DNA of 59,807 bases from positions 1-59,807 of IMG/VR virus record IMGVR_UViG_3300028883_000009; one strand, given 5' to 3'. The notes below the pieces were generated by a model. The model was not told where the DNA came from. It saw nothing but the letters and a program-made list of their open reading frames with translations, and made no database searches. This document shows positions 1-59,807 of the stretch, in pieces (the first letter of the stretch is position 1; the number at the start of each line of letters is the position of its first letter). The position numbers and the translations under genes were made by a program. The stretch is from a virus.

Positions 1-127
1 GTTCCTGGTCTGCTTGTATTTTGTCGGCAAAGTCAGGCCATGTGGTTCTCGCCTCCCGTAACGGCATGGGGTAGAAATGCAGGTTAACTTCCGCATCCTG
101 TACGTCATGCACATTGACAGGCCATGT
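1..127. repeat. Terminal direct repeat, left copy
   Basis: The first 127 bases recur exactly as the last 127 (59681-59807). An exact repeat of this length at both contig ends is the usual mark of a circular assembly, and 127 is a common maximum k-mer. It lies inside the portal gene, which reads through the join, so it is not likely to be a biological terminal repeat. Confidence 0.93.
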
Positions 128-643
128 CCCGAAATGAAACGGGTCAACCCTCGTATTGACGACTTCCCCGATCCCGTATTCCTTCTCGGAATCAAACTCA
201 ATCTTGCGAATAACACATGAATACGTTTCGCCGTCTGTCACTCCGTCTGTCAGGCATGTCTGCTGCTCAGTCTCCATCCACCAGTACTTAGTCATTGAGT
301 GAATGGTGTCTGTCACACCCTCATATTCGGGGTTTTCAAGCAACTGTGCAACGTTGAATGTCGGGTTGTTGTCCGTTAGCTGGTTGACCGTCTGCATCCT
401 GTGCCGGTATATCAGGTTGGCTGAAGCAAGCGGTACTTTCTTCGAGTCGTTGTTGTTGAAATGCTTGTTTCGGCACAACTCGTAGTTCCTGTTCCACTTT
501 GCGTGAAGCCCTAAATCCTGCTTGTCCTGCACGACTTCGTTTAAAATGGATACAACGGTAGTACCGACATCCTTGTCGCCTTCAGGCGGCAATATGCAGT
601 CGGGATTGAAGTCTTTTAAATCTACTGTCTGCTGTTCTGCCAT
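1..643 (-). CDS. Portal protein, N-terminal part (split by contig ends)
   Basis: The ATG is at 643 (MAEQQTVDLKDFNP). The frame stays open to base 1 and continues at 59680 in the same frame through the repeat to a stop at 58005, giving about 772 residues. This fits the large P22-type portals (about 725 residues) that form the dodecameric DNA channel at one capsid vertex. The start abuts the stop of the upstream small gene. It is cut only because the circle was opened here. Confidence 0.85.
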   Translation of the reverse strand, partial: MAEQQTVDLKDFNPDCILPPEGDKDVGTTVVSILNEVVQDKQDLGLHAKWNRNYELCRNKHFNNNDSKKVPLASANLIYRHRMQTVNQLTDNNPTFNVAQLLENPEYEGVTDTIHSMTKYWWMETEQQTCLTDGVTDGETYSCVIRKIEFDSEKEYGIGEVVNTRVDPFHFGTWPVNVHDVQDAEVNLHFYPMPLREARTTWPDFADKIQADQE

Positions 644-823
644 CTATTTAATCGCCCTTAATTCCTCTACCAATCGCTCTAATCCCTTTATCAGAACGGT
701 CAGCAGACTCACTTCTTTCGGTTGCAATGTGTCACATTCCCGGTACATCTTGCGCAACATTGCGTTTGTTGACCCGATTCCACGGTGTAGCGCAACTTTG
801 ATTTGCTTTTCATTCTTCGTCAT
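644..823 (-). CDS. Small protein upstream of portal
   Basis: A 59-residue product from the ATG at 823 (MTKNEKQIKVALHRG). A start 20 codons earlier is possible but would overlap the preceding gene by 74 bases; from 823 the overlap is 14. The stop touches the portal start, so the two are probably coupled. The sequence is helical and charged. I do not recognise a family. Confidence 0.6.
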   Translation of the reverse strand: MTKNEKQIKVALHRGIGSTNAMLRKMYRECDTLQPKEVSLLTVLIKGLERLVEELRAIK

Positions 824-1058
824 TGGCACTCGCACATACGAGACATTCGGGGTTGTCACACCTTTCGTGGAACCATTCGCCACACCATGTATCGTCAGTC
901 ACCTGCGGGAACCTCGCCTTAACCTGCGGGGGTTGGCACACAGGGGGGAACCTCAAACATTCCCCCTTGTGACCTGTCTTGTGCTCGTAATAGTCACAGT
1001 TCCAACAGCCGTTTTCCCTGTCAAGCTCGCCGGGTTGGTTCAGGGGTTCTTCAAGCAT
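810..1058 (-). CDS. Cys-rich small protein
   Basis: An 82-residue product with a CWNCDYYEHK stretch, further Cys near the middle, a WCGEWF segment and a C-terminal CDNPECLVC cluster, probably a zinc-binding fold. Its stop overlaps the next gene and its start overlaps the preceding Cys-rich gene by 8 bases. The WCG motif is shared with that neighbour (1051-1230), so the two may be distantly related. Function unknown. Confidence 0.65.
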   Translation of the reverse strand: MLEEPLNQPGELDRENGCWNCDYYEHKTGHKGECLRFPPVCQPPQVKARFPQVTDDTWCGEWFHERCDNPECLVCASANDEE

Positions 1059-1230
1059 CGTCTTCCTTCGGCTCGAAACACCCGCACCACCCGTTTACCT
1101 TGACAATCGGGAAGATTGCCATGTGCCGGTTGAGCGGTAACGGTGGGTTGGCTCGACACATGCCTTCCCCTTCCTGTTTCGGAAAGGATGCATCGAAAAA
1201 CACACAGTCTTTGCACTTTACCTCTGACAT
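1051..1230 (-). CDS. Small zinc-ribbon-like protein
   Basis: A 59-residue product (MSEVKCKDCVFF at the start, GWCGCFEPKEDD near the end) with a CxxC pair and two later cysteines. Its ATG overlaps the stop of the preceding Arg-rich gene (TAATG) and its end overlaps the next start by 8 bases, the tight packing typical of this cluster. It resembles the following 82-residue protein in its WCG motif. Function unknown. Confidence 0.6.
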   Translation of the reverse strand: MSEVKCKDCVFFDASFPKQEGEGMCRANPPLPLNRHMAIFPIVKVNGWCGCFEPKEDDA

Positions 1231-1529
1231 TACCTTCTCCTTCTCTTTCTACTCCTGCGCCTTCGGGCTGCTGCCCTTCTCTTTGCCGCCCTTTTCCTTG
1301 CCGCTGCCCTTTTCTTCGCCGCCGCTGCCCTGCGCCTTGCAGACTGCGATGCGGATGTTGCCCGACCACCGGACTTGTTGACACCCTTCTTGATCTCACG
1401 GGTAGATGCCACCGCTGCGCCCAATCCGCTTTTTGTCTGCTGCTTCTTTGCGTTCAGAGGGTTTGATGACCCACCACCGCTTCCACCTTGCGCTCCACCA
1501 CTACCGCTGCGTGTGCCTCTTCTTGCCAT
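1230..1529 (-). CDS. Arg/Ala-rich basic protein
   Basis: A 99-residue product with a Gly/Ser-rich first 25 residues, a short central segment, and a C-terminal third made almost wholly of Arg, Ala and Lys, ending RKRRRR. The composition resembles histone H1-like tails or DNA-condensing peptides, and it sits between terL and portal. A role in binding packaged DNA is an inference from composition only. It could also be a low-complexity protein of other use. Confidence 0.6.
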   Translation of the reverse strand: MARRGTRSGSGGAQGGSGGGSSNPLNAKKQQTKSGLGAAVASTREIKKGVNKSGGRATSASQSARRRAAAAKKRAAARKRAAKRRAAARRRRSRKRRRR

Positions 1530-1533
1530 TGTT

Positions 1534-1887
1534 TTAACTCTCCTTTCGTCTGTGTACGTTCATGTGACCTGCCAGTGCTTGTGGAGAGCCAAACTCTCGG
1601 CTACAAATGGCGCATATGTATTTTTTGTCTATGTTAAGTTCATCCCTGCTCTTGTCGGGAACGAACATTCTTCCCTTGTCGGTTAGTATCTGGTTGTGCT
1701 CGTAACACACCCGTTTCTTACAGTACGGGCATATCAGTTCACGCCATTCTGATTGCTCACGAAACGTAGGCCAGTTTCGCTCCGGTTTAAGACTCTTGAA
1801 CATCAAGCCTTTAAGCGGGGTCTTTAGACTGTCCTCGTCTATGACGGCCAAAGGTTGTTTGCAGACTTCGCAGTGTAGGATGCTCAT
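1534..1887 (-). CDS. Zinc-finger protein with C-terminal C2H2 finger
   Basis: A 117-residue product with an N-terminal CxxC (HCEVCKQ), a central CPYCKKRVC, and a C-terminal finger YICAICSREF followed by QALAGHMNVH, fitting the C2H2 spacing C-x2-C-x12-H-x3-H. Such fingers are uncommon in phages. It is probably a nucleic-acid or protein-binding protein. The start overlaps the upstream gene by 4 bases (ATGA). Confidence 0.7.
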   Translation of the reverse strand: MSILHCEVCKQPLAVIDEDSLKTPLKGLMFKSLKPERNWPTFREQSEWRELICPYCKKRVCYEHNQILTDKGRMFVPDKSRDELNIDKKYICAICSREFGSPQALAGHMNVHRRKES

Positions 1888-2105
1888 ATTTTCCCCTGTT
1901 TATGTTCACCGGTAGTTATTTCATATCCAGTGTCACCACCCGCACAGGTAATAGAAACGTATCTGTCGTATGGAGGAATGTCTAAATACCCGATTCTGAA
2001 ATGAGGACACCAATCACCGCAATTCCTGTCTGCAAAAATACACCGTCTTTGAACACCACCCATCTTGATACCGTAATACTTGCCCTTTGTAAGCTCACAT
2101 TCCAT
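1884..2105 (-). CDS. Hypothetical Cys-containing protein
   Basis: A 73-residue product (MECELTKGKYYGIKMGG) with Cys at C-x-rich positions including NCGDWCPHF. It is coupled to the next gene by ATGA and its start overlaps the end of a possible 27-residue membrane peptide. No family recognised. Confidence 0.6.
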   Translation of the reverse strand: MECELTKGKYYGIKMGGVQRRCIFADRNCGDWCPHFRIGYLDIPPYDRYVSITCAGGDTGYEITTGEHKQGKI

Positions 2106-2178
2106 ACAAAACCACCATCGCTATCGTCATGTTAATGACGAATGTTGACACGTATATGAACCGTATTATGCTATTCAA
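2095..2178 (-). CDS. Possible 27-residue membrane peptide
   Basis: A TTG-initiated frame overlaps the preceding stop (TTGAATAG) and ends in ATGTGA across the next gene's start. The product is almost all hydrophobic (for example RFIYVSTFVINMTIAMVV), enough for one membrane helix. The coupling at both ends is the main support; it could be chance. Confidence 0.35.
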   Translation of the reverse strand: MNSIIRFIYVSTFVINMTIAMVVLYGM

Positions 2179-2383
2179 CCGTGCTTACCCTTTCTTCTTC
2201 CGGTTCCATGTCAAACGCCCTGTTCAGCGGGTCATTCTCGTATTCATCGTCTGCCACCACGCTCGTGTCTGCCTTCTTCGGCGTACCGTAAGCCGGGGGC
2301 AGTAGATACCGTTTCTGCCCCATATAAAAGCCCACGACCAGGAACACAAACGCTGTTATGAGATGTGATATTACGTCAGTCAT
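2171..2383 (-). CDS. Small single-pass membrane protein
   Basis: A 70-residue product. Residues about 6-22 (SHLITAFVFLVVGFYMG) form one membrane helix, followed by a polar, acidic tail rich in Asp and Glu. It overlaps the preceding gene by 8 bases. The topology is holin- or antiholin-like, but the position between terminase and portal does not suggest a lysis role. Function unknown. Confidence 0.6.
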   Translation of the reverse strand: MTDVISHLITAFVFLVVGFYMGQKRYLLPPAYGTPKKADTSVVADDEYENDPLNRAFDMEPEEERVSTVE

Positions 2384-2621
2384 TTGACACTAACCGTTCA
2401 ATGTCTTCGCACGGTATACAGAAATCATCCTTTTTGATTATTTCAGCAACTTGAACACCAACCCGATACGCCTTCCTAACTTTTTCCTCAACAAAATCAA
2501 GTAGTGTGACAAACCCCTCATCACTGTTTGGTTTTCCCCAATAAAGGCCACCTAACTCTCGCTTCTCTTGAACCGAAAGCTCAACTTCAAGGCGTAAATC
2601 CATAGTGCCCCTGCCTACCAT
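2376..2621 (-). CDS. Hypothetical protein downstream of terL
   Basis: An 81-residue product. The start at 2621 is chosen because GAGGTGA lies five bases upstream, inside the terL stop region; an internal Met (2603) is the alternative. The sequence is soluble and charged with a short C-terminal CIPCEDIERL. No family recognised. Confidence 0.6.
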   Translation of the reverse strand: MVGRGTMDLRLEVELSVQEKRELGGLYWGKPNSDEGFVTLLDFVEEKVRKAYRVGVQVAEIIKKDDFCIPCEDIERLVSND

Positions 2622-2630
2622 AAAATCACC

Positions 2631-4157
2631 TCAATCATAGTTCGCTACCGTACTTACCCACCCGTCCATGTCCTCGGCATCCTCAATACCTTCCTCATTC
2701 CACAACCCGAAATCCCTGTCAGACTCGATCAGGTCTTGCTCAAGCGACGTATCCCTGCCCTCACCGTACAGTTTGCGTATCCTTGCCTCTGTTTCTGGTA
2801 TGATAAGCGGGGGTTTCTCGCCTTCCGGTGTAATGGGGCGTGCCATGCAGATTTGGCAAATTGAGTCATAGCAATGGTCTTCCCCTGTTGAATCCACATC
2901 CTCTACGTTTAGGGTGGACATCTGTAGTTGCGGTATCGTGCGTATCGTGTGCTCACAGTTGCTATACACCTGCAACATGGGGGCTTCTTTTTCCCATATC
3001 CTCAACCGTTCCCTGAATTGCCGTATCTTTAACTCACGGTTCGGGTCTGCCGGGGAGAGATAAAGTTTATACTCGGCAAATACCTCTGCCGTGCTCTTTC
3101 CCTGTCCACCACCCTTGTAATCGGGCTTCCTGTTCCATGAATCATGACCTGCTAACCGGATTATCTTCTTGTCAGCAATGCCCATCGTCTTTTCACGCTC
3201 GATTATGCCCTCTGCTATCTCGGAATCGGTCAGTCTCATGCCCTGATCCTTCTCGCCATTCCACCCGTACCATTCAGCGAACATGAACACCCTGCCGTCT
3301 GAATCAACCCAGTACCAGTGCTGTGAGAACGGTTTGCCGAATCCCCAGTCAAACGTGGAATACAACGGAGCACCCTCTGGAATGGGGATTGGGTCGATTA
3401 CGTGATGTTTCCGACTGAAATTAAATGCCTGCCCCATGAATATATCCCAGTCACCGTCCCTGTAGGCCGTCCTGTAGGGTTCCGGCAGGGCATCGAGCCT
3501 ATGCTTGTAGTTCGGGTCAGTCTGCATCAGTATCAGGTTATCTTCCAACAGACCGGGGATATACTGCCGCAGCATACCACCTTCTTTGTCCGGCGCCTTC
3601 TTCACCTCGTACTGATCACCGAAATCAACCCATCGTTCCTTCACAAATTCATGCCCGATACCACCGGGGTTGCTCGCACACACTATTCCCGGTATCTTGT
3701 GCCGGTATTTCTCTGGCACATCCAGGGTGCAACGCACACGACCACGTAGATAATCGTACATAAATTCGTTGAATGTGGTAAGCTCGTCCATCACCAGTAA
3801 ATGAATCTCGGCACCCTGATAGTTGAAAACATCGCTCTCGTGCTGGCAATGGCTGAAATGTATCATTGACCCGTTGTGGAATACCCATCGCCTTTTCTGC
3901 TCCAGATACGTGCCTAGTCTGCCAGGGAACTCCTCACGGGAGGGTAATATGTGGTTCTTCTCAAGCTCAGGGAATGTCCTGCGGAACAGATATACCTGCA
4001 ATCCCGGTACCCTCATACACCATGCAAGTGCCTCATGTCTCAGGGCATGGCTCTTACCTGGACCAGCACTTCCCCCGTACAATATCTCATTTGCCGGTGA
4101 TTTGTGCAGTAGAGCCTGCTTGGGTTGCGGTATATATCGTGTTGTCACTGTGTCCAT
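2631..4157 (-). CDS. terL: Terminase large subunit
   Basis: A 508-residue packaging motor: an N-terminal ATPase drives DNA into the prohead and a C-terminal RNase H-like nuclease cuts the concatemer. Walker A is GGSAGPGKS at residues 28-36 and Walker B is LLVMDELTTF with D124-E125. Nuclease acidic residues are visible at D270 (FDWGFGKPF), E295 (FAEWY) and D339 (LAGHDSWN). Length and motif order are normal for the family. It follows terS on the same strand after a 131-bp gap and leads into the gene run toward portal. Confidence 0.95.
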   Translation of the reverse strand: MDTVTTRYIPQPKQALLHKSPANEILYGGSAGPGKSHALRHEALAWCMRVPGLQVYLFRRTFPELEKNHILPSREEFPGRLGTYLEQKRRWVFHNGSMIHFSHCQHESDVFNYQGAEIHLLVMDELTTFNEFMYDYLRGRVRCTLDVPEKYRHKIPGIVCASNPGGIGHEFVKERWVDFGDQYEVKKAPDKEGGMLRQYIPGLLEDNLILMQTDPNYKHRLDALPEPYRTAYRDGDWDIFMGQAFNFSRKHHVIDPIPIPEGAPLYSTFDWGFGKPFSQHWYWVDSDGRVFMFAEWYGWNGEKDQGMRLTDSEIAEGIIEREKTMGIADKKIIRLAGHDSWNRKPDYKGGGQGKSTAEVFAEYKLYLSPADPNRELKIRQFRERLRIWEKEAPMLQVYSNCEHTIRTIPQLQMSTLNVEDVDSTGEDHCYDSICQICMARPITPEGEKPPLIIPETEARIRKLYGEGRDTSLEQDLIESDRDFGLWNEEGIEDAEDMDGWVSTVANYD

Positions 4158-4196
4158 ATGTTGTGTGTGCCGGTTTGTGGTCTGTATGTTGTGTGT
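4158..4196. repeat. Direct repeat just upstream of terL
   Basis: The 11-mer ATGTTGTGTGT occurs at 4158-4168 and again at 4186-4196, a 28-bp period, directly before the terL start. It could be a binding site or chance low complexity. Confidence 0.4.
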
Positions 4197-4287
4197 ACTC
4201 TAGTACAGAGCATTTTAGACTTTTTGTGCTATTTATAACAAAACATCATCGAAATCTTGCGCCACCGTCTGATAATTCATCTTTATG

Positions 4288-4587
4288 TCAACCTTTTTCA
4301 GGCGGTTTATCAGGCTCGGGTATTGCACTCTTGAATATCACCGTCATTTTACCGGACAGATCACCCTCAACCTTATTAGGCAACATCTTGGCTATCATCT
4401 GGTAAAAATCTTTCCGGTTCTTCTTTTCCTGCGCCCAGTCAATCATGGCCTCGGTGCCGCCGATGCCTTCAAATGCCTGTAAAAACGAGTCTTTCAGGGA
4501 CGTGAACTTGTCCTTGCTTCCCTTCGGTCTGCCAGTACGTTTCTTAATTTTCTTGAGATTCTCTTTTGATGCTTCGGGACTTGGCAT
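4288..4587 (-). CDS. terS: Terminase small subunit
   Basis: A 99-residue product with a basic start containing TGRPKGSKDKFTSLKDSFLQ, then FEGIGGTEAMIDWA and NRKDFYQMIAKMLP. This order (GRPKGS, an 'F-IGG-W' helix pair, 'RKDFY-I-KMLP') is typical of small phage terminase subunits, which recognise the packaging site and assemble as a ring. It lies just upstream of terL, as in most tailed phages. The pac or cos site is often in or near this gene, but I see no diagnostic site. Confidence 0.8.
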   Translation of the reverse strand: MPSPEASKENLKKIKKRTGRPKGSKDKFTSLKDSFLQAFEGIGGTEAMIDWAQEKKNRKDFYQMIAKMLPNKVEGDLSGKMTVIFKSAIPEPDKPPEKG

Positions 4588-4744
4588 GTTAGATTTCTAT
4601 AGATTTGTTTTGTCTAATCGTTCCTGTTTCGGTGTCATGCTGCCTGATTTTTAACCCCTGCAACTGTATGTGGAAAAGTAAAATCTATTTCGGTTTGTTT
4701 ACCCCGCCACCCACGCATTTTGTATCGTTTACCGACTTTTTTTA

Positions 4745-5020
4745 TCACGCCCACACCCTCTGCTGTAGTTTGCCTTTGGTTTCACGTTCTGCGTAGCGTT
4801 CTGCGATGTATGAGTTGAGTGTATCGACCTCGGACATTTTCGCCATTAAAAACTCCAGAAAGTTGCGTGTTTCGGCGTTTTCTTCTTCTAACGCCCTGAT
4901 TCTGTTTAGCAGTTCAGATGTTTCTGTGTAGGTTTGGTGCATTTTTTTCACAGGATTATGTATTGTTACTATTACCGCATCTATGAGTATCAACCATTGT
5001 TTACGGTAATATCTTTTCAT
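4745..5020 (-). CDS. Coiled-coil protein, possibly membrane anchored
   Basis: A 91-residue frame whose second half (ELLNRIRALEEENAETRNFL) is a coiled coil. From the ATG at 5020 it has a weakly hydrophobic segment WLILIDAVIVTI and overlaps the upstream gene by 20 bases. A start at 4942 (MHQTYTETSELL) would leave only the coiled coil. Neither start has a strong ribosome site. It is the last gene before the 158-bp gap upstream of terS. Confidence 0.5.
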   Translation of the reverse strand: MKRYYRKQWLILIDAVIVTIHNPVKKMHQTYTETSELLNRIRALEEENAETRNFLEFLMAKMSEVDTLNSYIAERYAERETKGKLQQRVWA

Positions 5021-5165
5021 CGGCCCAGATACATATCGTCACGGCTGCCGCTATCAACGCCAGGGTCACGTACCACCGCATCTGTTCCTCGGGATACACC
5101 GTTTTCCAGTAAACGTATTTCGTCAGAAGTTTTTCGATTATCTGCGTTATCGGGCCTTGTTTCAT
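5001..5165 (-). CDS. Small single-pass membrane protein
   Basis: A 54-residue product (MKQGPITQIIEKLLTKYVYW) with one clear membrane helix near the C-terminus (WYVTLALIAAAVTICIW). Its ATG overlaps the stop of the preceding micro-gene as ATGA, which supports the start. A pinholin-like size and topology can be noted, but there is no lysis gene beside it. Function unknown. Confidence 0.55.
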   Translation of the reverse strand: MKQGPITQIIEKLLTKYVYWKTVYPEEQMRWYVTLALIAAAVTICIWADEKILP

Positions 5166-5239
5166 TTTTGTATGCGTGTATTGAGTCTTTGAATTTTGAT
5201 GTCGAACACACTGTCTCCCCGGGTTTTTCTCACTGGCAT
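5162..5239 (-). CDS. Micro-gene in overlapping chain
   Basis: A 25-residue basic product beginning MPVRKTRGDSVFDIK. A GGGAGG lies upstream of the ATG; the start overlaps the preceding stop (ATGCCAGTGA) and the end overlaps the next start (ATGA). Support is context only. Confidence 0.4.
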   Translation of the reverse strand: MPVRKTRGDSVFDIKIQRLNTRIQK

Positions 5240-5328
5240 CCCCGGCCTCCCTTTACTTCAGCAATCCTTAAAAAATGGTTTCGGACGTGCCTTGTCCGGT
5301 ATTCCCGGCTCTGGTCTGCGCGTTTCAC
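5230..5328 (-). CDS. Micro-gene in overlapping chain (GTG start)
   Basis: A 32-residue basic product beginning VKRADQSREYRTRHVRNHFL. GTG overlaps the previous stop as GTGA. No good ribosome site, so translation would depend on coupling. No family recognised. Confidence 0.4.
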   Translation of the reverse strand: MKRADQSREYRTRHVRNHFLRIAEVKGGRGCQ

Positions 5329-5504
5329 AGGTCTATTGCGCTAATCACATCCTCAAAAACATCCAAGGTTCGTTCATTGCGTCTTCTCCTATTGTTGCCG
5401 TTGTGGTGCGCACCGTGCGGCATGGCAACCTGTGGGTGTGCAGGGTTGCCGAAATTTTGGGGGCTTTTTTGTAACCAAGCCAGCGCCCGCCCCCGAACTG
5501 GCAT
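5325..5504 (-). CDS. Small basic protein in overlapping chain
   Basis: A 59-residue product (MPVRGRALAWLQKSPQ) with a His/Asn/Arg-rich middle (GAHHNGNNRRRRNE) and a helical end (TLDVFEDVISAIDL). Its ATG overlaps the preceding stop as TAATG. No family recognised. Confidence 0.5.
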   Translation of the reverse strand: MPVRGRALAWLQKSPQNFGNPAHPQVAMPHGAHHNGNNRRRRNERTLDVFEDVISAIDL

Positions 5505-5698
5505 TATAAAGAATCGTATTCGTCAAGGTTTGGGTGTCTACCGTGTTCGACAAGACAGCCATGTTCAAGTACCGCCTTGTCTTCCCACTTATCACCAAGT
5601 CTTTCCCTTGCACTTGGTTCTGTGAAATACCCATCCAACATCTTTTGCTGTTCTTTTGATTTTACTTCTGCTGTTTCCCATGCCATTTTTTTAGGCAT
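5504..5698 (-). CDS. Hypothetical protein, start of micro-gene chain
   Basis: A 64-residue charged product (MPKKMAWETAEVKSKEQQKM). The start at 5698 is chosen over 5740 because AAAGGAG lies just upstream. It overlaps the sigma-like regulator gene by 8 bases and the next gene by TAATG. The tail is acidic, with HPNLDEYDSL. Function unknown. Confidence 0.6.
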   Translation of the reverse strand: MPKKMAWETAEVKSKEQQKMLDGYFTEPSARERLGDKWEDKAVLEHGCLVEHGRHPNLDEYDSL

Positions 5699-6143
5699 CT
5701 TTTTCTCCTTTGGGGTTTGCTTCCCCTCTACTATTAGCAAAAGCGGAAGTTGTTTTTGTTTCCGCAGAACGTAGAAGTTGTCTAACCCATCGTTCAGACT
5801 TGTTTATTTTTTTTGCAATTATTTTTTGACTGTGATTTTTTACATAGTAGAGTCGTAGGCATATCTTTTCTTCTGGGGTAAGACCAGCACGGGTAAGGTA
5901 TCCACTTATCTTACTGTTCCATACCGGTTTTATTTGGTCATGCTTCCTGACCATGAAAGGCCAATCCCATAAGCTGATTTTGTCAAAAAGATATTCTAGT
6001 GGTGGGTCTAGGTTGTTGCTTTCTGGAATGGGTGAATAGGTTGTTTCCCTTTGACTTTTCCGTTCACTGTTTACATACGCCTCAACTTCGTCACACAACT
6101 CTGTACACGTTCCCCGCTTCTCACACTCTTTGCACGACTTCAT
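5691..6143 (-). CDS. Sigma-70 region 4-like regulator
   Basis: A 150-residue product. The N-terminus holds a Cys cluster (CKECEKRGTCTELC). Residues about 90-135 (GLTPEEKICLRLYYVK, then KKINKSERWVRQLL) match the helix-turn-helix of sigma region 4 and ArpU-type phage activators. Such genes often switch on the late operon. It is the first gene of the run leading to the terminases. Its ribosome site GGGAGG lies in the 3' arm of a terminator-like hairpin (6144-6187), so its expression is probably controlled there. The late-activator role is inferred. Confidence 0.6.
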   Translation of the reverse strand: MKSCKECEKRGTCTELCDEVEAYVNSERKSQRETTYSPIPESNNLDPPLEYLFDKISLWDWPFMVRKHDQIKPVWNSKISGYLTRAGLTPEEKICLRLYYVKNHSQKIIAKKINKSERWVRQLLRSAETKTTSAFANSRGEANPKGEKDA

Positions 6144-6187
6144 AAAAAAACCCTCCCTGCTACGAAATGAATCGTTAACAGGAAGGG
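6144..6187 (-). terminator. Terminator-like hairpin covering a ribosome site
   Basis: On the minus strand, CCCTTCCTG pairs with CAGGGAGGG (one G-U) around a 19-base loop, followed by seven T that run straight into the ATG at 6143. The 3' arm contains the GGGAGG ribosome site of the sigma-like gene. It can act as a terminator, as a translational switch, or both. Confidence 0.6.
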
Positions 6188-6230
6188 CCGTTGTGGAACT
6201 TCCTCTTATTCAGCCGGGGCCGTTATGGAA
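6185..6230. promoter_or_regulatory. Paired direct repeat upstream of regulator
   Basis: GGGCCGTTGTGGAA at 6185-6198 and GGGCCGTTATGGAA at 6217-6230 match at 13 of 14 positions and are 32 bp apart, about three helical turns. They lie in the 107-bp gap before the sigma-like gene and could be a regulator binding pair. Confidence 0.45.
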
Positions 6231-6250
6231 CCGGGTAGAACGTGACTATT

Positions 6251-6406
6251 CTATTGTTTTGTTTCTTCTTCTTTTACGGTTTCTATTCTCCCGGCCGCAC
6301 TTCTAATCGACTGCAACAGTTCGTCAACAAGGCGGGCTTGGCGAATCATTACATCAGATACCGTTTTTTGAAGTTCTTTCAGTTCTTCTTTGGTTGCGTA
6401 TGCCAC
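6251..6406 (-). CDS. Small helical protein (GTG start)
   Basis: A 51-residue product from a GTG at 6406 (VAYATKEELKELQKTVSDVM), predicted as a coiled coil, with a Glu/Lys tail. It overlaps the end of the upstream gene by 28 bases. The frame upstream is closed by a stop, so GTG is the best start. Function unknown. Confidence 0.5.
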   Translation of the reverse strand: MAYATKEELKELQKTVSDVMIRQARLVDELLQSIRSAAGRIETVKEEETKQ

Positions 6407-6540
6407 AGATGCACTCGTTTTGGTTTAAGGTTATCGAGTTTTCTTATCTGCTCGTTCTCCTGCCGGTTTATCTCAGACTGCCGATCCTGCTCGGCAATTA
6501 CGTCCCGTATGCGATCAATAACCACCTGTATGGTTTCCAT
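6379..6540 (-). CDS. Small coiled-coil protein
   Basis: A 53-residue product (METIQVVIDRIRDVIAEQDR) that is charged and helical with a basic end (PKRVHLWHTQPKKN). The ATG overlaps the upstream stop as TGATG. Function unknown. Confidence 0.55.
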   Translation of the reverse strand: METIQVVIDRIRDVIAEQDRQSEINRQENEQIRKLDNLKPKRVHLWHTQPKKN

Positions 6541-6884
6541 CACACACCCCCGTCCTCGGCTATCCGGCCAATCTCACGATCAACATAAAACCGTGCTTTC
6601 TTCAGGTCTTCCACCGGATTACCCTTGTCTTTGTGTCGCCACAGGTACTTAATGGCGTTGCCCACATTGAAGTTGAAATGCTCTGTAACCTGTATGCACT
6701 CCACCCCTGACGGATGCTGTGTGTAGTGGGAGGGATGTTCAACAGGGTCGTCTTTCGGTTCTTGTTCGGAGAATGGGGTGTAACAGATAGGGCATCGGTT
6801 TCTCTTTTTTACATATACCATCTCTCTACATGGAGCATCATCAGTTAACCCCCACCCACACTTCTTGCACTCATATTGTGTCAT
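6540..6884 (-). CDS. Zinc-ribbon plus DUF3310 protein
   Basis: A 114-residue product. The first 45 residues form a zinc ribbon (CKKCGWG and CPICYTPF). Residues about 50-108 match DUF3310: HPSHYTQHPSGVECIQV, FNVGNAIKYLWRHKDKG and a closing DLKKARFYVDREI. DUF3310 proteins are widespread in phages and have been loosely called nucleotide kinase-like; the biochemical role is unsettled. It overlaps the RNA ligase gene by 4 bases. Confidence 0.8.
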   Translation of the reverse strand: MTQYECKKCGWGLTDDAPCREMVYVKKRNRCPICYTPFSEQEPKDDPVEHPSHYTQHPSGVECIQVTEHFNFNVGNAIKYLWRHKDKGNPVEDLKKARFYVDREIGRIAEDGGV

Positions 6885-7795
6885 GCTGCGTCCTCCCCAA
6901 AACTGTTGTCCATTAACAGTTTCTTGTAAAATTCAGGAAACCCTTTTACCGCACTTCCCATAATGCTTTTCTTTGCGTAGCCGTACAGCTTACCCTTGAT
7001 GTATTCAATTTCCTCTGCTTCGATGTCCTGTTGAATTTCCCTGATGAGCGGCCCGATGTCTTTGGGTTCGTGCACCAGTTCCCCCGCCTCTTTCAAGTGC
7101 TGTATCGCTTTCATCCACCGCCCCTCAGAGCGCATTTCTTCGCACAGCAACCCGATTATGTCTTTCGTGGCCGGGTTTGATTTTCCCCATTCTTTCTGGT
7201 GTTTCTCCTTGAACTTCTCAGATACGTATTTACCAACATAATATTTGGCATCTTGAGTGAACCGTTTGTAATTTTTAAATACGATTCCCTCGATTTTCGG
7301 GCCACCGAGCACGGATTCTAACTCAAGTAGGTTCAGCACATCGTCAACCGTTTCAATTCTGCCGGAAAAAAGAAGCGGTACGGTTTCTAAACCCATAGCA
7401 TTAGCGATTTCCTCCTTGTGCAACCACGAATCAACCGGACATAAGCCGTCCTCAACGTCATAAACAATCAGATGGTTTTTCGGTATCCTGTTATATGACA
7501 GTGTGTTGTGCTTCGGTTTTTGCAAATATTCACAACGAACGGTTCTGTCTTCCGGTAGTTTACCCTGGTTAAATATTTCAAATGCTGCGTCAAAAGCCTG
7601 TTGAAACAGTTTTTGCACGTTATACGGTTGAATCTGCTGCCCCCGACTCCGGCATACAAACTCCCCGCCAATATTGCCAAACGAAAATTGACTGCCGTCT
7701 ATCTTTTCTTCAGCGATTACGTCCTCCTTGAAAATGTCTGTAATCTGTGGGTGTCCTATTGCGAACACCTTTGCATATGATGATAAATGTTTCAT
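6881..7795 (-). CDS. RNA ligase, T4 Rnl2-like
   Basis: A 304-residue ATP-dependent RNA ligase, which seals nicks or repairs cleaved RNA such as tRNA damaged by host defences. The adenylated lysine is K31 in EEKIDGSQF (motif I, KxDG). Motif III-like HLIVYDVEDG lies near 107, motif IV EGIVFKNY at 167-174, and motif V KYVSEKFKEK near 187. The last 100 residues are helical. It overlaps the nuclease gene upstream by 4 bases. The substrate cannot be told from sequence. Confidence 0.85.
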   Translation of the reverse strand: MKHLSSYAKVFAIGHPQITDIFKEDVIAEEKIDGSQFSFGNIGGEFVCRSRGQQIQPYNVQKLFQQAFDAAFEIFNQGKLPEDRTVRCEYLQKPKHNTLSYNRIPKNHLIVYDVEDGLCPVDSWLHKEEIANAMGLETVPLLFSGRIETVDDVLNLLELESVLGGPKIEGIVFKNYKRFTQDAKYYVGKYVSEKFKEKHQKEWGKSNPATKDIIGLLCEEMRSEGRWMKAIQHLKEAGELVHEPKDIGPLIREIQQDIEAEEIEYIKGKLYGYAKKSIMGSAVKGFPEFYKKLLMDNSFGEDAA

Positions 7796-8112
7796 GCCGC
7801 ATCCTCAGGTATTCTGCCAAACCACAGGGCAACCATGTCTAACGCATGGTCGGCTCGTATGACAAGTAACGACTCCCTGTGGTCGGCTGTTATGAATAAT
7901 CCCCTGTTTTTCCCTAGCCATTTATAGATTTCCCTAAACCCGTCTTTCCGGTGCTTGCACTCGTAAGGGAATCCTTCAATTTCTAAATCGCCTTTGTAAT
8001 CTGCACCGGCACCACTTGACGGTATTTTCTTCACCGTTAATCCCTTTGACCGTGCCAGGTCACGCATTTTGTATTCAAAGCGGTTGCCCTTTTCTTTCTG
8101 TCGGTTCGGCAT
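7792..8112 (-). CDS. PD-(D/E)XK nuclease, Holliday-resolvase-like
   Basis: A 106-residue product: KGNRFEYKMRDLARSKGL (helix with the first Glu), then SGAGADYKGDLEIEG (catalytic Asp) and YECKHRKDGF (E-x-K). This layout is that of small archaeal-Hjc-like and phage resolvases, which cut branched DNA. It may process recombination or replication intermediates before packaging. It overlaps the ligase gene by 4 bases. Confidence 0.75.
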   Translation of the reverse strand: MPNRQKEKGNRFEYKMRDLARSKGLTVKKIPSSGAGADYKGDLEIEGFPYECKHRKDGFREIYKWLGKNRGLFITADHRESLLVIRADHALDMVALWFGRIPEDAA

Positions 8113-8460
8113 TTACGACCTCTCAAATTCTGCCCTACGAAATGAGTAGAGCGACCTCTGTTTATCATGCTTTTTTTTGAGCAGTTCAATACGCTCCTTA
8201 CACGCCTTTTCCCTGCCCTCTGCTATCTGCCACAGATACCGCTTTTCTGCCACCTTGGGGTCGCCTTCAGCGTAATCACCAATCAGCGTTGCCCGTATGC
8301 CGTCCATCTCCAACTTCTTCTTAACAACAGCCTTTTCTTGTTTGTAGAGCCGTTCCGTTTCGGCTGATTCCCTGTGACAGTTTTCCCACTCATCTATGGT
8401 TGCAGACAGTTCGTCCTCTATTTCCTGCATTTGCTGTTCGATAAGACCGGGGTTGCTCAT
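8113..8460 (-). CDS. Coiled-coil protein
   Basis: A 115-residue product from the ATG at 8460, which has GGGAGGAGGG upstream; an earlier ATG at 8502 has no such site. It is almost wholly charged and helical (for example EIEDELSATIDEWENCHRES). It lies between HNH and resolvase-like genes, so it may serve DNA metabolism. No family recognised. Confidence 0.65.
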   Translation of the reverse strand: MSNPGLIEQQMQEIEDELSATIDEWENCHRESAETERLYKQEKAVVKKKLEMDGIRATLIGDYAEGDPKVAEKRYLWQIAEGREKACKERIELLKKKHDKQRSLYSFRRAEFERS

Positions 8461-8774
8461 GCTACCCTCCTCCCATGCTCTATGGCGTGGCACCTGTGGC
8501 ACCGGGTTTCTGCCTCGCTAATAATGTGTTTTCGGTATCCCTTCCGGTCAACGTGGTGTACCTCCAACCCCTCGCCCGTCTTGTTCTGATACCCGCACCG
8601 CACACACTTGTAATTGTCACGCTCTAAAACTTTCTGCCGAAACCTTGCATACAGTTCGTTGAAGCATTTGTGACATACCCTCTGCTGCCCGTCTTCGTCA
8701 CGCCACCACATGACGGACTTTTTACCGCACACGGTGCAGTGTCGGTGCTTCGGGGGTTTGGGTGCGGGAATCAT
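8457..8774 (-). CDS. HNH endonuclease
   Basis: A 105-residue nuclease. Two zinc-binding pairs come first (CTVCGKK, CHKC), then the HNH core RDNYKCVRCGYQ, LEVHHVDRKGY and CHRCHAIEHG. The His pair and the final CxxCH...H agree with the McrA-like HNH family. The start at 8774 is taken because it sits directly after the upstream stop (TAAGATG); a GTG at 8804 is possible. HNH genes near terminases often aid packaging, but this one lies with replication genes. Confidence 0.8.
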   Translation of the reverse strand: MIPAPKPPKHRHCTVCGKKSVMWWRDEDGQQRVCHKCFNELYARFRQKVLERDNYKCVRCGYQNKTGEGLEVHHVDRKGYRKHIISEAETRCHRCHAIEHGRRVA

Positions 8775-8775
8775 C

Positions 8776-8985
8776 TTAAATTTTTCCCAATATCCACTTC
8801 GCACCTGCGTAAAGGATATACGCTATGGCAAGTGCCGTTGGTGTCCAAATGATGTTGCTAATTTGGTCGTCAATAAGTTTGTAAAATAAATATTTCTTTG
8901 CTACGTTTTCAGCGTGTTCTGATGTCAGGTTAATATCAAGCGACTTTACAACTTTTGAGATTTCTTTTATTTTTTCTGTGTCCAT
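8776..8985 (-). CDS. Small membrane protein
   Basis: A 69-residue product (MDTEKIKEISKVVKSLDINL) with a C-terminal membrane helix (IIWTPTALAIAYILYAGA). The ATG at 8985 has AGGGGAAAAAG upstream. It overlaps the end of another membrane protein gene by 50 bases. Function unknown. Confidence 0.6.
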   Translation of the reverse strand: MDTEKIKEISKVVKSLDINLTSEHAENVAKKYLFYKLIDDQISNIIWTPTALAIAYILYAGAKWILGKI

Positions 8986-9103
8986 CTTTTTCCCCTGTAA
9001 ATTCAATATAAATTACCATTGCCACAAACCCGATGAACAGGCAGACCGTTATCGGGATAAACAGGATTATCTTTGTGGCGATTAGGATAGTTTCTTTCAT
9101 CAT
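8936..9103 (-). CDS. Small membrane protein
   Basis: A 55-residue product (MMKETILIATKIILFIPITV) with one long or two short membrane helices and a basic tail. The start at 9103 overlaps the previous stop (TAATGATG). Two adjacent small membrane genes here could be membrane-remodelling or exclusion proteins; that is a guess. Confidence 0.55.
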   Translation of the reverse strand: MMKETILIATKIILFIPITVCLFIGFVAMVIYIEFTGEKDGHRKNKRNLKSCKVA

Positions 9104-9378
9104 TAACCCTTGTTGTTTTTTAGTGCTTGCCGAATCCCATACCACTCATCCATTGTAAGTATCATTGCTTCGTCACGAGTAAACCCGTGTTCTTCAAACC
9201 GCTTTATCATGTCAACCCGCCTGTCAACTATTCCCTTCGCCAAATCAGAAAACAGGGATGCTATTTCCGGTTTAAATACCCCGACTGCCGACACAATCTG
9301 CTGTGCAACCGGCTTAAATGTTTCTGCCTGACCAACAATTTCCAGTAATGATGCAATGTCTTCTTTGTCGAATTTCAT
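9103..9378 (-). CDS. Hypothetical protein
   Basis: A 91-residue soluble product (MKFDKEDIASLLEIVGQAE) with a final segment DEAMILTMDEWYGIRQALK. Upstream is a clear GGAGGAAAAA. It is mostly helical. No family recognised. Confidence 0.6.
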   Translation of the reverse strand: MKFDKEDIASLLEIVGQAETFKPVAQQIVSAVGVFKPEIASLFSDLAKGIVDRRVDMIKRFEEHGFTRDEAMILTMDEWYGIRQALKNNKG

Positions 9379-9386
9379 TTTTCCTC

Positions 9387-9515
9387 CTATCGCTTCGTTT
9401 CCGATATTGGTTTAGGCTCTGCCGGTGCGTCAATCACGTCTGCACGGGCATACACCCACAAGATTGTTGCCGTGATGATGATTGCCGTTACTGCTACTGT
9501 GATAAGTTTTTTCAT
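9387..9515 (-). CDS. Small N-anchored membrane peptide
   Basis: A 42-residue product (MKKLITVAVTAIIITATILW), a basic start with one membrane helix and a polar end rich in Pro and Glu. GAGGAGGAG precedes the ATG and the start overlaps the end of the upstream gene. The ARAD that follows the helix could allow signal-peptidase cleavage, but the mature part would be very short. Confidence 0.55.
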   Translation of the reverse strand: MKKLITVAVTAIIITATILWVYARADVIDAPAEPKPISETKR

Positions 9516-9754
9516 ACGTTCTCCTCCTCTATGTAAAATTCAAATCCATGGCAGAGGGTGCTTTCAATACAATCCCTGCGTGTTTTGTGGTATCCAGTAG
9601 CACCACACCCACCCCCAACTTTGACAATCCACTCATCGCCCTCTCTTACGACCATTCCCACCAACGCCCCGTCTTTTTTAGCAAAAATCGCCTTATTCTC
9701 ACCAACGTCACCTAGACGTATTTCACAGGTATCGCCTATAATGATTTTTTTCAT
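9512..9754 (-). CDS. Hypothetical protein
   Basis: An 80-residue product, probably a small beta-barrel (MKKIIIGDTCEIRLGDVGEN, then GALVGMVVREGDEWIVKVGG). A central GCGATGYHKTRRDC stretch is distinctive. No family recognised. Confidence 0.6.
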   Translation of the reverse strand: MKKIIIGDTCEIRLGDVGENKAIFAKKDGALVGMVVREGDEWIVKVGGGCGATGYHKTRRDCIESTLCHGFEFYIEEENV

Positions 9755-9756
9755 GG

Positions 9757-10086
9757 TTACTCCTTCCTCCTTAAAACGTTGTTTGCTTCACGGTTTCTGT
9801 CCTTCAGTTCACCGAGCTTACCCTTGTTCCAGCTCGATATTTTTGTAAAGTAGCCTGTGATACGGGTCATGCCCTCGACCAGTAGCCCCCGGTTGATCTC
9901 ACGTTCAAGTTCTTCGGGTGTCATTTCGTCAAGCTTGGCATACGTTACCGCCGTTGCACTGTCTGGATGGTTTTGATACCACGCAAGCTTTTCATTGCGG
10001 AACAGGATGCGCTCGTTTTCTGTTTCCACAAGATGGGAAATGTGATGGTTTGCCTCTAGGTAGTTTTCAAGTTCGAGAATTGTCAT
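9757..10086 (-). CDS. NrdD C-terminal-like small protein
   Basis: A 109-residue product. Its C-terminal part, TRITGYFTKISSWNKGKLGE followed by LKDR, matches the end of anaerobic ribonucleotide reductase (NrdD), where a 'GYxxPVxxWNxGK' segment precedes the glycyl radical loop. Here it stands alone after a helical N-terminus, without the Cys pairs or catalytic barrel. It cannot be a reductase alone; stand-alone proteins of this kind occur in other phages. It overlaps the initiator gene by 4 bases. Confidence 0.55.
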   Translation of the reverse strand: MTILELENYLEANHHISHLVETENERILFRNEKLAWYQNHPDSATAVTYAKLDEMTPEELEREINRGLLVEGMTRITGYFTKISSWNKGKLGELKDRNREANNVLRRKE

Positions 10087-10988
10087 TGTTTCACCGCTTC
10101 CTCAATTTGTTTCATGTAATCGCTATTTGCGTTTTTTAATGCCTGCTTTTCTGCCATATGTGCCTGTTCGACACGTTTCTGACCCTGCTCGTTCCACCGA
10201 CTGCGAGCTACAGCCTTGACATAACCCGTGGGGTCACGGTTCTTAAAATCGAAATATTCCTTCTTTAAAACGGCATCTATCCCGGCAAGCATGTTCTGCT
10301 CCCCGAATTTCTCTGAAATGTTCATTAGGGAGTCAAGCGTGTTCGCCACCCTTGATTCTGCCAGACAACCCGTCTTGTTGTTCAACCTCATACGCTCTAT
10401 AAACGTGATGATTGGTGTCATTTTTGAAATAGAAATTTTTTCTTTTATGAAAACAGCTAAAGTTTCTTTAGCGCAGAGTTTCGGCGTATTTATTGTTATA
10501 TTACTATTATTACTATTGATAGGTTTCACATCTGAAACCAGATATGTTTCACATATGAAACCAGATGATTTCACATTTGAAACCTGCCCCCCCTCGCCAT
10601 CTTGTTTCAAATCTGAAACCTTATTTTTTTTTGAGGTTTCATTTTTGAAACCAGATTCCCATGTGTCATAAAACTTGTTGAACAAGTATCTGTTTGTCGA
10701 TTTTTTGTTGTGTTCGACTTGAATAATATGCATATCTTCTAACTTCTTGATAGCCCTCCAAATGGTTGCTTTTGACATACAGGTTTCTCCCATCATTTGT
10801 GACCATGATATATAATCATGTTTCTTGTTGTATCCCCATGTTTTATCTATAATGAGTAAAACGAGTTTAAATTCGGCACCACCAATATCAATACGCACAA
10901 GCTCTCGCAGTATTTCCGTATTTATTCTTCTATGACCGTCTTCTTTCTGTGGGTTGATTTTCGACTTTCCCCTAAACTCGTTTTTCAT
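10083..10988 (-). CDS. Replication initiator, phage O-like
   Basis: A 301-residue product. Residues about 15-110 form a winged helix like the phage replication protein O N-terminus: ILRELVRIDIGGAEFKLVLL, DKTWGYNKKHDYISWSQM, and MSKATIWRAIKKLEDM. A low-complexity middle is encoded by five DNA iterons (10522-10652), and a helical C-terminus would load the helicase, as lambda O does with P/DnaB. The start at 10988 has GAGGAAG upstream; 11000 is an alternative. It overlaps the helicase gene by 17 bases. Confidence 0.75.
   Translation of the reverse strand: MKNEFRGKSKINPQKEDGHRRINTEILRELVRIDIGGAEFKLVLLIIDKTWGYNKKHDYISWSQMMGETCMSKATIWRAIKKLEDMHIIQVEHNKKSTNRYLFNKFYDTWESGFKNETSKKNKVSDLKQDGEGGQVSNVKSSGFICETYLVSDVKPINSNNSNITINTPKLCAKETLAVFIKEKISISKMTPIITFIERMRLNNKTGCLAESRVANTLDSLMNISEKFGEQNMLAGIDAVLKKEYFDFKNRDPTGYVKAVARSRWNEQGQKRVEQAHMAEKQALKNANSDYMKQIEEAVKQ
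10487..10521. other. AT-rich segment beside the iterons
   Basis: About 35 bases composed largely of A and T, including the run TTATATTACTATTATTACTA, next to iteron 1. It is a candidate unwinding element. It is also coding sequence of the initiator. Confidence 0.5.
10522..10652. repeat. Iterons of the probable replication origin
   Basis: Five 18-bp copies of an interrupted palindrome, (G/T)(G/A)TTTCA-N4-TGAAACC, lie at 10522-10539, 10545-10562, 10567-10584, 10603-10620 and 10635-10652. They sit inside the initiator gene, as lambda's iterons sit inside gene O. An AT-rich stretch borders them at 10487-10521. Together these are what an initiator-bound origin looks like. Confidence 0.8.
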
Positions 10989-12252
10989 TGACTTCCTCAT
11001 ACCTGTTGTATTTTGAGTTCCACGTAACCTCTATTTTCGGTATGGTCTGCCCGTGCCTGTTCTTGGCAAGTTCAATATAGTCGGGGTCAACGTGCTGTAC
11101 CGCTTCGTCTTTATCCCTGCTAAAAAGGGATGGACGGTTGATAAAAACTATGTAATCAGCATCGTGGCCTATCGCTTCGGACTCACGCAAATCACCCATA
11201 CGGATAATACCACCCCTGTTTTCCGGTTCCTTATTTAACTGCGACAGGGCAACAATGGCAATATTGAGTTGCATGGCAAGGCGTTTCAGGGATCGACTCA
11301 CACCGGCAACCTGTACGTGTCGTGATTCACCTTTAACGGTGTTTTCTATTAGTTGGATATAATCGACCACAACGAACCGTATTTTCTTCTGGATAACAAA
11401 TGACCGGATTTTAAGGAGGATGTCAGACAAGGTGTTTGCCGTATCGACAAAACTAAACGGATATTTACGATACATGTCCAATGCCCCGACCATTTCTATT
11501 TCCTCTGTTTCGTTGAGCATCCCGGTTTTTACGGTTAGTGGCTGTAGTCCGGTCTTTTTCTGTAATAGATACAGGTAAACTTCTGGTGATTGTGATTCCA
11601 GGGACACATATAACGATGGAACACCACATGAACCGACATTGTGGAAGAAATCAAGGGCGAGGGTGCTTTTCCCGTGTGATGACCGACCCCCGATTATTGT
11701 AAGCGTTCCAGCTTGAAAACCGCCTGTAACAAGGTCGAGTTTCTTGAAACCGGACGGTATTTCATACTGCGGCACACCATCTTTTCTTTTTGCCTTCTGT
11801 GCCTTGTATTGTTTCCAGACGGTTCTACCCACATCTTCCCTGTTTTCGTCCGTGCGAGAGGTTATATTGAATATCCCCGTGGTGAGTTCTTCTATCGTGG
11901 TATTGATGTTGTCGGGGTCTTTCTTGATCTCTGTCTGTGCTTTCTTGAGAGCAATGTCAAGATTCTTTTTTATGCCGTTCTGTTGCAGGACTTCAATGTA
12001 ATAAGAGATATTACCGTACAAGTGGAAGTAGTTCCCGATAAAAGAATGGTCAAGCTGTGTCTTTGCAATGGTTTTGACTGTAACAAAATCTACGGGCTTG
12101 TTTTCGGTGAATAGTTTTTGAATGGTGCGGAATGTTTCAGCATTGCCGGTGTCGTTGAAATCGTGCGGTGACAGTTCATCCACCACCCGTGGCAACACTT
12201 CGGGTTCGTTAATACAGCAGTCAATTACAACCCGTTCTGCTTCAATGGTCAT
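10972..12252 (-). CDS. Replicative DNA helicase, DnaB-like
   Basis: A 426-residue hexameric helicase. The N-terminal domain (residues 1-100) has the DnaB opening MTIEAERVVIDCCINEPEVL. The RecA-like domain carries Walker A GGRSSHGKST at 188-197, Walker B IRFVVVDYIQLIE near 297, and the GDLRESEAIGHDADYIVFI region near 370. Length is slightly short of DnaB (about 470). It is followed by the O-like initiator and iterons, so the phage carries its own helicase and loader but no polymerase. Confidence 0.93.
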   Translation of the reverse strand: MTIEAERVVIDCCINEPEVLPRVVDELSPHDFNDTGNAETFRTIQKLFTENKPVDFVTVKTIAKTQLDHSFIGNYFHLYGNISYYIEVLQQNGIKKNLDIALKKAQTEIKKDPDNINTTIEELTTGIFNITSRTDENREDVGRTVWKQYKAQKAKRKDGVPQYEIPSGFKKLDLVTGGFQAGTLTIIGGRSSHGKSTLALDFFHNVGSCGVPSLYVSLESQSPEVYLYLLQKKTGLQPLTVKTGMLNETEEIEMVGALDMYRKYPFSFVDTANTLSDILLKIRSFVIQKKIRFVVVDYIQLIENTVKGESRHVQVAGVSRSLKRLAMQLNIAIVALSQLNKEPENRGGIIRMGDLRESEAIGHDADYIVFINRPSLFSRDKDEAVQHVDPDYIELAKNRHGQTIPKIEVTWNSKYNRYEEVNEKRV

Positions 12253-12380
12253 ACAAAAACCCTTCTGAGATAATGCAAAGCACCCGCATAGTTGCGGTCA
12301 TACTTCAGCACCACGTAAACGCATTGGAGCATTACCGTGCGTTTACACCCGATTACTTTTTTAAGGATTTTCCAAAACAT
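12249..12380 (-). CDS. Small basic protein before helicase
   Basis: A 43-residue product (MFWKILKKVIGCKRTVMLQC) from the ATG at 12380, with GGGTGA upstream. Its stop overlaps the helicase start as ATGA. The sequence alternates hydrophobic and basic residues. The upstream part of the frame to 12482 looks non-coding. Function unknown. Confidence 0.5.
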   Translation of the reverse strand: MFWKILKKVIGCKRTVMLQCVYVVLKYDRNYAGALHYLRRVFV

Positions 12381-12447
12381 AGGATTCACCCGCAAACTTT
12401 GTTGGCATGTTATTTTTTTTGTAGTTATGTGTATACATTTGCCTACA

Positions 12448-12666
12448 CTAATCCACTTGCAATTTATCACCGTTTGACCCATTATTTATGACATGATCAA
12501 CAGCAGAGGGGCCGAAATGTTCAAAGGTATCAACACCGGCTTCAAGGAGATAACGAATGGTATCAGCATATGATCGGCGGGTTTTAGAGGCAATGAGTTG
12601 TATTTTTTCTCTAAGGTCAAAAGGAAGGCGTAAAGTGTCAGGGTTTGCTTTTTTACAGTCAGACAT
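12448..12666 (-). CDS. Ribbon-helix-helix DNA-binding protein
   Basis: A 72-residue product. Residues 8-50 (DTLRLPFDLREKIQLIA, then RSYADTIRYLLEAGVD) show the beta-strand plus two-helix pattern of Arc/CopG-type repressors, which bind as dimers. The start at 12666 is set by AAGGAGA six bases upstream. It is the first gene of the leftward early unit and faces the repressor across 160 bp, so it probably acts at this region. A Cro-like role is inferred. Confidence 0.7.
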   Translation of the reverse strand: MSDCKKANPDTLRLPFDLREKIQLIASKTRRSYADTIRYLLEAGVDTFEHFGPSAVDHVINNGSNGDKLQVD

Positions 12667-12826
12667 ATACAATCTCCTTATCAGGAATTATTTGCATGTG
12701 TAGAAAAAATATGTCATAAAATAGTGTTGCCTGCTCGTCTATTACAAGATGTGGTACTATTTATTTTAAATTGTGCTTACAATAACACACATATAGTGTA
12801 CGTGTCAAGAACTTTATGGAGGTAGA
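12667..12826. promoter_or_regulatory. Divergent control region (candidate switch)
   Basis: The gap between the RHH gene (minus) and the CI-like gene (plus). On the minus strand TTGACA (12808-12803) is followed after 18 bases by TATTGT (12784-12779). Between these boxes is the palindrome ACAC-ATATA-GTGT (12787-12799), a likely operator. On the plus strand TTACAA-17-TTTAAA is a weaker candidate for the repressor. Box positions are by eye. Confidence 0.55.
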
Positions 12827-13372
12827 ATGAAAAAAAACGAAATAAAAACCCCAACAGAACTCCTTGACCTGTTGTGTCATCATTACGGCCTCGGTGATGA
12901 CACAGAACGGGCAAGGGCCATTGGGAAAACAAGACCAACGTATAACAGGAAAAAGACCGGCGCACTCTCCGTTGTTATAGATGATTTAGTTGCCCTTGCT
13001 AAAACCTCACGGCAAAACCTGGGGGAAATGTTGATAGATGTGTTCGGGACTGAACCCGTTACATTGTCAGAGACAGAGCAAAAACTTATCGCCTCATATA
13101 AAACCGACCGCAACTTCCAACGACTCTTTACAAACTATCAAAAATTTCGGGGGCTGTCTGAACATAGTCAAGACGTTTTTACAACGCTGTTGAAGGATTT
13201 GTTCGGCTTATTCCGAGAAACGGGCGATATAATTGAAATATCTGTCACGCCGGGAAACAGGAAGTATTTTGAGATGTTTTTGTCTTTGCCGGAAGATTGC
13301 CGGGAAAGGGTGTTCAGGTTGATCCAGTTTGAAGATAAAAAGCAAAATAAGCGTAAAATATCGAAAAAATAG
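12827..13372 (+). CDS. CI-like repressor without peptidase domain
   Basis: A 181-residue product. Residues 6-65 resemble the CI helix-turn-helix: TPTELLDLLCHHYGL, then ARAIGKTRPTYNRKKTGA and a following dimer-like VVIDDLVALAKTSRQNLGEM. The rest is helical with a basic Lys-rich end (KKQNKRKISKK). No LexA/CI serine-lysine peptidase domain is seen, so classical RecA-stimulated self-cleavage is not expected. TGGAGGT precedes the ATG. It is the best candidate for the lysogeny repressor. Confidence 0.6.
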   Translation: MKKNEIKTPTELLDLLCHHYGLGDDTERARAIGKTRPTYNRKKTGALSVVIDDLVALAKTSRQNLGEMLIDVFGTEPVTLSETEQKLIASYKTDRNFQRLFTNYQKFRGLSEHSQDVFTTLLKDLFGLFRETGDIIEISVTPGNRKYFEMFLSLPEDCRERVFRLIQFEDKKQNKRKISKK

Positions 13373-13469
13373 GGGTTTCACCCCATAAAGTTTCTGGCAG
13401 TTTTGCCGATAGGATAGATTGACATCTACCAACCAACCCAAAAAACACCTATATTATCTAAGGGGGGGT

Positions 13470-13640
13470 ATGACACTTTCGGCAATGCGGCTGCTAAGGC
13501 AACTAAAACTGGACGAAATTATAGACGTGTGTGAATACATTAAATTCATCATTTACATTAGGGAGGACGAAAATGAAGGGGATATTTGTTGTACTGGTAA
13601 TGTTGTTAACCTTTGGGACAACTGCAAACGCAGGACTTAA
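13470..13640 (+). CDS. Small hypothetical protein
   Basis: A 56-residue product (MTLSAMRLLRQLKLDEIIDV) with AAGGGGGGG just upstream of the ATG. It overlaps the following secreted-protein gene by 68 bases in another frame, which weakens the call. The last 20 residues carry three Cys. Confidence 0.4.
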   Translation: MTLSAMRLLRQLKLDEIIDVCEYIKFIIYIREDENEGDICCTGNVVNLWDNCKRRT

Positions 13641-13893
13641 CATTTTTAGCAGCAACAATGAGCAGTACGGGATCATGGCGATTTACACGCTACAAGCAGC
13701 CGACTACGCACAGAACCGGGCAGCTATGCTTGCTATGTATGGACAGTATGAGGATGCCACAGACTTGCTTGAGGCCGCAAACGAGCTTTCTGAAAAATCA
13801 ACGGAATACTTTGAGTCTATCTGGTGGGATATATCCACATCTGATTATGAGGGTTTTCGGGTCATACAGCAGCAGATTATTGACTTGCCGTAA
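13573..13893 (+). CDS. Exported small protein with signal peptide
   Basis: A 106-residue product from the ATG at 13573 (GGGAGG upstream). Residues 1-20 (MKGIFVVLVMLLTFGTTANA) are a Sec signal with a cleavage site after ANA. The mature part is helical, with alternating acidic and aromatic residues. It follows the repressor and precedes a terminator, so it may be expressed in the lysogen as a conversion or exclusion protein. No family recognised. Confidence 0.65.
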   Translation: MKGIFVVLVMLLTFGTTANAGLNIFSSNNEQYGIMAIYTLQAADYAQNRAAMLAMYGQYEDATDLLEAANELSEKSTEYFESIWWDISTSDYEGFRVIQQQIIDLP

Positions 13894-13900
13894 AGCCACA

Positions 13901-13934
13901 GGGTCATGTTTTTTTTTACATGACCCCTTTTTTT
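13901..13934 (+). terminator. Rho-independent terminator
   Basis: GGGTCATGT (13901-13909) pairs with ACATGACCC (13918-13926) around an all-T loop, followed by seven T (13928-13934). It ends the repressor/secreted-protein unit. Confidence 0.85.
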
Positions 13935-13948
13935 GTCTAAAAAAGTAC

Positions 13949-13978
13949 TTGACAAGAACATCTAGGCTGTGCTATATA
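13949..13978 (+). promoter_or_regulatory. Strong sigma-70 promoter
   Basis: A perfect TTGACA (13949-13954), an 18-bp spacer, and TATATA (13973-13978), directly after a terminator. The start of transcription should be near 13985. Confidence 0.75.
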
Positions 13979-13984
13979 CGTATT

Positions 13985-14150
13985 TAAAGACAAAAAATTG
14001 CCCCTCCCCGCCGACCAAGCAAAGAAGGGGCAAAAGAGCGAAACCCCAAAGAAGGGGATTCAATGTCAAACGTAGCACACAACTATAAAATTAGCAACCC
14101 CGTCTACGGTCTGTCCCTTGCGTCCAGTCCCGTGGGCGGGGTTTTTTTTT
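13985..14150 (+). ncRNA. Candidate small RNA or leader RNA
   Basis: A strong promoter and a strong terminator bracket about 165 bases with no sizeable gene. Inside are two hairpins (TTGCCCCT...AGGGGCAA near 13997-14032, and CCCC...GGGG near 14044-14057) and a 29-codon frame starting at 14063 (MSNVAHNYKISNPVYG) that runs into the terminator. It could be a regulatory RNA, a coded micropeptide, or an attenuator for the repeat-protein gene 22 bp downstream. Confidence 0.55.
14096..14150 (+). terminator. Rho-independent terminator, 14-bp stem
   Basis: Bases 14096-14109 pair with 14130-14143 (two G-U pairs) around a 20-base loop, followed by nine T. Very stable by eye. Confidence 0.85.
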
Positions 14151-14171
14151 AATAACAGATAGGGGGTAGGT

Positions 14172-15065
14172 ATGAAAGGTTATAAGGTTTTTGGTTCGGA
14201 TTGGACATGTCAGGATTTCCAATACGAAGTAGGGCAGACATACGAGATGGACGGCAATATTGAACTGTGTTGCCGGGGTTTCCACTTTTGCAAAAACCCC
14301 ACCGACTGTTTTAATTATTATTCCTTCAATCCAAAAAACAAGGTTGCTGAAGTAGAAGCACTCGGCAATGTGCTGATCGAAAACGAAGGCAATTCGAAGT
14401 GTTGTACAAATAAAATCCACATCGTCAAAAAAATACCGTGGGACGAGGTTTTGAAAATAGTCAATACGGGTAATTACAACACTGGTTGTGGTAACTCCGG
14501 GGACAGTAACTCCGGGTACAGTAACTCCGGGGACAGTAACTCCGGGTACAGGAACTCTGGGGGCAGGAACTCCGGGGACAGTAACTCCGGGGACAGTAAC
14601 TCCGGGTACAGTAACTCCGGGTACAGTAACTCCGGGGACAGTAACTCCGGGGACAGGAACTCCGGGGACAGGAACTCCGGGGACAGGAACTCCGGGGACA
14701 GTAACTCCGGGGATTGCAATGCCTGTAACAATTCGTCTGGCGTTTTCAACTCCAAAGAACAGTCTATTTATATCTTCAACAGAAAATCCCAACTTACCCT
14801 TAATGAATGGCGAAAAAGCGAAGCATATAGCATTGTGTGCAGAATGACCACAACTGTCTGGGTTTGGGAAAGCGACATGTCAGACGAAGAAATGGAAGCG
14901 AACCCAAAACACGAAACATTGGGCGGGTATTTAAAGGTCTTTAAATATAAAGAGGCGTGGAAAATCTGGTGGGACAAGCTGGACAGCGAAGAAAAAGACA
15001 CTATTCGTGCAATACCGAATTTCAACAAAAAAGTTTTTAAGGAGATAACAGGTATAGACGCCTGA
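14172..15065 (+). CDS. DUF7666-like protein with tandem pentapeptide-type repeats
   Basis: A 297-residue product. The N-terminus (MKGYKVFGSDWTCQDFQYEV, then CCRGFHFCKNPTDCFNYY) is the domain often fused to repeats in phage proteins. Residues about 107-181 are some 15 copies of an N-S-G-x-x unit (NSGDS, NSGYS, NSGDR), which likely form a repeat stack. A folded C-terminus follows (ends KEITGIDA). Good ribosome site GGGGGT. It lies directly after the promoter-terminator unit. Function unknown. Confidence 0.75.
   Translation: MKGYKVFGSDWTCQDFQYEVGQTYEMDGNIELCCRGFHFCKNPTDCFNYYSFNPKNKVAEVEALGNVLIENEGNSKCCTNKIHIVKKIPWDEVLKIVNTGNYNTGCGNSGDSNSGYSNSGDSNSGYRNSGGRNSGDSNSGDSNSGYSNSGYSNSGDSNSGDRNSGDRNSGDRNSGDSNSGDCNACNNSSGVFNSKEQSIYIFNRKSQLTLNEWRKSEAYSIVCRMTTTVWVWESDMSDEEMEANPKHETLGGYLKVFKYKEAWKIWWDKLDSEEKDTIRAIPNFNKKVFKEITGIDA
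14491..14715 (+). repeat. 15-bp coding tandem repeat
   Basis: About 15 direct copies of GTAACTCCGGGGACA and variants (GTACA, GGAACT, GGGGGCA). The period is a multiple of three, so copies can be gained or lost without breaking the frame. The same stretch is open in other frames, including the antisense. Confidence 0.9.
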
Positions 15066-15165
15066 CCCGACCGACACGCACGGCGGGAACGGGTGCAATA
15101 TTTCCCCGGCCCAACAGTCCCATGCCACGCAGACCACAGGTAGCCACAGAGCACCAGGTCAGGCA

Positions 15166-15264
15166 ATGGAGCAGCCGGGGGAGCGGCAGGAACCCAAAAT
15201 ATACGAAAGCAGGTTAACAGAGAAAGGTGGTGGTTATATGGCTGTGCGAAACAAAACCGAATAA
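15166..15264 (+). CDS. Possible small protein in a 290-bp gap
   Basis: A 32-residue frame (MEQPGERQEPKIYESRLTEK) with CAGGTCAGG upstream. Alternative short frames lie nearby. Otherwise this gap (15066-15355) holds only a terminator at its end. Confidence 0.3.
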   Translation: MEQPGERQEPKIYESRLTEKGGGYMAVRNKTE

Positions 15265-15306
15265 AACCATTATATAACCGGGAAAGCAAATTTTGATAAA
15301 AGTGTG

Positions 15307-15341
15307 TAGCCCCCGCTCTGACGGTGGGTGGGGGTATTTTT
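15307..15341 (+). terminator. Terminator-like hairpin before Cys-rich gene
   Basis: TA-CCCCC (15307-15314) pairs with GGGGG-TA (15330-15336), then five T. The next gene's ribosome site AAAGGAG follows at once, so the element may attenuate the exonuclease operon. Confidence 0.6.
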
Positions 15342-15355
15342 AAAGGAGATAAGTA

Positions 15356-15595
15356 ATGTGCTCAATAACCCCATGTCCTGACAATAACCCCATCCGGTGC
15401 GACAACTGCCAAGGTTACGTTGACGGCGAGTGTCGGTGCGGGTTGAGCAGGCACAGGGGGAAGGCACGGGAAGCGGGGCAATACTGCGAGTTTATTGCAT
15501 ATAAGGAGGACAACCATGTATCAACAGACGTCAATGCAGGCGTTTATAGACGTGTACCCAAAACTGCCGACAAAGAGGTTGCGGGTGATGTGTGA
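15356..15595 (+). CDS. Small Cys-rich protein
   Basis: A 79-residue product with Cys in the first 50 residues (MCSITPCPDN, RCDNCQGY, CRCGLSR). AAAGGAG precedes the ATG. It overlaps the winged-helix gene by 80 bases, so its tail may be dispensable. Probably zinc-binding. Function unknown. Confidence 0.5.
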   Translation: MCSITPCPDNNPIRCDNCQGYVDGECRCGLSRHRGKAREAGQYCEFIAYKEDNHVSTDVNAGVYRRVPKTADKEVAGDV

Positions 15596-15788
15596 GATAC
15601 AACGGGGTGGCATTAAGGGGCGTACCAATGAAGAAATATCACGCAATCTGGGCCTTTCCATTAACTCCGTTACGCCACGGGTAAACGAGCTTGTCAAACT
15701 TCGCCTGGTCGCTGATTCCGGTATACACCGCAAGAACAAGTCGGGCGTAAAAGCTATTGTATGGATTTCAACGGAGCACGTATCATGA
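15516..15788 (+). CDS. Winged-helix DNA-binding protein
   Basis: A 90-residue product from the ATG at 15516 (AAGGAGG upstream). NEEISRNLGLSINSVTPRVN (residues 39-58) is a typical winged-helix recognition segment, and LRLVADSGIHRKNKSG is a wing. It opens the operon that contains the exonuclease and could regulate it. Confidence 0.65.
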   Translation: MYQQTSMQAFIDVYPKLPTKRLRVMCEIQRGGIKGRTNEEISRNLGLSINSVTPRVNELVKLRLVADSGIHRKNKSGVKAIVWISTEHVS

Positions 15789-15979
15789 ATGGCACACCAA
15801 CAGTTGATATAACACCCAAGACCCTGTTACTTGCGATCGTGCTTAGTCTGTGTATCGCAGCGGGTAGTTTTTGCGTGTTACAGGGTTTGTTCTGGTGCTG
15901 TGAAAATATCTGGAAAGAGGACGGGGCGAGGGTGGCACAGCCCGAAAAGTATACATACGTTTACAAATATAGGGGGTAA
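15785..15979 (+). CDS. Small membrane protein
   Basis: A 64-residue product (MNGTPTVDITPKTLLLAIVL) with a single membrane helix to about residue 36 and two adjacent Cys. ATGA overlap with the previous gene. Function unknown. Confidence 0.6.
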   Translation: MNGTPTVDITPKTLLLAIVLSLCIAAGSFCVLQGLFWCCENIWKEDGARVAQPEKYTYVYKYRG

Positions 15980-15980
15980 T

Positions 15981-16253
15981 ATGTGGGCAAAATTCTACAC
16001 ATTTCTGAAAGACCTGACAACTGTGGTACTGCTTTTCGGTTCTCTGTTTGCGTTGCTGTGGATAGGCTACGGGTACGACAACTGCCACAAATGGGAAGCA
16101 ATCGCACGGCAACAGGCACAGGAAATGGCGTGTTACAAGGTTGAGGCCGACCTACAGCGTAATCTAAGGTTATATGAAAGGAAACAACAACATGGATATA
16201 ACAATGCAGGATGTATCGGGATTGGTGGGGATAACCACACCGTCATCCGTTAA
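15981..16253 (+). CDS. Membrane-anchored coiled-coil protein
   Basis: A 90-residue product (MWAKFYTFLKDLTTVVLLFG) with one membrane helix and a helical polar segment. GGGGGT precedes the ATG, and it overlaps the next gene by 62 bases. The N-in anchor plus coiled coil would fit an Rz-like layout, but there is no lysis gene here. Confidence 0.5.
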   Translation: MWAKFYTFLKDLTTVVLLFGSLFALLWIGYGYDNCHKWEAIARQQAQEMACYKVEADLQRNLRLYERKQQHGYNNAGCIGIGGDNHTVIR

Positions 16254-16524
16254 AGAAGATAGACCTTTGCTGTGCAAGCTCGCAGCCTGTCCTTACAGGC
16301 GTGTACGGGAGAACTACCCGCACAACCACCCCGAATATGAGTCGGCCTGTAAGCACACGGGCAACGACTGCGGCATGTGGGTGGACGTAAAAACATGCCC
16401 GATGTTTGAGCGTGTTCCGATGAAGTGTGTTGAGTGCGGGGCAGACGATAACTGGTTCCACATGGAGGAACATTTCACGTTCTGCCGAAACTGTGGGTAT
16501 GAAGACGATTTGGAGGCGACATGA
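16192..16524 (+). CDS. Zinc-ribbon protein
   Basis: A 110-residue product from the ATG at 16192 (AAAGG upstream). Cys pairs include CKLAACPYRR, CKHTGNDCG and a C-terminal ribbon KCVECGADDNW...CRNCGY. It overlaps the Cas4-like gene by 4 bases and may work with it. Confidence 0.65.
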   Translation: MDITMQDVSGLVGITTPSSVKEDRPLLCKLAACPYRRVRENYPHNHPEYESACKHTGNDCGMWVDVKTCPMFERVPMKCVECGADDNWFHMEEHFTFCRNCGYEDDLEAT

Positions 16525-17510
16525 TTGCTGACGTAATCCACAAGGTAGCCCAAATTGAGGGCAACCAGAACGAAAGCAAGTATCATCCCCGTCCGTCACT
16601 TGCCGACCCTGAGAAGTGCATACGGCAACTTGACTACTTCCGCCAGGGATACGAGAAGACCCCGCTTCCTGGTCGGACATATATCGTCTTTGATGACGGG
16701 AATTGGCACGAAGAACTGACTATTGAATGGATCAACAAGACGGCGTTTAAACTCCATTCACAGCAGATGAAAATCGAATCCCACGGACTGAATGGCAGTA
16801 TTGACGGCATCCTGACAGACATTCTCGGCGTTGACAGGTTGTTTGAGCATAAGGCAATCAATCACTTCACATTTGAACGGTTCTGGTCTGGAACACTTCC
16901 GCTTGGTTATTTCACGCAGATGGCAATCTATCTTGACGGACTCCAACAGGACAACCCCGACATACAGGAAGGTATCTTATTAATAAAGAATAAGAACACG
17001 GGGCAGTACCTTGAGTTCTTGGTTCACTACGCAGACGATACCGCAATCGTCACCAAATGCACCCACTCTGCCGAAGGCGAAACCAAGGAGTTGTTCGTCT
17101 ACATGCCGGGAATCGTGAGTCGTGCCGTACAGAGGTTTGAAGAAATCGAACAGTACGCCCGTGAAGGCAAGTTGCATGACCGACCCTACTTTCTCGGTGA
17201 GGATTGGCAGTGCGATTACTGCCAGTATGCGGAAACGTGTTGGGACGGATACATTGCAGAGGTTGACCACCGGAGCGAAAAAGGGGTCATAGAGGGCGAC
17301 ATTGCCCATGTGTGCCACGAAAGGGTTGGGGTTGCGGAACTCGAAAAGGAATTTAAAAAGAACAAGGAAAACCTCAACCACACAATCAAGGAGTGGCTCC
17401 GTGACCACAACTATAAAAAAGCAGTCGGTGACGGGTTTTCCGTCACCCTGAACGTAAAGGAAAAGGCTGGGAAACAGTCTGAAACCCTGTATGTCAGGAG
17501 GGTAAAATGA
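16521..17510 (+). CDS. Cas4/RecB-like exonuclease with iron-sulfur Cys
   Basis: A 329-residue PD-(D/E)XK nuclease. Visible are H63 (NWHEE), D95 (SIDGIL), E109 and K111 (LFEHKAI), and the RecB-type QxxxY at Q133-Y137 (TQMAIYLDG). One Cys near the N-terminus (C33) and three near the C-terminus (CDYCQYAETC, 231-240) match the 4Fe-4S site of Cas4 and AddB. There are no cas genes here, so it is a phage recombination nuclease, probably 5'-3' end resection. It is coupled by ATGA to the gp3-like gene. Confidence 0.82.
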   Translation: MIADVIHKVAQIEGNQNESKYHPRPSLADPEKCIRQLDYFRQGYEKTPLPGRTYIVFDDGNWHEELTIEWINKTAFKLHSQQMKIESHGLNGSIDGILTDILGVDRLFEHKAINHFTFERFWSGTLPLGYFTQMAIYLDGLQQDNPDIQEGILLIKNKNTGQYLEFLVHYADDTAIVTKCTHSAEGETKELFVYMPGIVSRAVQRFEEIEQYAREGKLHDRPYFLGEDWQCDYCQYAETCWDGYIAEVDHRSEKGVIEGDIAHVCHERVGVAELEKEFKKNKENLNHTIKEWLRDHNYKKAVGDGFSVTLNVKEKAGKQSETLYVRRVK

Positions 17511-18430
17511 ACTCATTTGTTCCAAGGGTATCACAGATAAAAGGTGTTTCCCATGTAAGGCGGTTGCCACGACTCGGCAAGATTCGACTCGGCCTAAAGG
17601 TCAAAAATAATGGCAAAGAGTTTCCCACAGAAACAGATTACTTTGTCTGCCCACCGGAGGTACAGGCGGTTTTCGGGGAGAAACCGAAAGAACTGAAAAT
17701 CATGTTCCCCCTGAACGACCCGCTTGCCGTGTTCCCGCAGGCGTACACGTATTACGGCAAGAGCAAGGGTATTAAGTGCAAGGGCAATGGTGAAACAGCC
17801 TATGTGCACAACAGCGTGTGTAAGGGTGGATGCAGAAATCACGACACGGACGATATATGGCATGAACGGAACTGCCCGTGTAAACTGCTTGAAACAAAAC
17901 AATGCTCTATGGTGGCGCACCTTCTGTTTATGATCCCCGATGTGTCAATAGGGGGCGTGTATCAGCTTGACACGGGTTCATATCACAGCATCGTAGACGT
18001 GAACAGCGGGATTGACTATGTACGGGCGGTTATGATGGATGCAACGGGGCATGACAAGTTTTCCCAAATCCCGCTTATCCTATCCAGGGAACCCCGTAAG
18101 ACGGGTGGGGGTGAAACGGGCGTACAGCAGACACACTACACGCTCAACCTGAGAATACCCCCAGACACGACCATTGCGGAACTTGCCGAGCACAACAAGA
18201 AACTGGGGTTGACGACAGCACAGAACCTTGCACTTCCTGAACCGGAAGAACACAACCCAGAATATGACAAACCGGACGTTGTTGAAAACGACAACGAAGA
18301 TGAAACCACCGAAACCGTAAAATGTCCGAACCTTATGGACAGGGAAATACCCACAACAGAATGTGAGAACTGCCCTAACAGGTGTATAGACGGTGTTGAC
18401 TGCCCCGCATGGCAGAAGGGGGTGGCATGA
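17507..18430 (+). CDS. Gp3-like (RDF-like) DNA-binding protein
   Basis: A 307-residue product: LGKIRLGLKVKNNGKEFP at the start, FPLNDPLAVFPQAYTYYGK, a Cys-rich centre (KGGCRNH, NCPCKLLETKQCSM) and FMIPDVSIGGVYQLDTGSYH. This pattern is that of the gp3-like family named after the phiC31 recombination directionality factor. In many phages the gene follows a Cas4-like nuclease, so a single-strand-binding or annealing role is more likely than one in excision. It ends in a CPN-type Cys cluster. Confidence 0.55.
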   Translation: MNSFVPRVSQIKGVSHVRRLPRLGKIRLGLKVKNNGKEFPTETDYFVCPPEVQAVFGEKPKELKIMFPLNDPLAVFPQAYTYYGKSKGIKCKGNGETAYVHNSVCKGGCRNHDTDDIWHERNCPCKLLETKQCSMVAHLLFMIPDVSIGGVYQLDTGSYHSIVDVNSGIDYVRAVMMDATGHDKFSQIPLILSREPRKTGGGETGVQQTHYTLNLRIPPDTTIAELAEHNKKLGLTTAQNLALPEPEEHNPEYDKPDVVENDNEDETTETVKCPNLMDREIPTTECENCPNRCIDGVDCPAWQKGVA

Positions 18431-18612
18431 GCAACGACATCCCTATTGAGACAAAATGTGGTTATTACGAAGCACAGTTTAGTTACCTCCAAAGGATTAT
18501 AGAATGTGTCGCAGAAGCGGAAACCCTGCAAGAAGCAAAAAGTTATGTTCGCACAGCACAAGACATACTCAAAAAGGTAACGCTTGAACGCATTGCGGAG
18601 AAAGTGGCATGA
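18427..18612 (+). CDS. Small helical protein
   Basis: A 61-residue product (MSNDIPIETKCGYYEAQFSY), with ATGA overlap upstream and downstream. It is helical with no recognised family. Confidence 0.6.
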   Translation: MSNDIPIETKCGYYEAQFSYLQRIIECVAEAETLQEAKSYVRTAQDILKKVTLERIAEKVA

Positions 18613-18941
18613 GCAAAACAGAACAGAAGGTCGCTGCGGCAATGGCTCTGCATGACAACGGCATGACGATAAATCAGATCAAAAAGCTCCTAAAGATTGA
18701 TTCACGCACTCTGTTTAAATATTCGCCCCCCGACTATGAATGGAACAGGCACCGGGGATATAAACACAGGATCGGTGGCGAAACCGTTACGTTTAACGGG
18801 TGTACCCTTAAAAACGCCAGAGAGGGAACACGGTGCGATAAGTGGGATACGTGTCCACACGCATATGAGTGCCTTGGTTATATCGCAAGGGAGAAACCAA
18901 ACTGGCAAGGCATGGAGAGGGTAACAACCCCGGCACAATAA
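18609..18941 (+). CDS. HTH and Cys-containing protein
   Basis: A 110-residue product. Residues 8-37 (AAAMALHDNGMTINQIKKLL, then SRTLFKYSP) look like a helix-turn-helix of the resolvase/transposase kind. The end has RCDKWDTCPHAYECLG, probably a metal site. It may be a regulator of the operon. Confidence 0.55.
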   Translation: MSKTEQKVAAAMALHDNGMTINQIKKLLKIDSRTLFKYSPPDYEWNRHRGYKHRIGGETVTFNGCTLKNAREGTRCDKWDTCPHAYECLGYIAREKPNWQGMERVTTPAQ

Positions 18942-19019
18942 TAACGTTCACTCCGTTTTGTGTTGCCGGGAAATAGAGCCGGGGGGCGTGGTGCTCCCCG
19001 GCATATCAAAGGAGATGGC

Positions 19020-19184
19020 ATGGAAGCATGGATTGAAAAACTTGCAGAGGAATGTGGGACGTATAAGGTGAAATACCAAATACTGCTTGACCACATTAAA
19101 ATACTTGTCAACATGAACGACCCCGAATTTTCCCAAAAACAGTTGCGAGAAATTGTTACGAAACAAGAGGTAGAAAATGCATAA
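19020..19184 (+). CDS. Small helical protein
   Basis: A 54-residue product (MEAWIEKLAEECGTYKVKYQ) from the ATG at 19020, with AAAGGAG upstream. Overlaps the next gene by 8 bases. Function unknown. Confidence 0.6.
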   Translation: MEAWIEKLAEECGTYKVKYQILLDHIKILVNMNDPEFSQKQLREIVTKQEVENA

Positions 19185-19323
19185 ATACGACCCCGTAACG
19201 GGTGAAATACTTGTTAACGGCAAGTGGTACGATGCCGGGTCAGACGAACTGCGGGAAGCACTTGAACGTGAGGAATACGAGCTTGAACGCAAGGCAGACG
19301 CAAGAAGGGAGGAGGAAGCATGA
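19177..19323 (+). CDS. Small charged protein
   Basis: A 48-residue product (MHKYDPVTGEILVNGKWYDA) with a very charged helix (LEREEYELERKADARREEEA). It overlaps genes on both sides (ATGA at the end). Function unknown. Confidence 0.6.
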   Translation: MHKYDPVTGEILVNGKWYDAGSDELREALEREEYELERKADARREEEA

Positions 19324-19505
19324 CGATAGTTGATATGGGGAAAAATGTTGACCACGAACCAATACTTGAGGAACCCGAAACGGGAGACTTCCAAGAAGGG
19401 CAACTTGTGAAAATCAACAACGGTGAAAGACTGAGTTTCGGCAGAATACTCAAGATTGATTGGTCGGTCATACCGCCCACGGCAATCATAGAGTTGAGGG
19501 TGTAG
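19320..19505 (+). CDS. Small hypothetical protein
   Basis: A 61-residue product (MTIVDMGKNVDHEPILEEPE) with a likely beta-rich end (GQLVKINNGERLSFGRILKI). ATGA-coupled. Function unknown. Confidence 0.55.
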   Translation: MTIVDMGKNVDHEPILEEPETGDFQEGQLVKINNGERLSFGRILKIDWSVIPPTAIIELRV

Positions 19506-19508
19506 GGG

Positions 19509-19691
19509 GTGGGCAGACTGTCTCAAATTATATGGTTGTTTAATCGGGATGAATTGCCAGATAAATACACACGGGCAACCCGATACACACATATACGTGT
19601 AACTGATGAAATGAAGAAAGATAGGCGTAAGTATCGCAGGGAAATGAAAAAACAACAAAAGGAGAAAACACAATGCCAGACAAAGATATGA
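19509..19691 (+). CDS. Small basic protein (GTG start)
   Basis: A 60-residue product (GRLSQIIWLFNRDELPDKY) with a Lys/Arg-rich second half, starting from a GTG just after the previous stop. It overlaps the next gene by 19 bases. Confidence 0.45.
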   Translation: MGRLSQIIWLFNRDELPDKYTRATRYTHIRVTDEMKKDRRKYRREMKKQQKEKTQCQTKI

Positions 19692-19888
19692 CGGGAGTGC
19701 TGTTCAACAACAACCGCAAGGAAAAGGAAAATCAACCCGACTTCACCGGCAACGTTATCGTAAACGATGTTGAATACCGTCTTGCCGGGTGGAAAAGAAA
19801 GTCAAAGAAGGGAATGGATTATCTCAGTCTTGCCGTATCGGAGCCGAGGGAAGAAAGACAGGAACCGGACGAAGAAGTACCATTTTAG
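19673..19888 (+). CDS. DUF736-like protein
   Basis: A 71-residue product. TGVLFNNNRKEKENQPDFTG, then VEYRLAGWKRKSKKG and DYLSLAVSEP match the small beta-barrel DUF736-type family often found with phage and plasmid recombination genes. A single-strand-binding role has been suggested but is not shown. AAAGGAG precedes the ATG. Confidence 0.65.
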   Translation: MPDKDMTGVLFNNNRKEKENQPDFTGNVIVNDVEYRLAGWKRKSKKGMDYLSLAVSEPREERQEPDEEVPF

Positions 19889-19953
19889 GCAACAAGGGGG
19901 ATAAACAACCATCTTACCCCTCGGGGCAACCTCTCCAGGGGGAAGGGAGCAAC

Positions 19954-19995
19954 CATGAGAGAAGTCACCGGCAACATATACGAGGAGGAGAGATG
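19954..19995 (+). CDS. Possible 13-codon leader peptide
   Basis: MREVTGNIYEEER, with GGGGGAAGGGAG upstream and ATGA-type overlap with the DUF4406 gene. It may only couple translation. Confidence 0.3.
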
Positions 19996-20403
19996 ATAAA
20001 AGTGTTCATAGCAGGTCCGTACAGCGGGGATAATATAATAACCATACTCGATAATATCAGACGGGGGCAACGGTTGGCGAAAACATTGATGTACCGGGGG
20101 TATGCACCATACTGCCCTTTTCTTGACTATCAGCTTGCCCTTCAACTTGATGAGGATGAAACCATGCCGGTTGATTATTATCAGAAGGTGAGTATTGCAT
20201 TTCTCAAAGACTGTGATGCAATGATACTGCTTCCCGGGTGGCAAAATTCGGGTGGCACATTAAACGAAATTAACATTTCTCTTGAGCGTGGCATAGAAAT
20301 ATACAGCAGTTTAGATGCGTTTGAATTGCTATATCCCAAAACAGAATATGACCTACACCAAGAGATAGTCAAAACAGTGTATGCAAAACAACAAGGAGGG
20401 TGA
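19993..20403 (+). CDS. DUF4406 / nucleoside deoxyribosyltransferase-like
   Basis: A 136-residue product from the ATG at 19993 (GAGGAGAG upstream). KVFIAGPYSGDN opens the fold, followed by a Tyr-rich helix, and DCDAMILLPGWQNSGGTLNE ends with the Glu placed where deoxyribosyltransferases have their nucleophile. Such proteins may exchange or cleave bases on deoxynucleosides; the real substrate is unknown. Confidence 0.7.
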   Translation: MIKVFIAGPYSGDNIITILDNIRRGQRLAKTLMYRGYAPYCPFLDYQLALQLDEDETMPVDYYQKVSIAFLKDCDAMILLPGWQNSGGTLNEINISLERGIEIYSSLDAFELLYPKTEYDLHQEIVKTVYAKQQGG

Positions 20404-20404
20404 T

Positions 20405-20596
20405 GTGGAAGGCTTAAAAACAGAGCAAGAGATAGACATGATTCGTGGCAAAATGCTTGTTAATGCTGCCACACAAAAAGAGTTGCACGACTTTCTTTGG
20501 TACGTGAACGAGATTGAGGCATTGGTTGATGAGGCCGACCTAGAGGACTTTTTCGGTACCGAGGGTTGGCGACATAGACTTGGATGGGCATCATAA
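20405..20596 (+). CDS. Small helical protein (GTG start)
   Basis: A 63-residue product (VEGLKTEQEIDMIRGKMLVN). The GTG has AAGGAGGGTGATGT around it, and the next gene (20620) has the same 14-base string. Function unknown. Confidence 0.55.
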   Translation: MEGLKTEQEIDMIRGKMLVNAATQKELHDFLWYVNEIEALVDEADLEDFFGTEGWRHRLGWAS

Positions 20597-20619
20597 CCAC
20601 AACGAAGGAGGGTGATGTA

Positions 20620-20802
20620 ATGAGTGATGAAAGATACGAAGATTACAGATATAGTCGGGAAGCACACGAACATGATCTAAAAATTATCTGGAAATGTGAC
20701 AAGTGCGGTGTTGAAAGGAGAGATTACCCAGGTTGGAACGAGGGGGGACAATGCCGGTGCGGTGGCACATTTTATGAGTCTGGAGAAAGTTATACGAGTT
20801 AA
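20620..20802 (+). CDS. Small zinc-ribbon protein
   Basis: A 60-residue product (MSDERYEDYRYSREAHEHDL) with WKCDKCGVERRDY and QCRCGGTF, a compact zinc ribbon. Shares its ribosome-site string with the gene before. Confidence 0.65.
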   Translation: MSDERYEDYRYSREAHEHDLKIIWKCDKCGVERRDYPGWNEGGQCRCGGTFYESGESYTS

Positions 20803-20820
20803 CCCCAACGACAGGCTAAA

Positions 20821-21051
20821 ATGATGTTTTTAACAACAAAAGAGCTACACAAAATGACCGGCCGTAAACGAAAGCAGCCCTGCATCCGGTGGTTGACACA
20901 AAACGGGTTCCGGTTTACCGTATCTGCTGACGGGTGGCCCAACGTGCTCAGAAGTGAGGCGATTGAACGGCACAGCCGGGGGAAAGAGACATTGGGGAAG
21001 GCACCCAGGGTGAACTTAGAACCGTTTATGGAGGGCAGTCATGGGGCGTAG
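20821..21051 (+). CDS. DUF4224 protein beside integrase
   Basis: A 76-residue product. LTTKELHKMTGRKRKQPCIR, then WLTQNGFRFTVSADGWPNVL match DUF4224, which in many prophages lies directly before a lambda-type integrase and may act as an excision or regulatory factor. Here its stop overlaps the start of a 19-codon integrase remnant (21041). Confidence 0.75.
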   Translation: MMFLTTKELHKMTGRKRKQPCIRWLTQNGFRFTVSADGWPNVLRSEAIERHSRGKETLGKAPRVNLEPFMEGSHGA

Positions 21052-21100
21052 AAGAAAAACAAACAAGCACCTGCCGGACCGGGTGCCAGGGACAAAATGA
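21041..21100 (+). pseudogene. Remnant of a lambda-type integrase N-terminus
   Basis: A 19-codon frame, MGRRRKTNKHLPDRVPGTK, in the position where lambda-type int genes begin after DUF4224 (lambda Int begins MGRRRSHERRDLP). It stops after 19 codons. The same N-domain, unbroken, starts the HNH fusion at 22701 (MGKRRIHNRDLPEKM). Confidence 0.6.
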
Positions 21101-21128
21101 AAAACTTGCAAAATTCCAGCAAAGAATA

Positions 21129-21452
21129 ATGGATATTTTAACGCCAAACGAAGTCGCAAAAATGTTGAAATGCTCTGAATCCTGGGTGTATACTCATGCC
21201 GACACCTTGCGGGGCACTAAAATCGCAGGGCTTTTAAGATTCCGGCAGGAGTATATAGACAAAGTATTGATGGAAGGTGAGCAAAATGTCACAGTACAAA
21301 GACAAAAAGACGGGGTTGTGGCGTTACGACTTTCAGTACAGGGGCGAGAGATGGACCGGCAGCGGCTACAAAACCAAAAAAGCAGCCGCAACCGCAGAAA
21401 GGGAAAGAAAGCGACTGTTACAGAGATCGCCGACAGACATAACCTTTGGTGA
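21129..21452 (+). CDS. xis: Excisionase-like HTH protein
   Basis: A 107-residue product. Residues 1-50 (MDILTPNEVAKMLKCSESWV, then KIAGLLRFRQEYIDKVL) are a MerR/excisionase-type helix-turn-helix. The basic remainder is encoded on top of the first 167 bases of int in another frame, so the true Xis may only need the first 50. Its position just before int supports an excisionase. Confidence 0.65.
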   Translation: MDILTPNEVAKMLKCSESWVYTHADTLRGTKIAGLLRFRQEYIDKVLMEGEQNVTVQRQKDGVVALRLSVQGREMDRQRLQNQKSSRNRRKGKKATVTEIADRHNLW

Positions 21453-22311
21453 GTTGTGCCTGGAATATCTCGACAGCGCAAAGGCCAGAAACGGTGGGGA
21501 TTGGTATAAAATCAAACGGTGGAAGATGGGCAAGTTTTTAAAGAAGTGGAAGGATAGGGCGTTGGAAACCATAACACAGCAGGACATTGAAAAGCACATG
21601 ATTGCACGGAGCAATAGTGTTTCTGCCGGTGCCGCCAACGACGATTATCAGGACATTATACGCCCCATATTCAACTTTGCCAAAAACCACAAGTATATCA
21701 AGGAAAGTCCGTGTGTCGGAGTCAAGTTGATGCCAATGAAAGACAGAAAAAAGAAATACATTCCCCCGAAAGAGGACGTGGCGAAAGTGTTTCTTATGAT
21801 GCCGGGACACCTCAGGGATGCAATGGTCCTGATGGAACATCTTCTTGCCCGGTCCAAAGAGATATGGCGGTTAAGGATTGAAGACGTGGACCTTGACAAA
21901 AAGACGGTCACGCTCTACACACACAAAGACCGTAACGGCAATCTGCGAACTCAGGTAAAACCGCTAAACAACACGGCCCGTGAAATCCTGTTTCGGCACA
22001 TAAAGAACGCAGGGAAGGGGCAGGTCTATGTAATTGAGAATCCCCGCACAAAAAGCCATTACCGGGACCGGCACATCCTCCTATGGTACATCCGCAAATA
22101 CAATAAATGGGCAAAGGAACACGGAGAACCTGAAATAAAAGAGTTCGGGACCCACGCTTTCAGGCATTACTCGGCAAGCAAGTTGAAAGCGTTAAACGTA
22201 CCGACAATACAAATCCAGCATGGCCTTGGTCATAAGAACCCAAGCACGACAGAGCGTTATCTGCAACTTCTTGACTATGACATATCTGGTATCGTGGAGA
22301 TGTTAGAATAA
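21286..22311 (+). CDS. int: Tyrosine integrase
   Basis: A 341-residue recombinase that would insert the phage at tRNA-Leu. The N-terminus (MSQYKDKKTGLWRYDFQYRG) is an arm-binding-type domain unlike lambda's; a SAM-like core-binding domain follows at 55-150. Catalytic residues are R189 (ARSKEIWRLR), K near 214 or 225, H290 and R293 (GTHAFRHYSA), H316 (GLGHKN) and nucleophile Y325 (TTERYLQ). The ATG at 21286 has GGAAGGTGA upstream; a GTG at 21277 is possible. attP begins 55 bp after its stop. Confidence 0.93.
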   Translation: MSQYKDKKTGLWRYDFQYRGERWTGSGYKTKKAAATAERERKRLLQRSPTDITFGELCLEYLDSAKARNGGDWYKIKRWKMGKFLKKWKDRALETITQQDIEKHMIARSNSVSAGAANDDYQDIIRPIFNFAKNHKYIKESPCVGVKLMPMKDRKKKYIPPKEDVAKVFLMMPGHLRDAMVLMEHLLARSKEIWRLRIEDVDLDKKTVTLYTHKDRNGNLRTQVKPLNNTAREILFRHIKNAGKGQVYVIENPRTKSHYRDRHILLWYIRKYNKWAKEHGEPEIKEFGTHAFRHYSASKLKALNVPTIQIQHGLGHKNPSTTERYLQLLDYDISGIVEMLE

Positions 22312-22365
22312 AATGAGTGTAACGGTTATTTCCTACTTATATGAGCTATTCACACGATATTTTTG

Positions 22366-22388
22366 TTGTGAGACTTATTGTGAGACTT
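22366..22388 (+). other. attP arm sites, left pair
   Basis: TTGTGAGACTT at 22366-22376 and again at 22378-22388, 12 bp apart. The same pair and spacing recur at 22621-22643 on the other side of the core. They are the likely arm-type integrase sites. Confidence 0.75.
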
Positions 22389-22499
22389 TGCAAAAAATAT
22401 ATGCAATAAATGAGGGATATGCGACTATAAAGAAATCTGAAAAGCAAGGAAATACGGTAACATATCGAAAAGGCATGAGTTTTGCAATACCGACCCACA

Positions 22500-22557
22500 A
22501 GGTTCAGGACCTAGTGCTGGCAACAGTGTGCGAGTTCGAATCTCGCCTTCGGCACCA
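22500..22557 (+). other. attP: attP core: 3' half of tRNA-Leu(CAG)
   Basis: These 58 bases equal the last part of a tRNA-Leu: anticodon loop TTCAGGA with anticodon CAG, half of the anticodon stem, a long variable arm, TPsiC arm GCGAG-TTCGAAT-CTCGC, acceptor strand CTTCGGC and ACCA. The 5' half is absent, so it is not a working gene. It is the identity segment that would replace the host's tRNA end on integration. Confidence 0.88.
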
Positions 22558-22573
22558 TTTGATTTTCCTTACG

Positions 22574-22611
22574 AAAACCCGTTTTCAGCATGTTCTGGAA
22601 GCGGGTTTTTT
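22574..22611 (+). terminator. Terminator after the tRNA half
   Basis: Bases 22574-22588 pair with 22595-22609 (two G-U) around CATGTT, ending in six T. It lies 17 bp after the tRNA CCA and would end the restored host tRNA transcript in a lysogen. Confidence 0.8.
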
Positions 22612-22620
22612 GCGTTTGTG

Positions 22621-22643
22621 TTGTGAGACTTTTTGTGAGACTT
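22621..22643 (+). other. attP arm sites, right pair
   Basis: TTGTGAGACTT at 22621-22631 and 22633-22643, again 12 bp apart, directly after the terminator. With the left pair this gives a symmetrical arm-core-arm attP. Confidence 0.75.
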
Positions 22644-22700
22644 TTTTCGCAAGCAACAGACTATTAAGCGTTCATGGCGTGAACACATGGGGTTGTATGA

Positions 22701-23240
22701 ATGGGTAAGAGAAGAATACACAACAGAGATTTGCCAGAAAAAATGTATTACAAACACGGTGGATATTTTTTTGTTGAAGGTAAGGGTAATAAATGGATTC
22801 CACTTGGAAGGCACAAAACAATCGCACTATATTCATATGCAGAAATTGTAGGGAAACCATATAAAGAAATTGTTGGCAATATAAAAGTTGCCCCGATTGA
22901 TCACGACAACAATTGGGACGGTGTTTTATATTCTAGGGCAAAAACAACGTCAATTAAAAGGGGTATAGGTTTTACCTTAACCAGAAAAGAATTTGATGAT
23001 CTTGTTGCTGAGGCAGATGGCAGGTGTATGTTGACCGGGATAAAATTCCAATGGGAATTTGCCGAAGATCAAAGGAAAAGACCATATATCCCAAGTCTAG
23101 ACAGGATAGACTCTGCCCTTGGTTATCATTACGATAATTGTAGAATTGTATGTGCTTGTGTTAATTATGCCCTTCATGAGTGGGGTGTTGGCGTTTTAAT
23201 AAACATTGCAAAACATTTAAGAAGAAAGAGGTTGGCGTAA
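22701..23240 (+). CDS. Lambda-Int N-domain fused to HNH-type nuclease
   Basis: A 179-residue product. Residues 1-50 (MGKRRIHNRDLPEKMYYKHG, then KWIPLGRHKTIALYSYAEIV) match the arm-type DNA-binding domain of lambda-like integrases. Residues about 95-170 are an HNH-like nuclease: GRCMLTGIKF, PYIPSLDRIDSALGYHYD and NCRIVCACVNYALHEW. There is no recombinase catalytic domain. It begins 58 bp after the right arm sites and would lie just downstream of the restored tRNA-Leu. It could be a homing or att-region nuclease guided by the integrase domain. Confidence 0.7.
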   Translation: MGKRRIHNRDLPEKMYYKHGGYFFVEGKGNKWIPLGRHKTIALYSYAEIVGKPYKEIVGNIKVAPIDHDNNWDGVLYSRAKTTSIKRGIGFTLTRKEFDDLVAEADGRCMLTGIKFQWEFAEDQRKRPYIPSLDRIDSALGYHYDNCRIVCACVNYALHEWGVGVLINIAKHLRRKRLA

Positions 23241-23313
23241 TAAAATGGCGATAATTGCAAAGAACGGCAACAAAAGGCACATTAACAGGCACTTGTATTA
23301 GACAGGTAAAAAG

Positions 23314-23550
23314 ATGATCATATCAGCAAAAGTAATACAGAACCCACGAACAAACCGCCATTGTGAGGGGTATAGGCATGAGGGTTTTCTAATGGGGGGT
23401 GGTGAACCACGCATAAGGGTTTATGGTTCTGCCTATTACGGTGATCCCCCCTATGTCATATATCTTTGCATGAGATGTGCAAGGGAATCAAAAGAACAAA
23501 AAATTAAAGATGCACTATCGGCATATGACAACAAGAGTAGTAAACCATAA
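23314..23550 (+). CDS. Hypothetical protein, accessory region
   Basis: A 78-residue product (MIISAKVIQNPRTNRHCEGY) with a C-terminal CMRCARESKEQKIKDAL. Possibly metal-binding. An 18-codon frame at 23245 lies before it. Function unknown. Confidence 0.55.
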   Translation: MIISAKVIQNPRTNRHCEGYRHEGFLMGGGEPRIRVYGSAYYGDPPYVIYLCMRCARESKEQKIKDALSAYDNKSSKP

Positions 23551-23577
23551 CCGCCCACGGGCAGGGAGGGATATAAA

Positions 23578-23805
23578 ATGGGGGATATGGCTGATTATTC
23601 ACTTTCAACTATGGACTTTGCTGCCGGACATTCCACACGCATCAGAAGATATAAATGCAACCGTTGTGGGATGGGTGGGCTTGTGTGGTTAAAGACAAAG
23701 GAAGGTTGGAGGCTCTTTGAAGTAATAGTTGTTGATGATGGTGTTACTTTTAAGAAGGAAACTTACAAACAACACGTTTGTGAACAGAGAAACGATGGAA
23801 AATAA
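23578..23805 (+). CDS. Small zinc-binding protein
   Basis: A 75-residue product (MGDMADYSLSTMDFAAGHST) with RYKCNRCGMGG and a later C (QHVCEQR). GGGAGGG precedes the ATG, part of the repeated junction motif. Function unknown. Confidence 0.6.
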   Translation: MGDMADYSLSTMDFAAGHSTRIRRYKCNRCGMGGLVWLKTKEGWRLFEVIVVDDGVTFKKETYKQHVCEQRNDGK

Positions 23806-23977
23806 ATTTGTTGTCACAGAAAAAGACATTGCTAACCTGTCAGCTATGGTTGATATGTACCGCAAAATAGCCGACACAAAAAGAAAACAGGGCTGGTTGG
23901 GAAAAATGCGTGAAGCAGAACTCATGGCTAAGGTCTGGCAAGAAGCCATTGATTATATAGTTGCATGCAAAAGGTGA
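23795..23977 (+). CDS. Small helical protein
   Basis: A 60-residue product (MENKFVVTEKDIANLSAMVD) from the ATG at 23795, overlapping the upstream gene by 11 bases. All helix. Function unknown. Confidence 0.55.
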   Translation: MENKFVVTEKDIANLSAMVDMYRKIADTKRKQGWLGKMREAELMAKVWQEAIDYIVACKR

Positions 23978-24005
23978 TTATATGACCACGGGCAGGGAGG
24001 GAAGT

Positions 24006-24239
24006 ATGAAAACATGCGACATATGCGGAGTAAAGATCGAAAAGGCAAGCGACCTAAATCCTCTTTCCGACATGTACCGGACAGACGATGTGCAAGAGGT
24101 TTGCAACGGCTGCTTGAACGAACTGAATGAACATATCCGAAGCGTTAATGATGTTTTGGACAAGATACAGTTTAAAAAGAAGCTGACTTTCTGGCAGAAA
24201 TTTATCGCAAGAATGAAGCACGAGAAGGTAAGGACATAA
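24006..24239 (+). CDS. Small zinc-binding protein
   Basis: A 77-residue product (MKTCDICGVKIEKASDLNPL) with a second pair CNGCLNELNEH, followed by a helix and basic end. GGGCAGGGAGGG precedes the ATG (repeated junction motif). Function unknown. Confidence 0.6.
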   Translation: MKTCDICGVKIEKASDLNPLSDMYRTDDVQEVCNGCLNELNEHIRSVNDVLDKIQFKKKLTFWQKFIARMKHEKVRT

Positions 24240-24261
24240 CCGCCCGTCAGGGCAGGGGGGG

Positions 24262-24534
24262 ATGATGAAACTAATACTAGCAAAAAACAAGCGTGATGAT
24301 GAAACGATAGACATTTGTAAAGATCGGGGAAAGGGAAGGGTAACTGTATGGGGAAGTGTTCACATTGACACTTTTCATGATGGTGGTAGAAAAGAAATAT
24401 ATAACATGCTCCTTGAGCAAGATGAAGTTGTTGTTGAATTGCAAATAGTATATCCAAACAATGGACCAAAATGCGCCATGTGCGGATGCAACATAGACTC
24501 TGAAAGCGTACTCTGCTCAGAGTGCAAACCATAA
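24262..24534 (+). CDS. Zinc-knuckle protein
   Basis: A 90-residue product (MMKLILAKNKRDDETIDICK) with a beta-rich body and a C-terminal CAMCGCNIDSESVLCSECKP knuckle. The junction motif precedes the ATG; the second Met is also possible. Function unknown. Confidence 0.6.
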   Translation: MMKLILAKNKRDDETIDICKDRGKGRVTVWGSVHIDTFHDGGRKEIYNMLLEQDEVVVELQIVYPNNGPKCAMCGCNIDSESVLCSECKP

Positions 24535-24600
24535 CCGCCCACGGGAGGTATGATGAACATAGATAACCACACGCTTATTAACGGATAACGAGAATACAAT

Positions 24601-24867
24601 ATGCAAAAAATACTTTATATCTCAGCCTGCCGTGAGTGTCCGTATTACAAAGCAGAATGGTGCTGTCATCCCGGCGGCGATCAGGATGTTGAAAACGAAA
24701 ACGTGATACCGAAATGGTGTCCGTTGGATGCGCCCGTAGAACGGTTATCAGACATACACGACATCTGCATCGGCTACGACGGGTACAATACTGTAGAGGG
24801 GTTGAAGTCCTTGATAGATGAAATTAGAGAGATGACTAAACCACGCACGGGCGATAGAGACGGCTAA
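24601..24867 (+). CDS. Cys-rich small protein
   Basis: An 88-residue product (MQKILYISACRECPYYKAEW) with CxxC, CC and a later WCPLD. Probably metal-binding. The gap after it holds only a CCCCAC-CGT-GTGGGG hairpin (24875-24889) and the palindrome GTTCAC-AAATC-GTGAAC (24984-25000). Confidence 0.6.
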   Translation: MQKILYISACRECPYYKAEWCCHPGGDQDVENENVIPKWCPLDAPVERLSDIHDICIGYDGYNTVEGLKSLIDEIREMTKPRTGDRDG

Positions 24868-24983
24868 CCACCGACCCCACCGTGTGGGGGAATACAACAC
24901 CCAGAAAAGGGGGTCAAGCAGCTCCCCAAGGGATGACGACGCTAGACCTTAAACCTGGGCACGGGTGTGTGGTTTTATTTAAT

Positions 24984-25000
24984 GTTCACAAATCGTGAAC
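24984..25000. promoter_or_regulatory. Palindrome, possible operator
   Basis: GTTCAC-AAATC-GTGAAC, a perfect 6-bp inverted repeat, 12 bp before the start of the Lar-like gene. It overlaps the ribosome-site region, so it could be a repressor site. Confidence 0.4.
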
Positions 25001-25011
25001 GGGAGAGAAGG

Positions 25012-25200
25012 ATGAACGAGCTTAAAAAATGTCCGTTTTGCGGAAGCACTGCAAGAGTGACGAAAGACCCTGCCGTATGGGACGATGATGTATGGAGTGT
25101 GTATTGCGGTGGGAAGAAGTGCTCTGCAAGGCTTCTCTGTTTTAAGTCAGAACAAGACGCTATAGATGCGTGGAACAGGAGGGCAAGTGACAATACTTAA
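25012..25200 (+). CDS. Lar-family zinc-ribbon protein
   Basis: A 62-residue product. LKKCPFCGSTARVTKDPAVW, VYCGGKKCSARL and DAIDAWNRR fit the Lar-family ribbon (CPFCG...C...C...A-WN-R). Lar reduces restriction by type I systems in Rac; the family also includes many proteins of unknown role, so anti-restriction is only a possibility. GGGAGAGAAGG precedes the ATG. Confidence 0.7.
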   Translation: MNELKKCPFCGSTARVTKDPAVWDDDVWSVYCGGKKCSARLLCFKSEQDAIDAWNRRASDNT

Positions 25201-25345
25201 AATAGGTAATCTGTTAAGCAGGTTTCTGTTCAGAATTTACATCTATAATCCTCTGCCAAAACTATTTTATTACCGCAGGGTAGGCAGATTAAGATTTTTT
25301 ACACTATTTCATTGTGTAAAAATTGCGTGGAGGATAAAATCATGA
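25187..25345 (+). CDS. Small basic protein (GTG start)
   Basis: A 52-residue product (VTILKIGNLLSRFLFRIYIY) rich in aromatic and basic residues. The GTG has CAGGAGGG upstream, and its stop overlaps the next start (ATGA). Bases 25296-25322 inside it form a 9-bp inverted repeat. Function unknown. Confidence 0.55.
   Translation: MTILKIGNLLSRFLFRIYIYNPLPKLFYYRRVGRLRFFTLFHCVKIAWRIKS
25296..25322. promoter_or_regulatory. Inverted repeat near a gene start
   Basis: TTTTTACAC (25296-25304) and GTGTAAAAA (25314-25322) are perfect complements around nine bases, six bases before the ribosome site of the gene at 25342. It could be an operator or an RNA hairpin. Confidence 0.5.
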
Positions 25346-25821
25346 CCCCAATCCTAACCACCGACCAAGTCCTCGCCTACCACTCCGGCAAAGAGGCTGT
25401 GGCGTATGTGCCGATAGAGGGAGTGCCGAAGGGGTATTTTTTAGCGGGTGAGGAAATAATACCAAACAAAAAGCATAACGCTGTTTTTATACACCAAGAC
25501 AAAGACGGTGATATTACCATCCCCTGCCCCTTCACCCCTGGCAAGCCTGTGAAGTGTCGGGAGGAGTGGAGGGTAGTGCGCTATTCCTTTTCCTACCTTT
25601 TACCCTGTCCATATGTGGTATTGATAGAATACAAAGAGGGACAAAGAAGGAGATTCTCACTCAAGATGAATGAGGTAAATTATCTCTGGTTTGACTCTTG
25701 TAATTGGCAACCCCCTCACACCATGCCAGAAGCGTTTTGCAGGGAGTATATGGTGAAGGAGGTGGGGGTGGAGGAAAGGGAAGGTAAACATTTTTGGAGG
25801 GTGGGGATTGAAACACTTTAA
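25342..25821 (+). CDS. ASCH/PUA-like hypothetical protein
   Basis: A 159-residue product from the ATG at 25342 (GTGGAGG upstream). Patterns such as CPFTPGKPVKCREEW, WQPPHTMPEAFCREYM and KEVGVEEREGKH resemble phage proteins with a 'CPYGxPGDxLWVRE...MPxxAxR' layout, related to the ASCH/PUA fold, which often binds RNA or modified bases. No function known. Confidence 0.55.
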   Translation: MTPILTTDQVLAYHSGKEAVAYVPIEGVPKGYFLAGEEIIPNKKHNAVFIHQDKDGDITIPCPFTPGKPVKCREEWRVVRYSFSYLLPCPYVVLIEYKEGQRRRFSLKMNEVNYLWFDSCNWQPPHTMPEAFCREYMVKEVGVEEREGKHFWRVGIETL

Positions 25822-26197
25822 AATTTATGAACCAACATATCATACCAACATCATTCTTGTGGTAGACTGTACTCATGAACAATTTCTACAATATTTGAAT
25901 AAAAAACAAAATTTCGACGTCTCGGCAGAACCAAATAACTCGTTGGGTGGACAAACAATAAAGGGTGTTACAGATAGCGGGAGCATAATGTTTGTAATAT
26001 GGATAAGATATATGCCGAATACCCCCTATTATTTAGGTAGTCTTATGCACGAGGTTATTCATGTAGGCATAAAGAACATGGAAGACCTTGGCATCCCAAT
26101 AAGTGATAATGTTTCTGAACCATTTACTTATTTTTGTGAGTGGTTATTTACTGAGTGTTGTGAAAAACTAAAATTAAAAGTGAGGATTAAGAAATGA
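25808..26197 (+). CDS. Zincin-like protein (TTG start)
   Basis: A 129-residue product starting from TTG with GGAGG eight bases upstream. SLMHEVIHVGIKNMEDL holds HExxH, and a Glu (SEPFTYFCEWLF) lies 20 residues later, as in small metallopeptidase-like phage proteins. A peptidase role is likely but the target is unknown. Confidence 0.6.
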   Translation: MKHFKIYEPTYHTNIILVVDCTHEQFLQYLNKKQNFDVSAEPNNSLGGQTIKGVTDSGSIMFVIWIRYMPNTPYYLGSLMHEVIHVGIKNMEDLGIPISDNVSEPFTYFCEWLFTECCEKLKLKVRIKK

Positions 26198-26406
26198 ACC
26201 GCAGGACATTCCTTAAACTTCAGCGTAAAATCTTTTGCTGTGACGGTAACGAACAAACCAAGTGGTTTCGTATATTCGGTTATGGTATAATGGTTACCAA
26301 AAGGGAACCGCTTTTCTCTGAACGGTACGGGTATGAAAAGTTTTACTCGTTAATGTTCGGGTGGCGAATAAAGTTTATTTACCCGCCACCTCCATTACCT
26401 TTCTAA
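26194..26406 (+). CDS. Hypothetical protein
   Basis: A 70-residue product (MNRRTFLKLQRKIFCCDGNE), basic and aromatic, ending in PPPPLPF. ATGA-coupled. Function unknown. Confidence 0.5.
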   Translation: MNRRTFLKLQRKIFCCDGNEQTKWFRIFGYGIMVTKREPLFSERYGYEKFYSLMFGWRIKFIYPPPPLPF

Positions 26407-26426
26407 CCCCACACAGGAGCAGTGAC

Positions 26427-26579
26427 ATGATAAAGGCAAACGGTACAGATGAGCCGGTAAAATTCAAGCAGAGTGTTTGGACAAGGTTAAAATATATGTT
26501 CAGCAAAAAACCTAAGAAAAGATTTGTGACAAAATATAGGGCAAGGATAAAACCCACTAACCCCACACGGGACAAATAG
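26427..26579 (+). CDS. Small basic protein, end of plus-strand run
   Basis: A 50-residue product (MIKANGTDEPVKFKQSVWTR), strongly basic, from the ATG at 26427 (CAGGAG upstream). Genes converge here; no terminator is obvious between 26579 and 26582. Confidence 0.5.
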   Translation: MIKANGTDEPVKFKQSVWTRLKYMFSKKPKKRFVTKYRARIKPTNPTRDK

Positions 26580-26581
26580 AG

Positions 26582-26803
26582 TCACCGCTTCACCCGCACC
26601 CGCCTAAACCCCAATTTTTCTACGGCATCCCTGTAATCATTTAGCCTGTTTTCCATATTCTGCCCCGCTTCCCGTGCCTGAACGGTCAGTTTCAGCATAC
26701 GGCGTAGTTTCTGTATGGACTTCCCCTTGACCATCGGCATGACATCGCCAATAAGTTCTTCTATCTCATCGTGAATAAAGCAGATTGGTCGCTTTTTCGG
26801 CAT
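26582..26803 (-). CDS. Hypothetical protein, end of late run
   Basis: A 73-residue product (MPKKRPICFIHDEIEELIGD) from the ATG at 26803 (GAGGTCACGG upstream), helical and basic. The 93 bp above it hold no gene. Function unknown. Confidence 0.55.
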   Translation of the reverse strand: MPKKRPICFIHDEIEELIGDVMPMVKGKSIQKLRRMLKLTVQAREAGQNMENRLNDYRDAVEKLGFRRVRVKR

Positions 26804-26896
26804 CCGTGACCTCTGAAAAACGTGCAATATGCCCCCCTGTTTTGCCCGATTTTTGCCCTGTGGTTGACGATCCTGGAGAAAGTGTATCTGAGTGCC

Positions 26897-27133
26897 CTAA
26901 ATATAATACACGCCATTTTTTTGGGATTTTAGGGGGGCATCACAGATTCTTTCAAATCCCACTTTTGCGTCTTTTAAGGAGTAGTATTTCAACCTGTAAA
27001 TCCACAGCGGGCAGTTGATTCCGTTGTCACACAAAACCGCTTCATTCCGTCTTTTCAGTTTTTTGTGGATTTCGGGGTTTTCTGTCTGTATGCGGTAGTA
27101 ATTGCCACCCTCTCGCCAAAATACTGTTTTCAT
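26897..27133 (-). CDS. Hypothetical protein
   Basis: A 78-residue product (MKTVFWREGGNYYRIQTENP) with a central CDNGINCPLW. It starts 2 bp after the phosphoesterase stop. Function unknown. Confidence 0.55.
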   Translation of the reverse strand: MKTVFWREGGNYYRIQTENPEIHKKLKRRNEAVLCDNGINCPLWIYRLKYYSLKDAKVGFERICDAPLKSQKNGVYYI

Positions 27134-27135
27134 AT

Positions 27136-27885
27136 TTATAACCTTAAACTTACATCACCCCACAAGATTTCCCTGTCAACAATGGGGATTAATGTTGCGG
27201 TGAAATGGTTGGAGTTTTCTCTGAACGTGACTAGCGACAACCCCTGTTGCCAATCGGCGGTTCCCTCTATGTATTCGGGGTTCAGGTCACAGAGGCAACC
27301 CGATTCAAGCCAAGTGTAAAACCCGCCACGTTTCCGCACATAATGCTGTCCGAGTCTGTGACTGTGACCCGATGCCCCCGACATACCCTCTTTGTCGAAC
27401 TCCCCCTTTGCCGTGTAGGATGCGAATTTCCGCACCAGGTCGCCGTGTTTAAACAGGTAATGCTCATAGACGAAATGTGGCATAAACTCTATCTGGTGTT
27501 TTTCAAGTTCAAGAAGTGTGTCTATTTTCAGGGATCGCAGACACGCAAGGGCGGGTGCCTGCCGTGAAAGGTATTTCCGCAATCTGTCGAGGTGGTTGCT
27601 GTTTAACAGGATAATCCGTGATTTCGGGCATAGTTTCCGCAACTGTTTGAAGTATTGCGATACCCCGTCAATCTCGTCTTGCAAGTTGTCCTGTCTGGTC
27701 GGGTCTTTGTCGAATTTGCTGAGTTGGTAGAAGTCGTGTGCTTCGTGGATAATGATAATATCGGGTTTCGTGTAGGAGCAGAAGGCAAAGACAAGCTGTA
27801 GAGCTTCGGGGTCTTCAAACGGTACGTGCCAATCCGTCAGGCTGACAATTTTGAATCCTCTGACCTTGGTTCTTTTGACCTTAAT
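27136..27885 (-). CDS. Metallophosphoesterase, probable AUU start
   Basis: A 249-residue calcineurin-like phosphoesterase. DWH (SLTDWHVPFEDPE, near residue 18) binds metal, LLNSNHLDRL stands for GNHE, and GASGHSHRLG is the closing GHxH. The usual GD-x2-D is altered: IIIIHEAHDFYQLSKFD has Glu for the first Asp. No ATG, GTG or TTG lies before the DWH motif; the only start with a ribosome site is ATT at 27885, seven bases after GGAGG. It overlaps the preceding gene by 49 bases. Confidence 0.7.
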   Translation of the reverse strand: MKVKRTKVRGFKIVSLTDWHVPFEDPEALQLVFAFCSYTKPDIIIIHEAHDFYQLSKFDKDPTRQDNLQDEIDGVSQYFKQLRKLCPKSRIILLNSNHLDRLRKYLSRQAPALACLRSLKIDTLLELEKHQIEFMPHFVYEHYLFKHGDLVRKFASYTAKGEFDKEGMSGASGHSHRLGQHYVRKRGGFYTWLESGCLCDLNPEYIEGTADWQQGLSLVTFRENSNHFTATLIPIVDREILWGDVSLRL

Positions 27886-28136
27886 GGTTCTTCCTCCTTC
27901 TCTTGATTACACACAGGGCAACCCAAATCCTTGCCGTCTGTGGTGTCGTAAAATCCGTGTTTACGTATTCGGCATCGGTTTTGGATGACTCTGTATTTCT
28001 CACATTTCGGGTTTGTGCAATGGCGTATATTGCCGTCTTTCTTTTTTACCGCCCCCTTCGGTGCTCTTGATGCGTGTTTCACAACACCGACTACATACAG
28101 CATGGTATCTTCGTGACAGTGCGGGCATTTAAGCAT
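27837..28136 (-). CDS. Zinc-ribbon protein
   Basis: A 99-residue product with three Cys pairs: LKCPHCHEDT, HCTNPKCEKYRV and GCPVCNQEKEEE, with an Arg/Lys-rich middle. It resembles single-strand nucleic-acid-binding ribbons. It overlaps the genes on both sides. Confidence 0.6.
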   Translation of the reverse strand: MLKCPHCHEDTMLYVVGVVKHASRAPKGAVKKKDGNIRHCTNPKCEKYRVIQNRCRIRKHGFYDTTDGKDLGCPVCNQEKEEEPLRSKEPRSEDSKLSA

Positions 28137-28527
28137 CTATGCTTCCCTTCCCGAATCGTTTTATGTGGTCTGGTTTGAATACTGTTTCCTGTAAAATGGC
28201 AATCAGTTCATGTACGTGTTTCCGTGCTTCCTTTTTCCGCTTTTTTGCTGCACAGTCCTCAATCGGGGCGAACATTCCTTCAAGCGTTTCGTGGAACGCA
28301 CATTCACGGAGTTTGTAGTTGGTCGGTTTTTCCTCTCCCCAGTCGGTAGCAAGGGCAACGGCTGCGTTCTTCGCTTCATCGTCATAATACACGCACGACA
28401 AACAGGCAACATCGGTAAGACAAAACGTCCAAAACAGGTGTTTCAGTCCGAAATGCTCAATCCAGTACTCGCACTCTTTCTTGAATATCTTGAGATGCTT
28501 GTTGGTACAGGTGTATTCTCTGCTCAT
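28129..28527 (-). CDS. HExxE-type hypothetical protein
   Basis: A 132-residue product. RECAFHETLEGMFAPIED carries HExxE, a metal-binding helix seen in a family of small phage and prophage proteins of unknown role, and the N-terminus (CTNKHLKIFKKECEYWIEHF) agrees. A peptidase is possible but not shown. It overlaps the lipoprotein gene by 4 bases. Confidence 0.55.
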   Translation of the reverse strand: MSREYTCTNKHLKIFKKECEYWIEHFGLKHLFWTFCLTDVACLSCVYYDDEAKNAAVALATDWGEEKPTNYKLRECAFHETLEGMFAPIEDCAAKKRKKEARKHVHELIAILQETVFKPDHIKRFGKGSIDA

Positions 28528-28844
28528 TCTTCTGCCGGTAATACAGTTGTTTGTTTTGTGTCTGACGGGTTTATCTCGTACTGAAGTGCTCCCGATGTGG
28601 CTACTTCCTTCCCTAGTCCAAAGACAGTTTTGAGGAAATCCGTAATCGAAAAAGGTTTGGTCGTGTCGTTTATGGTGCTTACGCCCGATACCGTACCGTT
28701 GTCAAACGTCATGTCAAAGCGGGTTCCGGTACCCTGAAACTGTACGGGTCTGTTCATGGAATCGTACTGTACATGAACCGTGAACTTCGGCGCACAAGAT
28801 ACAAAGACCGCCAGTAATACACATATGGTGAGGGTTTTATACAT
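28524..28844 (-). CDS. Lipoprotein, possible o-spanin
   Basis: A 106-residue product. Residues 1-17 (MYKTLTICVLLAVFVSC) are a lipoprotein signal with the lipobox ending VSC. The mature part is polar. It is in the lysis region, after the transglutaminase-like gene, so it could be an outer-membrane spanin or an exclusion lipoprotein. o-Spanins are usually shorter and Pro-rich, so this is uncertain. Confidence 0.55.
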   Translation of the reverse strand: MYKTLTICVLLAVFVSCAPKFTVHVQYDSMNRPVQFQGTGTRFDMTFDNGTVSGVSTINDTTKPFSITDFLKTVFGLGKEVATSGALQYEINPSDTKQTTVLPAEE

Positions 28845-28867
28845 GGTTGCTCCTGTAGGTAAGAAAT

Positions 28868-29401
28868 TTACGGGGTGACAACGCTCTGAATGAACATCTC
28901 GGTGTCCATCATTATAATGTGTGTGCTGCCCAGTCGTCTTGCCCAGTCGTCACCGTCCATATCGGTCATAGAGCCGTTACTCCACATAACGTTGTCAAGG
29001 TCACGGTACACGAAATGCCACTTGGTCTTATAATTTTGCATCTGCCCATTTCGTAACTGCACGAAATCGTAGATGTCACCACCACGGATTATCTCGTAAA
29101 GCAGCAGACAGAAGTCTTCGCAGTCCCCGTACCCCTCGATTATCATCACCCACGGGGGTTTGGCGTGGTCAACTTTTTCCGAACGGTACTTGATACCCCC
29201 CAGGGCGTTTTCAAGAGCCTTTGCCCCGTGATTAATATATGTCTGTCGTAGGATTGCGAGTTTTTCAAGGGCTTCTTGTTTGCGGGACTGATATTTAATG
29301 CCGTAGTACATCTCGTAGGCACTGGTGATGTTTCGCCATGCCTGAAAAATAGCGGCAAGGGCAAGCTCGTTTGGGTCAAGCAGGTTTATGTTGTCTCGCA
29401 T
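28868..29401 (-). CDS. Transglutaminase-like Cys protease-type protein
   Basis: A 177-residue product. IIEGYGDCEDFCLLLYEII (Cys in GDCEDF) and KTKWHFVYRD (His) followed by NVMWSNGSM match the Cys-His-Asn/Asp order of bacterial transglutaminase-like cysteine peptidases. The N-terminus is helical. It lies with other papain-like genes, and may act on wall or cell-surface targets. Confidence 0.65.
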   Translation of the reverse strand: MRDNINLLDPNELALAAIFQAWRNITSAYEMYYGIKYQSRKQEALEKLAILRQTYINHGAKALENALGGIKYRSEKVDHAKPPWVMIIEGYGDCEDFCLLLYEIIRGGDIYDFVQLRNGQMQNYKTKWHFVYRDLDNVMWSNGSMTDMDGDDWARRLGSTHIIMMDTEMFIQSVVTP

Positions 29402-29437
29402 ATTTATCCTTTACTTTTAAGCGGGTTTGGGTTGAAA

Positions 29438-29965
29438 TTACCTTTGCTTTTGCACAATAATTTGCGTTAACTCCCCACCCAACCATTCGGGCAAATCACC
29501 GGGGCGTGGTGTCTTCTTGCGGGGTCTGACATATCCGCAAAGTATCATCTCGTCAAAGACAAATTCAGAGCAGATGTAGTTTGACGCATCGTGGTTGATG
29601 CGACCGAGCATGTTGAGGAAAAGACCCTTGTAGTCATATCCTTTTGTGATGGAGCATTTGTGAAGGGCATCGGCAAGGATTATGGTTCTCTGTGCGTGGG
29701 AAAGCGGAACAGACAAATGAAAGACATTGCCTTTATATCCCCTGCTTCGTTCAGAAAGTGCCGTGAGTTTCAGACCGTGTGTCAGGGCTTCTATGAGGTA
29801 CACCCTTTCGGCAAGTGCCTTGTCGTGGAACCGCACTACCAACGAGGCGTGACTGTATTTCGACCACAGCCTGATTGCCCTGCTGATAATGCCACTTCCC
29901 TGCCACAAAATGCAGTCACCCGTCTGAATGGTGGGGCGTAGTTCATTGTACGTTTTTTTGGTCAC
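29438..29965 (-). CDS. Permuted papain-like (YiiX/NlpC-type) hydrolase
   Basis: A 175-residue product from a GTG at 29965. GDCILWQGSGIISRAIRLWS starts the fold, SKYSHASLVVRF holds the His, and NYICSEFVFDEMIL the Cys, in the permuted order His then Cys. Members hydrolyse peptide or acyl bonds in cell walls or lipids. In a lysis-region neighbourhood a wall role is plausible. It overlaps the upstream gene by 23 bases. Confidence 0.7.
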   Translation of the reverse strand: MTKKTYNELRPTIQTGDCILWQGSGIISRAIRLWSKYSHASLVVRFHDKALAERVYLIEALTHGLKLTALSERSRGYKGNVFHLSVPLSHAQRTIILADALHKCSITKGYDYKGLFLNMLGRINHDASNYICSEFVFDEMILCGYVRPRKKTPRPGDLPEWLGGELTQIIVQKQR

Positions 29966-30167
29966 TTATCTTCAACCTGTACGTGTTTCGTATCTTGTCG
30001 ATTTCGCCGGGGTAGCGTTCGTGGATGGTGATTTCAAGGTCAACGTCTAGGTATTGCGTGTCTTCACAGTTCTTCTCTGCCAACCTGTCAAGCTCGTTAA
30101 GCGTAGCGTCATAGGCTTTTTGTGCAAGTCTGCCTGTCAATTCGGGGAGTCTGTCAAAAATACTCAT
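29943..30167 (-). CDS. Hypothetical protein
   Basis: A 74-residue product (MSIFDRLPELTGRLAQKAYD), helical first and beta second. ATGA-coupled to the spanin-like gene above. Function unknown. Confidence 0.55.
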   Translation of the reverse strand: MSIFDRLPELTGRLAQKAYDATLNELDRLAEKNCEDTQYLDVDLEITIHERYPGEIDKIRNTYRLKISDQKNVQ

Positions 30168-30442
30168 TTTTCTATCTTGTCTATCTCTCGCTGGCAGTCG
30201 AGTTTAACGTCTTTCATAGCGGCAAGGATTTCACGTTTCATGTTTTGTATTTCCGCCTTGAACTGCCTTACATCTTCTCGGTATTCTTTTTGGTCAACCT
30301 TGCTGATTTCTTGAGCCGCTATTGCCTCGTCCTGCGACCTGTTCCACGACACCATATAGAGAAGCACCGTGAAAATAACCGCTATTATCGCCGCAGTACC
30401 ACCGATTTTTCTCCACCCGTTGCCGTTCGTCCCGTTTGCCAT
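30164..30442 (-). CDS. Membrane-anchored coiled coil, Rz-like i-spanin candidate
   Basis: A 92-residue product. Residues about 14-33 (GTAAIIAVIFTVLLYMVS) form one membrane helix, followed by a long periplasmic coiled coil (KVDQKEYREDVRQFKAEIQN). This N-in anchor plus coiled coil is the layout of inner-membrane spanins, and it directly follows the endolysin gene. A holin is the alternative. Confidence 0.6.
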   Translation of the reverse strand: MANGTNGNGWRKIGGTAAIIAVIFTVLLYMVSWNRSQDEAIAAQEISKVDQKEYREDVRQFKAEIQNMKREILAAMKDVKLDCQREIDKIEK

Positions 30443-30444
30443 TT

Positions 30445-30705
30445 TTATCCCCTTCCCGGTTGAACGTGCAGGTGGTCGCCTTCGTCAAGACACGTTAACC
30501 CTAATCTCGTACACCAGTTTTGAGCGTTTACCTTGTCCTCCTCGGTGTCCCACACAAGGTCAACCGCCATGCCGATTTGATGGAGTGAAAGCGGAACACC
30601 CCCGACTTTCTCGTTGCGTTTCTTGCTGCGAATCCAAGACGTGACACTTACATTACAGTGAATAGCGATACAGCTTATACATTGTAAAAATTCAGTCTGT
30701 TTCAT
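30445..30705 (-). CDS. Endolysin, M15-type peptidase
   Basis: An 86-residue enzyme that would cut peptidoglycan cross-links. SLHQIGMAVDLV (S40, H42, D49) and EGDHLHVQ (E75, D77, H78, H80) are the zinc and catalytic motifs of D,D-/L,D-carboxypeptidase-type endolysins. It is short for the family. It has no signal peptide, so it needs a holin. It overlaps the preceding small gene by 14 bases. Confidence 0.82.
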   Translation of the reverse strand: MKQTEFLQCISCIAIHCNVSVTSWIRSKKRNEKVGGVPLSLHQIGMAVDLVWDTEEDKVNAQNWCTRLGLTCLDEGDHLHVQPGRG

Positions 30706-30871
30706 TTTTTAATTCCCCTAACCATTCTTCCAAATCTTCCCACGTTGCCCTCAACTGCCCACGGGAATAGTCGCTTATCCCCTTCTTGTGGCAACGGTTG
30801 CAGTAATACATCTGCTTCAGGATGATATTTCTGATTTTGTGCTCAATCATGTTTAATTCATCTGATGTCAT
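30692..30871 (-). CDS. Small zinc-binding protein before endolysin
   Basis: A 59-residue product (MTSDELNMIEHKIRNIILKQ) with YYCNRCHKKG. Its start overlaps the upstream stop (ATGA) and its end overlaps the endolysin start. Function unknown. Confidence 0.6.
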   Translation of the reverse strand: MTSDELNMIEHKIRNIILKQMYYCNRCHKKGISDYSRGQLRATWEDLEEWLGELKNETD

Positions 30872-31338
30872 ATGTGTGCATCATAAAGCCGTGTGTACGG
30901 CGTGTTACCATCGTTTATCTTTACCACCCCATCGGTGCAGAGACAGAAGCAAAACTCATGCGCCCATCCTGGTGCCATTCCCCGAATCGTGCAAACAGCG
31001 CAACCTGGAACCGCTGCTTCCAATTTGCTCCTGTACCACCTTGTACTTCGGTTGCAGTCGAAAACGGACTGAGCGTTGTATTTCGGGAGTTGTGGCGGGG
31101 GGCAGTTTGCCTTGATCTCTGCCAACTTCCACTCGACTTCCGCTTGCGGATAGGTAAGGTAAAACGTATCTGCCCTGCCCATTGCCCATTCCACACCCTC
31201 ACTCCACTGAGAAAACACGTACCATTCGCACCAGTATTTTGCCTCTGCCGATGTGATTGACTGAGCGTTGTCATACGTCAGCGGTACGGGTTCAAGAAGG
31301 ACTCGGCCCTTGTGGAATAATGCTTTCCAAAGGTTCAT
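30868..31338 (-). CDS. Possible transglutaminase-like protein
   Basis: A 156-residue product (MNLWKALFHKGRVLLEPVPL). The end has CAVCTIRGMAPGWAHEFCFC then DGVVKINDG, which resembles the His-containing half of transglutaminase/papain-like folds, but a matching catalytic Cys is uncertain. ATGA-coupled to the tail-fibre gene. Confidence 0.5.
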   Translation of the reverse strand: MNLWKALFHKGRVLLEPVPLTYDNAQSITSAEAKYWCEWYVFSQWSEGVEWAMGRADTFYLTYPQAEVEWKLAEIKANCPPPQLPKYNAQSVFDCNRSTRWYRSKLEAAVPGCAVCTIRGMAPGWAHEFCFCLCTDGVVKINDGNTPYTRLYDAHI

Positions 31339-32714
31339 TTTTCAACCACCTTTGGCGTACATTCACAGTTTTCAAGTGCTCCAACTCTGCCTATCAGATC
31401 ATTTATCTGCTGTTGCTGAGTTAGGTTCTGATTGAGTAGGGCTGTTTTGTCGGCTTGAAGTTGATCAACTTTGTCTGATAACTGTTGAACAGCTTTAAAA
31501 AGGACTGGAACAAGTTCTGCCTTCGCTATACCATAGTATGTTTCATTATCATTATTGACTGTTTCGAACATTCGTTTAGGGATAAATGTTGATATTGCTT
31601 TGGGGTAAAATTCCAAAACATCTTGTGCCACAAACCCTGTGCGATTATCTGTACCGGCTTCTGTATAATCGGACACTTTTATTTTCTTAACTAAATCAAG
31701 CCCATCAATCCCTGTATCTCGGATGTTATCTTTTAACCTTTCATCCGATGAATCAACAAGTTGAAAAGTACCACCATTATTTTCGATGTATCCCACAGAG
31801 TTTCCATCACCATCAAATGCATAAAAATACAATGTTTGACCACTTCCATTATCAGCCCCCGCTTGTACCTCAATGCCGTAACGATTAGCATTGTTGCCAT
31901 CATTAAAAAACCTACCAACATAATCAGATTCAGCGTTGTCAACTACATCTAGTGCATTTCCTGGACTCGCAGTACCTATGCCTACGTTGCCAGTATCGCC
32001 TTCAACAACAAGTTTACTAGTATCCACCGTGAAATCATCCCCGGCATCACTCCCCAAATCAACATTCACACTCGTGTCAGCGTCACTCGCAATCGTGGCA
32101 AGGGAAATCTTTCGCACATCTACAATATCCTTGTCGTTTATGTCTATGCCATCGTTGAAGGTCTGTGTGACGGTGAAGGCATTAGCCACATCGTTCTTTG
32201 TGGTGTCGGCATCGTAGGCTTGAACCGTTACACCAAGATCGGCATTTTCCAGCACCATTGAGGTGGTGGCACTTATCATGTCAAGGTTGTCTGTGCTAAC
32301 ATCTGAAGCACCAAGAACCTTGCCCGTGCTGTCAATGTATGCCACGGTGTTGGTGTTTGCACCGGTTAGGGTGACGCCTACGTGGGTGGGTGAATCCGTG
32401 GTTGCCATTCCCTGATCTTGCCCGTCAAGATGTGCAAGTTCTGCTGAAGAAACCGCCGTTCCTGTTATCTTGCCGGTAGCATCTGTAATGAGGGCAGAAC
32501 CCTTTGTGAGATATGTCATGCTCGGCTGTACCTGAAACGTCCATGCCCCCGTTACCGATTCATCTTGTGACAGGTTCCCGTACTGTGTGTGGTCATCATC
32601 GGTCAATCCGTCAAGCGCACCGTGATCCGTCTTGCCGACAGGTTTCACCCGCACAGCATCGGCAGTTGACACCATGAAAAGCAGGATTAGAAATGCGTAT
32701 AATATCTTTTTCAT
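31335..32714 (-). CDS. Tail fibre/spike with S74 chaperone and signal peptide
   Basis: A 459-residue product from the ATG at 32714. Residues 1-20 (MKKILYAFLILLFMVSTADA) look like a Sec signal. The body has fibre-type repeats (GALDGLTDDDHTQYGN, then VTLTGANTNTVAYIDSTGKV). From about residue 320 comes the peptidase S74 chaperone: DSSDERLKDNI, GLDLVKKIKVSDY, TGFVAQDV, then a coiled coil. S74 domains fold trimeric fibres and cut themselves off at the Ser. A secretion signal on such a protein is unusual. Confidence 0.8.
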   Translation of the reverse strand: MKKILYAFLILLFMVSTADAVRVKPVGKTDHGALDGLTDDDHTQYGNLSQDESVTGAWTFQVQPSMTYLTKGSALITDATGKITGTAVSSAELAHLDGQDQGMATTDSPTHVGVTLTGANTNTVAYIDSTGKVLGASDVSTDNLDMISATTSMVLENADLGVTVQAYDADTTKNDVANAFTVTQTFNDGIDINDKDIVDVRKISLATIASDADTSVNVDLGSDAGDDFTVDTSKLVVEGDTGNVGIGTASPGNALDVVDNAESDYVGRFFNDGNNANRYGIEVQAGADNGSGQTLYFYAFDGDGNSVGYIENNGGTFQLVDSSDERLKDNIRDTGIDGLDLVKKIKVSDYTEAGTDNRTGFVAQDVLEFYPKAISTFIPKRMFETVNNDNETYYGIAKAELVPVLFKAVQQLSDKVDQLQADKTALLNQNLTQQQQINDLIGRVGALENCECTPKVVEK

Positions 32715-32724
32715 GTTTTCCCCC

Positions 32725-33201
32725 TTACTGCACCGCATGGATTATCATTTCAAGCAGCATTACGCCGGTGTTGGTGTTCGTGTCGTCATTCTTAATCTTC
32801 ACACCAATATCGTCTGTTGTGCTGTTGTCACGGTTCATGTAAATCAGGTTCAGGTCGTTGTCAGACATGGAACGGTTAATGCCGTCATAGTCATATATCT
32901 CGTACACACTGCCCTCGTAACTGCCCGATGTTTTGGTATAGATGCTCAAATCATAATCATCGGAATATGAAGACGTGGGACAGGCAATGGAGATGTAGTC
33001 AATCATGCCCTTCTGAAACGGCAAATCAATTGTCTGTAAATCACCCGTTGTGTTTGACTGAACAGAGGGGATGTAGGTCTGAATAACGTACACCTTGTCA
33101 AGCACCCTTAGTATGTCTGTGTCTGCCGGTGTTAACGTTCCCCCGAAACACACGCCGCACATGAACAGAAAAACCGTTATGCTGATTAGTAACTTCTTCA
33201 T
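32725..33201 (-). CDS. Exported protein with signal peptide
   Basis: A 158-residue product. Residues 1-20 (MKKLLISITVFLFMCGVCFG) are a signal peptide. The mature part is beta-rich (YISIACPTSSYSDDYDLSIY). It lies between the ejection protein and the tail fibre and is one of five such proteins. Function unknown; surface or virion protein. Confidence 0.7.
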   Translation of the reverse strand: MKKLLISITVFLFMCGVCFGGTLTPADTDILRVLDKVYVIQTYIPSVQSNTTGDLQTIDLPFQKGMIDYISIACPTSSYSDDYDLSIYTKTSGSYEGSVYEIYDYDGINRSMSDNDLNLIYMNRDNSTTDDIGVKIKNDDTNTNTGVMLLEMIIHAVQ

Positions 33202-33220
33202 TTATCTTCCTCCCTTTGCT

Positions 33221-33271
33221 TAAAATAAAAAGACCACGCCTATTGAAAGACGTGGCCTTAATGCGTGGTCT
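33221..33271 (-). terminator. Terminator after polyvalent protein gene
   Basis: On the minus strand AGACCACGC (33271-33263) pairs with GCGTGGTCT (33239-33231), followed by a T-rich run (33230-33221). It separates the ejection genes from the fibre and lysis unit. Confidence 0.8.
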
Positions 33272-33295
33272 AGCTAAATTATATTTAATTTTGTG

Positions 33296-36200
33296 TTATG
33301 CTATGTTGCCGAGTAATGTATTGCCCCTGTATCCGTATCGTGGTCGTTTGGGTCTGGCACGGGGTCTGACACGACCACGGGACTTTTTCTTCTTCTTTTG
33401 AGATTCCTTTAGAAGTTCATAAAAAGATTCCTTTTCACCACCCTTAATCTTTTCAAATGAAACACTAGCGGCATCATCTTTGCTTTTTATGTATTGCTCT
33501 GCCAGGTCAAAGGCGTGTTTCATTTCTTCTTCACTAAGTTTGTTTTCAACTTGTTTTTTTAGGTTCTCAACCCTTGTCTTAAATTCACTTGAAAGCTCGA
33601 TATATCTATCTAAATCCTTTGGTGAACTTGCCCGTAACGATTTGGTGAAATCAGACTTTAGAGATTGAAGTTTATATATCACCCTTCTTTCAACGGGGTT
33701 TCTCTGATACATAAAGACAAAAGGCCATATGGCAAAATCCCATATCTTATCAGAATTTTTATAAAGAGCCTTTGCCGCTTCCTTTTGTGTCGTTTCCGGT
33801 TCGTCAACAAGAGGTTTGGTTATCTTGACTATTTCGCCAAAAGCATAACGGGAGAAGTCCAACAACTGTATTGGCAATGGGTTAAACGGGTTTGTGATCT
33901 GCCCCCCGCCCGTTCTTTCGTTCTTGGCTATATTGATAGCAATTTTATAGACAGGGTGCATTAAATAAGATAAACCCTTAAACTCCTGTTCCCCGATTGA
34001 CATATCATCCCGCTTTTTAAGAAACCAGTAGTAGTATTTCAGGGGAAGGTTCGCCGGGTGTGAGAAGGTAACAACAACTTCCTTTTCCCCATCGTCTGTC
34101 TGCACTCGCTTTACATACTTTCTGCCCCACTGGTCATCATCCCATCCGTTCATTTTCATTAACAGGTCAACACCTATATTAATCCCGGCAGTTGTCAGTA
34201 GAGCACCGGCATAGGCAAGGTGTTTTCTATCAACGTTAGTCATTCTGCCGGTAAACGCTTTGCCTAATGTTTTGGGCAGTTTGAAAGCACTTTCAAGCAT
34301 TTTCCCGTAAAACTTGCCCATACAAATTTGAAATGTGGGGGTGAAAAACAGTTTATTGAGAATCTTTCTCGTTTTGGGTGGAACACTTGCATAGTCTGCG
34401 TGTGCCTGTGCCGCTACTTGTGCTGCATCCCTTGCGCTATACCCCTTGTCTCTGAGATATTCGTATGTTGTAAACCTAACATATTTATCTCCCTCCCACG
34501 CAAAATGCCATGACAGGTTGTAGACGTCTTTTATAAGATTTGTCGGGTTGTACCATTTCCCCACATGGTTCTTTATAACACCAACAAGATTTTTGCTTTC
34601 CTTAACGTCTGCCAACTGGTTTTTGAAATGGTTTAACGGGTTGTCGTACGGGGTTGAAAGCAGTCCGTTTTCAATCGCTTCATAATATCTCTTGCCCCGC
34701 TGATTTACGGTCTTTATGCCACGGTAAATATCTTTTCCCACCTTGTATGGGTTGAGCGTTCTCAATCCCCTTATCATCACACCCTGAACAACGTCATACA
34801 TGGGCATAATAACGGGGTTGTAAAACTGAAACATCTTTGCCGTGCTCATAAACACACCAATAACGTTTTCTTCACCCTTGAGCATTGACATATAATCTTG
34901 CAGGTATTTGTATGCTACCGGCTGTATGCGGTATTTTCTAAGTGTTGGAAATTCATCACCGGCCTCCACCCAGTCGGGGTGTGTCGGGTTTTCTTTTATT
35001 TTCTCAACCAACCCGTCTTTTATCATGGCATCTTTAATGTCTTTAAATGCCTTCTGTCTGAACACGTACCGGGTTACATACCCAACAGAGTCAATTATAT
35101 TGAACCGTTGTTCTGCTTCTTCAAGCGTTTTACCGGTTGCTTTTGATATGGTTTCAACAAGGTCGTAGGGGTCAATGGTTTCACGTCCTTTAATTTGACT
35201 AAAACCACCCTGTAAAAGAACCTGTTTGTATGCTTTCGGGTCTGTTCTTTTTAACTCATCAAAGATTGCGCCAAGCGGGATATGTGCATATTCAAGTTGC
35301 CTTAACCGTACAATATCGCCCTTGAGTTTTGATATTTGACTATAGAGTTTATTCTTATCAACTGTTAAGAGTTTTTCATCACGCAGTCTTTCCTTGTGTT
35401 GCTCTATGGTCTGTTCAATTCGTCTGATGTGGCTCCAGGGCCAGAGGTTTTCAAGTACCTCCCATTCCTTTAGGAGTGCTCCCATTTGGTCAAAATATGC
35501 CCGTATCGGTTTTGCCTGCTCCTGTAATTGGTCGAATTTGCCGGGGTGTTTCTTTTTAAACTTCTGTGAATTTGAAGCCACAAAGAGAAGTGCTATCTGA
35601 TCATCTTTCGGCAGTTTTGAATATTCTTTAACAGCGTCTAATGCCCGTTCATCGGCAAGCTGCTTCTTGCTTACCATCGTTTTAAGGGTAAACCCCGTAT
35701 CTTCGGCATCAAGTTTCCTAAACGGTGCTTCAACACTGAATGTTGCCTTTAGTCTGTCAAGCAGGGTTTCTTCATCGGGTATTATCCTGTTTAGGGTTTC
35801 CCGTACTTCTTCTTTTGGTGTTGAATCGTCTTTTAATTGTTGTATGAGCTTCTTTCTTGCCCCTTCAATGGTATCGTCCTTTACACCAAGACTCTCAACC
35901 TTTCCACGTTTTTTATCTATTCTTACAGCCTTAAATCTTGCTTTCTGGTATGGACTGCCACCCTTGTCAGGTATAAACCTGACATTTTCCATATTTCTCA
36001 TTTCCCGGTATGCCTCCACCGCCTTATTAGCGTTTGCCGTGGCAAGACCAACGTTGTCTTTGTACTGTGCCTTCCTGAGAAGGTGGTTTTTCATGTGCTC
36101 TTTAAATTCAACGCCCTTCTTCACCGCTTCTGCTTCAAGTTTTGCCATGAGTTCGAGGAAGGCGTTGTTTTGTGGTGAGTCAACCGCTTCTTTCGTGCTG

Positions 36201-39200
36201 AAACTCGTACCCCCCTCATACGTGACAATCGCATCTTCAACAGGTATGTTTTCGCTTGAGTAGGGTGGTGTCTTTGCCCGTTCTTCTGCGGTCATGTCTG
36301 CACGGGCGGCGGTGTCACGGGCCTCTATTTCACCGGCAAGACGGCGGTAATAAGAATAGGGGTCCATAATATCAGGGTCATTTTCAAGGTCTTTTACAGT
36401 CTGGACAAGAGCATCATATTGCCTTTGCATTTCTTCGTATTCTTTTTGTGTTTCGGCATTGTTTATTCTTTTTCTTGCCTCTCTTAGACCGTTTCTCTTT
36501 ATGTCTTTAAGTGTTTTTTGTTTTACAAGGTCTTTAAAATATATCTTCGGATTAGGACTCCCACCCCTTGCGAACCCCTCTCTCTCCTGTATGGCGTGTT
36601 GGATTTCGTGGAGAAGAATTGTACGCAATTCATCATAGTTTTTTGCTACAACCTTTATGGTTTTACCGTTATATTCGCCGCCACGTTCTTTGCCGAAAAA
36701 CTTATCAATCTCATCACGTATTTTTATACCAACCGGGATTTCTGCTGCTTCGGGATATTGTTTATATAATTCTGGATGGTTTAAAATATGTTTCAGTTTT
36801 ACTCCGGTTTTGCTTGAATCAAGGATTACTTCGCCCGATTTATCAAGATATTCTTTTGCTTCATCTGCTATCTTCGCCTTACTATCATCAATCTCAAACC
36901 GTTCCTTCTTGTCATACTTGCCTTCAAATACCTTCCCGCCCTTCTTTGCTTCTTCAAACGTGGTTGCCTTGCCACCCACAAGCATACCGTGTTCGTTGGA
37001 AATGGCGTTCTTGGCAGACAGGTACAACTGACGTGCGATTCTGCGTACCCTCTCCCACGCCTTGCCGAGTGCTTCGTGCATTGCCTTGTACCACTCGCTG
37101 TACTTTGTCTTGCCGGACTCGTACACATGCCGAGCGAGGGTGTTGAGGTCGTCACCTAGTTCTTCCAACGTCTTCTGAAGGGGTGCTCCTTCAACGTCCA
37201 TTGAAAGACCGATGTGGGGTCGCTCTTTGTAGTAATTGTCTATATCGTTAAGTATTTTACGGGGTGATGTTCCAATATCATATTGGTGCGATTCTGTGTT
37301 TGCAGCATACATATAATCGTCTTTTTCTTTTTGTATCCCACTTGAAAGGTCTAAATAAACCTCACCATTTAAAGACGATATAAGTTGTTGCAGTACCCTT
37401 CTCTGTGCTTGGTTTGGGGCGTTTAAAAGATGGATAGACCCACTATTACCGTCAATCCTTATATTCCCAAGTTGCATAAACTCATACATGTGCAGATCGG
37501 TTGGGGATGATACCTCCCTGTGGTCAAGACTTCTTCTTGATGTGCCACTACCCTGATTTTTCCCCGAAAGGTCAAGCATGGTGCCACGGGGTGTTATATA
37601 TCCGGCAGATTCAAACGACTTTGTTAAACCAAAATATCTTGCTGCTTTCCGCTGTATAGAATCAACTTGTCTTTGAGTATCACTTTTTTGATGTTCACCA
37701 AGTTCAAGAACCTCTTTAAGCGTTTCTCCGTGTTCATCTCCCCAACCATTTTTGCGATGGTCATTGGTTTCCTTAAAAAACTTTTCCCACCTAAAACCAG
37801 AATCTTCACCACCAAAACCCTTCCGCTTCATGCGTGTGGCGATTTTCTTCCACTCCCGTTTTGTAATTCCACCTATGTCTGTTATAACAACATTGCCAGC
37901 ATCGTTTATGTGTGCTTTTTCAGGTTTACTGCTAGGCGGTTCAATCCTCTTACCTTGCTCGTCAACGTACTTTATCGTCAGACCGCCCTTGTCTTTGGAG
38001 TAGTCAATAACAGCGTCTTTCAGCTTGTCAAAGTTGGAGGCGATGCGGGAGGTGGTGGCGGGGATGTTGGGTGTTGCTTTTACTTGTAACTCATCAAATA
38101 TTGGTTTTTGGCCAGTTTTCCGTTCTATCAAGTCTGCCGCTGCATCAAGGTCGCTTGATATGTCATCTTGATATTTTTTAACCCTTCTTGTGATTGCCGC
38201 ATTACTTGACGCTTCTCTGATAACAACACCGTCAAGCCTTTTTTGTTCTTCCGCAACAATGCCCTTGGTTATTTCAGCAAGTTTATCATATAACTGCTTT
38301 GCGTTTTTGTCTGTTATTGCCGTTTCATAACGACCGTATCCAACATGCATCCTTTTAGAGTAGGCGTTCCAAAGCTGTTTCCTTGCACTTATTACTTGTG
38401 TAAGCAGATTACGGTTAATGTCCCATATCTGTTCTTTGGCAATGCGTTCGCCACTCTTGCCCTCTGCAAAATGTGTAACACACTCACTACCAACAGCCAT
38501 TGTCCATTTTTTGTTGTCATTCTGTAACCAATAGTATTTCTTAATGCGATGACCACATAGTTGGCACGTTTCTTCGCCTTGGAACAACGATGGTGCGTTT
38601 TTGTATCCACTCGGAAAATCAAAACTTGGCATCATGGTCATACCACCACCGTCTGTTTCAACAGCTGTTTCACCGCTAACGGGTATAGCTGACCATTCGC
38701 TAATATCCGTTCCCATGTGTTTCATGTTTTCGGATACAGCTTTATCGTAGGACATTCCTATGGGTTTTTCTTTGGTATCAATAGACAACTGTTCTTTCGG
38801 TACGGGTTTCTCAAACTCAAAATCTTCCCCGCCCGTTATGCCTTCTTCCGGCATTTCAGACTGAACAGTTAGGAGGTCTTGCTGTGTGGGTTTCTTCTTT
38901 TGCTTCTTAGCTGATTGCTGCTTTAGGGTAAGGGGTTCTCCTTGGGATTCTTTTTCTATTGCTTCAGCTTCACGTTTCCATTTTGTTTCATCAGAACGAA
39001 ATTCGTCTAATTCTTCGGCCTGGTCGTTGAGCCAATCTCCGAGTTCGTTGACTGTTTCTGAGACTTCTTCTTCGGTAAGAATCCCATTTGCCACGCTTTC
39101 TGCATTAACTTCGCTCTGTACAGATTTTTCATGTGTTCTCGCAGTTTCGTCAACTGCTGTGGCGTTAATTTGTCCTTCATTTATTAACTCCTGCTTGACA

Positions 39201-42200
39201 TAATATTCATATTCCTGCTCTTGAATATCGGCTTCTAAATTATACCCATAAGTATCTTGATTGTCAATAGAAAAAACACCCTCTTTACCTTCTATTGACT
39301 CACGCATTTTCTCCATAAAGTCGTTTAGACTAGCAGACTCAGGTAGATACCCCGCCTCAACAAGAGCTTCACGCATATAATCAAGACTCATTCCCTTACC
39401 GTCTTTTCGCAAAACCCTTGTATATCCAATCTGTGTGTTTTTTTGCTTGTCTTTGGCTAAGTCCGATATGGTCGGCCCCCACTTCCCGTGAACTTGGTCA
39501 TAATCAAGACCACCCCTTTTGGCTATCCATGTGAGCATTTCATCTTTTGTGCTGTCTGGCTTGCGGCGTTCCTTTGCCCGTTTCTGCGCCTCTAAACTGC
39601 GTAATGCTTTTTGCTCTGCGACATCCTCTGTTACTTGCTCCCCTTGCTTATCAATTAACCTGTGTGCTTCCTCTATCGCTTTTTGTTTTGCACCCTTACC
39701 TTTAAAATAACTAGTTTCAATGCGGTTTTCACCATAGTTGAAAGCACGGATTCCCCGTTTTGTTTGCTGTGTAAAAAAGGCAACACCCTTGTATGGTTCT
39801 ACCTCTTTCATCCCAACATTTCTTGCTACGCCAATCTCACCACTTTTGCCAACACTTACGCCAGTTACCTTCCTTACACCCTCCCGGTCAAGGGGTTTGG
39901 CTGGCACCGCCCCTTCAGACGGTGCCTCGACTCCTTGTAAGCTTGGTACCTGAGCCGTTTGAGCCGTTTGTGACCCATTAGTCATCTCCGCAGGCTTCAC
40001 TTCGGGGGCGGGGGCGGGTTTGGGGGCGGGTTCAGTACCACTAGCACGTTGTACCGATTCTAAATATTCTTCCCTTGCACTTTCGTAATCGGGAAATTCT
40101 TTTATTCCAACAACTTCGTTTGAGTCTGCGTCAAATATCCTTATAACGCTACTTGTGTCTTTACGATTACCAGAAGCATAAAGTTCATAATCAACACCAT
40201 CTATCCTTTGTGCATCAACGACAACACGCTTTTTCCCCATTACTTTTTGTTCGCTACCAACTCTTTTCTTTTCACCCCCCACCGGCTTTTCAACGGGTGC
40301 TGAAACTTCGGGGGCGGGGGCGGGTTTGGGGGCGGGGGAAAGGTCATCCCTTGCTTTCTTATAATATCCAAGGGCGTTTTCAATGTCTTTTTGTTTAAGC
40401 GGGTCTTTCTCTTTGGCAAGATTATCTTCTTCTTCACGAATAAGCCTGTTGATGCGTGTTAATTCATCCTCTTTTTTTTCTGTTTTCTGCTCACCACCGA
40501 AAAAGGATTCAATCTCGTTCAGCTTTTCTTCTTCCGTCTGCTCCCCCACCGGCTTTTCAACGGGTGCTGAAACTTCCGCTTTGGGTGATGCTTCGGGGGC
40601 AACACCCCCCTCTCCAACGGGAGTAGCGGCACGGGGAGGCTCAATTTCCAGTTCTTTAGGGGTCGCTATGTCTGGCCGGTCTTTCTGTAATTCTGGCCTT
40701 TTCAGCTTTTCGGGTATGCCCTCTATGACCAATCTCTGCGTGTCTTCGTCAACTCCCGCTTCCTGCATGGCAACTTTCAGCTTTTCAACGCTTCTCTCAG
40801 GGGGCGTGTAGTCTTTGGATTGCGGGACTTTCCCCACATCTTCGGGTCTGATAGTCTTGGGTGCTTCTTTCTCCGCTTCTAAAATGGTGGAAACAATGTC
40901 GTCTTCAACGCCGTAGTCGGGCTTGTCAAGGTCGGCGGCTTCCTTTTCGATGATGTCACGGTTGATTTCGTCAGGGGTTTTGGCACGAACATTCTGTACA
41001 AGGTTTTGAAAATATGGGGAGTCTGTACCATATCGCCTACCAACCTCTCTTGCTATTTGCCCTTCAGTCATACCTTGATTGCGGAAACCTTCAGCAACCT
41101 GTTCAACGTCTTGCCTTACAAGACCCTTTTCTCTTACAGATAAGCGATACCACCAATCGGGGGGTTGCATATCTTTTATGTCTTTGCCCTTACCACCCAT
41201 AAGACCAAAGATACCGAGAACAGCAGCACCCTTGGCAATTTCACGGGCATCACCACCAGAAACAGCGGCATCTACACCACCAACCGCAGCAAGACCAGGG
41301 ATTCGTATAGGAAGGTTGAACTTGTTGGCAACGTGAAGAAGTTTCCCCAAAATAGTACGGTGTGCGATTGCCTTCGCCGTATCAGCAACACCACCACCCT
41401 CGCTCATTGCCTTTAACCCCGCATACATGGGGCCAGCACCAAACTCTATAACACCAGTTGGAGCACCACCAACAACAGCACCGACAATTTCCGTATCAAG
41501 TGCCCCCTTGTTCTTTATCATGCCCTCTATTGCTTCTGCATTATCGTTGTAATACTGCTCAACACGGTCAACAAGGTTCTTGGTCGGTTCCTCAAGCGGG
41601 TGTCCACTCCCCTCCATTGCCCTGTGTGCAAGTTTGGGGAAAGTGTTTGCAACACTACCCATACCCCTGTTGAGTTCGGCAACGCTTTGTAATCCATAAT
41701 CCTTTGCCTTGTCAACCACCGCTTCGGCAACGGGTTTGCTTGCCTGTGCCTGGTCTATATATGACTGCCCCCATCGTGAGTACCAAGAGGGTTCTTGTGG
41801 TTCGCCGTTTGAAATCTGTCGCCATGTGTCATATGACTCTAATACCTTTTTCATTTCCTCAAAGGGGAGGTTGTTTTCAATAGACCAATCAATAGCATCG
41901 GCAACGGGGGAACCTTGCCACATATTTTTTAGATGTTGTAAGCGTTTACTTTTAGGTATCTTGGCATATCTATAATAGTCATCCTTTGCATGTTCGGCGT
42001 TTTCCCATCTTCCACCTTGAGCATCCTTCTCAAGTTGAAGCATATATTGTTCGCCATCATTTGTGACAAACAAGTGCCTTTGGTATGGGGTGCCTCCGGT
42101 TTGGGAGGGGTGGTTAAAATCAAACCTCCCCGGTTTGCCACGGACAACAACCTCGGGACTATAGCCACCCTGTAGACGTGGGGTGACTAATTCTGATTCG

Positions 42201-42349
42201 GCAGACGCAACTTGACTGTCGTCTACAGGGTGCTCCTGTGACATTCTGAACTTGTCAAAAGCATCTGGTTCTTGGGTTTGGTAAAACCTGTCAAATGCAT
42301 CTGGTTCAGATTCTTGCTGAGATAATTCAAATTTCTCAAAAGCGTCCAT
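33296..42349 (-). CDS. Giant polyvalent (ejection) protein
   Basis: A 3017-residue protein, one seventh of the genome, last of the ejection genes. It opens with three DAFxxF repeats (DAFEKF, DAFDRF, DAFDKF). A hydrophobic stretch lies near 285-400. A zinc finger CQLCGHRIKKYYW is near 1261; a segment with RGTMLDLSGKNQGSGTSRRS near 1610; a zincin with LLHEIQHAIQER (HExxH) near 1915; an LPD38-like region (RFTTYEYLRDKGYSARDAAQ) near 2600. These are marks of large polyvalent proteins injected with phage DNA. No polymerase motif is seen. Confidence 0.75.
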   Translation of the reverse strand: MDAFEKFELSQQESEPDAFDRFYQTQEPDAFDKFRMSQEHPVDDSQVASAESELVTPRLQGGYSPEVVVRGKPGRFDFNHPSQTGGTPYQRHLFVTNDGEQYMLQLEKDAQGGRWENAEHAKDDYYRYAKIPKSKRLQHLKNMWQGSPVADAIDWSIENNLPFEEMKKVLESYDTWRQISNGEPQEPSWYSRWGQSYIDQAQASKPVAEAVVDKAKDYGLQSVAELNRGMGSVANTFPKLAHRAMEGSGHPLEEPTKNLVDRVEQYYNDNAEAIEGMIKNKGALDTEIVGAVVGGAPTGVIEFGAGPMYAGLKAMSEGGGVADTAKAIAHRTILGKLLHVANKFNLPIRIPGLAAVGGVDAAVSGGDAREIAKGAAVLGIFGLMGGKGKDIKDMQPPDWWYRLSVREKGLVRQDVEQVAEGFRNQGMTEGQIAREVGRRYGTDSPYFQNLVQNVRAKTPDEINRDIIEKEAADLDKPDYGVEDDIVSTILEAEKEAPKTIRPEDVGKVPQSKDYTPPERSVEKLKVAMQEAGVDEDTQRLVIEGIPEKLKRPELQKDRPDIATPKELEIEPPRAATPVGEGGVAPEASPKAEVSAPVEKPVGEQTEEEKLNEIESFFGGEQKTEKKEDELTRINRLIREEEDNLAKEKDPLKQKDIENALGYYKKARDDLSPAPKPAPAPEVSAPVEKPVGGEKKRVGSEQKVMGKKRVVVDAQRIDGVDYELYASGNRKDTSSVIRIFDADSNEVVGIKEFPDYESAREEYLESVQRASGTEPAPKPAPAPEVKPAEMTNGSQTAQTAQVPSLQGVEAPSEGAVPAKPLDREGVRKVTGVSVGKSGEIGVARNVGMKEVEPYKGVAFFTQQTKRGIRAFNYGENRIETSYFKGKGAKQKAIEEAHRLIDKQGEQVTEDVAEQKALRSLEAQKRAKERRKPDSTKDEMLTWIAKRGGLDYDQVHGKWGPTISDLAKDKQKNTQIGYTRVLRKDGKGMSLDYMREALVEAGYLPESASLNDFMEKMRESIEGKEGVFSIDNQDTYGYNLEADIQEQEYEYYVKQELINEGQINATAVDETARTHEKSVQSEVNAESVANGILTEEEVSETVNELGDWLNDQAEELDEFRSDETKWKREAEAIEKESQGEPLTLKQQSAKKQKKKPTQQDLLTVQSEMPEEGITGGEDFEFEKPVPKEQLSIDTKEKPIGMSYDKAVSENMKHMGTDISEWSAIPVSGETAVETDGGGMTMMPSFDFPSGYKNAPSLFQGEETCQLCGHRIKKYYWLQNDNKKWTMAVGSECVTHFAEGKSGERIAKEQIWDINRNLLTQVISARKQLWNAYSKRMHVGYGRYETAITDKNAKQLYDKLAEITKGIVAEEQKRLDGVVIREASSNAAITRRVKKYQDDISSDLDAAADLIERKTGQKPIFDELQVKATPNIPATTSRIASNFDKLKDAVIDYSKDKGGLTIKYVDEQGKRIEPPSSKPEKAHINDAGNVVITDIGGITKREWKKIATRMKRKGFGGEDSGFRWEKFFKETNDHRKNGWGDEHGETLKEVLELGEHQKSDTQRQVDSIQRKAARYFGLTKSFESAGYITPRGTMLDLSGKNQGSGTSRRSLDHREVSSPTDLHMYEFMQLGNIRIDGNSGSIHLLNAPNQAQRRVLQQLISSLNGEVYLDLSSGIQKEKDDYMYAANTESHQYDIGTSPRKILNDIDNYYKERPHIGLSMDVEGAPLQKTLEELGDDLNTLARHVYESGKTKYSEWYKAMHEALGKAWERVRRIARQLYLSAKNAISNEHGMLVGGKATTFEEAKKGGKVFEGKYDKKERFEIDDSKAKIADEAKEYLDKSGEVILDSSKTGVKLKHILNHPELYKQYPEAAEIPVGIKIRDEIDKFFGKERGGEYNGKTIKVVAKNYDELRTILLHEIQHAIQEREGFARGGSPNPKIYFKDLVKQKTLKDIKRNGLREARKRINNAETQKEYEEMQRQYDALVQTVKDLENDPDIMDPYSYYRRLAGEIEARDTAARADMTAEERAKTPPYSSENIPVEDAIVTYEGGTSFSTKEAVDSPQNNAFLELMAKLEAEAVKKGVEFKEHMKNHLLRKAQYKDNVGLATANANKAVEAYREMRNMENVRFIPDKGGSPYQKARFKAVRIDKKRGKVESLGVKDDTIEGARKKLIQQLKDDSTPKEEVRETLNRIIPDEETLLDRLKATFSVEAPFRKLDAEDTGFTLKTMVSKKQLADERALDAVKEYSKLPKDDQIALLFVASNSQKFKKKHPGKFDQLQEQAKPIRAYFDQMGALLKEWEVLENLWPWSHIRRIEQTIEQHKERLRDEKLLTVDKNKLYSQISKLKGDIVRLRQLEYAHIPLGAIFDELKRTDPKAYKQVLLQGGFSQIKGRETIDPYDLVETISKATGKTLEEAEQRFNIIDSVGYVTRYVFRQKAFKDIKDAMIKDGLVEKIKENPTHPDWVEAGDEFPTLRKYRIQPVAYKYLQDYMSMLKGEENVIGVFMSTAKMFQFYNPVIMPMYDVVQGVMIRGLRTLNPYKVGKDIYRGIKTVNQRGKRYYEAIENGLLSTPYDNPLNHFKNQLADVKESKNLVGVIKNHVGKWYNPTNLIKDVYNLSWHFAWEGDKYVRFTTYEYLRDKGYSARDAAQVAAQAHADYASVPPKTRKILNKLFFTPTFQICMGKFYGKMLESAFKLPKTLGKAFTGRMTNVDRKHLAYAGALLTTAGINIGVDLLMKMNGWDDDQWGRKYVKRVQTDDGEKEVVVTFSHPANLPLKYYYWFLKKRDDMSIGEQEFKGLSYLMHPVYKIAINIAKNERTGGGQITNPFNPLPIQLLDFSRYAFGEIVKITKPLVDEPETTQKEAAKALYKNSDKIWDFAIWPFVFMYQRNPVERRVIYKLQSLKSDFTKSLRASSPKDLDRYIELSSEFKTRVENLKKQVENKLSEEEMKHAFDLAEQYIKSKDDAASVSFEKIKGGEKESFYELLKESQKKKKKSRGRVRPRARPKRPRYGYRGNTLLGNIA

Positions 42350-42350
42350 A

Positions 42351-43589
42351 TTACCTGCGCTGTTTTAATTGTTTGTATATTTGCTGAACCTGCTTCATAA
42401 GAGCGGGGTTTTTGCTGAGTTGTGCAATTATGGCGTTGGTATCCCCACCCGCCTTCTCAACGGCAATTATCTGCTGTGCCATTTCCTCTGGCTTTTTCAG
42501 TGCCGTCTGGTCAATGCCTGCCGGTCTTTGCTGTGCCATTTGGTTTTGCACGGGTGCTGTCGTGGTTGTGGTAGTTGTACCCTTCTGTATCGGGTCAATC
42601 ATCCTTTTCCCGGTGGGGGGTATTGCCCTGTTTTGTGGCGGTTGCCCTCCACCTAAAAGGGTTCTCCCTGCCGTCTTCACGCTGTTTATCGGATGTGCAA
42701 GCATCTGCCCTGCCGTGCCTAGTATACTGCTCCCAACCCCAGGGGGTGTCTTTGCTGCGGGTACTGGTGTTTTTTGGGGTGCGCCCGGTCGTGGCGGTTT
42801 CTTAATCGGCAGGTCTGCCGGGGTAATAACAACCCCTTTGCTCTTACCGTACTCTATAAGCTGTTGCGCCTGCTGTGGGGTGTATCCTCCCTTTGGGGGT
42901 TCCCCTGCGTATTCCGTTTCAATACCTTTTATAGCATTGAAATGCCCGATTATTGCTTGTATTTCTTTTATGGATGCGGGTTTGGGGTTGTCCTTCTTCT
43001 CCGGTTTCAGACTTGCCTTGTAATCTTCCTTCTCTTTGAAGGTTTTTAAATCCCTTTCCTCTTTGGCAAGTTCACCCTGCTCGTCTGTGTACCCCTCCAT
43101 CTTGCCGAGTTGTGTGCTGAGATAGGTGTTCAGACTTGTAATAGCTGAAAGGTCGTCAAGGTTCGGGTTCTGCTTCTTCATTCCACCGATAAGTGTTTCA
43201 ATCGCACCCGTGTAGTCAAGACCAGTTGAACCTGTGAGTGCTTCCTTCAAGTCGGGATGAATGTTCAAACCCGCCTTCTCAAGCGATTCGGGGGATATTG
43301 ACATGAACTTGGAAATGTTCTCAGACAGTTGGCTTTTTGCCTTGGCAATGGCTTCCTGTCGCTTGTTGTTGGCGGTCAGGCGGTTTTGCGATGCCTTGTC
43401 TATCATGTTCATTCTCTGCTTCTGTATGGCGGCTTTATCCTCCATACCTTGCAGGTCTTTCCAACCCTGTATCTTCTGCCTTTCCCGTTCCGCTTTTGCC
43501 TTTTCCTCTTGGTCGAGAAGGCGGCTCCGACTGAAATGGTCGCCAGCCCCCTTGAGAAAACCACCTAATATCTTTCTTCCACTTCCCAT
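42351..43589 (-). CDS. Ejection-type internal virion protein
   Basis: A 412-residue product. The first 100 residues are coiled coil (EEKAKAERERQKIQGWKDLQ), the middle is soluble and the tail is Pro/Thr/Gln-rich (KGTTTTTTTAP) with a helical end. Size, composition and place between other ejection-type genes fit the P22 gp7/gp20/gp16 kind of protein that leaves the virion with the DNA. No direct homology is visible. Confidence 0.6.
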   Translation of the reverse strand: MGSGRKILGGFLKGAGDHFSRSRLLDQEEKAKAERERQKIQGWKDLQGMEDKAAIQKQRMNMIDKASQNRLTANNKRQEAIAKAKSQLSENISKFMSISPESLEKAGLNIHPDLKEALTGSTGLDYTGAIETLIGGMKKQNPNLDDLSAITSLNTYLSTQLGKMEGYTDEQGELAKEERDLKTFKEKEDYKASLKPEKKDNPKPASIKEIQAIIGHFNAIKGIETEYAGEPPKGGYTPQQAQQLIEYGKSKGVVITPADLPIKKPPRPGAPQKTPVPAAKTPPGVGSSILGTAGQMLAHPINSVKTAGRTLLGGGQPPQNRAIPPTGKRMIDPIQKGTTTTTTTAPVQNQMAQQRPAGIDQTALKKPEEMAQQIIAVEKAGGDTNAIIAQLSKNPALMKQVQQIYKQLKQRR

Positions 43590-43593
43590 TTAT

Positions 43594-45627
43594 TTATCCC
43601 CCAAACATTGCACCACCGATGGTGCTTGCCAACCAACTTGTGCCACCTGTAATCATGTCGATAATACCGGCAAAGGTCTGTGCGTCCATCTGCGTTTCCC
43701 ATTGCTCCATCGTGTCATCCCATTTTTCCTGATCCCATCCCATCTGCTGTTTGAACATCTCAAACTGCTGTGTCAGTCCCATTTCCTCAAGTGCGGCATC
43801 AAGGGAAACCTCACCGGCCTTTATCGCAAGTGCCTTGTCGTTCAGTTCCGTGTTCGCTTGCTCGTTGCTCATGTTCCTGTCGCCGATGATGTAGTCAAGC
43901 ACATTCTGATTCGCCGCAACGCTCGTTTCGTCTGCTCCCTGTGCAAGTGCCACGCCGGTCTGCCCTGCGTCTATCCTCTGCCCCTGCTGTGTGTTGTAGA
44001 AGTCTGAAGCCTGTTCGGTCTGAGACTTGGCAAGGTCTGCCAGAAGTCCCTGCTTATTGGCAAGCGTTTGACCAACTGCACCACTTACATCTCTACTGAA
44101 ATTCGTGCCGCCAAGACCACGGGAGTTTGAATATTCCATCTTTAAATCCCGCATCATTTCGTCCATTTCCCTGTCCATCAACTCGCTTTGGGCGTTGTAG
44201 TAGTTGGCATTTGGGCCGGTCAACTCACCGCTTACCGCCTGATTATACATATCATTAAGTCCGGTTCCGAGTGGTGTTTCTTCTGTGAGCACATCCACAA
44301 CATCACCCATTGTGCCGATATTACCATCTGTTACCCCTTCGGAATCGCCTGATTCGGTAAGGTTGGTGACAGAACTGTATTCTGCCGGTTGCAGGGCATC
44401 GTCTGCTTCAGAACCAGTAAATACCGTACCCCCTCCCGGTGTGGTAGCTGTTTCGCCGGGAGAACCACCTTCTGTCGTTTGGGTGTTACCGTCTGTGTTA
44501 ACGGTGCCGTCTGCGTTTGTCGTTTCCCCCTCGCCGTTCATAATATCGGTCATTATGTTGTGAATATCGGTCTGCGTTTCGTCAATAGCACCCCCGGGGG
44601 TGGTCACATCATAGGTATTGCCCTCTTGACCGGGGGGCGGGTTTTCGGTTGGCAACATATTGTCTTCTGCACCTGTCCCTGTTCCCGTACCTGTCCCTGT
44701 CCCTGTATCGCTAGTCTGACCATATGCCTCGGCAGCGTCATAATCCCAAAACGGGTCTTTGCCACGCATGAAAGCAGCATAATCCTCTCCGTGTTGCAAG
44801 GCACCGCCACCAAGTTCATTCAATCCTTCAAAGAAATTACCAATCCCTTGCCCGACACCACCAAGAAAACCATACTGGTCTATTGCGTTCTGATAATTAT
44901 CTCTCGCCTGCTGTTCCCACGTATTCCACGCATCTTCACCAACCGCCCCCGCTTCTGTGTAGAACCTGCCCATATTATCAAGGTTCTGGTCAAAGTTCGC
45001 CTGCGTAGCATCTTGGTCGCCCCATACAAACCAGTCCTGATTAAAACCGGCGTTAGGGTCGGCATAACCATAATCGTTTGTATATTGGTCTTGCGTTCCC
45101 ACACCACCGTTAAGTTGTTCCTGGTCTTGCAACATTTGATCGGAAACACTATTAGGGGTATATCCCTTGTCTGCAACACGGTCTTGTGCGCCGGGAGTAA
45201 CCTGCTGTACACCCTGCCCGTAATTACCAACCGCAACACCACCACCTGCGCCGGGGGAAGTAACTATCTGATCAAAACCCCCACCACCTGTCGGGCCACC
45301 ATATGGGGATGCACCACCTCCACCTGTCGGCATTGCCTGTTGTTCACCGGGTTGCGGGTTCATGCCACCACCGGGTTGCTGTGGAGGGTTCGGTGTGCCG
45401 GGAGGGAAAACTGGTTTTGCCTGCGTGGCCTGTCCACCCGGTTGTGAAGTTACCCCGCCAGGTTGCTGTGGGGGACGTGCCATGTCGGGAAATGCCGGTT
45501 TGGGGATTTGCATCTCTCCACTCATAATTTGACCCATTACCTGTTTGCCCTGTTCGCTGTTTGGGTCAATACCCTGCTGTTGTAAATATTTTGTTGCTTC
45601 AAGCACTCTAGGGTCTACAAGACTCAT
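43594..45627 (-). CDS. Ejection-type protein, Gly/Gln/Pro-rich
   Basis: A 677-residue product. The first 200 residues are Pro/Gln/Gly-rich (RPPQQPGGVTSQPGGQ), a central region is Thr/Gly-rich (TSDTGTGTGTGTGTGAED), and the end is helical and membrane-active in look (FAGIIDMITGGTSWLASTIG). Probably an internal virion protein that helps DNA cross the envelope. Confidence 0.6.
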   Translation of the reverse strand: MSLVDPRVLEATKYLQQQGIDPNSEQGKQVMGQIMSGEMQIPKPAFPDMARPPQQPGGVTSQPGGQATQAKPVFPPGTPNPPQQPGGGMNPQPGEQQAMPTGGGGASPYGGPTGGGGFDQIVTSPGAGGGVAVGNYGQGVQQVTPGAQDRVADKGYTPNSVSDQMLQDQEQLNGGVGTQDQYTNDYGYADPNAGFNQDWFVWGDQDATQANFDQNLDNMGRFYTEAGAVGEDAWNTWEQQARDNYQNAIDQYGFLGGVGQGIGNFFEGLNELGGGALQHGEDYAAFMRGKDPFWDYDAAEAYGQTSDTGTGTGTGTGTGAEDNMLPTENPPPGQEGNTYDVTTPGGAIDETQTDIHNIMTDIMNGEGETTNADGTVNTDGNTQTTEGGSPGETATTPGGGTVFTGSEADDALQPAEYSSVTNLTESGDSEGVTDGNIGTMGDVVDVLTEETPLGTGLNDMYNQAVSGELTGPNANYYNAQSELMDREMDEMMRDLKMEYSNSRGLGGTNFSRDVSGAVGQTLANKQGLLADLAKSQTEQASDFYNTQQGQRIDAGQTGVALAQGADETSVAANQNVLDYIIGDRNMSNEQANTELNDKALAIKAGEVSLDAALEEMGLTQQFEMFKQQMGWDQEKWDDTMEQWETQMDAQTFAGIIDMITGGTSWLASTIGGAMFGG

Positions 45628-46163
45628 GTTTCTGCCCCCCCACTGTCAAGAAGTCCACGCCTGTTCAAAAACCTCTCCCCCGCTTTCAGGGCGTAAGGCA
45701 TAAGCATTAACCCAACCAACCCACTCAACCAACTTTGCTTGAGTGCCGTTGCGTTCTGGTTCATCTCAACCTGCGCTTGTGAAGGGGTGGGAACAACGGC
45801 GTGCATGAATTCTTCCCATTCGGGTTCCTTGCCTTTAAGCCCCTGGTCAACGAGATAGGCAACGCCACCGCCGACTGGCCCGAAATAGGCGTTTGCCGAC
45901 ATTTCATCGGGAACGGCACTTCCTGTTTTGGTCATGCGCTGATATTTCAGTTCTTCTTCTGCAAGTTTCCTCTGCGCCCGTTCCCCTTCGCTTTCATCGT
46001 CCATCAAAGAAGCACCAATCCCGGCAACCCCGCTTGCAACACTTCCAATAGGGTCGCCACCCATGAAAGACGCTATCATCTGGTCGGATATACCGGGTTT
46101 GCTGCTGCTCTGAACGGGTTGCCCGTTTCTCGTCCACGGGTCTGTATAACCCCATCGTGCCAT
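45624..46163 (-). CDS. Ejection-type protein
   Basis: A 179-residue product (MARWGYTDPWTRNGQPVQSS) with Gly-rich hydrophobic patches (IGSVASGVAGIGASL, SGLVGLMLMPYALKAG). ATGA-coupled to the 677-residue protein gene; same module. Role inferred from context. Confidence 0.5.
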   Translation of the reverse strand: MARWGYTDPWTRNGQPVQSSSKPGISDQMIASFMGGDPIGSVASGVAGIGASLMDDESEGERAQRKLAEEELKYQRMTKTGSAVPDEMSANAYFGPVGGGVAYLVDQGLKGKEPEWEEFMHAVVPTPSQAQVEMNQNATALKQSWLSGLVGLMLMPYALKAGERFLNRRGLLDSGGAET

Positions 46164-46176
46164 CGTACCTACCCCC

Positions 46177-47937
46177 TTATCTGTATGTATGCGGTTTGTA
46201 AAGCATACTTAACTTGTAAATAGTGAATGGTTTTGTGGAGTTCTCCCGCACCATTACGGCAGAGTATTTTCCACGTTCATCTATATCAATCTCGCCTGTT
46301 CCATCAGCGGCAAGCGTTATTTCCCCTTGATATTTCCAATCGGCCCCGGCGTCAGGTGCGTCACAGAAACAGGTGTATATCTTGTACGGACCGGGGTTTT
46401 GCGTGTAATTTGCCTGCATTAAAACCTTGAATCCCCTGTCGTGCCGGGTCGGGTCGCCCATAGGGTCAAGGCGGGTCTGAACAATGCTTTCAATCGGGTC
46501 ATCGTCATCGTCTGCAAAATGGTTCTGTATGATGAGTTTTGACGTGCCGAGTTTGAGTATCGGGTCTGAAATTATATCTTCTTCGGCAACACTTAAAGCC
46601 TTGTGCTTGTTCGGAACGCCAACCCAAGACTGCGCCGCCGTTCCCGGCACCCTTGTGTTGCCGAGAATCTTCACCGTGTCCGAAAACTGGTGCATTTCCC
46701 ATGCTCCTGTTGTCGGGATGTATTTAAAAAGATATTCCCCTGTCGTAAAATATATATGCCCGTTGTATATGTTCTCTGCCGTGGCAACGTCCCACGTTCC
46801 AGGGTCGGCAGAGGCAAACAGGTCATGTATCGGTTCGCTTATCCATGTTTCTTCAGGGTCTAGTATTCTGCCCTTATCGTTAAAGAAAAACTGCTTTGCG
46901 CCACTCATACCGCCGTGATTTGACGGGCCGACCGTATCTTTCACACGGGCAAAGTTGCTGAAGGGGGCAATCGCCCACAACTGGTTTTCCTTGTCGTTCC
47001 CGCCTTTTCCGAGATAGAGAATATCGTTTCTCTTTTTAAGACCCGTAATAACAAGCCCGTCTTCCGGTCTTCGCTGGTTCCCTGCAACGGAACTGCCAAC
47101 AGCCGTAAAGTCGGTTGCATCGTCAACGTCTGTCCACATCACACCGTATGAATCTGCCGTTCCATACCCGTCATCTGCGATATAAGCAAGCCATATCCGG
47201 TCATAAAAAGAGGCGAGGTATTTCCCGATAGGCCCGTCTGTAACCGCCGTGTTGCCGCCTATTGTGCAGATATTGTTTGTACCGGTAATGTCGAGGTTTT
47301 CCGCTTCAAACGTGCCGGTCTGGTCTTTCACGTAAAGCGTACCGGCAGCGTCACCACCCGCCCACGTCCCGCTTGTTTTATTTACATATGTAACCGTTGC
47401 CGTTGCCCCGCCGGTTGCACCTGTTATATCATCTCCAACGGCAAGTTCCGTTGTGCCGCCACTTGTAAACGCTACGCTTCGCTCTGCACTCAACTGCGAG
47501 ATGGTCTGTGTCGAATGACTGTAATACTGAATAGGGTCTGAATTGTTGGACAGTACCGTGCATTGTCCAACCGTGCGGTCGTAATGGTCGGTAAACGTCC
47601 ATGTATTTGACTTGTGAAGGCTCGTTTTCTTGGATGTAATTGTCGGGGATGACTGCGTACTTTCTGTGTCCCACTCGTAAATCACACCGGAATCGTCAAC
47701 GGAGGATTTCCCGACACATACCAGCATGTACTGCGAGTTTCCCCTGTGCGCCGACAATATCTCATTACCGGCTAAATAGTCCTCAAAGTCCTTTATCGTG
47801 GTCGTTCCCAACCGCTTGCGCCACACACCGTTATCAAACCATATATTCACCGCATACGGCGTTTCGTGCGGTTGCAGTTCATGCCACGGTTTAACGCTGT
47901 TAAGTGTAGTTGCAAGGGGATAGTGATATAGTTCCAT
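46177..47937 (-). CDS. Beta-rich tail protein (gp10-like)
   Basis: A 586-residue product. The N-terminus (NSVKPWHELQPHETPYAVNI, then VWRKRLGTTTIKDFEDYLAG) and repeated beta segments are like the packaged-DNA-stabilising/tail hub proteins of podoviruses. Residues about 155-235 are an inserted beta domain (VAFTSGGTTELAVGDDI, then WAGGDAAGTLYV) also present in the protein at 51072-51995. It probably plugs or extends the tail. Confidence 0.65.
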   Translation of the reverse strand: MELYHYPLATTLNSVKPWHELQPHETPYAVNIWFDNGVWRKRLGTTTIKDFEDYLAGNEILSAHRGNSQYMLVCVGKSSVDDSGVIYEWDTESTQSSPTITSKKTSLHKSNTWTFTDHYDRTVGQCTVLSNNSDPIQYYSHSTQTISQLSAERSVAFTSGGTTELAVGDDITGATGGATATVTYVNKTSGTWAGGDAAGTLYVKDQTGTFEAENLDITGTNNICTIGGNTAVTDGPIGKYLASFYDRIWLAYIADDGYGTADSYGVMWTDVDDATDFTAVGSSVAGNQRRPEDGLVITGLKKRNDILYLGKGGNDKENQLWAIAPFSNFARVKDTVGPSNHGGMSGAKQFFFNDKGRILDPEETWISEPIHDLFASADPGTWDVATAENIYNGHIYFTTGEYLFKYIPTTGAWEMHQFSDTVKILGNTRVPGTAAQSWVGVPNKHKALSVAEEDIISDPILKLGTSKLIIQNHFADDDDDPIESIVQTRLDPMGDPTRHDRGFKVLMQANYTQNPGPYKIYTCFCDAPDAGADWKYQGEITLAADGTGEIDIDERGKYSAVMVRENSTKPFTIYKLSMLYKPHTYR

Positions 47938-48654
47938 TTAGTGCCTGAAAATCATGTGTAATATGTTAAAAACAACCGATGCGTTATCGCTTGAATCGTC
48001 ATGGTCACGGTAAACGCACCACATAACCTCATCACCGTAACTGAACGTGTCAGTCGGCATTTCAAGGGTGACGACACTCGTTGCCGATATGGGATTACCG
48101 CTTGAATAGGCAGTCCACCCTGTTAAATCCGTTGTCGTGCTGATAGTCGTACTTGCAGCATCTGCGTCCATTATAAACGCTTCCATCACAACATTATCCG
48201 TGCAGGTAGATTCGATAAACCCCGCCATATCGAGATAAAACTTCCTGTTCGGGTCGTACCAGTAAGGAATTTTGTACTTGAAATTAACGGCATCTGTCGT
48301 TGCGTAATTGAACTGCATCGCCCACACCCCGTTTGTGTCACCACCAAAAAACGTGCGGGTTGGTGTGTTTGTATCGGCGTTCCCCACCGTCCACAGGTTT
48401 TCATGTATCGGACACCACGAACAGTCAGTGTCAAAGGTCGGGCTTACCTGATTCGTCCCGTCCCATCCGCTAACCGTTACGCTTCCCTTTGTGTAAGAAA
48501 TGAAATCAGCAAAAACGTCAGACAGGTAGATGTAATTGCCCTTCATCTTGTCAACGTTCTTAGACCACGCAGTACCGTCTTTAGGATAGCCGTCAGTCCA
48601 CCGAGCACCGACAAGACAGAGAAAACAACATATAAGAAGTAAAATCTTTTTCAT
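47938..48654 (-). CDS. Exported structural-type protein A
   Basis: A 238-residue product. Residues 1-17 (MKKILLLICCFLCLVGA) are a signal peptide. The mature part is beta-rich with a CSWCPIHENLW motif and FGGDTNGVWA. It is clearly paralogous to the protein at 49427-50146 (shared W-DG-P start, D-N-I-L-D-F, C-x2-C, FFG-DTNG, AVNF, DNAS-F). Both flank a LamG-like gene in a tail gene cluster. Possibly receptor-binding or surface-displayed. Confidence 0.65.
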   Translation of the reverse strand: MKKILLLICCFLCLVGARWTDGYPKDGTAWSKNVDKMKGNYIYLSDVFADFISYTKGSVTVSGWDGTNQVSPTFDTDCSWCPIHENLWTVGNADTNTPTRTFFGGDTNGVWAMQFNYATTDAVNFKYKIPYWYDPNRKFYLDMAGFIESTCTDNVVMEAFIMDADAASTTISTTTDLTGWTAYSSGNPISATSVVTLEMPTDTFSYGDEVMWCVYRDHDDSSDNASVVFNILHMIFRH

Positions 48655-49430
48655 TCAAGATTACCGAGATAAACCTGATAAATGTCATCTGCCGATAATG
48701 CGCTTAACCAGTAACATGCGTCATCCACATACCCTGAGAAATATGACTTTGCGTTCCAACTACTCCTGTCTGCCCCTATGTCGAAATCATCACCAATCGT
48801 ACCGTTCCATGTTGCGTCATCTGCCGTGGCTGTTGTTGCAACGGCAACCCCGTCTACATACAGGGCCGTGCTGTCCAAATCCTTCGGGTTCACGTCCGGC
48901 GAACTTGGAAGTGATGTTTCATAAGACACCGCAACGTGATGCCATGCACCGTCCCTTATGTCGGTTTCCGTAGCGTCAAGTTGCAGATATTTCCCCGCAG
49001 TCGGTTCACCAAAGAGAAACCCTAAGTACCCGCTTGCGCTGAAATAGAACTTCCAGCAGTCACCACCGATATTTTCTGTTCGCCCTGCAATTATGCCGTC
49101 TGTCGCAACGCTTGTCTTAACCCACGCTGTAAATGTCATACTGCCGTCACTTGCCGAGAAATTCATTGAACTGGGGTTTGATGCGTACAGGTAATTAGGA
49201 GAACCACCCAGTTGTACGCTTGTCCCGAATTGCCCCGACTTGTTGAACGTAGCAGACCCGCTAACCGACAAATTCACACTCCCCCAACTGTCTGTTGCCG
49301 GGGCAGAGGAATCGTCCATCTTCCACCGTGCGACACCAGACGAAACGGTTGTCCCTGTATACAGAACCGTGGCCCCCGCAAAGTCTGCAAACAAAAAAAT
49401 CAACAGTGCTGTTAAACAAATCTTCTTCAT
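48651..49430 (-). CDS. Exported LamG-like (concanavalin-type) protein
   Basis: A 259-residue product. Residues 1-20 (MKKICLTALLIFLFADFAGA) form a signal peptide. The rest is a lectin-type beta-sandwich: VARWKMDDSSAPATDSWGSV, SMTFTAWVKTSVATDGIIAG, DGAWHHVAVSYETS, YVDGVAVATTATADDATW and DFDIGADRSSW. LamG/concanavalin domains bind glycans, so it is a candidate receptor-binding protein. A signal peptide is unusual for one. Confidence 0.75.
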   Translation of the reverse strand: MKKICLTALLIFLFADFAGATVLYTGTTVSSGVARWKMDDSSAPATDSWGSVNLSVSGSATFNKSGQFGTSVQLGGSPNYLYASNPSSMNFSASDGSMTFTAWVKTSVATDGIIAGRTENIGGDCWKFYFSASGYLGFLFGEPTAGKYLQLDATETDIRDGAWHHVAVSYETSLPSSPDVNPKDLDSTALYVDGVAVATTATADDATWNGTIGDDFDIGADRSSWNAKSYFSGYVDDACYWLSALSADDIYQVYLGNLE

Positions 49431-50146
49431 TGCGTCTGATCCAGTAAATAGTCAAGCACACAGAACCGAATTGATGCGTTATCGGTCGAATCATCGGGAA
49501 CCCGGTACACACTCCACGATACCCAGTCGTCATCTGCAAAGGTAGCGGTTGGAACAAGGATGTTCACATTGCTTGTATACGTTACGGGGTTCTGTGATGC
49601 ACTTGCCGTAAAACCCGAAAGTGCCTGCGTGGTCGTTACCGTTGCCGAATTACCGGAAGATGTAACAGCGGTAAACCCCATAACCGCCCTGTCGGTTGAC
49701 GTTGTAGTGATGAAAGAGACAAGGGTAAGCGTAATGCTTGATGTAACGTCAAAAGCGGAATCAACATGATGCACGAAATTAACCGCCTGCTGCGTGGTCG
49801 GACTAAAAGACCACCCTCTCGCCCCGTTTGTATCTGCCCCGAAAAACTGCCACACCGCCCCGTTTGTGCTTGCCGCATCCACGTCTTGAATATGAAGCGG
49901 GATAGCACAAGACGTGCAATCGTTGAAATATGCGTTTGAATAGTCGGTATCGTCCCACCCGCTTGCTTTCGTCCCGCTATAATCGTGGGCAATGAGGGAA
50001 TAGAACAGGTCGTGCAGAAAAATAAAATTGTCCTGGGAATCGTCTATTACCTCATCCTGCGAATCGGTCTTTTCCGGTTTGCCGTCTTGCCATGTCGCAG
50101 CAAAAAGAAAAATACAGCTTATAAATAATATCAGTAACTTTTTCAA
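49427..50146 (-). CDS. Exported structural-type protein B
   Basis: A 239-residue product. Residues 1-17 (MKKLLILFISCIFLFAA) are a signal peptide. Paralogue of the protein at 47938-48654 (DCTSCAIPLHI, FFGADTNGARGW, SVYRVPDDSTDNASI). ATGA-coupled to both neighbours. Role unknown; possible adhesin or decoration. Confidence 0.65.
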   Translation of the reverse strand: MKKLLILFISCIFLFAATWQDGKPEKTDSQDEVIDDSQDNFIFLHDLFYSLIAHDYSGTKASGWDDTDYSNAYFNDCTSCAIPLHIQDVDAASTNGAVWQFFGADTNGARGWSFSPTTQQAVNFVHHVDSAFDVTSSITLTLVSFITTTSTDRAVMGFTAVTSSGNSATVTTTQALSGFTASASQNPVTYTSNVNILVPTATFADDDWVSWSVYRVPDDSTDNASIRFCVLDYLLDQTQ

Positions 50147-50442
50147 CCCTCTCCCCCTTCGCCTGCGGCAAGAAAGTACGTTGTTATCGCCGTTGCCGCT
50201 GCCGGTTGTGCGCCGTCACTTATCTTCACGGCTTTTACCTTGAAATCGTCCCTGTCGTATCGCAAAAGGTGTGTTCCGTCCGACTCTATCTCCACCCAGT
50301 AAAGTTCTTTGAATTTCCTTTCAAGTTCCCGAAACTCGTCACCATCTGTCGTGTAGGCAATGGTAAGCGTACCGGCGATGAACCCCATGTTGCGGGTCGC
50401 TTTTTCCGCTTTCTCGGTCTTGAACTTTACCAAAAGTGACAT
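50143..50442 (-). CDS. Small beta-rich tail protein
   Basis: A 99-residue product (MSLLVKFKTEKAEKATRNMG) that is beta-rich with a polar body and a Gly-rich end (FLAAGEGGEG). It lies between adaptor-type genes and the exported proteins. Possibly a head-tail or tail component. Confidence 0.5.
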   Translation of the reverse strand: MSLLVKFKTEKAEKATRNMGFIAGTLTIAYTTDGDEFRELERKFKELYWVEIESDGTHLLRYDRDDFKVKAVKISDGAQPAAATAITTYFLAAGEGGEG

Positions 50443-50443
50443 A

Positions 50444-51079
50444 TCAACCCTGCGGTAGCGGGTGCCGTGATGTCCACGACTCCCCGGTAAACGGCATGTT
50501 TTCTTCCATTTCCTTCATCGCCTGCCAGAATTTACCGTATGCCTGCTCTGCTTTTGCCGGTTCCTCAACATATTGCCAGAACTTGTAAACCGCCCCGGTG
50601 ATGATGGGGTCGTCCCGCCATGCGATAGAAATCTCGGAATGGGTGCTGCCTGAAATGTCTGACAACTGCTTGTAAAAACCATACGTCACGGCATAGGCAT
50701 CATCTGCCGTGGGATACCCGATATACACTCTCGGCAGACCACCAGACACACCGGCAAGGCAGTAGTATTTCGGCACCCCGGTCGTAGACGGCGGGTTTAG
50801 GACAATATCTTCTGATATGCCGGGGATAAGCTCGTACACGGTTGACCCGTCATTTATATAGAACTTGTGTGGGTGTAGAAAATCGGTGTCCAGGGAGTAG
50901 ACTTTCGTCCCGGCAACCGTGTTAAAACCCGTTCCTTCATCGAAAAGGAAATCCCACTTGACGGAATTAATCTCTACCTGCGCCCAGTTAATCGCCCGTG
51001 ACTTTCTGGTTGAATATGCGCTGCCACCGATGCCGGTAAATTCTTCCAGCATAGTTTCAAGTACAGTAAAACTACTCAT
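50444..51079 (-). CDS. Head-tail adaptor-type protein
   Basis: A 211-residue product. It has a helix (RKSRAINWAQVEINSVKWDF), a beta core (KFYINDGSTVYELIPGISED) and a helical end (KAEQAYGKFWQAMKEMEENM). Size and place fit adaptor/gp4-like proteins found after the coat in podoviruses. It overlaps the next gene upstream by 8 bases. Assignment from context. Confidence 0.55.
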   Translation of the reverse strand: MSSFTVLETMLEEFTGIGGSAYSTRKSRAINWAQVEINSVKWDFLFDEGTGFNTVAGTKVYSLDTDFLHPHKFYINDGSTVYELIPGISEDIVLNPPSTTGVPKYYCLAGVSGGLPRVYIGYPTADDAYAVTYGFYKQLSDISGSTHSEISIAWRDDPIITGAVYKFWQYVEEPAKAEQAYGKFWQAMKEMEENMPFTGESWTSRHPLPQG

Positions 51080-51995
51080 AATAATCGTTCACCACGTCAT
51101 TTGGTTCTATTGGTTCGTGGGCATACGGCCCGATAAACCGTGACAGTTCCCACAACGCCCGTTTAAATTCCTCGTTGTAAAACATGAAATTCGGTTTCTG
51201 CGGTTGTTTCATTTCCTTCAACCGCCATATCTCACGCAGACAGTAGCTTTTCAGAACAGGGACTTGGAGATGTGATTCAATGGCAGATGGTGTATCGCCA
51301 ACGCCAAGGTCGGCACTTGCAATCGGGTCTTTGAAATAGTGAAGATACAGCGTTTCCCGTGAAGTCGGGATGTTCAGGTAATAGAGATTACTTCCCACCA
51401 CGCAGCACCACCACACGGCACCAAGCTGGTCAAGACCCGAATCCTTTGTCAGAAGCACGTCAAGGCTTGGCAGTATCTTTATGCTCCTGTTGTTGGTATC
51501 AGAATGAACGGACAGCAGCTTTTTCTGGTAATCTGTCGGCATGGACGTGTAGGCAACGGGATTGGTTGAATCAGCCGCTATTGTGGCAACGTCTGAATCA
51601 CTGTCAACGGTCAGCGTTTCGGATTCAAATGTTCCGCTTTGCCCGGTGTGGTATATCGTACCGGCTGCGTCACCCCCGGCCCACGACCCCGAATCAAGCG
51701 TTACAGATGTAACTGTTGAAGTCGCTTCGCTTGTATTGCCCTCAATTTCATCGTCTGCTTCAATCTCTGTCGTACCACCGCTGGTGAAAGCAAGTGTGTA
51801 AGACGCTGTGTAAACGCTTGTCCGTGTTTCAAGTGACGGCAGGCATATTTCCGGTATTTCGGGATATTCGGGGAACATCCCGGCTGCCACGGTCTGGTAG
51901 CCACGGTTTATAAGACGGTGAATCCTGCCCGGCCCCCAATCGTGAAAATCAGCCTCGTCTTTTATTTCCTGAGTAATAGTTTCAATAGTCGGCAT
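51072..51995 (-). CDS. Adaptor/tail protein with inserted beta domain
   Basis: A 307-residue product from the ATG at 51995 (GGGGTGG upstream). Residues 1-50 (PTIETITQEIKDEADFHDWG, then RGYQTVAAGMFPEYPE) look like a gp4-type adaptor. Residues about 65-140 (LAFTSGGTTEIEADDEIEG, then WAGGDAAGTIYH and QSGTFESETL) are the domain found again in the 586-residue tail protein. The end is helical (YCLREIWRLKEMKQPQKPNF). Confidence 0.6.
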   Translation of the reverse strand: MPTIETITQEIKDEADFHDWGPGRIHRLINRGYQTVAAGMFPEYPEIPEICLPSLETRTSVYTASYTLAFTSGGTTEIEADDEIEGNTSEATSTVTSVTLDSGSWAGGDAAGTIYHTGQSGTFESETLTVDSDSDVATIAADSTNPVAYTSMPTDYQKKLLSVHSDTNNRSIKILPSLDVLLTKDSGLDQLGAVWWCCVVGSNLYYLNIPTSRETLYLHYFKDPIASADLGVGDTPSAIESHLQVPVLKSYCLREIWRLKEMKQPQKPNFMFYNEEFKRALWELSRFIGPYAHEPIEPNDVVNDYYE

Positions 51996-52044
51996 ATGCC
52001 ACCCCAAAAAGTAGGGGGCGGGTGTGACCCCACCCCCAAACAGG

Positions 52045-53259
52045 TTATCTACCGATTATGGTCGCTTTTACCGTGAGAGTGGAAAGGTCGGTTCCGTATG
52101 CAACGTCAATGGGAACGCACTCAATTTCAGACGGATGTGCGTCTATCCACGCCGGGAACATGTCATCGTCCGTATCGGCTTGCAGCGTCATAATAGGTGC
52201 AGCACCAACGGTACACCCTTTGTAAAACGGGTGTGTCGTCCAGTGTGCTTCAGTAGCTGCCAGAGTATCGGCAACGGCAATCAGGTAGGCTTTCTTGTCG
52301 CTCGTTTCCATCGGCATCTGTCCACAATGACCGTACAGGTTCGGTATTCCAGTAAACGTATGGGTGTCGGAAGAATCGGTTATCTCGGCATTGGTGAACC
52401 GCTCATGCAAGAATGTTCCGGTGCCGGGGTCTTTGATGTAGACGTACCGTACAATATCGCCAGAGGTGTCAACGGCATCGGCAGCAAGAGTGTTAACCTC
52501 TGCGTATGTGCTTCCCTTCTGAAAGTCAATTTCTGTTTCAAGGGTAGCTGCGGGAGCACCACCGTCTTTCAACAGTTCGGGAACCTTGATAGTCCCCGCA
52601 TCGCCGCCGTCTGACCATGTAATGCTAGTCATAGCGACAATGTCTGTACCAAGTTTAACCACATCAGGGGTGCCTGCGGTAAAGGTCAGGCCGTCACCGT
52701 AGGTTTCGGCACCACTTGTCATCTTCGCCATGCTCATGTTGTCGGTTACGTCTTTCCACGCCTGCGTTGCGTAACTTACCCAACAGTGAGTGATGGCATC
52801 GGTTGCGTTAAAGGTAAGTGTTGTCGCCTGTCCTTTTGTGTGAACGCCTGTGGTGTCGTCATACCCCAAATCAACGGCAACTTGGCCCTGGGCCGGGGAT
52901 ACGCCACCGGCAATGGGGATTGTAAGGACATAGGCAGAGGCAGAATGTGCGGCAACATAGTCGATATGTGCGGCGGGCCATTTCAGGTAGCCGACATTGC
53001 TTGATACCGTTACATATTCCTCAAACACAACAGGAGGGGCCGGTGCGAAAACCTTGATTTTCTCGTTGGTGTGGTCGTAGTCGAATACATATCCGTCTTT
53101 GCCTTCGATGATTACACGGTCAATTTTGCTCAACCGCACGTCACCGGCTACAAACGACTCACCACCTGTGATATAAGAGGAATCAAACGTAACGTCACAC
53201 ATCTGCATACGTTTACTTCCAATATTGGAATTTGTAAGATTACTGATTGTTAAAGCCAT
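52045..53259 (-). CDS. Virion structural protein, decoration-type
   Basis: A 404-residue beta-rich product. MALTISNLTNSNIGSKRMQM and FDSSYITGGESFVAGDVRLS match a structural protein that commonly follows the coat gene in phages. The rest contains Ala/Thr-rich beta repeats. Likely a head decoration or a large tail component. Confidence 0.65.
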   Translation of the reverse strand: MALTISNLTNSNIGSKRMQMCDVTFDSSYITGGESFVAGDVRLSKIDRVIIEGKDGYVFDYDHTNEKIKVFAPAPPVVFEEYVTVSSNVGYLKWPAAHIDYVAAHSASAYVLTIPIAGGVSPAQGQVAVDLGYDDTTGVHTKGQATTLTFNATDAITHCWVSYATQAWKDVTDNMSMAKMTSGAETYGDGLTFTAGTPDVVKLGTDIVAMTSITWSDGGDAGTIKVPELLKDGGAPAATLETEIDFQKGSTYAEVNTLAADAVDTSGDIVRYVYIKDPGTGTFLHERFTNAEITDSSDTHTFTGIPNLYGHCGQMPMETSDKKAYLIAVADTLAATEAHWTTHPFYKGCTVGAAPIMTLQADTDDDMFPAWIDAHPSEIECVPIDVAYGTDLSTLTVKATIIGR

Positions 53260-53323
53260 TTGTTAATTCCCTTCATTATGGTGGTATAGGAGGGGGTGCC
53301 GAAACACCCCCCCCCGGTTTACG

Positions 53324-54079
53324 TCAGTCAATGGTTAGAAATATAGGGCAGTATTCGGTCTGCACCCATACCCGTGAGTAAACAACACCGACCCAGGGTA
53401 CATCAATGTCAAGGGTGCTATTGATTGCCCTGACCGAACCGGCTGTTTGATCAGCGCATACCATACTACCAACTACAGCACTATCGCCGTTTGCGCCGAC
53501 AAGCACGTTGGCAACACCACCCGTCTGCGCCCAATAGTAGTAATCACCAGTTACAGCAACAAGCGGGATACCGGCAGGTACAGCTTCCTCAGTCGCACTT
53601 TCGGTTACTCCACTAAACCCGCCCGGAGGGGGGATAATAGAGATTTCGGAAGACGTAGTAAGGGCAACCTGGATGCCCTCTGCCAGCGTAATGGTAATGC
53701 TGGTTGATGCGGCTTTAACTTCAGTTGAGTTGTCAATCGGGTAGGAATATCCCTGCCCGGTTCCATCGTTCACCATAAAGAACCCGCCACGGAAAGCATC
53801 TTCATCACACGCATTGTCGCCACTTGCCGCAATGGTCTGGGTGATTTCCTTCGTGCCGATTGCGGCTGCCGTGGTGAGGGCAATGTTCAGAAACCCCGCT
53901 GCCGGAACGGTTGCAAGACCCAACTTACCGGCTGAAAGGGCAGAACTCCCTGCCTGGCAATACCGGAATTTCCGGCCAAAATTGTCGATACGCAGAGTGC
54001 CGAGTTGTTCCTTCGCCGTGGAGGAAATCTCGTAAAGGCCCTGCGACCAACCGCTTTTTTTCATATCAGATAAAGGCAT
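53324..54079 (-). CDS. Capsid decoration-type protein
   Basis: A 251-residue product (MPLSDMKKSGWSQGLYEISS). RIDNFGRKFRYCQAGSSALS and later Gly/Ala/Thr-rich strands (DYYYWAQTGGVANVLVGANG) are typical of decoration proteins located beside the coat gene. It lies 23 bp after the coat stop. Assignment from place and composition. Confidence 0.55.
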   Translation of the reverse strand: MPLSDMKKSGWSQGLYEISSTAKEQLGTLRIDNFGRKFRYCQAGSSALSAGKLGLATVPAAGFLNIALTTAAAIGTKEITQTIAASGDNACDEDAFRGGFFMVNDGTGQGYSYPIDNSTEVKAASTSITITLAEGIQVALTTSSEISIIPPPGGFSGVTESATEEAVPAGIPLVAVTGDYYYWAQTGGVANVLVGANGDSAVVGSMVCADQTAGSVRAINSTLDIDVPWVGVVYSRVWVQTEYCPIFLTID

Positions 54080-54102
54080 CTGTTATCTCCTTTGATTAAT
54101 GG

Positions 54103-55077
54103 TTATGAAAGGTTGCTGTGAGCGATGATTGACTTCCGGTTGCTCACGACCTGATTGCCGTCAAAGTAAATCTTCAGAGACTTGTCTTCAGGCGAATCAG
54201 GAATCACTTTCCATTTCGTGCGCATGAAAAGACCGTCCTCATGTACGGCAAAACCCCAGTAGTTTGTGTTGATGCCAAAGGCATAACCAGACGGGCAGTA
54301 GTCGTCTGCGACAACTTTCTTACCCTCGAAAATCAGCCCGGTGAAACCGGCATCTGCAACTTCAGTCGCTTCTTTGAACCGCTGCTGAACTTCGAGCAGG
54401 TCGGCAACTTCGTTCCAAAGCGTTTCAGTGGTTACGATAATGTCCGGTTTCCCACCTTTTCCGCTGCGAATCTTTGCGTTTGACGCAAGGGTTCTCAGCA
54501 CGGCGAGGGAAATTGACTCGCTTGTGGTTGTGGTCTTCCCTTCCCACGGTTTCGTACCGTCTGCGGCAACAAGGTCGTCCTCTGCGATGTTCCCGTATTT
54601 CTGTGAAGTGGTTTCGCTGCAACACGCCTGTAGACCGTCAAGGCGGTTGGAATTGCCGGTATAGGCATCGTACAGGGAAGAAGCAATCAGCTTGGTGATG
54701 GTTTTCTGAGCACCGGCAACACGCTGAGTGATCAGCTTAACCTCTGCGTAGTCACCGGAGTTCTTCAACTCGTCAATCCTGCGAATAGTGGCATTGCCGT
54801 AACAGTGCCGCCAGTTGAAGTACGCAGCGTTGACGGATTCCCGGTCATCACTGGAAATCGTGTCACCACGCACGTACCACCCGCTTACCTGCTCGTCATA
54901 TTCAAGCGGGATGCGGATTTTCTCGCCACCGTCAGGGCGTTCCCATATGCCCTTCTTCTGGTCGATGCCGTATGTCATAAGCCATGAATCATCAAAATAG
55001 ATGTCCACAGCCTTTCCACCGTCTGCCATAAAATAATCGTTCGTGACGGATTCTCTTTCTGCATATGTCAAACTCAT
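54103..55077 (-). CDS. Major capsid protein
   Basis: A 324-residue product between scaffold and decoration genes. Residues 45-75 (RPDGGEKIRIPLEYDEQVSG), 95-135 (RIDELKNSGDYAEVKLITQR), then a DIIVTTETLWNEV segment and FEGKKVVADDYCPSGYAFGI near 240-290 give the HK97-fold pattern (N-arm, long helix, A-domain with the 'I-T-G-L-F-GKKVVADD' segment). Start MSLTYAERESVTND. Confident by context and shape. Confidence 0.82.
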   Translation of the reverse strand: MSLTYAERESVTNDYFMADGGKAVDIYFDDSWLMTYGIDQKKGIWERPDGGEKIRIPLEYDEQVSGWYVRGDTISSDDRESVNAAYFNWRHCYGNATIRRIDELKNSGDYAEVKLITQRVAGAQKTITKLIASSLYDAYTGNSNRLDGLQACCSETTSQKYGNIAEDDLVAADGTKPWEGKTTTTSESISLAVLRTLASNAKIRSGKGGKPDIIVTTETLWNEVADLLEVQQRFKEATEVADAGFTGLIFEGKKVVADDYCPSGYAFGINTNYWGFAVHEDGLFMRTKWKVIPDSPEDKSLKIYFDGNQVVSNRKSIIAHSNLS

Positions 55078-55101
55078 GCGTTTATCCTCCTATCGGGAAG
55101 C

Positions 55102-56133
55102 CTATCCTGAACCCTTGCGCTTGCTTAAAAGCCTTTGATAAAGTGTCCTGTCACGGCCCCCGGTTGTTTTAGTGTCTTTCAGTTCATTGTCGTCATTGCC
55201 GCTTCTGCGGGCGGGAGATGCCTTGGTCGATTTCAAACTCTTTTTCGCCCTGAAATTTTCCTCCGCTTTCTGCCGACCCTTTTCTTCTGCGTTTTTCACT
55301 TCCTTTTCCAGTTTCGATTCTAGGTCTTTGATTTTCTTTTCAAGACTTGCTTTCGCTTCCGCTTCCTTCTTCTCGCCTGTGAGCAGTTTGTGTGCTGAAA
55401 TGAGGTTAAGGCCCATGTGCCTGTTGGCGTTGATGAACTTTTGCAGTTCACCCTTCTCGTACAGGGGAACAAAGTCATCATTGCCTTTGGCGTAGTCGCT
55501 GAGAATTTGCTTCGTCTGCTGCTTGCGTTCCTTTTCCGAAAAGTTCTTGTTGATCTCGCCTGAGATTTCGTGATGAATCTGCTGTGCAAGGTTCTGTAAA
55601 AACGCTTTCGGACTCTCATTCATCATGTCAACAAGTTCACCGTCTTCCATGTCCATGAGATTTGAGTAGGTCGGCCCGGTGTCCTGCCGCCGCTGTACGG
55701 GTCGTTGAACGCTTTGTTTCAGCGTGTCGATTTCCCGTTTCAGGTTGGCAAACTCTCTTTCAGCTTTCTCAGCCCTCTCCTTTGCCTCGTTTTTCTGCGC
55801 TATGACCTCTTTGAATCTCGGATGCTGGTCAAGTCGCTTTTCTTCCTGCTCACCTTCTGCGTCACCTGCCGGTTCGGTATCTTCTTCACCCTCGCCGTCT
55901 TTTTCGGTGTCGCCTTCGGCTCCCTCGTCATCGTCTGCATCCTCCTTGATGGTGGGAACCGTACCCTCTTGCGTTTCATCCTCTTTTTCGATGGTTTTCG
56001 CCCCATCGGTGGCGGGTTTGGATGTATCGCCTTTTTCGGGTGCGTCTGTTTCTGTGGCTGACGAATCCACAGGGGTCGATGCTATTTCACCCGGTACTGT
56101 GGGCATTAAGCCCTCATTAGCGTCATTTGGCAT
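55102..56133 (-). CDS. Scaffold protein
   Basis: A 343-residue product, strongly charged. Residues 35-115 are acidic (EDETQEGTVPTIKEDADDDE), then a long coiled coil (KERAEKAEREFANLKREIDT), ending in a basic domain (KSLKSTKASPARRSGNDDNE). Acidic coiled-coil protein with a basic C-terminus, directly upstream of the coat gene, is the usual make-up of scaffolds, whose basic end binds coat. Confidence 0.8.
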   Translation of the reverse strand: MPNDANEGLMPTVPGEIASTPVDSSATETDAPEKGDTSKPATDGAKTIEKEDETQEGTVPTIKEDADDDEGAEGDTEKDGEGEEDTEPAGDAEGEQEEKRLDQHPRFKEVIAQKNEAKERAEKAEREFANLKREIDTLKQSVQRPVQRRQDTGPTYSNLMDMEDGELVDMMNESPKAFLQNLAQQIHHEISGEINKNFSEKERKQQTKQILSDYAKGNDDFVPLYEKGELQKFINANRHMGLNLISAHKLLTGEKKEAEAKASLEKKIKDLESKLEKEVKNAEEKGRQKAEENFRAKKSLKSTKASPARRSGNDDNELKDTKTTGGRDRTLYQRLLSKRKGSG

Positions 56134-56188
56134 GTTGAACTCCTTTGATTAATTTGGATTTATGGCTGTTTAGCGTCTTGCCTTAGAC

Positions 56189-56225
56189 GAAAAAAACCCA
56201 CCTTGAATAATTCCAAAGTGGGTTT
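56189..56225 (-). terminator. Terminator between portal-side genes and scaffold
   Basis: AAACCCAC (minus) pairs with GTGGGTTT, then a run of T (plus 56189-56196). It lies 56 bp before the scaffold ATG. Some read-through, or a nearby promoter I did not find, is needed to express the capsid genes. Confidence 0.75.
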
Positions 56226-56275
56226 GTATTACCGTGTTTGGTGGAGATTATTTAATTGTCAAAGAACGGGTGTTA

Positions 56276-56437
56276 CTATTTCTTTGTCAAAATATTTATG
56301 AGCAATTTTTTCAATTCTTCAGCTTGTAGGTCTTCTATCTTTTTCCTTAAACACCTTGTACATATAATTTCTTCAGGCATCATAACATTGTCACACTCGC
56401 TGCAATAAATCTGTATGTCTGTTTTTACGCCAACCAT
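56276..56437 (-). CDS. Small zinc-ribbon protein
   Basis: A 53-residue product (MVGVKTDIQIYCSECDNVMM) with YCSEC and ICTRC, two Cys pairs, then a helix. GGGAG precedes the ATG, which overlaps the preceding stop. It is below common size cut-offs. Function unknown. Confidence 0.6.
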   Translation of the reverse strand: MVGVKTDIQIYCSECDNVMMPEEIICTRCLRKKIEDLQAEELKKLLINILTKK

Positions 56438-56649
56438 GTTCTCCCCATTGGGTTCATAAGACAGTATTTCCCCTGTCGGTTAAAGAAAAACACTTCTCCA
56501 TCTTTTACTGTTACGAAAACCCCCTGTGGTACACCCAAAACCCTGTCAACGTCCTTGTTTAGTTTTCTTCCGTAATAACACCTAGCAGGGTCACGACCCT
56601 TGAAAAGATCATCAAAACTCCGATCTATTTCGTCACCAGTGAGTGACAT
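56425..56649 (-). CDS. Hypothetical protein
   Basis: A 74-residue product (MSLTGDEIDRSFDDLFKGRD). Probably beta-rich at the end (VFVTVKDGEVFFFNRQGKYC). Function unknown. Confidence 0.55.
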   Translation of the reverse strand: MSLTGDEIDRSFDDLFKGRDPARCYYGRKLNKDVDRVLGVPQGVFVTVKDGEVFFFNRQGKYCLMNPMGRTWLA

Positions 56650-56651
56650 GC

Positions 56652-56843
56652 TTACCTCTCACAAAAATTACATATATATCTGTCGCTGTTCGCTATCTTC
56701 TTCAATGTCACGCCCCTGTACCCTGTCGGGACACCGCACCGGGAACAGCAAACAACGCCACCTTTAAGGTAGTCCTTTATCTTTGCCTTTACACTGTTTC
56801 GCAGGTCTTTGCGGATTTTGAAGATGTCAACGTTTGGGGTCAT
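56652..56843 (-). CDS. Zinc-ribbon protein
   Basis: A 63-residue product (MTPNVDIFKIRKDLRNSVKA) with VVCCSRCGVPTG and a C-terminal YICNFCER. ATGA-coupled to its upstream neighbour. Function unknown. Confidence 0.6.
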   Translation of the reverse strand: MTPNVDIFKIRKDLRNSVKAKIKDYLKGGVVCCSRCGVPTGYRGVTLKKIANSDRYICNFCER

Positions 56844-57184
56844 AAAACATTACCCCGTGCCGCTATTTCACCGTAATGGTTGATGACGATTACTTCTTTC
56901 GTGTTTTTATTCACTATTGCCTGACAATCACCATGCATTTCAAGATATTCATCCTGTGTGCCTGTATGACCGTTGCCATTTCTGTCATAAAATGTAAGAA
57001 CACAGGGGGTTCCACCCCTATACAGTTCCCACTCGTCTGACATAACGTTTAGTGAAATAAAGACACAGGGCGGATAAGATGGTTTATGATCTCGCTCTTT
57101 CAAAGACTTCGCAAATTTGCGAATCTTGTCCATGCTAATCTCTTTACTCTCTGCGTCACTTTCCCAAACACTTACGGTGTTCAT
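56840..57184 (-). CDS. Hypothetical protein
   Basis: A 114-residue product (MNTVSVWESDAESKEISMDK). Second half reads as beta (CVFISLNVMSDEWELYRGG). ATGA overlap on both sides. Function unknown. Confidence 0.55.
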   Translation of the reverse strand: MNTVSVWESDAESKEISMDKIRKFAKSLKERDHKPSYPPCVFISLNVMSDEWELYRGGTPCVLTFYDRNGNGHTGTQDEYLEMHGDCQAIVNKNTKEVIVINHYGEIAARGNVL

Positions 57185-57561
57185 ATCTCAATCCTGTGCC
57201 TTGCCTGCCGAGCTTCCCAAACCTTCTCGGCATGACGGTCAACGTTAAAATCCTTCTTCTGCCTTCTCTCCCCACCTTCAGCGGGGCGTATCCCTTCACC
57301 CTTCATCCACGCCTTGTAATTCGTGCGGGTAGGGTTCTTGCGAAATTCCACAACGTGCGGGGCGGTTGAATCCTTGTCAACTACCTCTAAGACAGAACGA
57401 ATCCAGGGTGCGTCATCGTTGGCACAGTTCACGCCGGATACACTGATTTTCCTCTCGGCGGTACCTCCACAGTGAGAACAGTCAATGTTTCTTTCGTCAA
57501 GTTTGCCGATTCGTTCCTCTACGTTCCCGCAGTCGGGGCAGTGGTATTCGTAAAGTGGCAT
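57181..57561 (-). CDS. FmdB-type zinc-ribbon protein
   Basis: A 126-residue product from the ATG at 57561 (GAAGGAGG upstream). MPLYEYHCPDCGNVEERIGK, then IDCSHCGGTAERKISVSG is the FmdB zinc-ribbon; a longer basic tail follows. FmdB-like proteins are common and mostly regulatory or unknown. Portal-side gene cluster. Confidence 0.7.
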   Translation of the reverse strand: MPLYEYHCPDCGNVEERIGKLDERNIDCSHCGGTAERKISVSGVNCANDDAPWIRSVLEVVDKDSTAPHVVEFRKNPTRTNYKAWMKGEGIRPAEGGERRQKKDFNVDRHAEKVWEARQARHRIEI

Positions 57562-57752
57562 TACACCGCCTCCTTCGGGGGTAGTATCCTCACCCCAAAC
57601 CACACGTCAGGCACTATGCCGGTATGCCATTTCAGGGAGTCGTATTCTTCCTTGTTCATCTGGTATTCAGACATGCCGTACATGGGGTCAACTCTGCCGC
57701 CTTCGTTTAAATACTTCTTTATGTTCTTCTTGATTTGCGCTGTTGATAGCAT
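57561..57752 (-). CDS. Hypothetical protein
   Basis: A 63-residue product from the ATG at 57752 (MLSTAQIKKNIKKYLNEGGR, AGGTG upstream). The frame upstream to 57854 is probably not used. Function unknown. Confidence 0.55.
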   Translation of the reverse strand: MLSTAQIKKNIKKYLNEGGRVDPMYGMSEYQMNKEEYDSLKWHTGIVPDVWFGVRILPPKEAV

Positions 57753-57759
57753 AAAGCAC

Positions 57760-58008
57760 CTATACGTTGTTGCTTCTTCCTTTACACGTTGGTAAAGAAT
57801 CTTCTTTCCAAAGATTCCATCCCTTGCTTTTTTTGCCGCAGTTGGCACACACATAAGATGCCGAGTAATAATCCCCGTTCCTATAAATCCAATGGTGCCT
57901 TATCCCCGTTTCTTCCTCTGGTTTGTACCACGGCGAAAATTCATCCCTTATAACGGGTGGGTCTTGTGCCGTCTGCCAAACCCTAAATGCTTTCTCATAT
58001 GGTGTCAT
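57760..58008 (-). CDS. Zinc-binding hypothetical protein downstream of portal
   Basis: An 82-residue product (MTPYEKAFRVWQTAQDPPVI) with CANCGKKSKGW and a final CKGRSNN. ATGA overlap with the portal stop. Function unknown. Confidence 0.6.
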   Translation of the reverse strand: MTPYEKAFRVWQTAQDPPVIRDEFSPWYKPEEETGIRHHWIYRNGDYYSASYVCANCGKKSKGWNLWKEDSLPTCKGRSNNV

Positions 58009-59807
58009 ACGTTGTTGCTCTTTAATCCCCGCTCGTTGTAGCCGGGTTTGTTCTCTGAAATCTTCGTGATTGCCTCATCGTGCCGTTTCTTTATATCGTT
58101 TACAAGTTGCGCCCTCTCAATCTTCAGCTTTTCTTCGTCAAATCCAACACCGGCAATCTTCACCTGCTGTTCAAGTCGCTCTGTGGCAATCTGCTCTAAC
58201 GTCAATGCCTTCTTCGCCTGTATTTCCTCAATCTCTGCCTGTACTTTCTGCGCTTCTACCGTGGTCTTGGATGCCTTGGCGTTCTTCTCGTTGACTTCCG
58301 CTTCCTTTACCTTCGCCTCTGCCTGCGCCTCGATGGTCTTCGGGTCGGGCTTGCCTTGCATCTGCATAAGTATCTGCTGAAAGTTGGGTAACTGCCCCTT
58401 CATCTTCAACTGCTGCATAATCTTCGGGTCAAGTTGAGAAACCTTCTGCATGAACTGAATAATCGGTTTAGGCACACCACATTCGCCCAGTTTCTTGAAC
58501 AAATCGCCAAACACACCTTTCTGCATCTTCTTGACGATTTCTTTGCGCCCGTCAAATTCAAGAGCGTCAAGCAAAATCTCCGTTGCGGTAGGGGAACCGG
58601 GAGCACCGAAAGCCCTCATCTTGAACAGACTTATTGATTCTTCCCGTTGCTGTACCTTGGAAACAGGTAGGGTAGACCCTGAAACAACGGTCAACTTACA
58701 CGGTACGATTAAATCTTCACCCCTGATACCGACCTGCTTCGTTTCCCCGTCTTTCTCCATCGGGATTTGCCGCTTCTCCGTGTACCAGTTCTGTGCAAGC
58801 GACACGTACATACGCCCTGTTTCACGTATCAAACGGTAGTAATTGCGAATCTTGCCACGCATCATACGGGCAACCTGCTCGATTAAAGCGGCAATGGCTT
58901 TGTAGGCAAGTTTGTCACTACCGGCAACCTGTGCGTTTTCTAACTCAAATGAACCGCTTACTAAGAAGAATAGACCCTTTATCAACTCGGCAAGACCGAC
59001 CAGATCATCAGGAAGCACCCTCGGCTGGTCTAAAAACTTAATCGCCTGCGCTTCAAAACTATTAGTCGGGTTGATAATGCCGACCTGATTGGTGAACTGG
59101 CTGTTATCCACCCCGCTTGTCAGGGGATTGACCAGTTTCGTCCTTACTGCCTTGTCCCTTACGGCAAGCATCCTTGAAAGGGTCTTGTCATACTCGATAT
59201 TCAACCGTTCAAGCTGCTCTAAATCACTCATGCCCCACGGGTCGGACGTGTCACGCACGGAAACTTCACGGATAAACGGGAACTTGTCAAACAGATACGT
59301 TTCTTTCTGCTTCTCAAACGGCAGAACGGGGTTGATTGACGGGTTCGGCTTGTCCTTCAAGACAAGACCACCGGCGTTGCACACGATTACACGCCTGATA
59401 TGACCGGGATATTTCGGACGGGTGACTTCCACTTCTTCCATGACAGCCATCCCCGTTTCGGGGTCAACCGCCTGCTGCCCGACCATCTCCGTTATCTTGG
59501 TGCGGTCTTTTACCCACGCCTCGCAAATAAGAACTTCCTGGGAATCACCAGAAATACCGGCTGAATTGCTGTTTAGCAGCGTCTTTACCGTGCTGCCAAA
59601 CGATGTCATTATGCCCTTCAGTCCCTTCTGCTGCTGCCCACCTGCCATTTCACGGCGTTCATCACCCAGTTCCTTCAGAAGTTCCTGGTCTGCTTGTATT
59701 TTGTCGGCAAAGTCAGGCCATGTGGTTCTCGCCTCCCGTAACGGCATGGGGTAGAAATGCAGGTTAACTTCCGCATCCTGTACGTCATGCACATTGACAG
59801 GCCATGT
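58005..59807 (-). CDS. Portal protein, main part (split by contig ends)
   Basis: The C-terminal three quarters of the portal; bases 59681-59807 repeat 1-127. Signs of the P22-type portal are the size, a stem-like region (LARHV absent; EQLERLNIEYDKTLSRML), the sequence FLVSGSFELENAQVAGSDKL and a long coiled, Lys/Glu/Ala-rich C-terminal barrel (AKVKEAEVNEKNAKASKTTV). Full length is about 772 residues with the part at 1-643. It forms the DNA entry/exit ring and binds terminase and tail proteins. Confidence 0.88.
   Translation of the reverse strand, partial: TWPVNVHDVQDAEVNLHFYPMPLREARTTWPDFADKIQADQELLKELGDERREMAGGQQQKGLKGIMTSFGSTVKTLLNSNSAGISGDSQEVLICEAWVKDRTKITEMVGQQAVDPETGMAVMEEVEVTRPKYPGHIRRVIVCNAGGLVLKDKPNPSINPVLPFEKQKETYLFDKFPFIREVSVRDTSDPWGMSDLEQLERLNIEYDKTLSRMLAVRDKAVRTKLVNPLTSGVDNSQFTNQVGIINPTNSFEAQAIKFLDQPRVLPDDLVGLAELIKGLFFLVSGSFELENAQVAGSDKLAYKAIAALIEQVARMMRGKIRNYYRLIRETGRMYVSLAQNWYTEKRQIPMEKDGETKQVGIRGEDLIVPCKLTVVSGSTLPVSKVQQREESISLFKMRAFGAPGSPTATEILLDALEFDGRKEIVKKMQKGVFGDLFKKLGECGVPKPIIQFMQKVSQLDPKIMQQLKMKGQLPNFQQILMQMQGKPDPKTIEAQAEAKVKEAEVNEKNAKASKTTVEAQKVQAEIEEIQAKKALTLEQIATERLEQQVKIAGVGFDEEKLKIERAQLVNDIKKRHDEAITKISENKPGYNERGLKSNNV
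59681..59807. repeat. Terminal direct repeat, right copy
   Basis: Exact copy of bases 1-127. Joining the two copies gives a circle of about 59,680 bp and an unbroken portal gene. Confidence 0.93.

Follow-up and report, generated by a model that had tools for sequence, protein, structure and literature searches.

The window, the whole stretch of 59,807 nucleotides analysed here, corresponds to an entire IMG/VR virus record (IMGVR_UViG_3300028883_000009) and carries a 127-bp terminal repeat, so that the genome is probably complete and circular, with a length of about 59.7 kb. It encodes a P22-type portal, an SU10-type adaptor, an SU10-type capsid protein (phrog_9953, major head; Pfam match under the cut-off), a DnaB-like helicase and, as read by eye, an integrase-like ORF at 21277-22311, a gene content that probably marks the virus as a temperate phage with a short tail. 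By portal, its nearest relative is L002 (79% DNA identity), whose sequence ends just before the second group of genes described below. A check of tRNAs gave no clue to the host.

Two groups of minus-strand genes are considered here, an S74 tail fibre with its adjoining genes and a trio within the virion operon (Table 1). The coordinates and reading frames given for them in the earlier note proved correct on an ORF check.

Table 1. Genes and features of the fibre locus and of the trio, with the evidence for each
Feature	Position	Strand	Evidence and remarks
Gene after the fibre, no signal	30868..31338	-	4-bp overlap with the fibre stop
S74 tail-fibre protein, 459 aa	31335..32714	-	Pfam PF13884; PHROG tail fibre families; signal score 7.77
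158-aa protein, predicted exported	32725..33201	-	Signal score 7.06; its end lies 10 bp before the fibre start
Terminator-like hairpin	33230..33259	-	Pattern scan only; 12 pairs, T-rich tail
Nozzle-like tail gene, 586 aa	46177..47937	-	Position and size only; tail-side neighbour of the trio
p2, predicted exported, 238 aa	47938..48654	-	Signal score 8.76; paralogue of p1
LamG/ConA-like lectin, predicted exported, 259 aa	48651..49430	-	Laminin_G_3, E=4.7e-18; signal score 7.40; A-G-A cleavage motif
p1, predicted exported, 239 aa, TTG start	49427..50146	-	Signal score 7.48; paralogue of p2
SU10-type adaptor	50444..51079	-	Pfam SU10_adaptor, E=5e-13; head-side neighbour of the trio

The fibre gene and its partner

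The fibre consists of a predicted Sec signal peptide (residues 1-20), the peptide TDDDHTQY directly after it, an S74 domain (residues 323-373) and a C-terminal coiled coil. The S74 assignment is clear, with 34.6 bits against the 22-bit Pfam cut-off (E=2.4e-8), and the S-D-x-R-x-K motif is present as SDERLK, its S, D, R and K being invariant in the alignment with relatives; the serine and the lysine are the catalytic residues of this motif. The remainder of the protein matches phrog_5481, phrog_6921 and phrog_8443, all of them tail fibre families, and the gene follows that of a 3017-aa protein and precedes an M15 peptidase, a slot like that of T7 gp17. The 3017-aa protein itself (33296-42349, minus strand) has phrog_21376, whose function is not annotated, as its sole match, and is probably an internal or ejected polyvalent protein.

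Inspection of starts and Shine-Dalgarno sites places the beginning of the fibre at ATG 32714, right behind AAGGGGGAAAAC, as likelier than the ATG at 32738 with which the ORF opens, giving an N-terminus of MKKILYAFLILLFMVSTADA followed by VRV. Only GTG codons, at positions 21 and 23 and lacking a Shine-Dalgarno site, could start an alternative form, so there is no sign of a cytosolic version of the fibre. From the predicted cleavage site to the end of TDDDHTQY there are only about 26 residues, whereas in other phages the open frame extends for a median of 182 residues ahead of this peptide, and no N-terminal tail-attachment family was matched in the mature fibre by Pfam or PHROG searches.

The 158-aa protein encoded upstream starts with MKKLLISITVFLFMCGVCFG behind a strong Shine-Dalgarno site. 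It has no Pfam match above cut-off, no PHROG match and no close relatives in IMG/VR, and its predicted fold is a low-confidence beta-sandwich (pLDDT 64) that resembles phage tail domains and CBM86, too weakly for the protein to be named. The hairpin listed in Table 1 lies between the gene of the 3017-aa protein and that of the 158-aa protein, and may lower the expression, or change the level, of the 158-aa/fibre unit.

A trio inside the virion operon

The three proteins encoded between the SU10-type adaptor and the nozzle-like gene begin, in order of transcription, with LKKLLILFISCIFLFAA, MKKICLTALLIFLFADFAGA and MKKILLLICCFLCLVGA, from TTG, ATG and ATG start codons. Their genes overlap one another by 4 bp (ATGA-type) and the nozzle-like gene abuts the last directly, which indicates that the trio is made along with the virion proteins; nothing resembling a promoter was found where it begins. 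The mature parts of p1 and p2 are 36% identical and have a CxxC in common, and the domain that they share begins within 1-2 residues of the predicted cleavage site; their signal sequences differ while the properties of these are alike. The trio has no close relatives in IMG/VR, and the predicted structure of p1 (pLDDT 42) gave no usable fold.

The nozzle-like gene had no family match in Pfam or PHROG searches and no close relatives in IMG/VR or INPHARED. It has an inserted FTSGGTTE...WAGGDAAGT domain in common with the tail gene at 51072-52007 (minus strand), the two flanking the adaptor/trio region, and in this segment L002 DNA matches across the two genes at 80%. When the larger proteins of the virion module were searched for family matches, with unmatched ones judged by size and position only, no other receptor-binding candidate emerged, with or without a signal.

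Elsewhere in the genome, three further genes were noted: a permuted papain-like protein with a sub-threshold C92-like match (29438-29965, minus strand) and a GDCEDF...WHF protein that appears transglutaminase-like by eye (28868-29401, minus strand), both adjoining the lysis genes, and a long NSG[DY]SNSG repeat protein of pentapeptide-like type (14172-15065, plus strand), where both strands have open frames.

Five predicted Sec substrates among the virion genes

Signal peptides were called with a rule-based scorer of n-, h- and c-regions, calibrated on 181 proteins of E. coli K-12, which at a threshold of at least 6.0 flags 28 of 28 exported, 1 of 116 cytosolic and 10 of 37 polytopic membrane proteins of that strain. 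The fibre, its 158-aa partner, p1, the LamG lectin and p2 are all called exported, with scores from 7.06 to 8.76, and the set shows the n-, h- and c-regions and small-x-small cleavage site of Sec/SPI substrates; those that were re-examined have no second or later membrane segment. By these predictions, the five proteins carry classical Sec signal peptides and would be cleaved and exported; the earlier note had described the fibre and its neighbour as signal-bearing and the trio as exported. An argument from disulphides was dropped, since cysteine counts do not differ from those of other virion proteins.

Across 250 CDS of lambda, T7, P22 and SU10, the scorer flagged only envelope, lysis and small membrane proteins, namely Lom, Bor, spanins, a holin, RexB, GtrC, SieB and small membrane proteins of T7. 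Not one of the roughly 60 virion genes was flagged, in keeping with the premise of the earlier note that virion proteins normally lack signal peptides. Against this background, 5 of the 18 virion-module genes of the present phage carry a signal (p=4e-4, the figure of about 60 being a hand count).

The N-terminal segments could instead be uncleaved hydrophobic anchors, keeping the proteins in the inner membrane or docking them into the tail, given that the scorer also flags the 10 polytopic proteins mentioned above and Rz spanins, which have uncleaved anchors, and that the cleavage sites of the 158-aa protein (C-F-G) and p1 (F-A-A) are weaker. We consider this quite unlikely, because most of the set has good small-x-small motifs (ADA, AGA and VGA in this phage), the hydrophobic cores are short, and the diverged signals of p1 and p2 nevertheless keep signal properties.

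Two further genes outside this set were observed. A small protein beginning MKGIFVVLVMLLTFGTTANA followed by GLN (13573-13893, plus strand) has a signal score of 8.31, is encoded away from the virion module and is perhaps expressed in the lysogen, and a putative lipoprotein beginning MYKTLTICVLLAVFVSC followed by AP (28524-28844, minus strand) lies near the lysis region.

Signal-bearing fibres in unrelated phages

A scan of IMG/VR for the TDDDHTQY peptide returned 91 distinct proteins, 5 of which have a signal peptide (from the window, L008, L013, L042 and L123), and L003 and L004 were added through their S74 part. Fibres with predicted signals are thereby found in six further uncultivated phages, which include siphoviruses and podovirus-like phages, some having three or four such genes together, and the predicted cleavage motifs across L003, L008, L004, L042 and L123 are SNA, VNA, VQA, ALA, AYA and SNA, again of small-x-small type. 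In L003 (G001), a tape measure, a J-type tip and a signal-less 893-aa fibre are followed by three consecutive signal-bearing genes, the last encoding an S74 fibre; in L123 (G006), whose portal, protease and capsid genes are of HK97 type and which also encodes J, the signal-bearing fibre comes three small genes after J. L008 (G003) encodes four proteins with a signal: a pair that follows the capsid gene, a fibre with TDDDHTQY, and one that is fibre-like and encoded immediately behind a nozzle-like gene. L042 (G005) encodes terminase and portal. A signal peptide is absent from all 13 relatives, fibre or S74 proteins, that come from cultured phages. No report of tail fibres with signal peptides was found in the open-access literature, where hits that seemed pertinent were entries of reference lists or concerned endolysins. 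At the level of prediction, signal-bearing tail proteins of receptor-binding type are thus recurrent across unrelated uncultivated phages and not a one-off, and the proposal that several proteins of the tail region are equipped for export in the present phage is both well supported and extended to other phages.

The fibres of the window and L003 share stretches of 139 bp and 134 bp at about 90% DNA identity, with no further similarity between the two records in the sequence compared. The fibre stop lies in each case within a 4-bp overlap with the following gene, and these following genes are homologues of each other (22% identity, E=2e-5 in a single comparison). A two-gene cassette thus seems to move between otherwise unrelated phages, which points to hosts that are shared or related. 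At its beginning, by contrast, the window fibre resembles part of the L008 fibre (37%), giving a mosaic in which a signal peptide is retained while modules change. The L003 record also contains a cluster of glycosyltransferase-, sulfotransferase- and methyltransferase-type genes (L175, about 27.5-38.9 kb), as judged by eye.

Signal-bearing S74 proteins are also encoded on MAG contigs of uncultured bacteria, a Chlorobiota (L197) and a Nomurabacteria (L059), so the combination of S74 and signal peptide is not unique to phage fibres. Together with the roughly 42% identity at which the S74 modules of phage and Patescibacteria proteins align, this would allow the signal-bearing S74 genes to be recent cargo, captured from host genes for surface adhesins and with no part in phage biology. 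Such a cargo reading appears very unlikely to us, as the genes are placed inside the late regions of seven phages, the closest relative of the fibre is the phage fibre of L003, with a conserved neighbour gene, and the trio is coupled to virion genes.

Discussion

The predicted export of these proteins probably means that they act, or join the particle, outside the cytoplasm. The reading that we tentatively prefer, while stopping short of calling it probable, is that the receptor-binding proteins, once exported by Sec, complete their maturation outside the cytoplasm and encounter the virion when the cell lyses. The S74 fibre, its 158-aa partner, the LamG lectin and the p1/p2 pair would be made as Sec pre-proteins alongside the virion genes, would cross the inner membrane and lose their signal peptides, and would fold and trimerise in the periplasm with S74 as the fibre chaperone. 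The remainder of the particle would be built in the cytoplasm, and lysis would then bring the exported proteins together with the freed particles, to whose tails they would bind.

Several observations favour such joining of the virion: the excess of signals in the virion module over the reference phages; the coupling of the trio to virion genes and the lack of a promoter-like site at its start; the failure to find another binder, with the fibre in a slot like that of T7 gp17; the recurrence of signal-bearing fibres at tail-fibre positions in L003, L123 and L008; predicted cleavage that, in p1 and p2, coincides with the beginning of the common domain or lies beside it; and the bacterial signal-bearing S74 proteins, which indicate that the domain occurs on exported proteins. 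This reading is weakened by the mature fibre, which begins nearly at TDDDHTQY and has no recognisable tail anchor, by L003, whose additional signal-less fibre means that the exported ones may be extra, and by the dilution of fibres that assembly after lysis would entail.

Export alone does not prove virion membership, since exported non-virion proteins of tail regions are known, and a different fate for these late adhesins or lectins is possible, if rather doubtful: they might never join the virion, and on the infected cell might instead cover the receptor that the phage itself uses, or cross-link debris, so that superinfection is prevented and progeny are not lost on fragments; or they might serve as surface adhesins. 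The earlier note suggested both joining of the virion after lysis and display on the host surface, and the sequence evidence fits either purpose. Precedents for exported phage proteins that act in this way are T5 Llp (PMC9586334) and lambda Lom, which is encoded directly after J, in a region that in L123 also houses the signal-bearing fibre; a fibre devoid of a virion-anchor domain, the lectin fold of the LamG protein and the retention of a normal fibre in L003 would fit as well. The lack of an apparent separate receptor-binding protein in the window genome speaks against masking, as do the coupling to virion genes, seen in the 4-bp overlaps of the trio, where morons would be set apart, and the number of proteins, five being many for this role. 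The 158-aa/fibre unit, for its part, is preceded by the terminator-like hairpin.

Returning to assembly at lysis, we raise with considerable reservation the idea that the phages concerned form a class with a two-compartment build, in which head and tail core would be cytoplasmic, whereas fibres and lectins would be Sec-exported, would mature in the periplasm through S74 and would be added to the particle only at lysis.

In the textbook view, phage assembly is cytoplasmic. If the fibres are exported first, the morphogenesis of tailed phages would gain a new step, which could account for the safe production of sticky binders of lectin type; if the proteins mask receptors instead, they would represent a new fibre-based exclusion strategy. 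Either way, signal peptides help to recognise the receptor-binding proteins of some uncultivated phages, and annotation that takes a signal peptide as the mark of a host gene would misfile such proteins. Tail fibres and exported phage proteins are already known; the present fibres add a signal-bearing form and, possibly, a new assembly route, if the proteins do join the virion.

Comparison with known systems

Among exported phage proteins, lambda Lom likewise comes from the tail-fibre region, between J and stf, and L123 uses the same post-J region, but Lom is an outer-membrane protein, neither fibre nor S74, and Pfam searches gave no match to Lom or another outer-membrane family. T5 Llp, which jams FhuA from the periplasm (PMC9586334), is similarly sent to the periplasmic side during infection and provides the model for receptor masking; unlike the proteins described here, this superinfection-exclusion protein is a small lipoprotein and not a fibre or lectin, and a lipobox-type cysteine is absent from the predicted cleavage sites of the fibre, the LamG lectin and p2. 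The signal-bearing endolysins of fOg44 and the J5a clade (PMC8878798) are also late phage proteins exported by Sec, yet they are lysis enzymes and not of structural type.

The Chlorobiota and Nomurabacteria proteins have the signal peptide and S74 in common with the fibre, but lie on bacterial contigs and otherwise differ in architecture; they make periplasmic fibre maturation plausible but also allow an origin of the signal-bearing form from host adhesins. A further comparison is with the phage tail fibres and spikes that have S74 as an intramolecular chaperone, such as the endosialidase type and the L-shaped fibre of T5, with which the fibre agrees in the C-terminal-side S74, the S-D-x-R-x-K motif, the PHROG tail-fibre matches and the genome slot, the difference being that here a signal peptide replaces the virion-anchoring domain.
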